Assembly: GCF_022965805.1 (NCBI RefSeq)
Contig: NW_027331408.1
Span: forward strand, 1-64,000
Reading direction: 5' to 3'
Source: Primulina eburnea
Taxonomy: Eukaryota; Streptophyta; Magnoliopsida; Lamiales; Gesneriaceae
DNA length: 64,000 nucleotides
Below the pieces are notes generated by a model, which did no database searches, was not told the DNA's origin, and saw only the letters and a list, made by a program, of their open reading frames with translations. Numbering within the stretch: position 1 is the stretch's first letter; each line of letters opens with the position of its first letter. A program made the translations under genes and the position numbers. Positions 1-64,000 of this stretch are shown here, in pieces.

Positions 1-3000
1 CTTTGCGTGATGTTCTTAAAGAACTTGGATTGACATTTCTATGGACTTTATTTGGGTTGCCTAGGACTAAGAAGGGGAGGGATTCTATTTTTGGTTCTAT
101 GCACTTTATTTTGGGGTTGCCTAGGACTAAGAAGGGGAGGGGATTCTATTTATGGATACTTTATGGGCTAAACTTTTCTCAATATTGTTGTAATCTACTA
201 CTTGTCATCCTCAAACGGATGGGACAAACTGAAGTTGTAATAGAATTTTGAGAACCCTTTTTTCGTGCTATTCTTAAAAAGAAACTTGGACTGACATTTC
301 TATGGACTTTATTTTGGGGTTGCCTAGACTAAGAAGGGGAGGGATTCTATTTTTGGATTACTTTATGGGCTAAACTTTGCTCAATATTGTTTGGTATCTA
401 CTACTTGTCATCCTCAAACGGATGACAAACTGAAGTTGTCAATAGACTTTGGGAACACTTTGCGTGCTATTCTTAAAAAGAACTTGGATTGACATTTCTA
501 TGCACTTTATTTTGGGGTTGCCTAGGACTAAGAAGGGGAGGGATTTCTATTTTTGGATTACTTTATGAGCTAAACTTTGCTCAATATTGTTGTAATCTAC
601 TACTTGTCATCCTCAAACGGATGGACAAACTGAAGTTGTCAATAGAACTTTGGGAACACTTTTGCGTGCTATTCTTAAAAAGAACTTGGATTGACATTTC
701 TATGGACTTTATTTTGGGGTTGCCTAGGACTAAGAAGGGGAGGGATTCTATTTTTGGATTACTTTATGGGCTAAACTTTGCTCAATATTGTTGTAATCTA
801 CTACTTGTCATCCTCAAACGGATGGACAAACTGAAGTTGTAAATAGAACTTTGAGAACACTTTTGCGTGCTATTCTTAAAAGAACTTGGATTGACATTTC
901 TATGGACTTTATTTTGGGGTTGCCTAGGACTAAGAAGGGGAGGGATTCTATTTTTGGATTACTTTATGGGCTAAACTTTGCTCAATATTGTTGTAATCTA
1001 CTACTTGTCATCCTCAAACGGATGGACAAACTGAAGTTGTCAATAGAACTTTGGGAACACTTTTGCGTGCTATTCTTAAAAAGAACTTGGATTGACATTT
1101 CTATGGACTTTATTTTGGGGTTGCCTAGGACTAAGAAGGGGAGGGATTCTATTTTTGGATTACTTTATGGGCTAAACTTTGCTCAATATTGTTGTAATCT
1201 ACTACTTGTCATCCTCAAACGGATGGACAAACTGAAGTTGTAAATAGAACTTTGGGAACACTTGTGCGTGCTATTCTTAAAAGAACTTGGATTGACATTT
1301 CTATGCACTTTATTTTGGGGTTGCCTAGGACTAAGAAGGGGAGGGATTCTATTTTTGGATTACTTTATGGGCTAAACTTTGCTCATATTGTTGTAATCTA
1401 CTACTTGTCATCCTCAAACGGATGGACAAACTGAAGTTGTAAATAGAACTTTGGAGAACACTTTTGCGTGCTATTCTTAAAAGAACTTGGATTGACATTT
1501 CTATGGACTTTATTTTGGGGGTTGCCTAGGACTAAGAAGGGGAGGGATTCTATTTTTGGATTACTTTATGGGCTAAACTTTGCTCAATATTGTTGTAATC
1601 TACTACTTGTCATCCTCAAACGGATGGACAAACTGAAGTTGTCAATAGAACTTTGGGAACACTTTTGCGTGCTATTCTTAAAAGAACTTGGATTGACATT
1701 TCTATGCACTTTATTTTGGGGTTGCCTAGGACTAAGAAGGGGAGGGATTCTATTTTTGGATTACTTTATGAGCTAAACTTTGCTCAATATTGTTGTAATC
1801 TACTACTTGTCATCCTCAAACGGATGGACAAACTGAAGTTGTCAATAGAAACTTTGGGAACACTTTTGCGTGCTATTCTTAAAAGAACTTGGATTGACAT
1901 TTCTATGCACTTTATTTTGGGGTTGCCTAGGACTAAGAAGGGGAGGGATTCTATTTTTGGATTACTTTATGGGCTAAACTTTGCTACATATTGTTGTAAT
2001 CTACTACTTGTCATCCTCAAACGGATGGACAAACTGAAGTTGTAAATAGAACTTTGAGAACACTTTTGCGTGCTATTCTTAAAAAGAACTTGGACTGACA
2101 TTTCTATGGACTTTATTTTGGGGTTGCCTAGGACTAAGAAGGGGAGGGATTTATTTTTGGATTACTTTATGGGCTAAACTTTGCTCCATATTGTTGTAAT
2201 CTACTACTTGTCATCCTCAAACGGATGGACAAACTGAAGTTGTCAATAGAACTTTGGGAACACTTTTGCGTGCTATTCTTAAAAAGAACTTGGATTGACA
2301 TTTCTAGTGGACTTTATTTTGGGGTTGCCTAGGACTAAGAAGGTGAGGGATTCTATTTTTGGATTACTTTATGGGCTAAACTTTGATCAATATTGTTGTA
2401 ATCTACTACTTGTCATCCTCAAACGGATGGACAAACTGAAGTTGTCAATAGAACTTTGGGAACACTTTTACGTGCTATTCTTAAAAAGAACTTGGACTGA
2501 CATTTCTATGGACTTTATTTTGGGGTTGCCTAGGACTAAGAAGGGGAGGGATTTTATTTTTGGATTACTTTATGGGCTAAACTTTGCTCCATATTGTTGT
2601 AATCTACTACTTGTCATCCTCAAACGGATGGACAAACTGAAGTTGTAAATAGAACTTTGGGAACACTTTTGCGTGCTATTCTTAAAAGAACTTGGACTGA
2701 CATTTCTATGGACTTTATTTTGGGGTTGTCTAGGACTAAGAAGGTGAGAGATTCTATTTTTGATTACTTTATGGGCTAAACTTTGCTCAATATTTGTTAA
2801 TCTACTACTTGTCATTCTCAAACGGATGGACAAACTGAAGTTGTAAATAGAACTTTGGGAACACTTTTGCGTGCTATTCTTAAAAATAACTTGGATTGAC
2901 ATTTCTATGGACTTTATTTTGGGGTTGCCTAGGACTAAGAAGGGGAGGGATTCTATTTATGGATTACTTTATGGATTAAACTTTGCTACAATAAGTTGTA

Positions 3001-6000
3001 ATCTACTACTTGTCATCCTCAAACGGATGGACAAACTGAAGTTGTAAATAGAACTTTGGGAACACTTGTGCGTGCTATTCTTAAAAGAACTTGGATTGAC
3101 AATTCTATGCACTTTATTTTGGGGTTGCCTAGGACTAAGAAGGGGAGGGATTCTATTTATGGATTACTTTATGGGCTAAACTTTGCTCCATATTGTTGTA
3201 ATCTACTACTTGTCATCCTCAAACGGATGGACAAACTGAAGTTGTAAATAGAACTTTGGGAACACTTTTGCGTGCTATTCTTAAAAAGAACTTGGACTGA
3301 CATTTCTATGGACTTTATTTTGGGGTTGCCTAGGACTAAGAAGGGGAGGGATTTTATTTTGGATTACTTTATGGGCTAAACTTTGCTCCATATTGTTGTA
3401 ATCTACTACTTGTCATCCTCAAACGGATGGACAAACTGAAGTTGTAAATAGAACTTTGGGAACACTTTTGCGTGCTATTCTTAAAAGAACTTGGACTGAC
3501 ATTTCTATGGACTTTATTTTGGGGTTGCCTAGGACTAAGAAGGGGAGGGATTTTATTTTTGGATTACTTTATGGGCTAAACTTTGCTCTATATTGTTGTA
3601 ATCTACTACTTGTCATCCTCAAACGGATGGACAAACTGAAGTTGTAAATAGAACTTTGGGAACACTTTTGCGTCCTATTCTTAAAAGAACTTGGACTTAC
3701 ATTTCTATGCACTTTATTTTGGGGTTGCTTAGGACTAAGAAGGGGAGGGATTCTATTTTTGGATTACTTTATGGGCTAAACTTTGCTCAATATTGTTGTA
3801 ATCTACTACTTGTCATCCTCAAACGGATGGACAAACTGAAGTTGTAATTAGAACTTTGGGAACACTTTTGCGTGTTATTCTTAAAAAGAACTTGGACTGA
3901 CATTTCTATGGACTTTATTTTGGTTTTGCCTAGGACTAAGAAGGGGAAGGGATTTTATTTTTGGATTACTTTATGGGCTAAACTTTGCTCCATATTGTTG
4001 TAATCTACTACTTGTCATCCTCAAACGGATGGACAAACTGAAGTTGTAAATAGAACTTTGGGAACACTTTTGCGTGCTATTCTTAAAAGAACTTGGATTG
4101 ACATTTCTATGCACTTTATTTTGGGGTTGCCTAGGACTAAGAAGGGGAGGGATTTCTATTTTTGGATTACTTTATGAGCTAAATTTTGCTCAATATTGTT
4201 GTAATCTACTACTTGTCATCCTCAAACGGATTGACAAACTGAAGTTGTCAATAAAACTTTGGGAACACTTGTGCGTGCTATTCTTAAAAGAACTTGGATT
4301 GACATTTCTATGCACTTTATTTTGGGGTTGCCTAGGACTAAGAAGGGGAGGATTCTATTTTTGGATTACTTTATGGGCTAAACTTTGCTACATATTGTTG
4401 TAATCTACTACTTGTCATCCTCAAACGGATGGACAAACTGAAGTTGTAAATAGAACTTCGAGAACACTTTTGCGTGCTATGCTTAAAAAGAACTTGGACT
4501 GACATTTCTATTGACTTTATTTTAGGGTTGCCTAGGACTAAGAAGGGGAGGGATTCTATTTATGGATTACTTTATGGATTAAACTTTGCACAATAATGTT
4601 GTAATCTACTACTTGTCATCCTCAAACGGATGGACAAACTGAAGTTGTAAATAGAACTTTGGGAACACTTGTGCGTGCTATTCTTAAAAGAACTTGGATT
4701 GACATTCTATGCACTTTATTTTGGGGTTGCCTAGGACTAAGAAGGGGAGGGATTCTATTTATGGATTACTTTATGGGCTAAACTTTGCTCCATATTGTTG
4801 TAATCTACTACTTGTCATCCTCAAACGGATGGACAAACTGAAGTTGTCAATAGAACTTTGGGAACACTTTTGCGTGCTATTCTTAAAAAGAACTTGGATT
4901 GACATTTCTATGGACTTTATTTTGGGGTTGCCTAGGACTAAGAAGGGGAGGGTTTCTATTTTTGGATTACTTTATGGGCTGAACTTTGCTCAATATTGTT
5001 GTAATCTACTACTTGTCATCCTCAAACAGATGGACAAACTGAAGTTGTCAATAGAACTTTGGGAACACTTTTGCGTGCAATTCTTAAAAGAACTTGGATT
5101 GACATTTCTATGCACTTTATTTTGGGGTTGCCTAGGACTAAGAAGGGGAGGGATTCTATTTTTGTATTACTTTATGGGCTAAACTTTGCACAATAATGTT
5201 GTAATCTACTACTTGTCATCCTCAAACGGATGGACAAACTGAAGTTGTAAATAGAACTTTGGGAACACTTTTGCGTGCTATTCTTAAAAAGAACTTGGAC
5301 TGACATTTCTATGGACTTTATTTTGGGGTTGCCTAGGACTAAGAAGGGGAGGGATTTTATTTTTGAATTACTTTATGGGCTAAACTTTGCTCCATATTGT
5401 TGTAATCTACTACTTGTCATCCTCAAACGGATGGACAAACTGAAGTTGTAAATAGAACTTTGGGAACACTTTTGCGTGCTATTCTTAAAAGAACTTGGAC
5501 TGACATTTCTATGGACTTTATTTTGGGGTTGCCTAGGACTAAGAAGGGGAGGGATTTTATTTTTGGATTACTTTATGGGCTAAACTTTGCTCCATATTGT
5601 TGTAATCTACTACTTGTCATCCTCAAACGGATGGACAAACTGAAGTTGTAAATAGAACTTTGGGAACACTTTTGCGTGCTATTCTTAAAAGAACTTGGAT
5701 TGACATTTCTATGCACTTTATTTTGGGGTTGCCTAGGACTAAGAAGGGGAGGGATTCTATTTTTGGATTACTTTATGGGCTAAACTTTGATCAATATTGT
5801 TGTAATCTACTACTTGTCATCCTCAATCGGATGAACAAACTGAAGTTGTCAATAGAACTTTGGGAACAGTTTTAGCGTGCTATTCTTAAAAAGAACTTGG
5901 ACTGACATTTCTATGGACTTTATTTTGGGGTTGTCCTAGGACTAAGAAGGGGAGGGATTCTATTTTTGGATTACTTTATGGGCTAAACTTTGCTCCATAT

Positions 6001-7101
6001 TGTTGTAATCTACTACTTGTCATCCTCAAACGGATGGACAAACTGAAGTTGTCAATAGAACTTTGGGAACACTTGTGCGTGCTATTCTTAAAAGAACTTG
6101 GATTGACATTTCTATGGACTTTATTTTGGGGTTGCCTAGGACTAAGAAGGGGAGGGATTCTATTTATGGATTACTTTATGGATTAAACTTTGCTCAATAA
6201 TGTTGTAATCTACTACTTGTCATCCTCAAACGGATGGACAAACTGAAGTTGTAAATAGAACTTTGGGAACACTTGTGCGTGCTATTCTTAAAAGAACTTG
6301 GATTGACATTTCTATGCACTTTATTTTGGGGTTGCCTAGGACTAAGAAGGGGAGGGATTCTATTTATGGATTACTTTATGGGCTAAACTTTGCTCCATAT
6401 TGTTGTAATCTACTACTTGTCATCCTCAAACGGATGGACAAACTGAAGTTGTAAATAGAACTTTGGGAACACTTTTGCGTGCTATTCTTAAAAAGAACTT
6501 GGACAGACATTTCTATGGACTTTATTTTGGGGTTGCCTAGGACTAAGAAGGGGAGGGATTTTATTTTTGGATTACTTTATGGGCTAAACTTTGCTCAATA
6601 TTGTTGTAATCTACTACTTGTCATCCTCAAACGGATGGACAAACTGAAGTTGTAAATAGAACTTTGAGAACACTTTTGCGTGATGTTCTTAAAAAGAACT
6701 TGGATTGACATTTCTATGGACTTTATTTTGGGGTTGCCTAGGACTAAGAAGGGGAGGGATTCTATTTTTGGTTTCTATGCACTTTATTTTGGGGTTGCCT
6801 AGGACTAAGAAGGGAGGGATTCTATTTATGGATTACTTTATGGGCTAAACTTTTCTCAATATTGTTGTAATCTACTACTTGTCATCCTCAAACGGATGGA
6901 CAAACTGAAGTTGTAAATAGAATTTTGAGAACACTTTTTCGTGCTATTCTTAAAAAGAACTGGACTGACATTTCTATGGACTTTATTTTGGGGTTGCCTA
7001 GGACTAAGAAGGGGAGGGATTTTATTTTTGAATTACTTTATGGGCTAAACTTTGCTCCATATTGTTGTAATCTACTACTTGTCATCCTCAAACGGATGGA
7101 C
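1..7101 (+). repeat. Satellite array A, 200/201-bp integrase-derived unit
   Basis: About 35 head-to-tail units. Landmark strings such as GGTTGCCTAGGACTAAGAAG recur every 200 or 201 bases; the one-base difference is mainly a run of four versus five A in CTTAAAA(A)GAAC. Each unit reads as two integrase pieces: a [16 protein letters not shown] segment in one frame and [17 protein letters not shown] in another. The array runs off the left edge of the window and ends at the left LTR of element 1. The first 500 bases carry many single-base indels. The open frames crossing one to three units are not genes: they stop and shift from unit to unit. Confidence 0.97.
6659..6919 (+). repeat. Variant 261-bp unit with duplicated first segment
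   Basis: Starts with GCGTGATGTTC instead of GCGTGCTATTC. The DISMDF/GLPRTK segment occurs twice, joined at GGTTTCTATGCACTTT, before a single second segment. Other copies lie near 1-242 (partial), 17883-18141, 23761-24021, 26236-26497 and 26699-26960. All are followed by a unit with GAATTTTGAG, so it spread as a block. Confidence 0.85.
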
Positions 7102-8440
7102 TGTAGTGACCCGTTCCAGAATCACCTACTAATCAGAACTTAAGCATGCAAAATTAACATTTAAAACTGAATCAGGTAAACAGCGGAAAAACAGTAATAC
7201 AACCCAATCGAATCTGTAAGTACAAAATACTTAAACAACCAGATCGAACTAAATACCAAGAACAAATACCAACAACTACAGGTCAACCTCTGCCAGCTCC
7301 CTGTCCACTCCCTCCTGGACCGCCCAACCTGAGACCTGCCCCATCGAATAGGGTGTCCAAAACAGAGATAAACCGAGGACGTGAGCATAAAACGCTCAGC
7401 ACCGAAAGCATGAGTATACAAGACTATGACATGCATGTATGCAAAATGTACTGGATACCAGGATCTGGGTATATCGAAATACTGCTCAGGTAAATGACGT
7501 CAAGGTATGTAGCACTCTGCGCCGTCGCACCAGGAGGTGGCTCCCATACCAAAATAAACCTGTGGATATACCGGTGACCTGACCACCGTCGGCCAACGGG
7601 GTCCAACCATCCACAACAAACGAGGGCTGAGCACCCTCTCAACAGGCTATCTCAAAGATAATCAGGCTCAACATGATTATGCAAATGCCGCATAATAAAC
7701 CATGCATCATATGACAGATAATAATGCAACATATAAACATGCAACACATAGTAAAGCATACTCAATCCTGCTATCTCGGATAGTACTTTCGTACCTCAAA
7801 CCAGTAGATCCTAGCAATCAGCCCTAGAATCAAGCCTACAATCCAAGTGATACCATATCACTAAACCACATCTAAAAGCCTTAACTAGACTAATAGATAC
7901 TCCCAAATCTCAAAGGGAACCCAGAACTATACCTGCGTCCGTAGTCAGCCCACTGATGCCGCTAGCCCCCAACTAGAGCACAGCTCCGCTACAAAACCAG
8001 TAGCTCCCCGCTAGTGCCCGAACCTCGGGAAAAGACTAGAAACCCATCAGAAACGACTAAAACGCTCTGGAACTCTCGGAATTGGCGAGTGAAAAGTGAA
8101 GCCTCGCGCTTCTATTTATAGACAACGATCGGAAGATCCGATCCACTTCGGAAGATCCGATCCGGTGCACTTCGGAAGATCCGATCCACTTCGGAAGATC
8201 CGAACTCTGCATGTCTTCCACGTGTCCAGCCACCTGTCTTCGGACGATCCGAACCCTGATCCGACGATCCGAACTCTGACATGACATGACTCGTCTGACT
8301 CCGAACAGAACGGTCCATCCGAACCCACTTCGGATGATCCGAACCAACTTCGGACGATCCGAACCCGGTTCGGTCCTTCCGATCCCGCCGAAATACAATT
8401 AATCCAATAATTAACTCAAATTAGGCATCGGGATACTACA
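7102..8440 (-). repeat. Element 1 left LTR (3' LTR)
   Basis: Plus-strand ends are TGTAGTGACCCG and GGGATACTACA. It matches 13094-14432 over its full length. I noticed two differences outside the inverted-repeat cluster and about 13 within it (8121-8390). Confidence 0.96.
8121..8390 (-). promoter_or_regulatory. Same inverted-repeat cluster in the left LTR, degraded
   Basis: Copies here more often read TCGGAAGATCCGA or lack symmetry (TCCGACGATCCGA; GGTCCATCC). It holds most of the differences between the two LTRs. Confidence 0.8.
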
Positions 8441-8476
8441 TTCTCCCCCTCTAAAAAGGATTTCGTCCGCGAAATC
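8441..8476 (-). other. Polypurine tract and preceding inverted repeat, element 1
   Basis: The minus strand reads AGAGGGGGAGAA (8441-8452) directly before the 3' LTR: the plus-strand primer. Just upstream (8459-8476) is an inverted repeat with 7-bp arms GATTTCG and CGAAATC around CGGA. Elements 3 and 3b have the same layout with changed arms. Confidence 0.88.
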
Positions 8477-8578
8477 GAGTCTGAAGAATGACAATTCTGA
8501 ACAACAATACATTCAACTTAAGAATGAATTACAACTGAAGTACAACTGAAATTACAATCATAACTGAAAATACTACAA
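8477..8578. other. Short untranslated stretch 3' of element 1 gag-pol
   Basis: About 100 AT-rich bases between the gag-pol stop and the inverted repeat before the polypurine tract. I see no further feature in it. Confidence 0.6.
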
Positions 8579-11500
8579 CTAGAACAACTCTGGATGCTCT
8601 GACCGCATGCGACTCTCTAGTTCCCAAGTAGCTTCTTCAGTACCTCGGCGCTGCCACTGCACTAAGACAAGAGGAATAGTCTTATTCCGCAGTACCTTAT
8701 CCTTCCGGTCTAAGATCGAAACCGGTCTTTCCACAAAAGACAAATCCGGATTCAGCTGAACTTCTGTTGGATGCAAAACATGAGACTCATCCGCTACGTA
8801 TCGTCTCAGCAAGGACACATGAAACACATTGTGAACACTAGACAGATACGGTGGCAAAGCTAATCTGTAGGCCAAATCTCCCACACATTCTAAGATCTCA
8901 AAAGGACCAATGAATCTCGGAGATAGCTTACCCTTGAGTCCAAATCTCAGAATCCTCCGAAAAGGTGATACCTTGAGAAACACTTTCTCGCCTGCATCAA
9001 AATGAAGAGGTCTGCGCTTGGAGTTCGCATAACTTGCTTGTCGATCCTGAGCAGTCTTAATCCGCTGTTTGATCACAAGAACTTTGTCCATGGCCTGCTG
9101 AATCAATTCTGGACCCTCGACCTGTCGTTCTCCGACTTCTTCCCAGAACAGAGGAGTACGACAACGTCGACCATACAATGCTTCAAACGGAGACATACCA
9201 ATACTCCTATGAAAACTGTTGTTGTATGCAAACTCTATCAGTGGCAGATGATCCTGCCAAGCTGGCCCGAAATCCATCACACAAGATCTCAACATATCCT
9301 CAAGAGTACGAATAGTCCTCTCTGACTGACCGTCAGTCTCTGGGTGATATGCAGTACTCAAACTCAAGGTAGTGCCCAAAGCTTGCTGAAAGCTGCCCCA
9401 AAATCTAGATGTAAATCGAGGATCTCTGTCACTAACGATACTCACGGGCACACCATGAAACCGTACAATCTCCTGAATGTACAACCGTGCCATCCGATCG
9501 AAAGTGAAATCTCTGTTATACGGAAGAAAATGGGCAGACTTAGTAAGCCGATCCACTACCACCCAGATAGCATCTCTATTCCCCACAGACATAGGCAAGT
9601 GAGTCACGAAGTCCATCGTGATATGCTCCCACTTCCACTCCGGAATAGGAAGATTCTGCAACAAACCTCCAGGTCGTCGATACTCAGCCTTCACCTGCTG
9701 ACAGACTAGGCACTTGGAGACATACTGATAAACATTACGTTTCATACCTTTCCACCAAAATCGAGTCCTCAAATCCTTATACATCTTGTTGCTCCCTGGA
9801 TGAACACTCAACTTGCTACGATGAGCCTGAGACAAAATCTCCTCCCTCAAAGTGTCATCTTCCGGTACAACAACACGACCAGATAAGCACAAAAGACCCT
9901 CGGACTGATAGTGGAATCCAGAAGTATTATCTCCATCAGCCAACCGAGCTAATTTCTGAACCTTAGAATCAGACATCTGAGCATCTCTAATCCGAGAATA
10001 CAAAACTGGCTCGGACAAAATAGTAGCTATACGGATACTCTCTGTTCCCTTCCGATGCTTACAATTGAATCCCATCGAACAGAAATCCTGAATAATCCCA
10101 GATACAGCACAAGTCTGAAGAGCAGATAACCTCACCTTGCGACTAAGAGCATCGGCCGTGAGATTCGCAGATCCTGGATGATACTTGATCTCACAATCGT
10201 AATCCTTGAGTAGATCCATCCAACGACGCTGACGCATGTTCAACTCAGCCTGAGTGAACAGATACTTCAAACTCTTATGATCAGTGAAGATCTCAAATCG
10301 CTCACCATACAGATAATGGCGCCAGATTTTCAAAGCAAAAACGATCGCTGCTAATTCCAGATCATGAACAGGATAGTTTTCCTCATGAGGCTTTAACTGT
10401 CTCGACGCATAAGCAATCACATGCTCATTCTGCATCAGAACACACCCTAGTCCCTGTAAAGAGGCATCGGTGTAAACACTGAAACCACCAGATCCAGACG
10501 GTAAAGCCAAAACAGGCGCAGATGTCAAACGTCTGCGAAGTTCCCAGAAACTCTCTTCGCACTCTGATGTCCACTCAAATGAAACATCTTTCCGAGTGAG
10601 CTGAGTGAGTGGCTTAGCAATCTGAGAGAAGTTGACAATGAAACGGCGATAATACCCAGCCAATCCCAGAAAACTGCGGATCTCGGCTACTGTCGTCGGA
10701 CGCGACCAGTTCAATACCGCTTCCACCTTACTTGGGTCAACTGAAACTCCCTTGCTAGAAATGACATGACCAAGGAATACAACCCTGTCAATCCAAAACT
10801 CACATTTACTCAACTTCGCATAAAGCTGATTCTCGCGAAGTGTCTGTAAAATAATCCTTAAGTGTTGTGCGTGTTCTTGCTGATCATGCGAATAGATTAA
10901 GATATCATCTATAAACACCACAACAAACTTATCCAAGAAATCCCGAAATACCCGATTCATCAGATCCATAAAAACTGCTGGTGCATTCGTCACCCCAAAA
11001 GGCATAACCAGAAACTCATAATGCCCATACCGGGTCCTGAATGCAGTCTTCGATATGTCTCCCTGATGAACTCGAAGCTGATGATAACCAGACCTTAAAT
11101 CAATCTTGGAATATACAGAGGTACCTTGCAGTTGATCAAATAAATCATCAATCCGTGGCAACGGATACTTATTCTTTATCGTAGCACGATTCAACTGCCG
11201 ATAATCTATGCAGAGCCGCATAGAACCATCCTTCTTTTTGACAAAAAGAACTGGTGCTCCCCACGGGGACACACTGGGTCGAATATACCCCTTGTCAAGA
11301 AGATCCTGCAACTGCTGTTTCAATTCTTGCATCTCCGATGGAGCTAAACGATAAGGAGCTCTAGAGATTGGTGCCGTGCCTGGCACTAAATCAATGCCGA
11401 AATCTACTTCCCGAACAGGAGGAAAACCAGGAATCTCCTCGGGAAAAACATCCGGAAAATCGCAAACCACTGGAATGTCACCGACACCGATACTACCTGC

Positions 11501-12997
11501 GGACGAATCAATAGCATAGATAAGGTAGCCTTCCCCGCCCGACTCTAAAGCACGACAGGCTTTCAGAGCAGAAACCACAGGCATCGGGGGTCGCGCTCCC
11601 TCTCCATAGAAAAACCAACTGTCGCCCTCAACTGGACGAAACTGCACAAACTTCTGATAACAGTCCACAGTAGCTCTAAACACAGTCAGCACATCTATTC
11701 CCAGAATGCAATCAAAATCCTCCATCGCAAGAATCATCAAATTAGCAGTTAAAACATTACCCTCAAACTCTAGAGGACAACCCAAAACTAGACGTTTAGC
11801 TAGCACCGAATGACCCATCGGTGTGGAAACAGATACCACAACGTCCAAAGAAGTGAAGGGTAATGCATGACGCTTAGCAAATCTCGCAGATATGAATGAA
11901 TGCGATGCACCAGTATCAATGAGAACGTAAGCAGGTAATCCACATAATAAAAACACACCTGCGATAACTCTCTCGTTCTCCTCAGCCGCCTGATCCTGGT
12001 TAAGAGCAAAGACCTGCCCTTGAGTACGCGGTCGGAGGTTAGAACCCTGAGTAGACTGTCCCTGCTGTGGCCTCTGATGAACTGAAGCCTGAGAACCAGA
12101 TCCTGATCCTCCGCCCGTCTGTGGACAATCTCTCTTCATGTGGCCCATCTCACCGCACTTGTAACAAGCACCCGCAACCTTGCGACAACGCTCCGTCGGA
12201 TGATCCTTCCCGCAGTGCTGACACGGGCCCCTCTTCTTCCCAAAATGGTGAACTCCTCCAGATCCAGAGGAAGAAGAAGTAGATCCAGCCTTCTTAAATG
12301 CTTGGGCGCGGGGACCCAAAGAACTAGTAGGACGAGCAGACTGCATGGCTCGACCTCTCAACAAACTGCCCTCAGCCTGGCGACAACGATTTACAAGGCC
12401 CTCATACGATGTCGGATCATCGCAGACAACAACCCGATCATAAATCTCCTGATTGAGGCCCTGAAGAAAATGGTTATACTTGGCCATAGCATTGTCACTG
12501 ACATGCGGAACATACGGAAGCAACTCAAAGAACTTCTGCTGATACTCATCAACAGACAAACTTCCCTGCTTCAGATTGATCAACTCAATCGCCTTGGTCT
12601 GCAGAAGAGCTGGCGGAAAGTAAAGCAACATGAAAGCGGCTCGGAAATCGGCCCAAAGAACTCGACCCTGTCGCTGAACTATCGGTGCAGAGGTAGACCT
12701 CCACCACTTGCGCGCACCACCCTCCAGCAAGAAATCAAGGGTATCAATCTGCTGCTCCGCCGAGCACTGAAAAGTCTTGAAGCAGCTCTCCATCCTCTCA
12801 AGCCAGTTCTCCGCAACATCCGGAGTCTCACCGCCCTGAAAGAGGTTTCGGCCCCATCTGCAAGAACCGATGCATACTAAAACTCCGAGGCTCATCACGA
12901 CGGTGTTGACGACGTTCTCGATGCTCTCGACGACGCTCCCGATCGTCGCGGTCTCCCCAGCGTCCAACGCTGCCATGACTACTAGCATCGTCGTCAA
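8579..12997 (-). CDS. Gag-pol polyprotein of element 1 (Ty3/gypsy, chromovirus-like)
   Basis: A single open frame of 1472 codons counted from 12997; the first ~50 are probably not native because of the upstream frameshift. Seen in order: gag domain (about 60-220); zinc motifs C259-x2-C-x3-H-x4-C271 and CCHC knuckle C278/C281/H286/C291; aspartic protease DTGA at 361; reverse transcriptase with [10 protein letters not shown] (631-640) and FIDDIL (695-700), so FIDD in place of the common YIDD; RNase H with YTDAS (842) and FTDHKSL (904); integrase zinc finger H1059/H1066/C1096/C1099 and catalytic D1149, D1190, E1226 with 35 residues between the last two; a C-terminal chromodomain-like segment ending [19 protein letters not shown]. 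It would form virus-like particles, copy the RNA and integrate the DNA. Fusion of gag and pol in one frame is usual for chromoviruses. All catalytic residues I can locate are present. Confidence 0.95.
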
Positions 12998-13007
12998 AAC
13001 CAGACAT
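12845..13007 (-). pseudogene. True gag start of element 1, cut off by a frameshift
   Basis: An ATG at 13007-13005 (minus) opens a frame beginning [20 protein letters not shown], rich in Arg, Asp and Glu, as many plant gag N-termini are. It runs about 54 codons to an extra base near 12838-12846, where the reading moves into the long gag-pol frame (at [10 protein letters not shown]). The long frame itself has no ATG upstream of that point; its open stretch begins at a TTG at 12997. Either this copy carries an inactivating one-base insertion or the base is a sequencing error. Confidence 0.8.
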
Positions 13008-13077
13008 CTCTTAGCTACAAAAGTTACCAGAGATTAAACCCAAAAGAACAGTTCTAAATCCCAAAATCTTAATGCAT

Positions 13078-13089
13078 GCTCTGATACCA
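13078..13089 (-). other. Primer binding site of element 1
   Basis: The minus strand reads TGGTATCAGAGC four bases after the 5' LTR, complementary to the 3' end of plant initiator tRNA-Met. It primes minus-strand DNA synthesis. Confidence 0.9.
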
Positions 13090-14104
13090 TAAATGTAGTG
13101 ACCCGTTCCAGAATCACCTACTAATCAGAACTTAAGCATGCAAAATTAACATTTAAAACTGAATCAGGTAAACAGCGGAAAAACAGTAATACAACCCAAT
13201 CGAATCTGTAAGTACAAAATACTTAAACAACCAGATCGAACTAAATACCAAGAACAAATACCAACAACTACAGGTCAACCTCTGCCAGCTCCCTGTCCAC
13301 TCCCTCCTGGACCGTCCAACCTGAGACCTGCCCCATCGAATAGGGTGTCCAAAACAGAGATAAACCGAGGACGTGAGCATAAAACGCTCAGCACCGAAAG
13401 CATGAGTATACAAGACTATGACATGCATGTATGCAAAATGTACTGGATACCAGGATCTGGGTATATCGAAATACTGCTCAGGTAAATGACGTCAAGGTAT
13501 GTAGCACTCTGCGCCGTCGCACCAGGAGGTGGCTCCCATACCAAAATAAACCTGTGGATATACCGGTGACCTGACCACCGTCGGCCAACGGGGTCCAACC
13601 ATCCACAACAAACGAGGGCTGAGCACCCTCTCAACAGGCTATCTCAAAGATAATCAGGCTCAACATGATTATGCAAATGCCGCATAATAAACCATGCATC
13701 ATATGACAGATAATAATGCAACATATAAACATGCAACACATAGTAAAGCATACTCAATCCTGCTATCTCGGATAGTACTTTCGTACCTCAAACCAGTAGA
13801 TCCTAGCAATCAGCCCTAGAATCAAGCCTACAATCCAAGTGATACCATATCACTAAACCACATCTAAAAGCCTTAACTAGACTAATAGATACTCCCAAAT
13901 CTCAAAGGGAACCCAGAACTATACCTGCGTCCGTAGTCAGCCCACTGATGCCGCTAGCCCCCAACTAGAGCACAGCTCCGCTACAAAACCAGTAGCTCCC
14001 CGCTAGTGCCCGAACCTCGGGAAAAGACTAGAAACCCATCAAAAACGACTAAAACGCTCTGGAACTCTCGGAATTGGCGAGTGAAAAGTGAAGCCTCGCG
14101 CTTC

Positions 14105-14112
14105 TATTTATA
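14105..14112 (-). promoter_or_regulatory. TATA box of element 1 (5' LTR)
   Basis: The minus strand reads CTATAAATAG in a GC-richer context, just downstream of the inverted-repeat cluster. The 3' LTR has the same site at 8113-8120. Position and sequence fit a core promoter; the start site is not determined. Confidence 0.75.
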
Positions 14113-14120
14113 GACAACGA

Positions 14121-14385
14121 TCGGACGATCCGATCCACTTCGGACGCTCCGATCCGATACACTTCGGAAGATCCGATCCACTTCGGACGATCCGAACATT
14201 GCATGTCTTCCACGTGTCCAGCCACCTGTCTTCGGACGATCCGAACCCTGATCGGACGATCCGAACTCTGACATGACATGACTCGTCTGACTCCGAACAG
14301 AACGGACGATCCGAACCCACTTCGGACGATCCGAACCAACTTCGGACGATCCGAACCCGGTTCGGTCCTTCCGATCCCACCGAAA
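14121..14385 (-). promoter_or_regulatory. Cluster of TCGGA-N3-TCCGA inverted repeats in U3
   Basis: About eight copies of TCGGACGATCCGA or close variants, often within CTTCGGACGATCCGAAC, lie upstream of the TATA box. Each has 5-bp complementary arms around a 3-base centre. The arrangement looks like an array of sites for a dimeric DNA-binding protein; that role is inference. Short open frames here only translate the repeat. Confidence 0.8.
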
Positions 14386-16502
14386 TACAATTAATCCAAT
14401 AATTAACTCAAATTAGGCATCGGGATACTACATGTCATCCTCAAACGGATGGACAAACTGAAGTTGTCAATAGAACTTTGGGAACAATTTTGCGTGCTAT
14501 TCTTAAAAAGAACTTGGATTGACATTTCTATGGACTTTATTTTGGGGTTGCCTAGGACTAAGAAGGGGAGGGATTCTATTTATGGATTACTTTATGGGCT
14601 AAACTTTGCTCAATATTGTTGTAATCTACGACTTGTCATCCTCAAACGGATGGACAAACTGAAGTTGTAAATAGAACTTTGAGAACACTTTTGCGTGCTA
14701 TTCTTAAAAGAACTTGGATTGACATTTCTATGGACTTTATTTTGGGGTTGCCTAGGACTAAGAAGGGGAGGGATTCTATTTTTGGATTACTTTATGGGCT
14801 AAACTTTGCTCAATATTGTTGTAATCTACTACTTGTCATCCTCAAACAGATGGACAAACTGAAGTTGTCAATAGAACTTTGGGAACACTTTTGCGTGATA
14901 TTCTTAAAAAGAACTTGGACTGACATTTCTATGGACTTTATTTTGGGGTTGCCGAGGACTAAGAAGGGGAGGGATTCTATTTATGGATTACTTTATGGGC
15001 TAAACTTTGCTCAATATTGTTGTAATCTACGACTTGTCATCCTCAAACGGATGGACAAACTGAAGTTGTAAATAGAACTTTGAGAACACTTTTGCGTGCT
15101 ATTCTTAAAAAGAACTTGGATTGACATTTCTATGGACTTTATTTTGGGGTTGCCTAGGACTAAGAAGGGGAGGGATTCTATTTTTGGATTACTTTATGGG
15201 CTAAACTTTGCTCAATATTGTTGTAATCTACTACTTGTCATCCTCAAACGGATGTACAAACTGAAGTTGTAAATAGAACTTTGAGAACACTTTTGCGTGC
15301 TATTCTTAAAAAGAACTTGGATTGACATTTCTATGGACTTTATTTTGGGGTTGCCTAGGACTAAGAAGGGGAGGGATTCTATTTTTGAATTACATTACGG
15401 GCTAAACTTTTCTCAATATTGTTGTAATCTACTACTTGTCATCCTCAAACGGATGGACAAACTGAAGTTGTCAATAGAACTTTGGGAACACTTTTGCGTG
15501 ATATTCTTAAAAAGAACTTGGACTGACATTTCTATGGACTTTATTTTGGGGTTGCCTAGGACTAAGAAGGGGAGGGATTCTATTTATGGATTACTTTATG
15601 GGCTAAACTTTGCTCAATATTGTTGTAATCTACGACTTGTCATCCTCAAACGGATGGACAAACTGAAGTTGTAAATAGAACTTTGAGAACACTTTTGCGT
15701 GCTATTCTTAAAAAGAACTTGGACTGACATTTCTATGGACTTTATTTTGGGGTTGCCTAGGACTAAGAAGGGGAGGGATTTTATTTTTGGATTACTTTAT
15801 GGGCTAAACTTTGCTCAATATTGTTGTAATCTACTACTTGTCATCCTCAAACGGATGGACAAACTGAAGTTGTAAATAGAACTTTGAGAACACTTTTGCG
15901 TGCTATTCATAAAAAGAACTTGGACTGACATTTCTATAGACTTTATTTTGGGGTTGCCTAGGACTAAGAAGGTGAGGGATTCTATTTTTGGATTACTTTA
16001 TGGGCTAAACTTTGCTCAATATTGTTGTAATCTACTACTTGTCATCCTCAAACGGATGGACAAACTGAAGTTGTAAATAGAACTTTGAGAACACTTTTGC
16101 GTGCTGTTCTTAAAAAGAACTTGGACTGACATTTCTATGGGCTTTATTTTGGGGTTGCCTAGGACTAAGAAGGGGAGGGATTTTATTTTTGGATTACTTT
16201 ATGGGCTAAACTTTGCTCAATATTGTTGTAATCTACTACTTGTCATCCTCAAACGGATGGACAAACTGAAGTTGTCAATAGAACTTTGGGAACACTTTTG
16301 CGTGCTATTCTTAAAAAGAACTTGGATTGACATTTCTATGGACTTTATTTTGGGGTTGCCTAGGACTAAGAAGGGGAGGGATTTTATTTTTGGATTACTT
16401 TATGGGCTAAACTTTGCTCAATATTGTTGTAATCTACTACTTGTCATCCTCAAACGGATGTACAAACTGAAGTTGTAAATAGAACTTTGAGAACACTTTT
16501 GC

Positions 16503-19500
16503 GTGCTATTCTTAAAAAGAACTTGGATTGACATTTCTATGGACTTTATTTTGGGGTTGCCTAGGACTAAGAAGGGGAGGGATTCTATTTTTGAATTACT
16601 TTACGGGCTAAACTTTGCTCAATATTGTTGTAATCTACTAATTGTCATCCTCAAACGGATGGACAAACTGAAGTTGTCAATAGAACTTTGGGAACACTTT
16701 TGCGTGATATTCTTAAAAAGAACTTGGACTGACATTTCTATGGACTTTATTTTGGGGTTGCCTAGGACTAAGAAGGGGAGGGATTTTATTTTTGGATTAC
16801 TTTATGGGCTAAACTTTGCTCAATATTGTTGTAATCTACTACTTGTCATCCTCAAACGGATGGACAAACTGAAGTTGTAAATAGAACTTTGAGAACACTT
16901 TTGCGTGCTATTCTTAAAAAGAACTTGGACTGACATTTCTATAGACTTTATTTTGGGGTTGCCTAGGACTAAGAAGGTGAGGGATTCTATTTTTGGATTA
17001 CTTTATGGGCTAAACTTTGCTCAATATTGTTGTAATCTACTACTTGTCATCCTCAAACGGATGGAAAAACTGAAGTTGTAAATAGAACTTTGAGAACACT
17101 TTTGCGTGCTATTCTTAAAAAGAACTTGGATTGACATTTCTGTGGACTTTATTTTGGGGTTGCCTAGGACTAAGAAGGGGAGGGATTCTATTTTTTGATT
17201 ACTTTATGGGCTAAACTTTGCTCAATATTGTTGTAATCTACTACTTGTCATCCTCAAACGGATGGACAAATTGAAAATGTCGATAGAACTTTGGGAACAC
17301 TTTTGCGTGCTATTCTTAAAAAGAACTTGGACTGACATTTCTATGGATTTTATTTTGGGGTTGCCTAGGACTAAGAATGGGAGGGATTCTATTTATGGAT
17401 TACTTTATGGGCTAAACTTTGCTCAATATTGTTGTAATCAACGGCTTGTCATCCTCAAACGGATGGACAAAATGAAGTTGTAAATAGAAATTTGGGAACA
17501 CTTTTGCGTGCTATCTTAAAAGAACTTGGATGACATTTTTATGGACTTTATTTGGGGTGTCTAGGACTAAGAAGGGGAGGGATTCTATTATGGATACTTT
17601 ATGGGTTTAAACTTTATTCTCAATATTGTGTAATCTCCTACTTGTCATCCTCAACGGATGGACAAACTGAATTTGTAAATAGAACTTTGAGAACACTTTG
17701 CGTGCTATTTTAAAAAGAACTTGGACAGGACATTTCTATGGACTTTATTTTGGGAATGCCTAGGACTAAGAAGGGGAGGGATTTTATTTTTGGATTACTT
17801 TATGGGCTAAACTTTGCTCAATATTGTTGTAATCTACTACTTGTCATCCTCAAACGGATGGACAAACTGAAGTTTGTAAATAGAACTTTGAGAACACTTT
17901 TGCGCTGATGTTTTTAAAAGAACTTGGATTGATATTTCTATGGACTTTATTTTGGGGTTGCTAGGACTAAGAAGGGGAGGGATTCTATTTTTGGTTTCTA
18001 TGCATTTATTTTGGGGTTGCCTAGGACTAAGAAGGGGAGGGATTCTATTTATGGATTACTTTATGGGCTAAACTTTCTCAATATTGTTGTAATCTACTAC
18101 TTGTCATCCTCAAACGGATGGACAAACTGAAGTTGTAAATAGAATTTTGAGAACACTTTTTCGTGCTATTCTTAAAAAGAACTTGGACTGACATTTCTAT
18201 GGACTTTATTTTGGGGTTAGCCTAGGACTAAGAAGGGGAGGGATTCTATTTTTGGATTACTTTATGGGCTAAACTTTGCTCAATATTGTTGTAATCTACT
18301 ACTTGTCATCCTCAAACGGATGGACAAACTGAAGTTGTCAATAGAACTTTGGGAACAAATTTGCGTGCTATTCTTAAAAAGAACTTGGATTGACATTTCT
18401 ATGGACTTTATTTTGGGGTTGCCTAGGACTAAGAAAGGGAGGGATTCTATTTTTGGATTACTTTATGGGCTAAACTTTGCTCAATATTGTTGTAATCTAC
18501 TACTTGTCATCCTCAAACGGATGTACAAACTGAAGTTGTAAATAGAACTTTGAGAACACTTTTGCGTGCTATTCTTAAAAAGAACTTGGATTGACATTTC
18601 TATGGACTTTATTTTGGGGTTGCCTAGGATTAAGAAGGGGAGGGATTCTATTTTTGGATTACTTTATGGGCTAAACTTTGCTCAATATTGTTGTAATCTA
18701 CTACTTGTCATCCTCAAACGGATGGACAAACTGAAGTTGTCAATAGAACTTTGGGAACACTTTTGCGTGATATTCTTAAAAAGAACTTGGACTGAAATTT
18801 CTATGGACTTTATTTTGGGGTTGCCTAGGACTAAGAAGGGGAGGGATTCTATTTATGGATTACTTTATGGGCTAAACTTTGCTCAATATTGTTGTAATCT
18901 ACGACTTGTCATCCTCAAACGGATGGACAAACTGAAGTTGTAAATAGAACTTTGAGAACACTTTTGCGTGCTATTCTTAAAAAGAACTTGGACTGACATT
19001 TCTATGGACTTTATTTTGGGGTTGCCTAGGACTAAGAAGGGGAGGGATTTTATTTTTGGATTACTTTATGGGCTAAACTTTGCTCAATATTGTTGTAATC
19101 TACTACTTGTCATCCTCAAACGGATGTACAAACTGAAGTTGTAAATAGAAATTTGAGAACACTTTTGCGTGCTATTCTTAAAAAGAACTTGGATTGACAT
19201 TTCTATGGACTTTATTTTGGGGTTGCCTAGGACTAAGAAGGGGAGGGATTCTATTTTTGAATTACATTATGGGCTAAACTTTGCTCAATATTGTTGTAAT
19301 CTACTAATTGTCATCCTCAAACGGATGGACAAACTGAAGTTGTCAATAGAACTTTGGGAACACTTTTGCGTGATATTCTTAAAAAGAACTTGGACTGACA
19401 TTTCTATGGACTTTATTTTGGGGTTGCCTAGGACTAAGAAGGGGAGGGATTCTATTTATGGATTAATTTATGGGCTAAACTTTGCTCAATATTGTTGTAA

Positions 19501-22500
19501 TCTACGACTTGTCATCCTCAAACGGATGGACAAACTGAAGTTGTAAATAGAACTTTGAGAACACTTTTGCGTGCTATTCTTAAAAAGAACTTGGACTGAC
19601 ATTTCTATGGACTTTATTTTGGGGTTGCCTAGGACTAAGAAGGGGAGGGATTTTATTTTTGGATTACTTTATGGGCTAAACTTTGCTCAATATTGTTGTA
19701 ATCTACTACTTGTCATCCTCAAACGGATGGACAAACTGAAGTTGTAAATAGAACTTTGAGAACACTTTTGCGTGCTATTCTTAAAAAGAACTTGGACTGA
19801 CATTTCTATAGACTTTATTTTGGGGTTGCCTAGGACTAAGAAGGTGAGGGATTCTATTTTTGGATTACTTTATGGGCTAAACTTTGCTCAATATTGTTGT
19901 AATCTACTACTTGTCATCCTCAAACGGATGGAAAAACTGAAGTTGTCGATAGAACTTTGGGAACACTTTTGCGTGCTATTCTTAAAAAGAACTTGGACTG
20001 ACATTTCTATGGATTTTATTTTGGGGTTGCCTAGGACTAAGAATGGGAGGGATTCTATTTATGGATTACTTTATGGGCTAAACTTTGCTCAATATTGTTG
20101 TAATCAACGGCTTGTCATCCTCAAACGGATGGACAAAATGAAGTTGTAAATAGAAATTTGGGAACACTTTTGCGTGCTATTCTTAAAAGAACTTGGATTG
20201 ACATTTTTATGGACTTTATTTTGGGGTTGTCTAGGACTAAGAAGGGGAGGGATTCTATTTATGGATTACTTTATGGGTTAAACTTTATTCTCAATATTGT
20301 TGTAATCTACTACTTGTCATCCTCAAACGGATGGACAAACTGAATTTGTAAATAGAACTTTGAGAACACTTTTGCGTGCTATTTTTAAAAAGAACTTGGA
20401 CAGACATTTCTATGGACTTTATTTTGGGGTTGCCTAGGACTAAGAAGGGGAGGGATTTTATTTTTGGATTACTTTATGGGCTAAACTTTGCTCAATATTG
20501 TTGTAATCTACTACTTGTCATCCTCAAACGGATGGACAAACTGAAGTTGTAAATAGAACTTTGGAACACTTTTGCGTGCTATTCTTAAAAGAACTTGGAT
20601 TGACATTTCTATGCACTTTATTTTGGGGTTGCCTAGGACTAAGAAGGGGAGGGATTCTATTTTTGGATTACTTTATGGGCTAAACTTTGCTCAATATTGT
20701 TGTAATCTACTACTTGTCATCCTCAAACAGATGGACAAACTGAAGTTGTCAATAGAACTTTGGGAACACTTTGCGTGCTATTCTTAAAAGAACTTGGACT
20801 GACATTTCTATGGACTTTATTTTGGGGTTGCCTAGGACTAAGAAGGGGAGGGATTCTATTTTGGATTACTTTATGGGCTAAACTTTGCTCAATATTGTTG
20901 TAATCTACTACTTGTCATCCTCAAACGGATGGACAAACTGAAGTTGTCAATAGAACTTTGGGAACACTTTTGCGTGCTATTCTTAAAAAGAACTTGGATT
21001 GACATTTCTATGGACTTTATTTTGGGGTTGCCTAGGACTAAGAAAGGGAGGGATTCTATTTTTGGATTACTTTATGGGCTAAACTTTGCTCAATATTGTT
21101 GTAATCTACTACTTGTCATCCTCAAACGGATGTACAAACTGAAGTTGTAAATAGAACTTTGAGAACACTTTTGCGTGCTATTCTTAAAAAGAACTTGGAT
21201 TGACATTTCTATGGACTTTATTTTGGGGTTGCCTAGGACTAAGAAGGGGAGGGATTCTATTTTTGGATTACTTTATGGGCTAAACTTTGCTCAATATTGT
21301 TGTAATCTACTACTTGTCATCCTCAAACGGATGGACAAACTGAAGTTGTCAATAGAACTTTGGGAACACTTTTGCGTGATATTCTTAAAAAGAACTTGGA
21401 CTGACATTTCTATGGACTTTATTTTGGGGTTGCCTAGGACTAAGAAAGGGAGGGATTCTATTTTTGGATTACTTAATGGGCTAAACTTTGCTCAATATTG
21501 TTGTAATCTACTACTTGTCATCCTCAAACGGATGTACAAACTGAAGTTGTAAATAAAACTTTGAGAACACTTTTGCGTGCTATTCTTAAAAAGAACTTGG
21601 ATTGACATTTCTATGGACTTTATTTTGGGGTTTCCTAGGACTAAGAAGGGGAGGGATTCTATTTTTTGATTACTTTATGGGCTAAACTTTGCTCAATATT
21701 GTTGTAATCTACTATTTGTCATCCTCAAACGGATGGACAAACTGAAGTTGTCAATAGAACTTTGGGAACACTTTTGCGTGATATTCTTAAAAAGAACTTG
21801 GACTGACATTTCTATGGACTTTATTTTGGGGTTGCCTAGGACTAAGAAGGGGAGGGATTCTATTTATGGATTACTTTATGGGCTAAACTTTGCTCAATAT
21901 TGTTGTAATCTACGACTTGTCATCCTCAAACGGATGGACAAACTGAAGTTGTAAATAGAACTTTGAGAACACTTTTGCGTGCTATTCTTAAAAAGAACTT
22001 GGACTGACATTTCTATGGACTTTATTTTGGGGTTGCCTAGGACTAAGAAGGGGAGGGATTTTATTTTTGGATTACTTTATGGGCTAAACTTTGCTCAATA
22101 TTGTTGTAATCTACTACTTGTCATCCTCAAACGGATGTACAAACTGAAGTTGTAAATAGAACTTTGAGAACACTTTTGCGTGCTATTCTTAAAAAGAACT
22201 TGGATTGACATTTCTATGGACTTTATTTTGGGGTTGCCTAGGACTAAGAAGGGGAGGGATTCTATTTTTGAATTACATTACGGGCTAAACTTTGCTCAAT
22301 ATTGTTGTAATCTACTAATTGTCATCATCTGGACAAACTGAAGTTGTCAATAGAACTTTGGGAACACTTTTGCGTGATATTCTTAAAAAGAACTTGGACT
22401 GACATTTCTATGGACTTTATTTTGGGGTTGCCTAGGACTAAGAAGGGGAGGGATTCTATTTATGGATTACTTTATGGGCTAAACTTTGCTCAATATTGTT

Positions 22501-23600
22501 GCAATCTACGACTTGTCATCCTCAAACGGATGGACAAACTGAAGTTGTAAATAGAACTTTGAGAACACTTTTGCGTGCTATTCTTAAAAAGAACTTGGAC
22601 TGACATTTCTATGGACTTTATTTTGGGGTTGCCTAGGACTAAGAAGGGGAGGGATTTTATTTTTGGATTACTTTATGGGCTAAACTTTGCTCAATATTGT
22701 TGTAATCTACTACTTGTCATCTTCAAATGGATGGACAAACTGAAGTTGTAAATAGAACTTTGAGAACACTTTTGCGTGCTATTCTTAAAAAGAACTTGGA
22801 CTGACATTTCTATAGACTTTATTTTGGGGTTGCCTAGGACTAAGAAGGTGAGGGATTCTGTTTTTGGATTACTTTATGGGCTAAACTTTGCTCAATATTG
22901 TTGTAATCTACTACTTGTCATCCTCAAACGGATGGAAAAACTGAAGTTGTAAATAGAACTTTGAGAACACTTTTGCGTGCTATTCTTAAAAAGAACTTGG
23001 ATTGACATTTCTGTGGACTTTATTTTGGGGTTGCCTAGGACTAAGAAGGGGAGGGATTCTATTTTTTGATTACTTTATGGGCTAAACTTTGCTCAATATT
23101 GTTGTAATCTACTACTTGTCATCCTCAAACGGATGGACAAACTGAAGTTGTCGATAGAACTTTGGGAACACTTTTGCGTGCTATTCTTAAAAAGAACTTG
23201 GACTGACATTTCTATGGATTTTATTTTGGGGTTGCCTAGGACTAAGAATGGGAGGGATTCTATTTATGGATTACTTTATGGGCTAAACTTTGCTCAATAT
23301 TGTTGTAATCAACGGCTTGTCATCCTCAAACGGATGGACAAAATGAAGTTGTAAATAGAAATTTGGGAACACTTTTGCGTGCTATTCTTAAAAGAACTTG
23401 GATTGACATTTTTATGGACTTTATTTTGGGGTTGTCTAGGACTAAGAAGGGGAGGGATTCTATTTATGGATTACTTTATGGGTTAAACTTTATTCTCAAT
23501 ATTGTTGTAATCTACTACTTGTCATCCTCAAACGGATGGACAAACTGAATTTGTAAATAGAACTTTGAGAACACTTTTGCGTGCTATTTTTAAAAAGAAC
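16503..23600 (+). repeat. Higher-order repeat of array B (about 2.7-3.2 kb)
   Basis: The same ordered series of unit variants occurs from about 16503, 19169 and 22200. The CTAATTGTCATCC marker is spaced 2666 and then 3011 bp. Downstream markers of the second and third copies are offset by 3205 bp, because the third copy holds one extra unit (about 22951-23150) that the second lacks at a precise unit boundary. The first copy continues into the degraded stretch near 17500. Confidence 0.8.
21196..21396 (+). repeat. Representative satellite monomer (two integrase pieces)
   Basis: One clean 201-bp unit. Bases 21196-21264 read in frame as [23 protein letters not shown], the start of a Ty3/gypsy integrase core. 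From 21261 another frame reads [14 protein letters not shown], a stop, then [17 protein letters not shown] and [10 protein letters not shown], the end of the same core. The pieces overlap at TTTT. Aligned to the intact integrase of element 1 in this window (W1123 to about W1145, then from F1199), about 53 residues are missing, including both catalytic Asp; the region of the catalytic Glu (TDGQTE) remains. Confidence 0.93.
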
Positions 23601-26600
23601 TTGGACAGACATTTCTATAGGACTTTATTTTGGGTTGCCTAGGACTAAGAAGGGGAGGGATTTTATTTTTGGATTACTTTATGGGCTAAACTTTGCTCAA
23701 TATTGTTGTAATCTACTACTTGTCATCCTCAAACGGATGGACAAACTGAAGTTGTAAATAGAACTTTGAGAACACTTTTGCGTGATGTTCTTAAAAAGAA
23801 CTTGGATTGACATTTCTATGGACTTTATTTTGGGGTTGCCTAGGACTAAGAAGGGGAGGGATTCTATTTTTGTTTTCTATGCACTTTATTTTGGGGTTGC
23901 CTAGGACTAAGAAGGGGAGGGATTCTATTTATGGATTACTTTATGGGCTAAACTTTTCTCAATATTGTTGTAATCTACTACTTGTCATCCTCAAACGGAT
24001 GGACAAACTGAAGTTGTAAATAGAATTTTGAGAACACTTTTTCGTGCTATTCTTAAAAAGAACTTGGACTGACATTTCTATGGACTTTATTTTGGGGTTG
24101 CCTAGGACTAAGAAGGGGAGGGATTCTATTTTTGGATTACTTTATGGGCTAAACTTTGCTCAATATTGTTGTAATCTACTACTTGTCATCCTCAAACGGA
24201 TGGACAAACTGAAGTTGTCAATAGAACTTTGGGAACACTTTTGCGTGCTATTCTTAAAAAGAACTTGGATTGACATTTCTATGGACTTTATTTTGGGGTT
24301 GCCTAGGACTAAGAAGGGGAGGGATTTTATTTTTGGATTACTTTATGAGCTAAACTTTGATCCATTTTGTTGTAATCTACTACTTGTCATCCTCAAACGG
24401 ATGGAAAAACTGAAGTTGTCAATAGAACTTTGGGAACACTTTTGCGTGCTATTCTTAAAAAGAACTTGGATTGACATTTCTATGGACTTTATTTTGGGGT
24501 TGCCTAGGACTAAGAAAGGGAGGGATTCTATTTTTGGATTACTTTATGGGCTAAACTTTGCTCAATATTGTTGTAATCTACTACTTGTCATCCTCAAACG
24601 GATGTACAAACTGAAGTTGTAAATAGAACTTTGAGAACACTTTTGCGTGCTATTCTTAAAAAGAACTTGGATTGACATTTCTATCGACTTTATTTTGGGG
24701 TTGCCTAGGACTAAGAAGGGGAGGGATTCTATTTTTGGATTACTTTATGGGCTGAACTTTGCTCAATATTGTTGTAATCTACTACTTGTCATCCTCAAAC
24801 GGATGGACAAACTGAAGTTGTCAATAGAACTTTGGGAACACTTTTGCGTGATATTCTTAAAAAGAACTTGGACTGACATTTCTATGGACTTTATTTTGGG
24901 GTTGCCTAGGACTAAGAAGGGGAGGGATTCTATTTATGGATTACTTTATGGGCTAAACTTTGCTCAATATTGTTGTAATCAACGACTTGTCATCCTCAAA
25001 CGGATGGACAAAATGAAGTTGTAAATAGAAATTTGGGAACACTTTTGCGTGCTATTCTTAAAAGAACTTGGATTGACATTTTTATGGACTTTATTTTGGG
25101 GTTGTCTAGGACTAAGAAGGGGAGGGATTCTATTTATGGATTACTTTATGGGTTAAACTTTATTCTCAATATTGTTGTAATCTACTACTTGTCATCCTCA
25201 AACGGATGGACAAACTGAAGTTGTAAATAGAACTTTGAGAACACTTTTGCGTGCTATTCTTAAAAAGAACTTGGACTGACATTTCTATGGACTTTATTTT
25301 AGGGTTGCCTAGGACTAAGAAGGTGATGGATTCTATTTTTGGATTACTTTATGGGCTAAACTTTGCTCAATATTGTTGTAATCTACTACTTGTCATCCTC
25401 AAACGGATGGAAAAACTGAAGTTGTAAATAGAACTTTGAGAACACTTTTGCGTGCTATTCTTAAAAAGAACTTGGATTGACATTTCTGTGGACTTTATTT
25501 TGGGGTTGCCTAGGACTAAGAAGGGGAGGGATTCTATTTTTTGATTACTTTATGGGCTAAACTTTGCTCAATATTGTTGTAATCTACTACTTGTCATCCT
25601 CAAACGGATGGACAAACTGAAGTTGTCGATAGAACTTTGAGAACACTTTTGCGTGCTATTCTTAAAAAGAACTTGGACTGACATTTCAATGGACTTTATT
25701 TTGGGGTTGCCTAGGACTAAGAAGGGGAGGGATTCTATTTATGGATAACTTTATGGGCTAAACTTTGCTCAATATTGTTGTAATCAACGACTTGTCATCC
25801 TCAAACGGATGGACAAAATGAAGTTGTAAATAGAACTTTGGGAACACTTTTGCGTGCTATTCTTAAAAGAACTTGGATTGACATTTTTATGGACTTTATT
25901 TTGGGGTTGTCTAGGACTAAGAAGGGGAGGGATTCTATTTATGGATTACTTTATGGGTTAAACTTTATTCTCAATATTGTTGTAATCTACTACTTGTCAT
26001 CCTCAAACGGATGGACAAACTGAAGTTGTAAATAGAACTTTGAGAACACTTTTGCGTGCTATTTTTAAAAAGAACTTGGACTGACATTTTTATGGACTTT
26101 ATTTTGGGGTTGCCTAGGACTAAGATGGGGAGGGATTTTATTTTTGGATTACTTTATGGGCTAAACTTTGCTCAATATTGTTGTAATCTACTACTTGTCA
26201 TCCTCAAACGGATGGACAAACTGAAGTTGTAAATAGAACTTTGAGAACACTTTTGCGTGATGTTCTTAAAAAGAACTTGGATTGACATTTCTATGGACTT
26301 TATTTTGGGGTTGCCTAGGACTAAGAAGGGGAGGGATTCTATTTTTGGTTTCTATGCACTTTATTTTGGGGTTGCCTAGGACTAAGAAGGGGAGGGATTC
26401 TATTTATGGATTACTTTATGGGCTAAACTTTTCTCAATATTGTTGTAATCTACTACTTGTCATCCTCAAACGGATGGACAAACTGAAGTTGTAAATAGAA
26501 TTTTGAGAACTCTTTTGCGTGCTATTCTTAAAAAGGACTTGGAATGACATTTCTATGGACTTTATTTTGGGGTTGCCTAGGACTAAGAAGGGGAGGGATT

Positions 26601-27537
26601 CTATTTTTGGATTACTTTATGGGCTAAACTTTGCTCAAAATTGTTTTAATCTACTACTTGTCATCCTCAAACGGATGGACAAACTGAAGTTGTAAATCGA
26701 ACTTTGAGAACACTTTTGCGTGATGTTCTTAAAAAGAACTTGGATTGACATTTCTATGGACTTTATTTTGGGGTTGCCTAGGACTAAGAAGGGGAGGGAT
26801 TCTATTTTTGGTTTCTATGCACTTTATTTTGGGGTTGCCTAGGACTAAGAAGGGGAGGGATTCTATTTATGGATTACTTTATGGGCTAAACTTTTCTCAA
26901 TATTGTTGTAATCTACTACTTGTCATCCTCAAACGGATGGACAAACTGAAGTTGTAAATAGAATTTTGAGAACACTTTTGCGTGCTATTCATAAAAAGAA
27001 CTTGGACTGACATTTCTATGGACTTTATTTTGGGGTTGCCTAGGACTAAGAAGGGGAGGGATTCTATTTTTGGATTACTTTATGGGCTAAACTTTGCTCA
27101 ATATTGTTGTAATCTACTACTTGTCATCCTCAAACAGATGGACAAACTGAAGTTGTCAATAGAACTTCGAGAAAACTTTTGCGTGCTATTTTTAAAAAGA
27201 ACTTGGACTGACATTTCTATGGACTTTATTTTGGGGTTGCCTAGGACTAAGAAGGGGAGGGATTCTATTTATGGATTACTTTATGGGCTGAACTTTGCAC
27301 AATAAAGTTGTGGGGACCCGGGCTCTAATTCTTTTTCTTGGGATTAAATGGATCATTATTCTAAAACGTGGGTCAATTTTTTCACTTTTACATTTAATCA
27401 AATGTAATTAAACAAGCATCAATCTTTATTTCATTTACACATACAACATAATATGAATGTCATTAATATATAATCATGCAATGCGAGTCTAATCATGTCT
27501 AGACGCGACTTGACTAGAACTCTAGGGATCCCGTTGT

Positions 27538-27596
27538 GAATAAGACGTCACTGTCTGTCACCTACCCTCCCAATCGAGGTGTTGTACGTCTTATTC
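27538..27596. other. Long-range inverted repeat inside the solo LTR
   Basis: Perfect 11-bp arms GAATAAGACGT and ACGTCTTATTC separated by about 37 bases. The LTRs of element 3b have the same arms with one change each that still allows G-U pairing (43671-43729, 49460-49518). It lies downstream of the presumed promoter, so could fold in the RNA. Confidence 0.75.
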
Positions 27597-28518
27597 CTAG
27601 ACTTCGGCCTGATCTGTATCCACGTCTACAAAGGGGCGGTGATCTTCCCCTAAGCTGAGATATCGCCGAACATCTAGAAGTCTGCCTGATCTCCAGACTG
27701 TCCTATCTTAATGCATTAATACACAATCTGTAAACAAGCATAATCATTCTAATGCAATGCCACACGATCTGTAAACAAAGCATAGCAAGATTTGTATACA
27801 ATTCTATAAACAATAATAATCATGTCTAGATATAAACAATGAAACAAGTATGTGATTTTGGTTGGGAAACTCAAATGTGATCTCATTTGAGTCATGATTC
27901 CCCAAACAAAACATGTACTATACCTTTCGTCGCACAATCGCTGTCACGGTCGCAAAACTGAATCTGAAATGGAAATGTTGATATACAATCTATCAATCTC
28001 TAATCTAAATCAACACATATCCAAGTCACTACGTGATCTCGATACAATTTGACGGCATAACGACGTAATTCTCGATACCGGTCATTCCAATTTTTAACAG
28101 ATATCAACATTATCTCATTCTCAATCATTCTCATTCATAATCCAACACAATATCCATCCAAAACACAATAATTCTGCCCCAATAATTCATAAACCATACT
28201 GAAATTCATAGGAAATACATATGATATCATTTCTTTGATCCGTTTACAAATATATCATGCTCAATACGTCAAGAACACAATATAACTATCATATTCTAAT
28301 TTCCCAAACATCTGAATTTCGAAACCTGTTGAAATTAAATGAAACTTACATCACTTTGTAGCCGTCGATGCAAGGATCAATAATCTAAACTCGGATTTAA
28401 AATCGGATAGCTAAATTTTGATAAATCTTACCTCAAAGCTTTGAAGAAGTTTGAGGGTTCTAAGGAAGCTCTCGGTTCTTTGGCTGGAAAATGCAGAATG
28501 AGTAAATCAGCACGAATT

Positions 28519-28530
28519 CATATATATACT
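28519..28530 (-). promoter_or_regulatory. TATA-like site of the solo LTR
   Basis: An alternating TA run just downstream (minus strand) of the inverted-repeat cluster, in the same relative place as in the other LTRs here. Confidence 0.6.
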
Positions 28531-28578
28531 ATGCCATGTGTCACGTTAAGAAGAAGAGGTGGATGTTTCGCATGCATC

Positions 28579-28806
28579 ACCGTGGGTGCGGTACTGTAAG
28601 GAGCGCGGGTGCGCTAGGCTTTCGGCAGGACTTTTTATTTTTCAAAGGTGATGACCGCGGGTGCGGTCATGTAACTACCGCGGGTGCGGTCTCAACACCG
28701 CGGGTGCGGTCTAATTCTACCGCGGGTGCGGTGTGGCTACGGGAATGTTACTAATTTTCTGCTCATTGCACCGCGGGTGCGGTGCTTGCCAGACCGCGGG
28801 TGCGGT
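28579..28806 (-). promoter_or_regulatory. Cluster of ACCGC-GGGT-GCGGT inverted repeats, solo LTR
   Basis: About eight copies of ACCGCGGGTGCGGT or variants. One (28602-28615) reads AGCGCGGGTGCGCT: both arms changed and still complementary. The cluster lies upstream (minus strand) of the TATA-like site. Confidence 0.85.
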
Positions 28807-31800
28807 CTTGCACATCTAAAATTTAATATTTTCCCGCATCATTTCGCCCCGTTTGTTCTTGCGTTTCGTATTCAACTATCTACAAGGATCTCAGGCATTA
28901 CATTTCTCAATTGCTCCATATTTGTTGTTAATCTACTACTTGTCATCCTCAAACGGATGGACAAAACTGAAGTTGTAAATAGAACTTTGGAACACTTTTG
29001 CGTGCTATTCTTAAAAAAGAACTTGGATTGACATTTCTATGGACTTATTTTGGGGTTGCCTAGGACTAAGAAGGGGAGGGATTTCTATTTTTGGATTACT
29101 TTATGGGCTAAACTTTGCTCAATATTGTTGTAATCTACTACTTGTCATCCTCAAACAGATGGGACAAACTGAAGTTGTCAATAGAAACTTTGGGAACACT
29201 TTGCGTGCTATTCTTAAAAGAACTTGGATTGACATTTCTATGCACTTTATTTGGGGTTGCCTAGGACATAAGAAGGGGAGGGATTCTATTTTTGGATTAC
29301 TTTATGGGCTAAACTTTGCTCAATATTGTTGTAATCTACTACTTGTCATCCTCAAACAGATGGACAAACTGAAGTTGTCAATACAACTTTGGGAACACTT
29401 TTGCGTGCAATTCTTAAAAAACTTGGATTGACATTTCTATGGACTTTATTTTGGGGTTGCCTAGGAGGACTAAGAAGGGGAGGGATTCTATTTTTGGATT
29501 ACTTTGTGGGCTAAACTTTGCTCAATATTGTTGTAATCTACTACTTGTCATCCTCAAACAGATGGACAAACTGAAGTTGGCAATAGAACTTTGGGAACAC
29601 TTTTGCGTGCTATTCTTAAAAAGAACTTGGACTAACATTTCTATGGACTTTATTTTGGGGTTGCCTAGGACTAAGAAGAGGAGGGATTCTATTTATGGAT
29701 TACTTTATGGGCTGAACTTTGCAGAATAAAGTTGTAATCTACTACTTGTCATCCTCGAACGGATGGACAAACTGAAGTTGTAAATAGAACTTTGAGAACA
29801 CTTTTGCGTGCTATTCTTAAAAAGAACTTGGGCTGACATTTCTATGGACTTTATTTTGGGCTTGCCTAGGACTAAGAAGGGGAGGGATTAAGTTTTTGGA
29901 TTACTTTATGGGCTAAACTTTGCTCCATATTGTTGTAACCTACTACTTGTCATCCTCAAACGGATGGACAAACTGAAGTTGTCAATAGAACTTTGGGAAC
30001 ACTTTTGCGTGCTATTCTTAAAAAGAACTTGGATTGACATTTCTATGGACTTTATTTTGGGGTTGCCTAGGACTAAGAAGGGGAGGGATTCTATTTTTGG
30101 ATTACTTTATGGGCTAAACTTTGCTCCATATTGTTGTAATCTACTACTTGTCATCCTCAAACGGATGGACAAACTGAAGTTGTCAATAGAACTTTGGGAA
30201 CACTTTTGCGTGCTATTCTTAAAAGAACTTGGACTGACATTTTTATGCACTTTATTTTGGGGTTGCCTAGGACTAAGAAGGGGAGGGATTCTATTTTTGG
30301 ATTACTTTATGGGCTAAACTTTGCTCAATATTGTTGTAATCTACTACTTGTCATCCTCAAACGAGATGGACAAACTGAAGTTGTCAATAGAACTTTGGGA
30401 ACACTTTTGCGTGCTATTCTTAAAAGAACTTGGATTGACATTTCTATGCACTTTATTTTGGGGTTGTCTAGGACTAAGAAGGGGAGGGATTATATTTTTG
30501 GATTACTTTATGGGCTAAACTTTGCTCAATATTGTTGTAATCTACTACTTGTCATCCTCAAACGGATGGACAAACTGAAGTTGTCAATAGAACTTTGGGA
30601 ACACTTTTGCGTGCTATTCTTAAAAAGAACTTGGATTGACATTTCTATGGACTTTATTTTGGGGTTGTCTAGGACTAAGAAGGGGAGGGATTCTATTTTT
30701 GGATTACTTTATAGGGCTAAACTTTGCTCAATATTGTTGTAATCTACTACTTGTCATCCTCAAACAGATGGACAAACTGAAGTTGTCAATAGAACTTTGG
30801 AAACACTTTTGCGTGCTATTCTTAAAAAGAACTAAAACTTGGATTGACATTTCTATGGACTTTATTTTGGGGTTGCCTAGGACTAAGAAGGGGAGGGATT
30901 CTATTTTTGGATTACTTTATGGCTAAACTTTGCTCAATATTGTTGTAATCTACTACTTGTCATCCTCAAACAGATGGACAAACTGAAGTTGTCAATAGAA
31001 CTTTGGGAACACTTTTGCGTGCTATTCTTAAAAGAACTTGGACTGACATTTCTATGGACTTTATTTTGGGGTTGCCTAGGACTAAGAAGGGGAGGGATTC
31101 TATTTTTGGATTACTTTATGGGCTAAACTTTGCTCAATATTGTTGTAATCTACTACTTGTCATCCTCAAACGGATGGACAAACTGAAGTTGTAAATAGAA
31201 CTTTGAGAACACTTTTGCGTGCTATTCTTAAAAAGAACTTGGACTGACATTTCTATGGACTTTATTTTGGGGTTGCCTAGGACTAAGAAGGGGAGGGATT
31301 CTATTTTTGGATTACTTTATGGGCTAAACTTTGCTCCATATTGTTGTAATCTACTACTTGTCATCCTCAAACGGATGGACAAACTGAAGTTGTAAATAGA
31401 ACTTTGAGAACACTTTTGCGTGCTATTCTTAAAAAGAACTTGGATTGACATTTCTATGGACTTTATTTTGGGGTTGCCTAGGACTAAGAAGGGGAGGGAT
31501 TCTATTTTTGGATTACTTTATGGGCTAAACTTTGCTCAATATTGTTGTAATCTACTACTTGTCATCCTCAAACGGATGGACAAACTGAAGTTGTCAATAG
31601 AACTTTGGGAACACTTTTGCGTGCTATTCTTAAAAAGAACTTGGACTGACATTTTTATGGACTTTATTTTGGGGTTGCCTAGGACTAAGAAGGGGAGGGA
31701 TTTTATTTTTGGATAACTTTATGGGCTAAACTTTGCTCAATATTGTTGTAATCTACTACTTGTCATCCTCAAAGAGATGGACAAACTGAAGTTGTCAATA

Positions 31801-34064
31801 GAACTTTGGGAACACTTGTGCGTGCTATTCTTAAAAGAACTTGGATTGACATTTCTATGCACTTTATTTTGGGGTTGTCTAGTACTAAGAAGGGGAGGGA
31901 TTCTATTTTTGGATTACTTTATGGGCTAAACTTTGCTCCATATTGTTGTAATCTACTACTTGTCATCCTCAAACGGATGGACAAACTGAAGTTGTCAATA
32001 GAACTTTGGGAACACTTTGGCGTGCTATTCTTAAAAAGAACTTGGATTGACATTTCTATGGACTTTATTTTGGGGTTGTCTAGGACTAAGAAGGGGAGGG
32101 ATTCTATTTTTGGATTACTTTATAGGCTAAACTTTGCTCAATATTGTTGTAATCTACTACTTGTCATCCTCAAACAGATGGACAAACTGAAGTTGTCAAT
32201 AGAACTTTGGAAACACTTTTGCGTGCTATTCTTAAAAAGAACTTGGATTGACATTTCTATGGACTTTATTTTGGGGTTGCCTAGGACTAAGAAGGGGAGG
32301 GATTCTATTTATGGATTACTTTATGGCTAAACTTTGCACAATAAAGTTGTAATCTACTACTTGTCATCCTTAAACGGATGGACAAACTGAAGTTGTAAAT
32401 AGAACTTTGGGAACACTTTTGCGTGCTATTCTTAAAATAACATGGACTGACATTTCTATGCACTTTATTTTGGGGTTGCCTAGGACTAAGAAGGGGAGGG
32501 ATTCAATTTTTGGACTACTTTATGGGCTAAACTTTGCTCAATATTGTTGTAATCTACTAGTTGTCATCCTCAAACGGATGGACAAACTGAAGTTGTAAAT
32601 AGAACTTTGAGAACACTTTTGCGTGCTATTTTTAAAAAGAACTTGGACTGACATTTCTATGGACTTTATTTTGGGGTTGCCTAGGACTAAGAAGGTGAGG
32701 GATTCTATATATGGATTACTTTATGGGCTAAACTTTGCTCAATATTGTTGTAATCTACTACTTGTCATCCTCAAACAGATGGAAAAACTGAAGTTGTAAA
32801 TAGAACTTTGGGAACACTTGTGCGTGCTATTCTTAAAAGAACTTGGATTGACATTTCTATGCACTTTATTTTGGGGTTGCCTAGGACTAAGAAGGTGAGG
32901 GATTCTATTTTTGGATTACTTTATGGGCTAAACTTTGCTCAATATTGTTATAATCTACTACTTGTCATCCTCAAACGGATAAACAAACAGAAGTTGTAAA
33001 TAGAACTTTGAGAACACTTTTGCGTGTTATTCTTAAAAAGAACTTGGATTGACATTTCTGTGGACTTTATTTTGGGGTTGCCTACGACTAAGAAGGGGAG
33101 GGATTCTATTTTTTGATTACTTTATGGGCTAAACTTTGCTCAATATTGTTGTAATCTACTACTTGTCATCCTCAAACGGATGGACAAACTGAAGTTGTCA
33201 ATAGAACTTTGGGAACACTTTGGCGTGCTATTCTTAAAAAGAACTTGGATTGACATTTCTATGGACTTTATTTTGGGGTTGTCTAGGACTAAGAAGGGGA
33301 GGGATTCTATTTTTGGATTACTTTATAGGCTAAACTTTGCTCAATATTGTTGTAATCTACTACTTGTCATCCTCAAACAGATAGACAAACTGAAGTTGTC
33401 AATAGAACTTTGGAAACACTTGTGCGTGCTATTCTTAAAAGAACTTGGATTGACATTTCTATGGACTTTATTTTGGGTTGCCTAGGACTAAGAAGGGGAG
33501 GGATTCTATTTTTGGATTACTTTATGGGCTAAACTTTGCTCCATATTGTTGTAATCTACTACTTGTCATCCTCAAACGGATGGACAAATTGAAGTTGTCA
33601 ATAGAACTTTGGGAACACTTTTGCGTGCTATTCTTAAAAAGTACTTGGATTGACATTTCTATGGACTTTATTTTGGGGTTGCCTAGGAATAAGAAGGGGA
33701 GGGATTTTATTTTTGGATAACTTTATGGGCTAAACTTTGCTGAATATTGTTGTAATCTACTACTTGTCATCCTCAAACAGATGGACAAACTGAAGTTTTC
33801 AATAGAACTTAGGGAACACTTTTGCGTGCTATTCTTAAAAGAACTTGGACTGACATTTCTATGGACTTTATTTTGGGGTTGCCTAGGACTAAGAAGGGGA
33901 GGGATTCTATTTATGGATTACTTTATGGGCTGAACTTTGCACAATAAAGTTGTAATCTACTACTTGTCATCCTCAAACGGATGGACAAACTGAAGTTGTA
34001 ATAGAACTTTTAGAATACTTTGGGAACACTTTTGCGTGCTATTCTTAAAAGAACTTGGACTGAC

Positions 34065-34133
34065 ATAAAGTAATCCATAAATGACTCAACAAACCTTAAC
34101 CTGATCATCACGCAAAAGTGTTCCCAATTGAGG
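34065..34133 (-). repeat. Inverted satellite fragment inside array C, copy 1
   Basis: The reverse complement contains GGGAACACTTTTGCGTGAT and TTTATGGATTACTTTA, two satellite pieces that are normally on the plus strand. They are joined by about 24 bases (plus strand GACTCAACAAACCTTAACC...) that I cannot match to the satellite. Further copies are at 35347-35415 and 36630-36700. Confidence 0.85.
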
Positions 34134-35346
34134 ATTTCTATGGACTTTATTTTGGGGTTGCCTAGGACTAAGAAGGGGAGGAGTTTCTATTTTTGGATTA
34201 CTTTATGGGCTAAACTTTGCTCAATATTGTTGTAATCTACTACTTGTCATCCTCAAACAGATGGACAACTGAAGTTGTCAATAGAACTTTGGGAACACTT
34301 TTGCGTGCTATTCTTAAAAAGAACTTGGATTGACGTTTCTATGACTTTATTTTGGGGTTGCCTAGGACTAAGAAGGGGAGGGATTCTATTTTTGGATTAC
34401 TTTATGGGCTAAACTTTGCCAAATATTGTTGTAATCTACTACTTGTCAACCTCAAACAGATGGACAAACTGAAGTTGTCAATAGAATTTTGGGAACACTT
34501 TTGCGTGCAATTCTTAAAAAGAACTTGGATTGACATTTCTATGGACTTTATTTGGGGTTGACTAGGACTAAGAAGGGGAGGGATTCTATTTTTGGATTAC
34601 TTTATGGGCTAAACATTGCTCAATATTGTTGTAATCTACTACTTGTCATCCTCAAACGGATGGACAAACTGAAGTTGTAAATAGAACTTTTAGAACACTT
34701 TTGCGTGCTATTATTAAAAAGAACTTGGATTGACATTTCTATGGACTTTATTTTGGGGTTGCCTAGGACTAAGAAGGGGAGGGATTCTATTTTTGGATTA
34801 CTTTATGGGCTAAACTTTGCTCAATATTGTTGTAATCTACTACTTGTCATCCTCAAACGGATGGACAAACTGAAGTTGTCAATAGAACTTTGAGAACACT
34901 TTTGCGTGCTATTCTTAAAAAGAACTTGGACTGACATTTTTATGGACTTTATTTTGGGGTTGCCTAGGACTAAGAAGGGGAGGGATTCTATTTATGGATT
35001 ACTTTATGGGCTAAACTTTGCTCAATATTGTTGTAATCTACTACTTGTCATCCTCAAACGGATAAACAAACAAAAGTTGTAAATAGAACTTTGAGAACAC
35101 TTTTGCGTGCTATTCTTAAAAGAACTTGGACTGACATTTCTATGGACTTTATTTTGGGGTTGCCTAGGACTAAGAAGGGGAGGGATTCTATTTATGGATT
35201 ACTTTATGGGCTGAACTTTGCACAATAAAGTTGTAATCTACTACTTGTCATCCTCAAACGGATGGACAAACTGAAGTTGTAAATAGAACTTTGAGAATAC
35301 TTTGGCAACACTTTTGCGTGCTATTCTTAAAAGAACTTGGACTGAC

Positions 35347-35415
35347 GTAAAGTAATCCATAAATGACTCAACAAACCTTAACCTGATCATCACGCAAAAG
35401 TGTTCCCAATTGAAG
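35347..35415 (-). repeat. Inverted satellite fragment, copy 2
   Basis: Same composition as the copy at 34065, with small changes (GACGTAAAG for GACATAAAG, TTGAAGATT for TTGAGGATT). Confidence 0.85.
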
Positions 35416-36629
35416 ATTTCTATGGACTTTATTTTGGGGTTGCCTAGGACTAAGAAGGGGAGTGATTCTATTTTTGGATTACTTTATGGGCTAAACTTTG
35501 CTCAATATTGTTGTAATCTACTACTTGTCATCCTCAAACAGATAGACAAACTGAAGTTGTCAATAGAACTTTGGGAACACTTTTGCGTGCTATTCTTAAA
35601 AAGAACTTGGATTGACATTTCTATGGACATTATTTTGGGGTTGCCTAGGACTAAGAAGGGGAGGAATTCTATTTTTAGATTACTTTATGGGCTAAACTTT
35701 GCCCAATATTGTTGTAATCTACTACTTGTCAACCTCAAACAGATGGACAAACTGAAGTTGTCAATAGAATTTTGGGAACACTTTTGCGTGCAATTCTTAA
35801 AAAGAACTTGGATTGACATTTCTATGGACTTTATTTTGGGGTTGCCTAGGACTAAGAAGGGGAGGGATTCTATTTTTGGATTACTTTATGGGCTAAACTT
35901 TGCTCAATATTGTTGTAATCTACTACTTGTCATCCTCAAACGGATGGACAAACTGAAGTTGTAAATAGAACTTTTAGAACACTTTTGCGTGCTATTATTA
36001 AAAAAACTTGGATTGACATTTCTATGGACTTTATTTTGGGGTTGCCTAGGACTAAGAAGGGGAGGGATTCTATTTTTGGATTACTTTATGGGCTAAACTT
36101 TGCTCAATATTGTTGTAATCTACTACTTGTCATCCTCAAACGGATGGACAAACTGAAGTTGTCAATAGAACTTTGGGAACACATTTGCGTGCTATTCTTA
36201 AAAGAACTTGGACTGACATTTTTATGGACTTTATTTTGGGGTTGCCTAGGACTAAGAAGGGGAGGGATTTTATTTTTGGATAACTTTATGGGCTAAACTT
36301 TGCTCAATATTGTTGTAATCTACTACTTGTCATCCTCAAACAGATGGACAAACTGAAGTTGTCAATAGAACTTTGGGAACACTTTTGCGTGCTATTCTTA
36401 AAACGAACTTGGACTGACATTTCTATGGACTTTATTTTGGGGTTGCCTAGGACAAATAAGGGAGGGATTCTATTTATGGATTACTTTATGGGCTGAACTT
36501 TGCACAATAAAGTTGTAATCTACTACTTGTCATCCTCAAACGGATGGACAAACTGAAGTTATAAATAGAACTTTGAGAATACTTTGGGAACACTTTTGCG
36601 TGCTATTCTTAAAAGAACTTGGACTGACA

Positions 36630-36700
36630 TAAAGTAATCCATAAATGACTCAACAAACCTTAACCTGATCATCACGCAAAAGTGTTCCCAATTGAGGATT
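36630..36700 (-). repeat. Inverted satellite fragment, copy 3
   Basis: Same composition as the copy at 34065, about 1284 bp after copy 2. Confidence 0.85.
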
Positions 36701-37606
36701 TCTATGGACTTTATTTTGGGGTTGCCTAGGACTAAGAAGGGGAGGGATTCTATTTTTGGATTACTTTATGGGCTAAACTTTGCTCAATATTGTTGTAATC
36801 TACTACTTGTCATCCTCAAACAGATGGACAAACTGAAGTTGTCAATAGAACTTTGGGAACACTTTTGCGTGCTATTCTTAAAAAGAACTTGGATTGACAT
36901 TTCTATGGACTTTATTTTGGGGTTGCCTAGGACTAAGAAGGGGAGGGATTCTATTTTTGGATTACTTTATGGGCTAAACTTTGCCAAATATTGTTGTAAT
37001 CTACTACTTGTCAACCTCAAACAGATGGACAAACTGAAGTTGTCAATAGAATTTTGGGAACACTTTTGCGTGCAATTCTTAAAAAGAACTTGGATTGACA
37101 TTTCTATGGACTTTATTTGGGGTTGACTAGGACTAAGAAGGGGAGGGATTCTATTTTTGGATTACTTTATGGGCTAAACATTGCTCAATATTGTTGTAAT
37201 CTACTACTTGTCATCCTCAAACGGATGGACAAACTGAAGTTGTAAATAGAACTTTTAGAACACTTTTGCGTGCTATTATTAAAAAGAACTTGGATTGACA
37301 TTTCTATGGACTTTATTTTGGGGTTGCCTAGGACTAAGAAGGGGAGGGATTCTATTTTTGGATTACTTTATGGGCTAAACTTTGCTCAATATTGTTGTAA
37401 TCTACTACTTGTCATCCTCAAACGGATGGACAAACTGAAGTTGTCAATAGAACTTTGAGAACACTTTTGCGTGCTATTCTTAAAAAGAACTTGGACTGAC
37501 ATTTTTATGGACTTTATTTTGGGGTTGCCTAGGACTAAGAAGGGGAGGGATTCTATTTATGGATTACTTTATGGGCTAAACTTTGCTCAATATTGTTGTA
37601 ATCTAC

Positions 37607-39375
37607 TGTGGGGACCCAGACGCTAATCATGTTCTTAATCATCATTGGAACTAAATCAATTATAATAAACAGGGTCTAAATTTTTTTTTTTAAATGCGGA
37701 AGGTAATGGAATCAAACTCCTATACATATCAGTATAAAAGTATAAATCTGGTAAAATATACAAACATACATACTCAGGTTCAACAACTACTATCAAGTGT
37801 TTAAACCCTAGCTCTAGTCCAAGTCCGGTATCACCACTCAAATCTCGATCTGTCTTCACCGCTGTGACCCTGTACCTGTCCCACCTGTTGCCATGCACAC
37901 ATACAAACAAGACAACAGCCGGATAACTCCGGTGATATATAAATATCGCAGTATAAACAATGTATTACATGCAATCATATACAACATATATAAAAGCATA
38001 AACAAACATCGAAACATGTATCTAATCTGACTACATGAATCAATGACTAGTGATCTAATCTTATCTTATCTCAAATCTAGGGATCCCAATCTAAATTTAG
38101 ACTTTGGTATACTGTATCGAGTGTCTACATTAAACGTCGATCTACATTTAAGCGCGTCGATACACCATGAGTCTAGAGTCTTATCGGTTCTGAAAGAAGA
38201 CTCGGCTGTTCTGCCCTAGCTAGGCTGTTCTGCCCTAGACTCGGACTCTGACTCTGTTCTAAGTCAATACATTAACAAATCAATCTGATAATCTGCAAAT
38301 ATCAATGCAATAAAATAAAGTATGTGATTTAGAGAAACTCAAGTCAAACCTAACTCGAGTTGTGCAATCCCGAATCAACATTTATTTATACATTTGTCTT
38401 CCCGGTCTGACGAAGACGAAGTCTCGTATTCTGATCTGTCCATACCCAGTCTGGCAATGACAATCATATGAATACAACATCAGTATATAACTCAATTCAA
38501 CACCTGTTCTGATCAATACTCAACTCAGTATATAATCTGATCAATATCTGAACAAAATACAATCTGAGTCATATCAATAATATCACAATCTAATCGAAAT
38601 CATATCTGAATCTGATCAATTTAACTCAACTGATGTTTCGACGGCATAACAATACAATCTGAATACCCCGTCATTCTGAACACCACATATATAATACCAC
38701 GAGTCATAATCGGTAGTAATACAATTTATAATCTCAACGATAACACAAATCTGATATCAGAATCTCAGTCAATATCTTTCAAAAATCATAACAATTACAG
38801 AAACAGTCTGTTCTTTACTCTAACTTCAATTCTATAATGTCTACGGTAGTAGAAAGATCATATCTGAATCATATTCAATTCTGACAATATCATAAATTAA
38901 AATCTTGTCTAAACGTAACAAAACTTACGTCCAGATGAAGCCTGCTCTGACAGGAACACAGTACTGTGTTCGGATTCTAAATCAGACGGATGAATCTTGC
39001 TAAATCGCAATTTAAACTACAATGGAACTTGGAGGGTTTCTAAGGAATTCTCGTTCCTTTTGCTGGAATTCTGAAGAATACACTATATATATATACATCA
39101 CAAGTGGCAGGCCAAGGAAACGTGGCTGATTTGCAAAATGCATGCGTCGCGCATATGCGCGAGGGCTTCTGGACCCCTCGCGCATATGCGCGTGTTTCTT
39201 CGCGCATGTGCGCCGGTCACTTCTTTTGAGATGTTCGGCCGAACATCTCGAGATGTTCGGTTGAACATCTTGGCTTATATTATAACGTTGCCCGACTTCT
39301 TCATTCAAGTTCGTATAACCTCAATCATGAAATTAATCAACGTATGATTACAGTAATTAAGTCTCGGGCATTACA
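37607..39375 (-). repeat. Element 3 left LTR (3' LTR)
   Basis: 1769 bp, ends TGTGGGGACCC and GGCATTACA on the plus strand. Compared with the right LTR it lacks one GCGCATATGCGC block and has a shorter TA run. The small open frames inside (for example 37656-37910 minus) occur in both LTRs and match no family I know. Confidence 0.92.
39138..39270 (-). promoter_or_regulatory. Palindrome cluster in the left LTR of element 3
   Basis: Two copies of GCGCATATGCGC and one GCGCATGTGCGC, then a perfect 22-bp palindrome at 39228-39249 (half-site GAGATGTTCGG, mirrored), then an imperfect second copy with TTCGGTTGAA at its centre. They lie upstream, on the minus strand, of the TA-rich site at 39084-39095. 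Confidence 0.85.
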
Positions 39376-39413
39376 TTTCTCCCCCTCTTAGATCTGAGTT
39401 CGTCCTCGAACTC
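39376..39413 (-). other. Polypurine tract and preceding inverted repeat, element 3
   Basis: The minus strand reads AAGAGGGGGAGAAA (39376-39389) before the 3' LTR. The inverted repeat at 39396-39413 has 7-bp arms GAGTTCG and CGAACTC around AGGA. The same pair recurs at 52804-52841. Confidence 0.87.
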
Positions 39414-41979
39414 GCAATCAATCAATTCAGATATATCAGAAGAAATGTAGAACAGAGTTTAAATCAAACTCTCATCTTACTAAATCTATTCTGAAATCTC
39501 TTTCTTGTATCAATCTCTGATTTCAAATCTGGAATAAGACTTCGTGAAGTATATTATCATAATACTTCTCAAATTAATTCTAACAAAATCAATCTTGTCA
39601 TACTGGCTATACAACATCCGTATAAACCAATCTACAGCTCATCACCTATCAGGACCATCAGCTGTTATCAAATCTGTTTATCTCAAGCAAAGATATACAC
39701 AATCTTTAGCTTCAACTACCAATCGTCATCATCCGACGTTGGTTTCTTAAATCTGTCCATTCTGAACTATCTTCATTTTTCTTCGAATTGTCTTCAAAAG
39801 AAACCTGTAGTACTCATCGTATACTGTCTTGTCTATACTATCTCATTACCCCTCTGATAATCTGATAGCTATTGTCACACAGTAATACTAAATCATATCA
39901 ATTAGTGCTAACATCCAGCACTAAAGCTGTACAAAAATCTTCCAATCTCTGGATAACACATTCTGACTGTCTGTCAATCTGTGAAACAATCTAAGAGAGA
40001 GCTCACGATATATTCTATCACAAGTACACAATCAATTCAAAATCACAATCTGATATAATCTATTGTGGCATTCGGATCTTTCTGACCACTTTTCTGACAT
40101 CAATCTGTGTCATTGGGTCATGTTTGTACGTGATCTGGTACAAACTGATAGATATAGATTGAACAATCTGTCAATCACCATCATATCACATCACAATCTG
40201 TAGAAAATGGCGGTAATTTCATTACAAAAGCTATAGAAATGTACTCCCATTTCTATTTAGGACTATATACAATTCTGTAATAAATTTTCTGATTTCTATC
40301 TTTTTGTCTGTTCTGTTAGCAATTCAGACATATCAGTACAACTTCTGCCAACATTTCAATACAATTCTGTTATAACTGATCTCATCTGTCTAAATCACAA
40401 CTATCTGTTCGAATATCATACATTTTTAGTCACAAACATGACAACTGAAGTCACTACAGTGCATTTCTGACCTTATCTGTGATTTCAACTTCGAACTACT
40501 GACATAAACAAATCAGTTAATAATAAAATTTAAAGAAAAATACCTACCTGGTATTCGGCTCTGATTATAAATATCAACTCTGTTATACAATTCTGAAACA
40601 TTCTGATATCATAACACAATCAGTCTAATACAAAATACCAAATCACATATCTGTTTTCCTGACCGATACTCTGCTCTGATTATCGAAATACTGTTCTGAC
40701 CACTCTGATCACGTTTCTGAACTGCTGAAATTCTCGAATTCATTTATGATACAAGCTGAACTGTATATACTCTCAACGGTTCATAAAATCTGTATCAATA
40801 CTGATTCAGAATAACCATACTCTATACTAATCTAGTAAATATATAGGATTTTAAGTTCTAACAATACTATCGATTCTGGCAAATCAATCAGATCTTCATG
40901 CCATTCTGATCAACTGCTATATATCATCTGCAAATATAATATGCTCCCCAAACAATACAATCTGTATAAAATACTGATCTAGAAGCAATAATTCTCAAGC
41001 AGTTCAAAACACAATCATATCAGATAATCTGTCAACTCATTTAATATCAATATCTGACAATTCTGACATTTCTGACTTTCTGATCTTTCTGATATCGGTA
41101 TCTGATCAGTCACTGATCACAATATCAACTGTCTCAAAATCAATCAGTATACTAACATCAGATATCATCTATTCTGAATACAATTTGTTTCAAACAAAAT
41201 ACATATCTGAACAATTTCTGTATACAAGAATCATAATTCTCAGAATATTTAATATGATCTTTCAAATATTCTTTCAATTCATTTTTTATCATTCTGTACA
41301 CTCAATATCATTCTGTACTGAATTCTAAAACCACAATCAGTATCTGATCTGAATTAAATTCTGAAATCTATCTTTCTGATATCAAGCAAATCTAATATCT
41401 AATCTAGGCAAATATCAGCCAACTCATACATCATTGGCAAATCTGCCAATTCTAGGCTCGATTTCAGTGGATCTACTGAATACATAAGGATGCAATCTGC
41501 TCCTTTCTGTACTAATCGAGTCATATATAATACAGATATCAAAGAAATTCCAAATCTAGAATCCTTACTGTGGTATCTCCACTGATCAGTCCTCTATGGT
41601 CTGAATCTTACCATTTCTGGAACAATTCTACAATATATCTGTACTTGTTCAGCATATACATATCAATAATGCGTTCAAATCAGAAAACACAAGTACATCA
41701 TAATCTATCTCTATTTCTATTTCATTCTCATCTTACTGTAGTATACCATATATACAGAAATCTCTGATATCAACATTTCCTCAACAAGCTAGGAAATCAA
41801 TACTACAGTACAACTAGACCCAAATCAGATACAACATATCACCATGCTACTCCATCAGATATCCTCATATGAAATGCATTAGTATATATCAATACATATG
41901 CAATAAAATCATAAAGAATAGTACCTGTTACTATATCTAGGTCTGTTCCACAATCAGTGTCATCAGATGATTCTGTTCC
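39414..41979 (-). other. Non-coding 3' internal region of element 3
   Basis: About 2.5 kb of AT-rich sequence full of short motifs such as TCTGAT and ATTCTGA, with stops in every frame and no protease, RT, RNase H or integrase motif that I can find. It aligns in reverse complement with 45581-48088 of element 3b, so its lack of coding predates their split. Short open frames (39544-39750, 41570-41767) are not conserved gene candidates. Confidence 0.75.
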
Positions 41980-42337
41980 CTAAAATCTTCGGGAATCTCT
42001 TTGAGGACAAACTCTCGCAAAGTGTCCCGACTGTTTACAGACATTGCATCTACTAAGTACTCCTTGGCAGTGTTCTGTGGAATGTCTTCCTCCGCAAGTT
42101 CTGCAGTATATTCCAGTATAACTCGAACTGGAAACACTGGAGCTAGATGAACTACTCTGTCCACCTCCTAACTTCTTAAACTGTTTCTTTTCGATCTTCA
42201 ATGGTTCTTTCTTTTTACCACTGTTGCTGCCAATCTCAACTCTGGAAGGCAGTTGTTGTGGATTCGATGCTGGAAGATCATACGATGCTCCCTGTTGTCC
42301 TATCAGAACCGTTTCTGCTCTTTTGGCTCTGTTCAAT
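41980..42337 (-). pseudogene. Element 3 gag, C-terminal part with zinc knuckles
   Basis: Continuation of the gag on the other side of the nested element, minus strand. It starts with NRAKRAETVLIGQQG, then a basic and Ser-rich linker (KKQFKKLGGG, serine run), then two zinc motifs: CRTCGGRHSTEHC and CNVCKQSGHFARVC. It ends RDSRRF at a stop at 41982-41980. An overlapping frame (41937-42164) reads the same region shifted and is probably a shadow. No pol frame follows. Confidence 0.88.
42333..42337. repeat. Target site duplication, left (TCAAT)
   Basis: Five bases before the left LTR of element 3b, repeated exactly at 50110-50114 after the right LTR. Confidence 0.93.
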
Positions 42338-42424
42338 TGTAATGCCCAGAAATTATGAGAAATGATAAGAAAAGATTATAAAGTGTTGCCAGGATGGAAT
42401 AATAAGAATTCTTGAAAATGCAGC

Positions 42425-42653
42425 ACCGCACCCGCGGTGCTAGACATCACCGCACCCGCGGTGCATGTGCAGAAAATGAAGTGCAAATCCCGTAGCAACA
42501 CCGCACCCGCGGTATTAGACGGAGCGCACCCGCGCTGATGACACCGCACCCGCGGTCTTGCAAGAAGCGCACCCGCGGTCTGAGCTGCCGAGAGAATGGC
42601 TAGGATCACCACTTGAGCGCACCCGCGCTCCTTACACTCACCGCACCCGCGGT
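42425..42653 (+). promoter_or_regulatory. Cluster of ACCGC-ACCC-GCGGT inverted repeats, element 3b 5' LTR
   Basis: Eight copies upstream of the TATA box. Two (42523-42536 and 42616-42629) read AGCGC-ACCC-GCGCT: both arms changed together so pairing symmetry is kept. The 3' LTR has the matching cluster at 48214-48442. Likely protein-binding enhancer sites (inference). Confidence 0.85.
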
Positions 42654-42704
42654 CTTACGTGCAACAAGAAAAGCTATGCCACGTTTTTATTCGGTTGCAT
42701 GCAG

Positions 42705-42713
42705 TATATATAG
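42705..42713 (+). promoter_or_regulatory. TATA box of element 3b
   Basis: TATATATAG about 50 bases after the inverted-repeat cluster. The copy in the 3' LTR is at 48494-48502. Confidence 0.7.
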
Positions 42714-43670
42714 GATAGTTACACGTGGTTTCTCTCAGAATTTCAGAAAAGGTCGAAGGTTGGAGAGGAAAATCCTTACGCCTTTTAGAATTGTGATTTC
42801 GAAGAATCCGTGCATCAGAATTCGAATCCGAAAGTAGTATCGTTCTCCTCGTACTACGAGCTATACAAGGACGTAAGTTTTGTTACGTTTTGATATGTTT
42901 TGAAAATATGATGTTGCTAGAATTGCATGTGATTCAGATATGGTGTTTCTACTACCGTAGATATCGTATAATTGAAGTCAGATTAAAGAACAGACTATGT
43001 CTGTAATTGGTATGATTTTTGAAAGATAGTGACTGAGATTCTATATTAGAATTGTGTTAGTATTCAGAGTATGATTGTATTGACACCGATTATGAGTTTC
43101 AGTATTATATTTTTGATGTTCAGATTGACGGGGTTATTCAAGTTGTATTGTTATGCCGTCGAAACATCAGTTGATTTAGATTTCATCGTGATATCATTGA
43201 TATGAATCAGATTGTACATTGTTCAGATATTGATCAGATTATGTACTGAGTTGAGTATTGATCAGAACAGATTTTGTATTGAGTTATTTGCTGATACAGC
43301 GTATTCGATATTTTCTTTTCAGATTGATATGGACAGAGTTGAATACAGATCATCATTTTCGTCAGACCGGGACGACAAAGGTATAATTCATGTGATATTT
43401 GGGAAGAAACAACTCAATCGAGATCATCCTTGAGTTGGCCAATAAATCACATACTATATTCTTGTTTATGTTTTATCTTATTATGCTTTGTGTACAGATC
43501 ATGTTGCATTGCATTAAAATGATCATGCTTGTTTACAGATTTTGTATTCATGCATTTAAGATAGGACAGTTTGGAGATCAGCCAGACTGCTAGACGTTCG
43601 GCGATATCTCAGCTTAGGGAAAGATCACCGCCCCTTTGTAGATGTGGATACAGATCAGGCCGAAGTCTAG

Positions 43671-43729
43671 GAATAAGACGTATAGCACCTCGATTGGTAG
43701 GGTAGGTGACAGACAATGATGTCTTATTC
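43671..43729 (+). other. Long-range stem in element 3b LTR
   Basis: Arms GAATAAGACGT and ATGTCTTATTC pair along 11 positions with one G-U. The 3' LTR copy (49460-49518) has GAATAAGATGT and ACGTCTTATTC, again one wobble but on the other arm. About 960 bases downstream of the TATA box, so probably transcribed. Confidence 0.7.
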
Positions 43730-44325
43730 ACACCGGGATCCCTAGAGTTATAGATCGAGTCAAGTCTAGACATGATTTGATTAGAACTGCATGCTTATAT
43801 GGATGTGGCTCCTAGATCATGGGACCCATCATTACTGCTTTCAGTTGAGTTGCATGCTTACTTGATTGATTTCATAGACTATGAAATAGATTGTTTCTAT
43901 ACATGATAGCATGTTTTATGATTTAGTTGTTTATATACATGCTTACCATGTTTTATACTGGGATTTATTCTCACCGGAGTTATCCGGCTGTTGTCTTGTT
44001 TTGTATGTGTGCATGACAACAGGTGGGGCTGGATCAGGGTCGAGATGACGACGAGAGAAGACGAGTTAGCGTGGTGATTCCGGACTTACTGTAGATTTGG
44101 TTTATTACTTGAATTTAGTAGTTGAACCTTAGACTAGTTTGAATTAGAAGTGTGTTGTACAAGACTTGTATAATTATTATACTGATTTGTATAATAGATA
44201 GATGCCATTACCTTCCGCATATTATTTTAAAAAGAAAAATTTTTAGACCCTGTTTTATCTTAATTGATAATTAAATTCCAAAGATGATTAAGAAGAAAGA
44301 TCAGCGTCCGGGTCACCACAACAGG

Positions 44326-44337
44326 TGGTACCAGAGC
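44326..44337 (+). other. Primer binding site of element 3b
   Basis: TGGTACCAGAGC five bases after the 5' LTR; one base off TGGTATCAGAGC of the other elements, still matching initiator tRNA-Met closely. Confidence 0.85.
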
Positions 44338-44698
44338 GATAGATCCTTTAGGCTGAGATAGTCAGAGTTGATAGATCCTTTAGATTGAGATAGAAGAAAA
44401 TGAGCGGGGTAGATTGAATTTTATTCCTTGCATGTGATTGCTAGCATGAGACTTATATCAATGTTGAATTGCATGATGTGTGCTAGCATGATTTATTGCT
44501 TTCCCTATTACATGTTGTTTGTATCTGAGTTGATTGCAGCATGTAAATACTAAGCCTGAACCAGAACCGAATCTGGATCAGAGGTATATGATCAGAGGAG
44601 GGCTGAGATAGACTGTATAGATTGGGTACTAATCTGTTTGATATTAAGATATACCGCCTCGGAGATTTCCAGAAAAGGGTAGCACTTCGTCTGAACAG
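44338..44698 (+). other. Untranslated leader of element 3b
   Basis: About 360 bases between primer site and the gag ATG. From 44651 the gag frame is already open, starting at an ATA codon followed by PPRRFPEKG. Nothing else recognisable. Confidence 0.6.
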
Positions 44699-45580
44699 AT
44701 GGATGTATCAGAAGCTCAGCTAGAAGAAAAGATGAAAGAGTTTGAGTTATTACAGCCGCCGATTCTGAGTGGTATCGAGTCATCTGAAGATTGTCAGAAT
44801 TGGTTTGATGATATAGAAATCTTGTTCGATTTTCTTGATTGTACAGATGAACAGAGGGTTAAAATGGTGCCTTATCAGTTACGAGAAGCCGCCAGGAGTT
44901 GGTGGATTACCAATAGAAGAATGTGGGCACAGAGAGGTATAGTGATGTCGTGGGAAATATTCAGAACTGAATTCTATCGAAGATTTTTCTCAGCTTCGTA
45001 TCGAGAGAACAAGAAATTAGAGTTTGAAAATTTGAGCCAAGGGCAGCTGAATATTGACCAATATATTGCTAAATTTTCTACTCTACTGCATTTTGCTCCT
45101 CATTTAGCTGGGAATGATGAAGTTGTAGTGAATCAATTCATCAGAGGGTTGAATTCAGAGGTAGTTGCATTTATGAATTTGCAACGACCTTACCATTTTG
45201 CTGATATCTTGAGTAGAGCAAAGAGAGCGGAGATGAGTCTGATTAGACAATTGACCAGGTTGTGTGTGAAGCCACCCCAGACACAGCAGTCCCCTCTTCG
45301 AATTGAGCGTGGCAGCACGAGTGGAAAGCAAGATTTGCTGAAAGTTCAAAAGAAGCCATTCAAGAAGTTGGGAAGTGGTTCCTCTAGCTCGAGTGGTTCT
45401 AGCTCAAGTTATATTGGAGTGTATTGTAGCACTTGCGGAGGAAGACATCCCACGGAGCTATGCCAGGGAGTTACTGGTAGTTGTCGTATCTGTCGACAGC
45501 CGGGGCACTTTGCTAGAGTTTGTCCCCAGAAAGGTTCCCGAAGATTTCAGGGAGCAGGACCATCTGGATATGGTGATTGA
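44699..45580 (+). CDS. Gag protein of element 3b (Ty3/gypsy)
   Basis: 293 codons from ATG 44699. It begins MDVSEAQLEEKMKEF and holds a retrotransposon gag domain (about residues 25-170) with SEDCQNWFDDIEILFDFL and an ARSWW motif, a basic Ser/Gly-rich linker (about 195-240), and two zinc motifs, CSTCGGRHPTELC and CRICRQPGHFARVC. The protein should bind and package element RNA into particles. The frame extends upstream without stop to ATA 44651, just where a Met-Pro-Pro-Arg-Arg start, common in plant Ty3/gypsy gags, would be expected, so the original ATG may be lost. No protease or RT frame follows; pol must come from another element. Confidence 0.9.
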   Translation: MDVSEAQLEEKMKEFELLQPPILSGIESSEDCQNWFDDIEILFDFLDCTDEQRVKMVPYQLREAARSWWITNRRMWAQRGIVMSWEIFRTEFYRRFFSASYRENKKLEFENLSQGQLNIDQYIAKFSTLLHFAPHLAGNDEVVVNQFIRGLNSEVVAFMNLQRPYHFADILSRAKRAEMSLIRQLTRLCVKPPQTQQSPLRIERGSTSGKQDLLKVQKKPFKKLGSGSSSSSGSSSSYIGVYCSTCGGRHPTELCQGVTGSCRICRQPGHFARVCPQKGSRRFQGAGPSGYGD

Positions 45581-48088
45581 AGAACAGCCCCAAGAGACAC
45601 TTGATGATATAGTGACAGGTACTGTTACTCTATGATTATGTTGCATATGTATTGATGTATACTAATGCATTCATTATGAGTATCTTTGAAAGAATTGCAT
45701 TGATATATGCTGTACCTGTTGAGTCTGGTTGTACTGTAGTATTGATATCCTTACTTGTTGAGGAGATGTGGTATCAGAATTTTCTGTAGAATATTGTATA
45801 CTACAGTAAGATAAGAATGAGATAGAGATAGATTATGATGTACTTGTGTTTTCTGCTTTGGACGCATTATTGATATGTATATGCTGAACAAGTACAGACA
45901 TATTGTAGAATTTTTCCAGAAAGGGTAAGATTCAGACCAGAAATGATTGATGAGTGGAGAAACCACGATAAGGATTCTAGATTTAGAATTCCTTTGATAT
46001 TGGTATTGGATAGGGACTCGATTAATACAGAAAGGAGCAGATTGCATCCCTATATATTCAGTAGACCTACTGAAATCGAGCCTAACATTGGCAGATCTGC
46101 GAATGATGTATGAATTGGCTGATATTTGCCTAGATAAGATTTCAGATTTGCTTTATATCAGAAAGATAGATTTCAGAATTGAATTCAGATTAGATACTGA
46201 TTGTTGTCTTAGAATTCCGAACAGAATGATATTGAGTGTACAGAATGTTACAGAATGAATTGAAAGATCAGTAGAAGAGTACCAACCAGGAGTTACATCT
46301 GATTTAGTTTTTCTCTTTGGTATGTGTCAGTATCTTCAGAGATGTTCTGATGATTTTATGCTCATTGTCTCTATGAGATTTGATATAATTGCAGTATTCG
46401 ATTGATCGAATCGAATACCTGAAGATTTTATTGAATATTCTGAGAACTGTGATGATTGTATACAGAAATTATTCAGATAAGAATCATAATTGAAACAGAT
46501 GGTATTCAGAATATGTGATATCTGCAGTTTGTATACCGATTCCTTTGCACAGTTGAGACGGAAATCAGTGACAGTAAACAACACAGGTAACAGATATATC
46601 AGAATTAGCAGAGATGTCAGAAAGTCAGAATTGCTGAGTTTTACAGATTTTCTTATTCTCTTTTTCCATTATTATGTTATATCTGCTTGCGTATTGTGAT
46701 TACTCTAAATCAGTATTTGAGACATCTTATATTGTTTGGGAGCATATTCTATTTGCAGATGAGATATGGCAGATGATTTGGGCACTGTGAAGATTGATCA
46801 GTAGTCAGAATTATCAGTATTGCCAGCAATCGTTATTTTATGAGTTTTGTTAAACTCACTAGATCTGTATAGGCTGTTTTATCTCGAATCTGATTGATAT
46901 TACTGTGGTTTACATGTATGTTTGATACAGAATATTGTAAAGAGTTGGGAGTTGCAACAGTTCAGAAATGTAATTAGAATGCTCAGAATTGAATTTCGAT
47001 AATCAGAACAGAGTTTCGATTAGAGCAACCGATATGTGATTTGTGTTTGTATAAGATTGATTACCTTGTGATATCAGAATGTTTCAGACTTGTATAACAG
47101 AACTGATATTTATAATCAGAGCCGAATACCAGGTAGGTATTTCTTCTTTATTTTATATTATTACTGATTTGTTTATACAGAATAGTTCGAATCCAGAATC
47201 ACAGATAGTGTCAGAACCGCACAGTAGTGAAGTCAGCTTTCATTCAGATGTTTGTGAATATATTATATTCGAACAGATAGTTGTGATATAAACAGATTAG
47301 ATCAGTTATGGCAGAAATTGTACTGATAGGTCTGAATTGCTAACAGAAGAAGACAGAAAGATAGAAATCAGAAGATTTGTTACAGAATATGTATATTTCT
47401 GAATAGAAATGGGAGTACATTTCTATGGTTTCGTAATGACATTACAGCCATTTTCTTTAGATTTTGACATGATATGATTATGATTGACAGATTTCTCAAT
47501 CTATATCTATCAGTTTGTACCAAATTACGTACAAACAGAACTAGATGACATAGATCGATGTCAAAGAAATGATCAGATAGATTAGACTATTGCATTAGAT
47601 GATATCATATTGTGATTTTGATGGAGTCGTACTTGTGATAGACTATATCATAAGCTCTCTTGTGCAGATTATTACAGATTGGCAGGTAGTCAGAGAGATT
47701 GACAGATAGTCAGGATGTAGTAATCAGATATTGACAGATATTGGTAGAACTTTAGTGCTGGATGTTAGCACTAGTTATCCAGATAGTTCAGCATGAATAG
47801 ATTTAAGACACCAACGGCGGATGATGACGATTGGGATTTGAAGATAAAGACTGAATATGTCCTGGATTGGGATAAGCAAAGATGATAACAACTACAGATA
47901 GTATTGTTTTGTTATAACTTACAGACTGATTTATACAGATGTTGTATAACCAATATGACAAGATTGAGTTTAGAGGCATTATGATGTTATACTTCATGAA
48001 TTTGTATTCCAGATGGGGATCAGGGATTTGAGTTTTGATTTAAACTCTAGTATACATTTCTTCTCGTATATCTGAATTGATTTCTTAT
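45581..48088 (+). other. Non-coding 3' internal region of element 3b
   Basis: About 2.5 kb, AT-rich, rich in CAGAAT and GATATC-like words, with frequent stops in all frames. It aligns in reverse complement with 39414-41979 of element 3, for example around 46140-46200 and 45800-45860. I find no pol motif. Short open frames (46490-46699, 47079-47291) show no recognisable family. Confidence 0.75.
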
Positions 48089-48126
48089 GAGTTCAGAGAC
48101 GAACTCAGATCTAAGAGGGGGAGAAA
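48089..48126 (+). other. Inverted repeat and polypurine tract, element 3b
   Basis: Inverted repeat at 48089-48106, arms GAGTTCA and CGAACTC (one mismatch) around GAGA, then AAGAGGGGGAGAAA (48113-48126) directly before the 3' LTR. Confidence 0.87.
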
Positions 48127-50109
48127 TGTAATGCCCAGAAATTATGAGAAATGATAAGACAAGATTATAAAGTGTTGCCAGGATGGAAAAATAAGAATTC
48201 TTGAAAATGCAGCACCGCACCCGCGGTGCTAGAAATCACCGCACCCGCGGTGCATGTGCAGAAAATGAAGTGCAAATCCCGTAGCAACACCGCACCCGCG
48301 GTATTAGACGGATCGCACCCGCGCTGATGACACCGCACCCGCGGTCTTGCAAGAAGCGCACCCGCGGTCTGAGCTGCCGAGAGAATGGCTAGGATCACCG
48401 CTTGAGCGCACCCGCGCTCCTTACACTCACCGCACCCGCGGTCTTACGTGCAACAAGAAAAGCTATGCCACGTTTTTATTCGGTTGCATGCAGTATATAT
48501 AGGATAGTTACACGTGGTTTCTCTCAGAATTTCAGAAAAGGTCGAAGGTTGGAGAGGAAAATCCTTACGCCTTTTAGAATTGTGATTTCGAAGAATCCGT
48601 GCATCAGAATTCGAATCCGAAAGTAGTATCGTTCTCCTCGTACTACGAGCTATACAAGGACGTAAGTTTTGTTACGTTTTGAGATGTTTTGAAAATATGA
48701 TGTTGCTAGAATTGCATGTGATTCAGATATGGTTTTTCTACTACCGTAGATATCGTATAATTGAAGTCAGATTAAAGAACAGACTATGTCTGTAATTGGT
48801 ATGATTTTTGAAAGATAGTGACTGAGATTCTATATTAGAATTGTGTTATTATTCAGAGTATGATTGTATTGACATCGATTATGAGTTTCAGTATTATATT
48901 TGTGATGTTCAGAATGACGGGGTTATTCAAGTTGTATTGTTATGCCGTCGAAACATCGGTTTATTTAGATTTCATCGTGATATCATTGATATGAATCAGA
49001 CTGTACATTGTTCAGATATTGATCAGATTATGTACTGAGTTGAGTATTGATCAGAACAGATTGTGTATTGAGTTATTTGCTGATACAGCGTATTCTATAT
49101 TGTCTTTTCAGATTGATATGGACAGAGTTGAATACAGATCATCATCTTCGTCAGACCGGGACGACAAAGGTATAATTCATGTGATATTCGGGAAGAAACA
49201 ACTCAATCGAGATCATCCTTGAGTTGCCCAATAAATCACATACTATATTCTTGTTTATGTTTTATCTTATTATGCTTTGTGTACAGATCATGTTGCAATG
49301 CATTAAGATGATCATGCTTGTTTACAGATTTTGTATTCATGCATTTAAGATAGGACAGTTTGGAGATCAGCCAGACTGCTAGACATTCGGCGATATCTCA
49401 GCTTAGGGGAAGATCACCGCCCCTTTGTAGATGTGGATACAGATCAGGCCGAAGTCTAGGAATAAGATGTACAACACCTCGATTGGTAGGGTAGGTGACA
49501 GACAGTGACGTCTTATTCACACCAGGATCCCTGGAGTTATAGATCGAGTCAAGTCTAGACATGATTTGATTAGAACTGCATGCTTATATGGATGTGGCTC
49601 CTAGATCATGGGACCCATCATTACTGCTTTCAGTTGAGTTGCATGCTTACTTGATTGATTTCATAGACTATGAAATAGATTGTTTCTATACATGATAGCA
49701 TGTTTTATGATTTAGTTGTTTATATACATGCTTACCATGTTTTATACTGGGATTTATTCTCACCGGAGTTATCCGGCTGTTGTCTTGTTTTGTATGTGTG
49801 CATGACAACAGGTGGGGCTGGATCAGGGTCGAGATGACGACGAGAGAACACGAGTTAGCGTGGTGATTCCGGACTTACTGTAGATTTGGTTTATTACTTG
49901 AATTTAGTAGTTGAACCTTAGACTAGTTTGAATTAGAAGTGTGTTGTACAAGACTTGTATAATTATTATACTGATTTGTATAATAGATAGATGCCATTAC
50001 CTTCCGCACATTATTTTAAAAAGAAAAATTTTTAGACCCTGTTTTATCTTAATTGATAATTAAATTCCAAAGATGATTAAGAAGAAAGATCAGCGTCCGG
50101 GTCACCACA
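48127..50109 (+). repeat. Element 3b 3' LTR
   Basis: Same length and ends as the 5' LTR, with scattered single-base changes. One inverted repeat that is symmetric in the 5' LTR is broken here (GATCGCACCCGCGCT). Confidence 0.95.
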
Positions 50110-50114
50110 TCAAT
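50110..50114. repeat. Target site duplication, right (TCAAT)
   Basis: Partner of 42333-42337. Confidence 0.93.
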
Positions 50115-50670
50115 GTATCCGCAAAACTACTCGATTGCTTCACATTCACCAATGTACGTATCTCAGGATTCAATCCCTGAATAAACTGGCTAGATATTGC
50201 ATCAACATTCCTAGCCACAAGAGTGGCAAAACGTAATAAGGTGAAGAACTGTGCCAAATAATCATCAATACTCATCTGACCCTGTTATAGTTAGTAAACT
50301 CTGCGCTTCTGTCCTGTCTGTATGATGTAGGGAAAAATCTTTGATAAAATTCAAATTTAAAGATCTTCCACGATATTACTGAACAACTCTGTTCTAAAGC
50401 TCCTTTGGTTAGTAACCACCATCTTCTTGCAGTCTCTTGCAATTGGTTCTCAATCAGGTTAACTCTACACTCATCTGTGAGACCAAGAAATTCAAATACC
50501 ATTTCTGTCTCCTCAAGCCAATTCTCACAATCTGCTGGTGTCTCAGTTCCCTTCAGAATCGGCGGTTGAAACGACTGAAACCTCTTCATCTGTGTTTCTA
50601 TCTGATTCTCTGATATATCTATCTGTTCAGTCGAAGTACTGCCCTTTTCTGGAATTCTCCGAGGCGGTAT
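50110..50670 (-). pseudogene. Element 3 gag, N-terminal part (interrupted)
   Basis: Ty3/gypsy gag on the minus strand. The frame is open from an ATA codon at 50670-50668 followed by PPRRIPEKG; the first ATG in frame is at 50589 (MKRFQSFQPPILKGTE). Gag hallmarks: an ENWLEE motif, an ARRWW motif, then a frame break near 50285, after which SIDDYLAQFFTLLRFATLV and QFIQGLNPEIRTLVNV continue in another frame. At 50110 the gag is cut by the nested element with target duplication TCAAT; the rest resumes at 42337. It resembles the gag of element 3b closely. Non-functional as it stands. Confidence 0.88.
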
Positions 50671-50985
50671 ATCTGATAATCAAACAGATTAGTACATACT
50701 CTATACAATCTGTCTCAGCCCTCCTCTGATCATATACCTCTGATCCAGACTCGGTTCTGATCCAGGCTTAGTAATTACATGCTGCAATCAACTCAGATAA
50801 CAAACAACATGTAATAGGGAAAGCAATAAATCATGCTAGCACACACCATGTCAATCAACATTGAAGTAAATCTCATGCTAGCAATCACATGCAAGGAAAG
50901 AAAATTCAATCGACCCCGCTCATTCTCTTCTATCTCAGTCTAAAGAGTCTATTTGTTCTGACTATCTCAATCTAAAGGATCTATC
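50671..50985 (-). other. Untranslated leader of element 3
   Basis: About 300 bases between primer site and gag frame, alignable with 44338-44650 of element 3b. I see no gene or clear structure in it. Confidence 0.6.
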
Positions 50986-50997
50986 GCTCTGATACCA
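50986..50997 (-). other. Primer binding site of element 3
   Basis: The minus strand reads TGGTATCAGAGC, matching initiator tRNA-Met, five bases inside the right LTR. Confidence 0.88.
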
Positions 50998-52478
50998 CCT
51001 GTTGTGGGGACCCAGACGCTAATCATGTTCTTAATCATCATTGGAACTAAATCAATTATAATAAACAGGGTCTAAATTTTTTTTTGAAAGGCGGAAGGTA
51101 ATGGAATCAAACTCCTATACATATCAGTATAAAAGTATAAATCTGGTAAAATATACAAACATACATACTCAGGTTCAACAACTACTATCAAGTGTTTAAA
51201 CCCTAGCTCTAGTCCAAGTCCGGTATCACAACTCAAATCTCGATCTGTCTTCACCGCTGTGACCCTGTACCTGTCCCACCTGTTGCCATGCACACATACA
51301 AACAAGACAACAGCCGGATAACTCCGGTGAGATATAAATATCACAGTATAAACAATGTATTACATGCAATCATATACAACATATATAAAAGCATAAACAA
51401 ACATCGAAACATGTATCTAATCTGACTACATGAATCAATGACTCATGATCTAATCTTATCTTATCTCAAATCTAGGGATCCCAATCTAAATTTAGACTTT
51501 GGTATACTGTATCGAGTGTCTACATTAAACGTCGATCTACATTTAAGCGTGTCGATACACCATGAGTCTAGAGTCTTATCGGTTCTGAAAGAAGACTCGG
51601 CTGTTCTGCCCTAGCTAGGCTGTTCTGCCCTAGACTCGGACTCTGACTCTGTTCTAAGTCAATACATTAACAAATCAATCTGATAATCTGCAAATATCAA
51701 TGCAATAAAATAAAGTATGTGATTTAGGGAAACTCAAGTCAAACCTAACTCGAGTTGTGCAATCCCGAATCAACATTTATTTATACCTTTGTCTTCCCGG
51801 TCTGACGAAGACGAAGTCTCGTATTCTGATCTGTCCATACCCAGTCTGGCAATGACAATCATATGAATACAACATCAGTATATAACTCAATTCAACACCT
51901 GTTCTGATCAATACTCAACTCAGTATATAATCTGATCAATATCTGAACAAAATACAATCTGAGTCATATCAATAATATCACAATCTAATCGAAATCATAT
52001 CTGAATCTGATCAATTTAACTCAACTGATGTTTCGACGGCATAACAATACAATCTGAATACCCCGTCATTCTGAACACCACATATATAATACCACGAGTC
52101 ATAATCGGTAGTAATACAATTTATAATCTCAACGATAACACAAATCTGATATCAGAATCTCAGTCAATATCTTTCAAAAATCATAACAATTACAGAAACA
52201 GTCTGTTCTTTACTCTGACTTCAATTCTATAATGTCTACGGTAGTAGAAAGATCATATCTGAATCATATTCAATTCTGACAATATCATAAATTAAAATCT
52301 TGTCTAAACGTAACAAAACTTACGTCCAGATGAAGCCTGCTCTGACAGGAACACAGTACTGTGTTCGGATTCTAAATCAGGCGGATGAATCTTGCTAAAT
52401 CGCAATTTAAACTACAATGGAACTTGGAGGGTTTCTAAGGAATTCTCGTTCCTTTTGCTGGAATTCTGAAGAATACAC

Positions 52479-52501
52479 TATATATATATAATATATATAT
52501 A
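52479..52501 (-). promoter_or_regulatory. TATA-type run of element 3 (5' LTR)
   Basis: A TA-alternating run just downstream (minus strand) of the palindrome cluster. The left LTR has a shorter version at 39084-39095. Likely core promoter. Confidence 0.6.
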
Positions 52502-52551
52502 CATCACAAGTGGCAGGCCAAGGAAACGTGGCTGATTTGCAAAATGCATGC

Positions 52552-52700
52552 GTCGCGCATATGCGCGCATTTTCTCGCGCATATGCGCGAGGGCTTCTGG
52601 ACCCCTCGCGCATATGCGCGTGTTTCTTCACGCATATGCGCCGGTCACTTCTTTTGAGATGTTCGGCCGAACATCTCGAGATGTTCGGTTGAACATCTTG
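52552..52700 (-). promoter_or_regulatory. Palindrome cluster in the right LTR of element 3
   Basis: Three copies of GCGCATATGCGC plus ACGCATATGCGC, followed by the same 22-bp palindrome and its imperfect copy. One more block than in the left LTR. Confidence 0.85.
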
Positions 52701-52803
52701 GCTTATATTATAACGATGCCCGACTTCTTCATTCAAGTTCGTATAACCTCAATCATGAAATTAATCAACGTATGATTACAGTAATTAAGTCTCGAGCATT
52801 ACA

Positions 52804-53359
52804 TTTCTCCCCCTCTTAGATCTGAGTTCGTCCTCGAACTCGCAATCAATCAATTCAGATATATCAGAAAAAATGTATAACAGAGTTTAAATCAAACTCT
52901 CATCTTACTAAATCTATTCTGAAATCTCTTTCTTGTATCAATCTCTTATTTCAAATCTGGAATAAGACTTAGTGAAGTATATTATCATAATACTTCTCAA
53001 ATTAATTCTAACAAAATCAATCTTGTCATACTGGCTATACAACATCCGTATAAACCAATCTACAGCTCATCACCTATCAGGACCATCAACTGTTATCAAA
53101 TCTGTTTATCTCAAGCAAAGATATACACAATCTTTAGCTTCAACTACCAATCGTCATCAACCGACGTTGGTTTCTTAAATGTGTCCATTCTGAACTATCT
53201 TCATTTTTCTTCGAATTGTCTTCAAAAGAAACCTGTAGTACTCATCGTATACTGTCTTGTCTATACTATCTCATTACCCCACTGATAATCTGATAGCTAT
53301 TGTCACACAGTAATACTAAATCATATCAATTAATGCTAACATCCAGCACTAAAGCTGTA
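52804..53359 (-). mobile_element. Truncated internal region of a second element 3 copy
   Basis: Nearly identical to 39376-39931, beginning with the same polypurine tract. It stops abruptly at ...AAAGCTGTA, where the satellite resumes with GGACTTTATTTTGGGG. No LTR follows, so the outer copy was truncated by deletion or illegitimate recombination. No gene. Confidence 0.9.
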
Positions 53360-54195
53360 GGACTTTATTTTGGGGTTGCCTAGGACTAAGAAGGTGAGGG
53401 ATTCTATTTTTGGATTACTTTATGGGCTAAACTTTGCTCAATATTGTTGTAATCTACTACTTGTCATCCTCAAACGGATGGACAAACTGAAGTTGTAAAT
53501 AGAACTTTGAGAACACTTTTGCGTGCTATTCTTAAAAAGAACTTGGATTGACATTTCTGTGGACTTTATTTTGGGGTTGCCTAGGACTAAGAAGGGGAGG
53601 GATTCTATTTTTTGATTACTTTATGGGCTAAACTTTGCTCAATATTGTTGTAATCTACTACTTGTCATCCTCAAACGGATGGACAAACTGAAGTTGTCAA
53701 TAGAACTTTGGGAACACTTTTGCGTGCTATTCTTAAAAAGAACTTGGACTGACATTTCTATGGACTTTATTTTGGGGTTGCCTAGGACTAAGAAGGGGAG
53801 GGATTCTATTTATGGATTACTTTATGGGCTAAACTTTGCTCAATATTGTTGTAATCAACGACTTGTCATCCTCAAACGGATGGACAAACTGAAGTTGTAA
53901 ATAGAACTTTGGGAACACTTTTGCGTGCTATTCTTAAAAGACTTTGGATTGACATTTCTATGGACTTTATTTTGGAGTTGTCTAGGACTAAGAAGGGGAG
54001 GGATTCTATTTATGGATTACTTTATGGGTTAAACTTTATTCTCAATATTGTTGTAATCTACTACCTGTCATCCTCAAACGGATGGACAAACTGAAGTTGT
54101 AAATAGAACTTTGAGAACACTTTTGCGTGCTATTTTTAAAAAGAACTTGGACTGACATTTCTATGGACTTTATTTTGGGGTTGCCTAGGACTAAG
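53360..54195 (+). repeat. Satellite array D
   Basis: About four units between the truncated right end of element 3 and the copia element. In order they are a GGTGAGGG unit, a CTGTGGACTTT/TTTTTTGATT unit, a unit with GTAATCAACGACTTG, and a unit with GGGTTAAACTTTATTCTC. That is the order seen in array B (22801-23600 and 25292-26100), not the pattern of neighbouring array C. Confidence 0.95.
54191..54195. repeat. Target site duplication, left (CTAAG)
   Basis: Matches 63557-63561 exactly. The sequence is part of the satellite string CCTAGGACTAAGAAGG. Confidence 0.93.
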
Positions 54196-56349
54196 TGTTA
54201 GAGTAGGTGCCCGTCGAGCCAAGTGTTGGCCGAGTGTTCACAATGAAACTCTATGTATAAGCAGTCTTTATTTTAATAATATTTGAAATTATTATTATGG
54301 CAAATCTTTATCTGTATACCCATGCTAGCTGCATAGATAAAGCCCTTGAATATACAAATAGTAGAAAGAATATGAGATGCTCATATGATGAGTATCATGA
54401 AACTCATATTTGTAATACTGTATATTCTAAACGGTTCCTAGTCGATTCAGCCGCCACTAAGAAGGATATAGGCCGCTCGAGTTAGAGACTAGTATTTGCG
54501 ATGTGAGTACCATGTTTCATTGGTAGGGGACATTGTGATGTCCGAACATGCAGATAGGTGCTCCTTGTAGAGTGCACTGAACAACCCTCCATAAAAGGAC
54601 TTTCCAAGTGGTTCTCACTTATCGAGTGGAAAAGTCCTGGTTTATGGTTGTACAGAATTAGTCCTTATGACCCGGGACAACATTGAGACTCTATGTGCTA
54701 GAATTACACTTTGACTTGTTTACCGACTCTCATGGGGTCATCAGGTGGCAAGGTTGGGTGTTCTGTCGAAACACATAGGAGTCGATGCATTGTAGTCGGG
54801 GATTCACCGCTTACCTTCGGGTATGGATATCCTATGTGTTATCATGTGTATGTAGGTTGAAATCTCTGGCAAGAGTATGGTTGTAATTATGAAAGGGGTT
54901 TCATAGATTACACCATCGATGCAACTACAACATGACACATAGTATCGATTCATTGACAACTCTCGATAAACCAATGGTTGTCGAATCGATCGGGATATAT
55001 GAGTTGAAGGGACCGTACTGTACGCTAACCATAATAGAATGGTTCTTGCATGCACTATCATTTGATACCTAGAGAATCATGTAAGCGATGCTGCTAGGCG
55101 TTTAACATGATTGGTTGGGTACTATCAGACTTGAGTTCTGACGTTCTTATTATCAAGGTGTTGATAAATAAGAATGGAGCAATTGGGGTATGCTCATATA
55201 AGGACATGTTTAGTCCGAATCACATAGAGATGTGAACCCACGGCTAGTTGTATCAATGAACCATTGAGGGCCACACAAGTGCTAGCTTTCTAGATCCCGT
55301 TGAGTAGTAAAATAGTTCAATGTGTTGAACGGCTTATAAAGGGTTTATAAGCGTAAAGAAAATTAGAAGTATGACTTCTATAAAGGAGAAAATAGTTCAA
55401 TGTGTTGAACGACTTATAAATGAGTTTATAAGTGTAAGGAAAAATAGAAGTATGACTTCTATGAGAGAAATGTAAATTTTGATTTATGGAAGTGTTCCTA
55501 AATTAAAATTTGGCCAAGAGAATAATGTAATTGAAAATTGTGATTTTCATAAACATTATTATGGACTAAATAAATTAATTCAAGTGTTGAATTAATTAAA
55601 TACTAGGGTAGAGTCCAAATAATTAAATTAATTCAAGTGTTGGATTAATTAAATTATATTGAGTCTTGTAGAGCTCAATTAAAATAATTATTTAACTAGT
55701 GGGACTTGGGTAAATTCAAGTAATGTTTAATTAGTCTCAAATGTGTTTGAGATAATTAAATTTAGTCCAAAGTTTTTAATTTGATTAAAAACTATATTAT
55801 ATGCATGCATGGGAGGTGAAGGGTTGGAGATTACTTTTTATTAAAATAATGCAAGGCATGCACCTTTTGCTTTTTGCTTTTCTCACAACCAAGACAAGAA
55901 AAATTAACTCATTCTCCTCCCTCTCCCACTCCACCTTGGCCGAATTCTTCATGCCATTTTCTCTCCTCCATTTTTATTATTTTTGTTCTTCAATTTGTTG
56001 GAGATAAAACACACTTCTCTTTGAAAAATCCTCATATTTTTCTAGTGCAAAATATGAGGGGATCTTCCTAGTTAGTGGTGGGCTTGATTTTTGAACAAGG
56101 AGTGTTCAAAGGAGGAAGCTTGTAGATTGTCTTGCCTTGAAGAGCTTTGTTGTTTGACAACAAAGTTGGTGCCATTCATCAATCTTTTAAAGATTGATAG
56201 TTAAAACTATTTCTAACACCCTATGAATGTCATAATGTGTTTTTATTGTATTTGTTGCACAAGACTAGTAGGTGGCCGAAATTTTCCCTATAAAATTCGT
56301 TTTTTAAACTTCCGTTGCGCTTCCGGCCACCGTAACCGATCCCCTTTCA
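54196..56349 (+). repeat. Element 4 5' LTR
   Basis: Starts TGTTAGAGTAGG and ends CCCCTTTCA. Contains a two-copy 80-bp tandem repeat and a TATA-like stretch at 55793-55801. Its short open frames (54297-54485, 55801-56007) are repeated in the 3' LTR and are not genes I recognise. Confidence 0.95.
55309..55468 (+). repeat. 80-bp tandem duplication in element 4 LTR
   Basis: Two copies starting AAAATAGTTCAATGTGTTGA at 55309 and 55389, differing at several bases. The 3' LTR has the same pair from 62508 and 62589. Confidence 0.88.
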
Positions 56350-56351
56350 AG

Positions 56352-56363
56352 TGGTATCAGAGC
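56352..56363 (+). other. Primer binding site of element 4
   Basis: TGGTATCAGAGC two bases after the 5' LTR, matching initiator tRNA-Met. Confidence 0.9.
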
Positions 56364-56473
56364 TATGGTTACGTTTTTGTGTAGCAAATACAAGATATTA
56401 TGTTGAGATCGTTTTCTAACCGCATGAGTGTAAAATTTGCAAAAAATTTCAAGGCCACATTTGGGGATTTTTT

Positions 56474-56572
56474 CGGCAGCTTGTTGCTGCCCATTTCGGG
56501 CAGCCCGAGCTGCCCGAAGTGCTGCCCGAAACGGGCAGCAAGGGCAGCCCTAGGGGCTGCCCGAAACGCCCC
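56474..56572 (+). other. GC-rich hairpin block in the element 4 leader
   Basis: Alternating GGGCAGC and GCTGCCC words in otherwise AT-rich leader. Two clear hairpins: 56498-56515 (GGGCAGC-CCGA-GCTGCCC) and 56542-56562 (8-bp arms GGGCAGCC and GGCTGCCC). The arms can also pair between hairpins. Position near the 5' end of the genomic RNA suggests a packaging or dimer signal (inference). Confidence 0.7.
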
Positions 56573-58155
56573 ATCCTTTTAATAAAAAAAATAAATTTTA
56601 AGTTGGCCGGAATCCGGCGACGGAGCTCCGGCGACGGCAATGACGACTAGGGTTTTCAAAATGTGTTTTGAAATATCAAAGTGTCATGGGCCTTGAGTTG
56701 TTGGGCCATTGGATGGCCAACACTTTTGTGAATTTTAAATGGGCCAAAATATTTTTGGTGAAAAATGAGTTTTTGGGCCCTTAAGTTTAAAATTACAAAA
56801 GTTGCAAATATTTTCTCATGAAATAAATAATTTAAGTTGGACTTTAATTATTTATAGTAAATGGTGATTTACAAGAAATTCGGTTATAAATAAATTAATT
56901 TGAAAGTAGACAAAGGTGTTTGTATACTTTGTTAATTTAGTTTATAATCGTGGCGGTTAGTGATTGGATCAAGATATATAATATTGGATCAATTAATTAT
57001 TGTGATAATTAATTGATGGTGTATGATATGTGATATTATGCATGAAGGATGATCAAAAGCCCAAGCCCAATTTGCTAGGTGTATGCTTGGATATTTTGTG
57101 TTGAATGATTGTAATAATTATCAAATTTAAAGTGGGCTTGGTTTATGGCCCGTTCCCACCCCATGAGATGTATCCCTATTTGCCATGGATATTTATTTGC
57201 AAATATTAGTATAGTGGATGATCAAGATTGGAAGATGGTGGCCATGATGATTATGAAAATCGAAGACATGTAAATATTGGAAGCTTATGTAAATGTTGCA
57301 TTTGCATCCCGTGCATTTACCCTAGGATTGGACCTAGGTCCGTGTTTAGCTCACACGGACCATTAGTATTGGGGCGATTGATCATCCTTGTTTGTTTGCT
57401 GTTTATAATATATGTATGATATGTTATAAATAATGAGTATGTGCGTTATTATTATGATAATAGCAAAGTTGCATGAATCCGGCAAACATACGATCAAACA
57501 TGGCGAGCTTTTAAAATAAAATTAATGATGAGACCTTTCAAAATTAAAAACCCTCATTTTGAATAAGATTCAAAATTAATATCAAGCCCGAAAAGGGAAT
57601 TATAAATTTGTTTATAATTTCCTTGTCTTCCATCGACAATGGGTGCATGATGAACGCTACCCGTACTCGGGGCTCGGCTCATATTATTGGGAGAGTTTTG
57701 GGTGCCGGAAAGCTGTGACATCCATTGACATGGTGATGTGAACTACGTCGAACTCCCATGATTTCGGCTCATATTATTGGGGGAACTCATGACGACCGTC
57801 CATTAAGGTTCAACATCGATGGGTAAGGCTTGACACGTGAAGATGAACGACGTCATATTATTGGGTCCTAATCAAACGTGAGACAAAAGTTTACGTTAAG
57901 GGTTGCATTGTGATGCAATTGGGAAACTACCTTTTAGGAATTGTGATTGGCTGTATAATCGGGATCATAATTCGCTAATTGGACCTTACGTACCTACTGA
58001 GGAAAGGAGTTTCCCGTTTTCACTAGAGGGTAGTGAAAGATGTCAAAATAGTGGGAGTAAATATTTATAAAGTTAAAGTCCATACTTTATATCTTACCAA
58101 ATATTTTAAATAGTCATCAACATTTATCTGTTTCACTTTTCAGTACAAATCGACA
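56573..58155 (+). other. Long untranslated leader of element 4
   Basis: About 1.6 kb between the hairpin block and gag, AT-rich, with no recognisable gene. From 57675 to 57865 the string CATATTATTGGG occurs three times at spacings of about 88 bases, as remnants of a tandem repeat. Confidence 0.65.
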
Positions 58156-59016
58156 ATGTCTTCGATGCGCAATTCGATATCTGTAATACTCGACAAACAC
58201 ATATTAACTAGACCTAATTACCTCACTTGGCTAAGAAATTTGAAAATAGTCTTGAATTCGGAAAGGGTAACATATACACTGACTCAGTCGCCCCCTGTTG
58301 AGGCTCCGACTGACTGCACTCCTGAGGAATTGCAGGCTTACAAGGAATGGTGTGACCATTACTTGATAGCAAGGTGTTATATGCTGACTTCTATGAATGA
58401 TGAGCTGCAGAGGCGTTTTGAGGGTGCAAAGAGTGCTGCTGACATTCATTTGCACCTCAAGGAGCTCTTTGGAGAGCAAACGCGTCCTCTTAGGCATGCT
58501 ACCGTCAAGGAGCTGATCACTTTGCGCATGCGAGATGGGGCCTCGGTCCATGAGCATGGCCTAAAGGTGATCGGGCTCGTGGACAAGCTCGTTGGCATGG
58601 ATATGATCTTGCCTTCGGAGTTGACCACCGACGTGTTGCTGTTATCGCTGCCTAGCTCATTTGATCCTTTTGTGGTGAACTTCAACATGAACAAGATGGA
58701 ACCGACCCTTTAGGAGTTGGTGAACATGCTTGTTACGTTTGAATCCACCATCAAGAAAGAGAAGTTGGTTCTTTATGTGGGTTCTTCATCTGGTACGAAG
58801 ATTGATCCACATGGGAAGGGAAAGAAGAGTTCTTTCCAACGTCCCAAGAAAAACGTGCCCTTGTTGAGGCAATCTCCGAATCCCGTTGAGGCAGCTAGAC
58901 CAGATAAGGCTGACAAGACTGGTGATGTTTGTCATCACTGCAAGAAGCCTGGACATTGGAAGCGAAATTGCAAGGAATATCTGGCCCAGAAGTGTTCTGG
59001 AAACGGTATGTTCTAA
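58156..59016 (+). pseudogene. Gag of element 4 (Ty1/copia), one internal stop
   Basis: From ATG 58156 the frame encodes a copia-type gag: MSSMRNSISVILDKHILTRP and the NYLTWLRNLKIVL pattern of this family, running 185 codons to a TAG at 58711. The same frame continues from 58714 (ELVNMLVTFESTIKKEKLVL), through a basic linker, to one CCHC zinc knuckle CHHCKKPGHWKRNC, and ends at 59016. The stop sits between gag core and knuckle, so no full gag can be made without readthrough. Next in order come the protease remnants. Confidence 0.9.
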
Positions 59017-59039
59017 ATTTAAGTAAACATTTCAATTAA

Positions 59040-59395
59040 CTCTACTTCTTGGGTATTAGATACCAGTTGTGACTCACATCTCTGTAATGGGTTACAGGTG
59101 ATGGGAAGAAGTAGGAAGCTTAAAGAAGGTGTGACCTTCTTGAGGATGGGCAATGGAGCAAGAGTTGCTGCCAAGGCCATTAAGGATGTTTACTTATTAT
59201 TGAACAATAGTTTAAGTTAATTTTATGAGATGTTTTGTTTGTACCTAATTTTGTAATACATTGTTTCCATTTCTATGCTGATAAAAATGGATATTCTTGT
59301 TTATTTTGCAAAGGTGTTTGCAACATTTGCATGAATGAATGTTTGATTGGTACTTGAGAACTTGAAAACGATCTCTATAACTTAAAATTAAAAGA
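59040..59395 (+). pseudogene. Protease and pre-integrase remnant of element 4
   Basis: Conceptual reading near 59045 gives WVLDTSCDSHLCNGLQVM, a copia protease whose active-site DTG has become DTS. Several stops follow, but VSISMLIKMDI and ICMNECLIG, then LKLKDIPLN, mark the protease end and the pre-integrase zinc region. Broken beyond function. Confidence 0.8.
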
Positions 59396-59680
59396 TATTC
59401 CGTTAAATGTCCATTCAAAGGCAGACACCATATTAGATATGGATGGGTAAGCCTCCCAAATATTCTTATCTTAGAATATGGGGAGCCCTGCTTATGTGAA
59501 GCAGGTAGTGGGAGATAAATTGGATTGTTGATCCATTTTATGTTACTTTGTGGGATATCCAAGGAATTAAGTTGGATATTATTTCTATCATCCCCAAGAA
59601 ACAAAGGTGTTTGTTTCTAGGAATGCAACCTTTTTGAAAAGGATTTTCTATTGGATAGAAAAAGGGAGATGATAGAACTC
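59396..59680 (+). pseudogene. Integrase C-terminal remnant of element 4 (core deleted)
   Basis: Right after the pre-integrase remnant comes RQTPY, a stop, then IWMGKPPKYSYLRIWGSPAY and VKQVVGDKLD, which belong near the integrase C-terminus. The whole DDE catalytic core that should lie between is missing, a deletion of several hundred bases or more. Frame stops follow. Confidence 0.8.
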
Positions 59681-59769
59681 GAAGAGGTTCGAGAGAAACC
59701 CGCAATTATAGAACCCACACCCGAAGAAGCCAAGAGAGGAGATACAAACTCCTAGAAGATCCGAGAGAG

Positions 59770-60560
59770 TCTCGAGACCACCTATGAGGTATGGTCTGCT
59801 TCTTGAAGAGGGCCATGATGAGCCTAACTATGGATGTGATCCAAGGACCTTCAAGGAAGCGTTATCTGATGCCGATTAATCCAAATGGCTTGAAGCTATG
59901 GAATCTGAGATGAATTCCATACATCCGAACCAAGTGTGGGATCTTATAGATCCACCTGAGGGAAAGGTTCCCATAGGGACTTGGGGCGGATGGGAAGGTA
60001 TTGACTTTCAAGGCGCGATTGGTGGAAAAAGGATGTACTCAAAGACAAGGAGTTGACTTTGAGGAAACCTTTTCCCAGTCGCAATGTTCAAGTCCATAAG
60101 GATTTTGCTAGCCATAGCTGCATGGTATGACTATGAGATATGGCAGATGGATGTTAAGACAGTCTTTCTTAATAGGGATTTTAAGAAAGTGATTTACATG
60201 TCTCAACCTGAAGGGTTTACATCTGTCGGAAGTGAGCATATGGTATGCAAACTTCAGAGATCTGTTTATGGTCTAAAGAAGGCATCAATGAGTTGGAACC
60301 TTAGATTCGATTGTACAATCAAAGAGTTTGATTTACTAAGAATCCTGAGGGACCCTGTGTGTATAAGAAGGTCAGTGGGAGTGTTGTGACATTCCTAGTG
60401 TTGTATGTTGATGACATTCTACTCATTGGGAATGATGTAGGAATGTTGCAATCAACTAAGATTTGGTTAGCGAGTAAGTTCTCGATGCAGGACTTGGGTG
60501 AAGCATTTTTGTATTGGGATACAGATCTATAGAGATAGATCGAAAAGATTGCTTGATCTC
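59770..60560 (+). pseudogene. Reverse transcriptase remnant of element 4
   Basis: Copia RT in pieces: around 59870-59930 the LEAMESEMNSIHPNQVWDL pattern, then from 60084 an open stretch with IWQMDVKTVFLN, MSQPEGF and VCKLQRSVYGLKKAS, ending at 60389. The catalytic YVDDIL motif lies at 60404 onward but in another frame, so a frameshift separates it from the fingers. Further stops occur near 60530. Confidence 0.88.
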
Positions 60561-60639
60561 ACCCAGTCCACATACATTGATACCATCGTGAAGCGCTTCT
60601 CGATGGATGAGTCCATGAGAGGACATCTATCAATGTGTC

Positions 60640-61378
60640 ATGGCGTGTCCCTATCCAAGTCTGTCTCTTGAGACAGATGCAGAGATAGTGGCGATGACAC
60701 GCATTCCGTATGCTTCGGCAATTGGTAGCATCATGTATGTGATGATATCTACACGTCCTGACGTGGCACTAATTGTAGTGAGTAGATATCAATCGAACCC
60801 TGGTCTTCCACACTGGAAAGCTGTGAAAGACATCCTCAAGTAGTTGAGAAGGACCAATAAGTTGTTCTTGGTCTATGGGGTGGAGAACTAAAATTGGAAG
60901 GCTATACCGACTCTAGCTTCCAAAGCGATATCGATGACTCGAAGTCAACCTCCGGTTTTGTATTCATGCTCAACGGTGCTGCTGTCTCTTGGAAGAGTTC
61001 CAAGCAAGACAATATTACGGATTCCAGCACAGAGGCCGAATACATTGCTGCATCAAATGTAGCAAGGGAGGCTGTTTGGATAAGGAATTTCGTCTAAAAG
61101 TTGGACGTCATTCCTAATGGAGTTGCTCCTATCCCGGTGTTGTGTGACAACACGGGAGCTTTAGCTCAAGCAAAGGAGCCTAGGTCTCATCAGAAATCCA
61201 AACTAGTATTGAAATAGTACCACATCCTCGGAGAGATTGTGGAAAGAAGAGAAGTGTCTATTGACAAAGTCGGCTCCGCAGATTATGTTGTTGATCCACT
61301 AGCTAAGCCTTTACCTGGAACCATTATTCGACAAGCATCGCGAATCAATGGGTTTAAAGCATATGGGTAGTTGGCTCT
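60640..61378 (+). pseudogene. RT end and RNase H remnant of element 4
   Basis: Open pieces with IPYASAIGSIMYVMISTRPD (60700 on), then [19 protein letters not shown] and [19 protein letters not shown] (60894-61097), then VLCDNTGALAQAKEP and HILGEIVERREVSIDKVGSA. These are the RT connection and RNase H motifs of Ty1/copia. Stops at 60841, 61095 and 61216 break the frame. The segment ends about 16 bases before the 3' LTR. Confidence 0.88.
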
Positions 61379-61384
61379 AGTGCA

Positions 61385-61394
61385 AGTGGGAGAT
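61385..61394 (+). other. Polypurine tract of element 4
   Basis: AGTGGGAGAT directly before the 3' LTR, the usual position and form in plant copia elements. Confidence 0.85.
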
Positions 61395-63556
61395 TGTTAG
61401 AGTAGGTGCCCGTCGAGCCAAGTGTTGGCCGAGTGTTCACAATGAAACTCTATGTATAAGCAGTCTTTATTTTAATAATATTTGAAATTATTATTATGGC
61501 AAATCTTTATCTGTATACCCATGCTAGCTGCATAGATAAAGCCCTTGAATATACAAATAGTAGAAAGAATATGAGATGCTCATATGATGAGTATCATGAA
61601 ACTCATATTTGTAATACTGTATATTCTAAACGGTTCCTAGTCGATTCAGCCGCCACTAAGAAGGATATAGGCCGCTCGAGTTAGAGACTAGTATTTGCGA
61701 TGTGAGTACCATGTTTCATTGGTAGGGGACATTGTGATGTCCGAACATGCAGATAGGTGCTCCTTGTAGAGTGCACTGAACAACCCTCCATAAAAGGACT
61801 TTCCAAGTGGTTCTCACTTATCGAGTGGAAAAGTCCTGGTTTATGGTTGTACAGAATTAGTCCTTATGACCCGGGACAACATTGAGACTCTATGTGCTAG
61901 AATTACACTTTGACTTGTTTACCGACTCTCATGGGGTCATCAGGTGGCAAGGTTGGGTGTTCTGTCGAAACACATAGGAGTCGATGCATTGTAGTCGGGG
62001 ATTCACCGCTTACCTTCGGGTATGGATATCCTATGTGTTATCATGTGTATGTAGGTTGAAATCTCTGGCCAGAGTATGGTTGTAATTATGAAAGGGGTTT
62101 CATAGATTACACCATCGATGCAACTACAACATGACACATAGTATCGATTCATTGACAACTCTCGATAAACCAATGGTTGTCGAATCGATCGGGATATATG
62201 AGTTGAAGGGACCGTACTGTACGCTAACCATAATAGAATGGTTCTTGCATGCACTATCATTTGATACCTAGGGAATCATGTAAGCGATGCTGCTAGGCGT
62301 TTAACATGATTGGTTGGGTACTATCAGACTTGAGTTCTGACGTTCTTATTATCAAGGTGTTGATAAATAAGAATGGAGCAATTGGGGTATGCTCATATAA
62401 GGACATGTTTAGTCCGAATCACATAGAGATGTGAACCCACGGCTAGTTGTATCAATGAACCATTGAGGGCCACACAAGTGCTAGCTTTCTAGATCCCGTT
62501 GAGAAGTAAAATAGTTCAATGTGTTGAACGGCTTATAAAGGGGTTTATAAGCGTAAAGAAAATTAGAAGTATGACTTCTATAAAGGAGAAAATAGTTCAA
62601 TGTGTTGAACGACTTATAAATGAGTTTATAAGTGTAAGGAAAAATAGAAGTATGACTTCTATGAGAGAAATGTAAATTTTGATTTATGGAAGTGTTCCTA
62701 AATTAAAATTTGGCCAAGAGAATAATGTAATTGAAAATTGTGATTTTCATAAACATTATTATGGACTAAATAAATTAATTCAAGTGTTGAATTAATTAAA
62801 CACTAGTGGACCTAGTAGAGTCCAAATAATTAAATTAATTCAAGTGTTGGATTAATTAAATTATATTGAGTCTTGTAGAGCTCAATTAAAATAATTATTT
62901 AACTAGTGGGACTTGGGTAAATTCAAGTAATGTTTAATTAGTCTCAAATGTGTTTGAGATAATTAAATTTAGTCCAAAGTTTTTAATTTGATTAAAAACT
63001 ATATTATATGCATGCATGGGAGGTGAAGGGTTGGAGATTACTTTTTATTAAAATAATGCAAGGCATGCACCTTTTGCTTTTTGCTTTTCTCACAACCAAG
63101 ACAAGAAAAATTAACTCATTCTCCTCCCTCTCCCACTCCACCTTGGCCGAATTCTTCATGCCATTTTCTCTCCTCCATTTTTCTTATTTTTGTTCTTCAA
63201 TTTGTTGGAGATAAAACACACTTCTCTTTGAAAAATCCTCATATTTTTCTAGTGCAAAATATGAGGGGATCTTCCTAGTTAGTGGTGGGCTTGATTTTTG
63301 AACAAGGAGTGTTCAAAGGAGGAAGCTTGTAGATTGTCGTGCCTTGAAGAGCTTTGTTGTTTGACAACAAAGTTGGTGCCATTCATCAATCTTTTAAAGA
63401 TTGATAGGTAAAACTATTTCTAACACCCTATGAATGTCATAATGTGTTTTTATTGTATTTGTTGCACAAGACTAGTAGGTGGCCGAAATTTTCCCTATAA
63501 AATTCGTTTTTTAAACTTCCGTTGCGCTTCCGGCCACCGTAACCGATCCCCTTTCA
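61395..63556 (+). repeat. Element 4 3' LTR
   Basis: Nearly identical to 54196-56349. The main difference I see is near 62800, with CACTAGTGGACCTAGTAGAG where the 5' LTR has TACTAGGGTAGAG. Confidence 0.95.
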
Positions 63557-63561
63557 CTAAG
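63557..63561. repeat. Target site duplication, right (CTAAG)
   Basis: Partner of 54191-54195; satellite continues from here. Confidence 0.93.
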
Positions 63562-64000
63562 AAGGGGAGGGATTTTATTTTTGGATTACTTTATGGGCTA
63601 AACTTTGCTCAATATTGTTGTAATCTACTACTTGTCATCCTCAAACGGATGGACAAACTGAAGTTGTAAATAGAACTTTGAGAACACTTTTGCGTGCTAT
63701 TCTTAAAAAGAACTTGGACTGACATTTCTTTGGACTTTATTTTTGGGTTGCCTAGGACTAAGAAGGTGAGGGATTCTATTTTTGGATTACTTTATGGGCT
63801 AAACTTTGCTCAATATTGTTGTAATCTACTACTTGTCATCCTCAAATGGGTGGACAAACTGAAGTTGTAAATAGAACTTTGGGAACACTTGTGCGTGCTA
63901 TTCTTAAAAGAACTTGGATTGACATTTCTATGCACTTTATTTTGGAGTTGCCTAGGACTAAGAAGGGGAGGGATTCTATTTTTGGATTACTTTATGGGCT
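63557..64000 (+). repeat. Satellite array E
   Basis: About two units, running off the right edge. The array restarts with CTAAG, the target duplication of the copia element, and continues in phase with array D, so D and E were one array before the copia insertion. Confidence 0.95.

Follow-up and report, generated by a model that had tools for sequence, protein, structure and literature searches.

How does the coding sequence of a retrotransposon become a satellite? The question is raised by the first 64,000 bases of contig NW_027331408.1 from Primulina eburnea (the window in what follows), in which a sequence-only reading had noticed a repeat with a unit made from two non-adjacent pieces of a Ty3/gypsy integrase. 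Retrotransposons giving rise to satellites is a well-known route, and the present array is a clear new example of it.

The array and its later insertions

When the whole window was scanned with Tandem Repeats Finder and with a consensus of the unit, 29,617 of the 64,000 bases fell to one satellite in eight blocks, all on the plus strand. The consensus found 156 matches on the plus strand and none on the minus strand, 141 of them near-full-length units (~201 bp) and 15 partial. The near-full units are on average 97.2% identical to the consensus (minimum 90.1%) and 94.9% identical to each other (minimum 85.6%), with 11 identical pairs. What the window holds is thus satellite DNA, a long head-to-tail array of similar units (141 units, 29.6 kb, no inverted match). 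Exact unit patterns had no match in collections of viral contigs and of genome contigs, as expected for a plant sequence.

The first block (31..7101) is preceded by 30 bases that also resemble the end of the unit, which indicates that the window begins within the array. The block claimed earlier at 14433-27308 is real; the consensus match spans 14426..27311 and contains 62 near-full units, the first seven bases possibly belonging to the neighbouring LTR. Then follow the blocks 28911..34060, 34134-35342, 35416-36624 and 36698-37607 (the last three separated by 73-bp inserts), 53360..54195 and, from about 63556/63557 to 64000, a block that continues past the window end. All eight consist of the same unit, as had been proposed, and the 29,617 bases in view agree with the suggested amplification to about 30 kb. 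Since both ends of the window lie inside the array or at most 30 bases from it, the full array extends further.

Between the blocks lie LTR elements. Element 1 (7102..14432, minus strand), of the Ty3/gypsy type, has LTRs of ~1340 bp that are 98.9% alike and an open frame of 1484 codons (8579-13033). A probable solo LTR occupies 27312..28910 (TGTGGGGACC...TTACA, the ends judged by eye); over 326 bp it is ~90% alike to the family of the elements at 37608..53359, where one LTR element sits inside another of opposite orientation. The LTRs of the outer one are at 37607-39931 and 51003-53359 (97.5%), those of the inner one at 42335-44320 and 48124-50109 (98.3%), and a gag open reading frame lies at 44648-45580. 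A protein search with the gag frame of the window yielded 20 matches, of which the 19 with a named source all come from Primulina or Dorcoceras (both Gesneriaceae). A copia-type element (54196..63556, plus strand) with LTRs of ~2.16 kb (99.3% alike) is flanked by the target duplication CTAAG at 54191-54195 and 63557-63561, from which it follows that this element split one continuous array. Inspection of the edges of the other three of the four insertions (element 1, the solo LTR and the outer nested element) revealed no target duplication, perhaps as a result of later exchange.

Two kinds of variant are superimposed on the regular array. At six places in the window unit bases 1-66 are repeated, giving a long unit of about 260-262 bp (23808..24069, plus strand; the others start at 31, 6706, 17930, 26283 and 26746). 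The unit following the 66-bp short piece has a C at base 14 in 6/6 cases, which points to one event that was copied. At 34134..37607 (plus strand) identity peaks at a lag of six units, and the array is organized in a higher-order repeat of 1282 bp composed of six units and a 73-bp insert. The inserts recur every 1282 bp (34061-34133, 35343-35415 and 36625-36697), each being composed of two inverted unit fragments and ~24 bp of filler that is absent elsewhere in the window; they mark a small higher-order repeat originating in a rearrangement.

Two pieces of an integrase core

When the polyprotein P0146 from Primulina huaijiensis was compared by tblastn with two joined consensus units, its residues 871-917 matched unit bases 58-198 with 86.3 bits and its residues 796-818 matched bases 197-265, running on into the following unit as far as its base 64, with 49.3 bits. 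Jointly the two matches, both to the Ty3/gypsy integrase core, account for all 201 bases of the unit. The best of 200 mononucleotide shuffles of the unit reached 22.7 bits, so that the integrase origin put forward by the sequence-only reading is confirmed by an alignment far beyond chance. In a protein search with one of the satellite open reading frames, 7996 candidates were scored, of which 3046 reached E <= 1e-3 (the best 6.9e-18). A Pfam scan of the same frame found no family at E <= 1e-3, which is not surprising for a broken fragment.

In the intact protein, residues 796-917 of P0146 correspond to 366 nt. Loss of 163 nt from the interior of this stretch and joining of the ends with a 2-nt overlap yields 201 nt, which bears out the predicted internal deletion. 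The deletion runs from the end of DSIF to the start of YFW, and at the join the two sides share the 7-nt overlap TATTTTT, somewhat longer than the TTTT recognized earlier. At the other, tail-to-head join the overlap is 2 nt or slightly more, and there the end of the segment does precede its start, as had been noted. The overlaps at both joins were deduced from the donor protein together with the unit sequence.

The spacing of the two pieces in intact integrases was determined with 260 retrieved proteins, namely 120 listed of 3046 and 120 listed of 635 from two satellite-related protein searches, and 20 from the search with the gag frame. Of these listed matches, 232 proteins allowed both pieces to be placed, and the gap from DSIF to FW is exactly 53 residues in 220 of the 232, 52 residues in three and of other length in nine. 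The earlier estimate of about 53 residues therefore holds for DSIF to FW and fails for KKG to STT, which are about 73 residues apart. By bit score against shuffles and by this intact spacing, homology of the unit to a mobile element is above chance.

Not all of the active site went with the deletion. In an alignment of the relative P0013 with Ty3 and with retroviral integrases of solved structure, including that of PFV, three residues fall on positions of the catalytic triad: the Asp of SMDF on that of its first Asp, the earlier of the two Asp in the IV-DRD motif (IVSDRD) on that of its second, and the Glu in QTEVVN on that of its Glu. The unit retains the regions of the first Asp (SMDF) and of the Glu (QTEVVN); deleted is the second Asp (IVSDRD). 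The sequence-only reading, in which both Asp regions had been cut out, has to be corrected accordingly. In 25 of the 141 units the codon of the first Asp is altered by the C at base 14.

The donor and the loss of coding

Within the 232 located proteins (among the matches listed) the two highest summed scores belong to the Primulina proteins P0146 and P0148, with 20/21 and 40/46 residues identical to the unit; at the protein level the donor match amounts to 87-95%, so that P0146 and P0148 stand for relatives of the source family. The donor probably belongs to a retrotransposon family present in Gesneriaceae, as judged from these protein similarities, and its integrase may be CRM-like. None of the 232 proteins located among the matches listed has the two pieces already adjacent at the same break points, so a donor in which the join pre-existed did not come to light. 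That a frame-broken subset of a core intact in many plant proteins makes up the unit argues that the satellite was derived from an element rather than captured by one.

Element 1, the Ty3/gypsy element at 7102..14432, was considered as donor and rejected; the likeness of its integrase to the unit is weak (14/25 residues, in one of the two pieces). After masking of the arrays, the unit peptides matched within the window only element 1 and an unmasked array edge.

The same part of the integrase is rearranged in some relatives. P0058, a 157-residue integrase reading, has a gap of 2 between the pieces, an independent deletion of ~51 residues at nearly the same place with other break points, and in P0180 the gap is 24, the result of another deletion in the same area. 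In P0142 and P0143 the core region is duplicated, the copies being about 341 and 47 residues apart, respectively; these duplications may be starting points for tandem repeats, or else errors of assembly.

Could the array still encode an integrase product? According to the tblastn coordinates the reading frame is shifted at both joins, and one donor codon is TAA in 139/141 units. For these two reasons the unit is unable to encode integrase, and a coding function of the array of this kind is ruled out. Open frames of about 160-200 codons are present in some units. For the first piece the substitution cells, counted by codon position (first/second/third), number 53/95/34; for the second they number 153/132/206, a mild excess at third positions. 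Much of these counts stems from a small number of shared polymorphic sites, so that the counts do not demonstrate selection.

Birth and role of the satellite

We therefore propose, with a probability of roughly 90%, that a non-coding satellite was born from the integrase coding region of a Ty3/gypsy element by deletion, tandem joining and expansion. These three steps are supported by the sequence; the mechanism of each we infer. The internal 163 nt would have been lost by illegitimate recombination or microhomology-mediated repair, the unit itself, to judge from its overlaps, most likely being a microhomology-deletion product. A second event of this kind would have generated a tandem pair, which could then have been expanded and homogenized by unequal exchange, gene conversion or rolling-circle amplification. 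The variants (the 260-262-bp unit and the 1282-bp higher-order repeat with its inverted bits and filler) would have spread together with the array. Insertion of the LTR elements, whose paired LTRs are 97.5-99.3% alike, came later.

The closest precedents are the maize CRM1TR and CRM4TR repeats, which are likewise tandem arrays from Ty3/gypsy elements, formed via internal deletion and tandem joining and with retrotransposons between the repeats; in the model given for them in PMC3648361, deletions at short direct repeats were followed by gene conversion. They differ in that their monomers come from the LTR-UTR, whereas the present unit consists wholly of coding sequence of the integrase catalytic core (PMC3648361). 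The 250-bp centromeric repeat of wheat and rye, from cereba-like gag, is also related to a Ty3/gypsy coding domain (cited in PMC3648361); it contains gag and a CAA microsatellite rather than integrase, and no internal deletion is mentioned for it in that citation. Centromeric repeats of potato and the satellite Sobo have retrotransposon-related sequence too, although the unit of Sobo is 4.7 kb long and related to LTRs (cited in PMC3648361). The FabTR satellites of Lathyrus, derived from repeats in the 3'UTR of Ogre, began within Ty3/gypsy elements and then expanded, but they started from tandem repeats borne by the element itself in a non-coding region (PMC7004042). An origin of satellites in LTR, UTR or gag sequence has thus already been published (PMC7004042, PMC3648361). 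A search of the open-licence literature by title and start of abstract gave no integrase-core satellite among the matches listed, and one for Gesneriaceae or Primulina centromeres listed only unrelated papers.

The Lathyrus case suggests another route, in which a replicating, non-autonomous retrotransposon acquired both the deletion and the tandem pair when reverse transcription switched templates, and only the expansion took place in the genome. Element-borne repeats were the source of nine satellites there, the same having been proposed for the 3'UTR repeats of Tat/Ogre elements (PMC7004042), and duplicated integrase segments occur in the retrieved relatives P0141, P0142 and P0143. However, the published element-borne cases sit in 3'UTRs, not in the integrase core, the blocks in the window are bordered only by later insertions, and the unit peptides have no close match there (one weak, to element 1), so that we regard this route as unlikely. 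That copies were collapsed or expanded by mis-assembly is highly improbable. Long arrays are prone to such errors, and target duplications were missing at three of the four insertions where inspected; but the 141 units are mutually distinct, the 11 identical pairs excepted, the variants are structured, and the copia-type insertion has its clean CTAAG duplication.

A different question is what the array, once formed by deletion and expansion, does. The unit length near 200 bp, the pairwise identity of 94.9%, the ~30 kb in view and the invasion by LTR elements, together with the fact that retrotransposon-derived repeats can be centromeric (PMC3648361), make it tempting to regard the satellite as a functional CENH3-bound centromeric repeat of the plant that replaced an older one. 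Blocks in pericentromeric, subtelomeric or interstitial position could appear identical, and we offer the centromeric reading as a tentative one, with the odds against it. Most likely the array would act as heterochromatic DNA only. It is doubtful that a gesneriad centromere satellite was made here de novo from an integrase core; if true, this would be a fully traced conversion of a coding domain into centromere DNA.

The source of every base in the satellite unit can be named, and the two joins are located to within a few bases. This makes the steps of its birth, from deletion and tandem joining to expansion and higher-order repeats, testable, and it means that besides LTR or UTR sequence also conserved coding sequence is able to seed a satellite.
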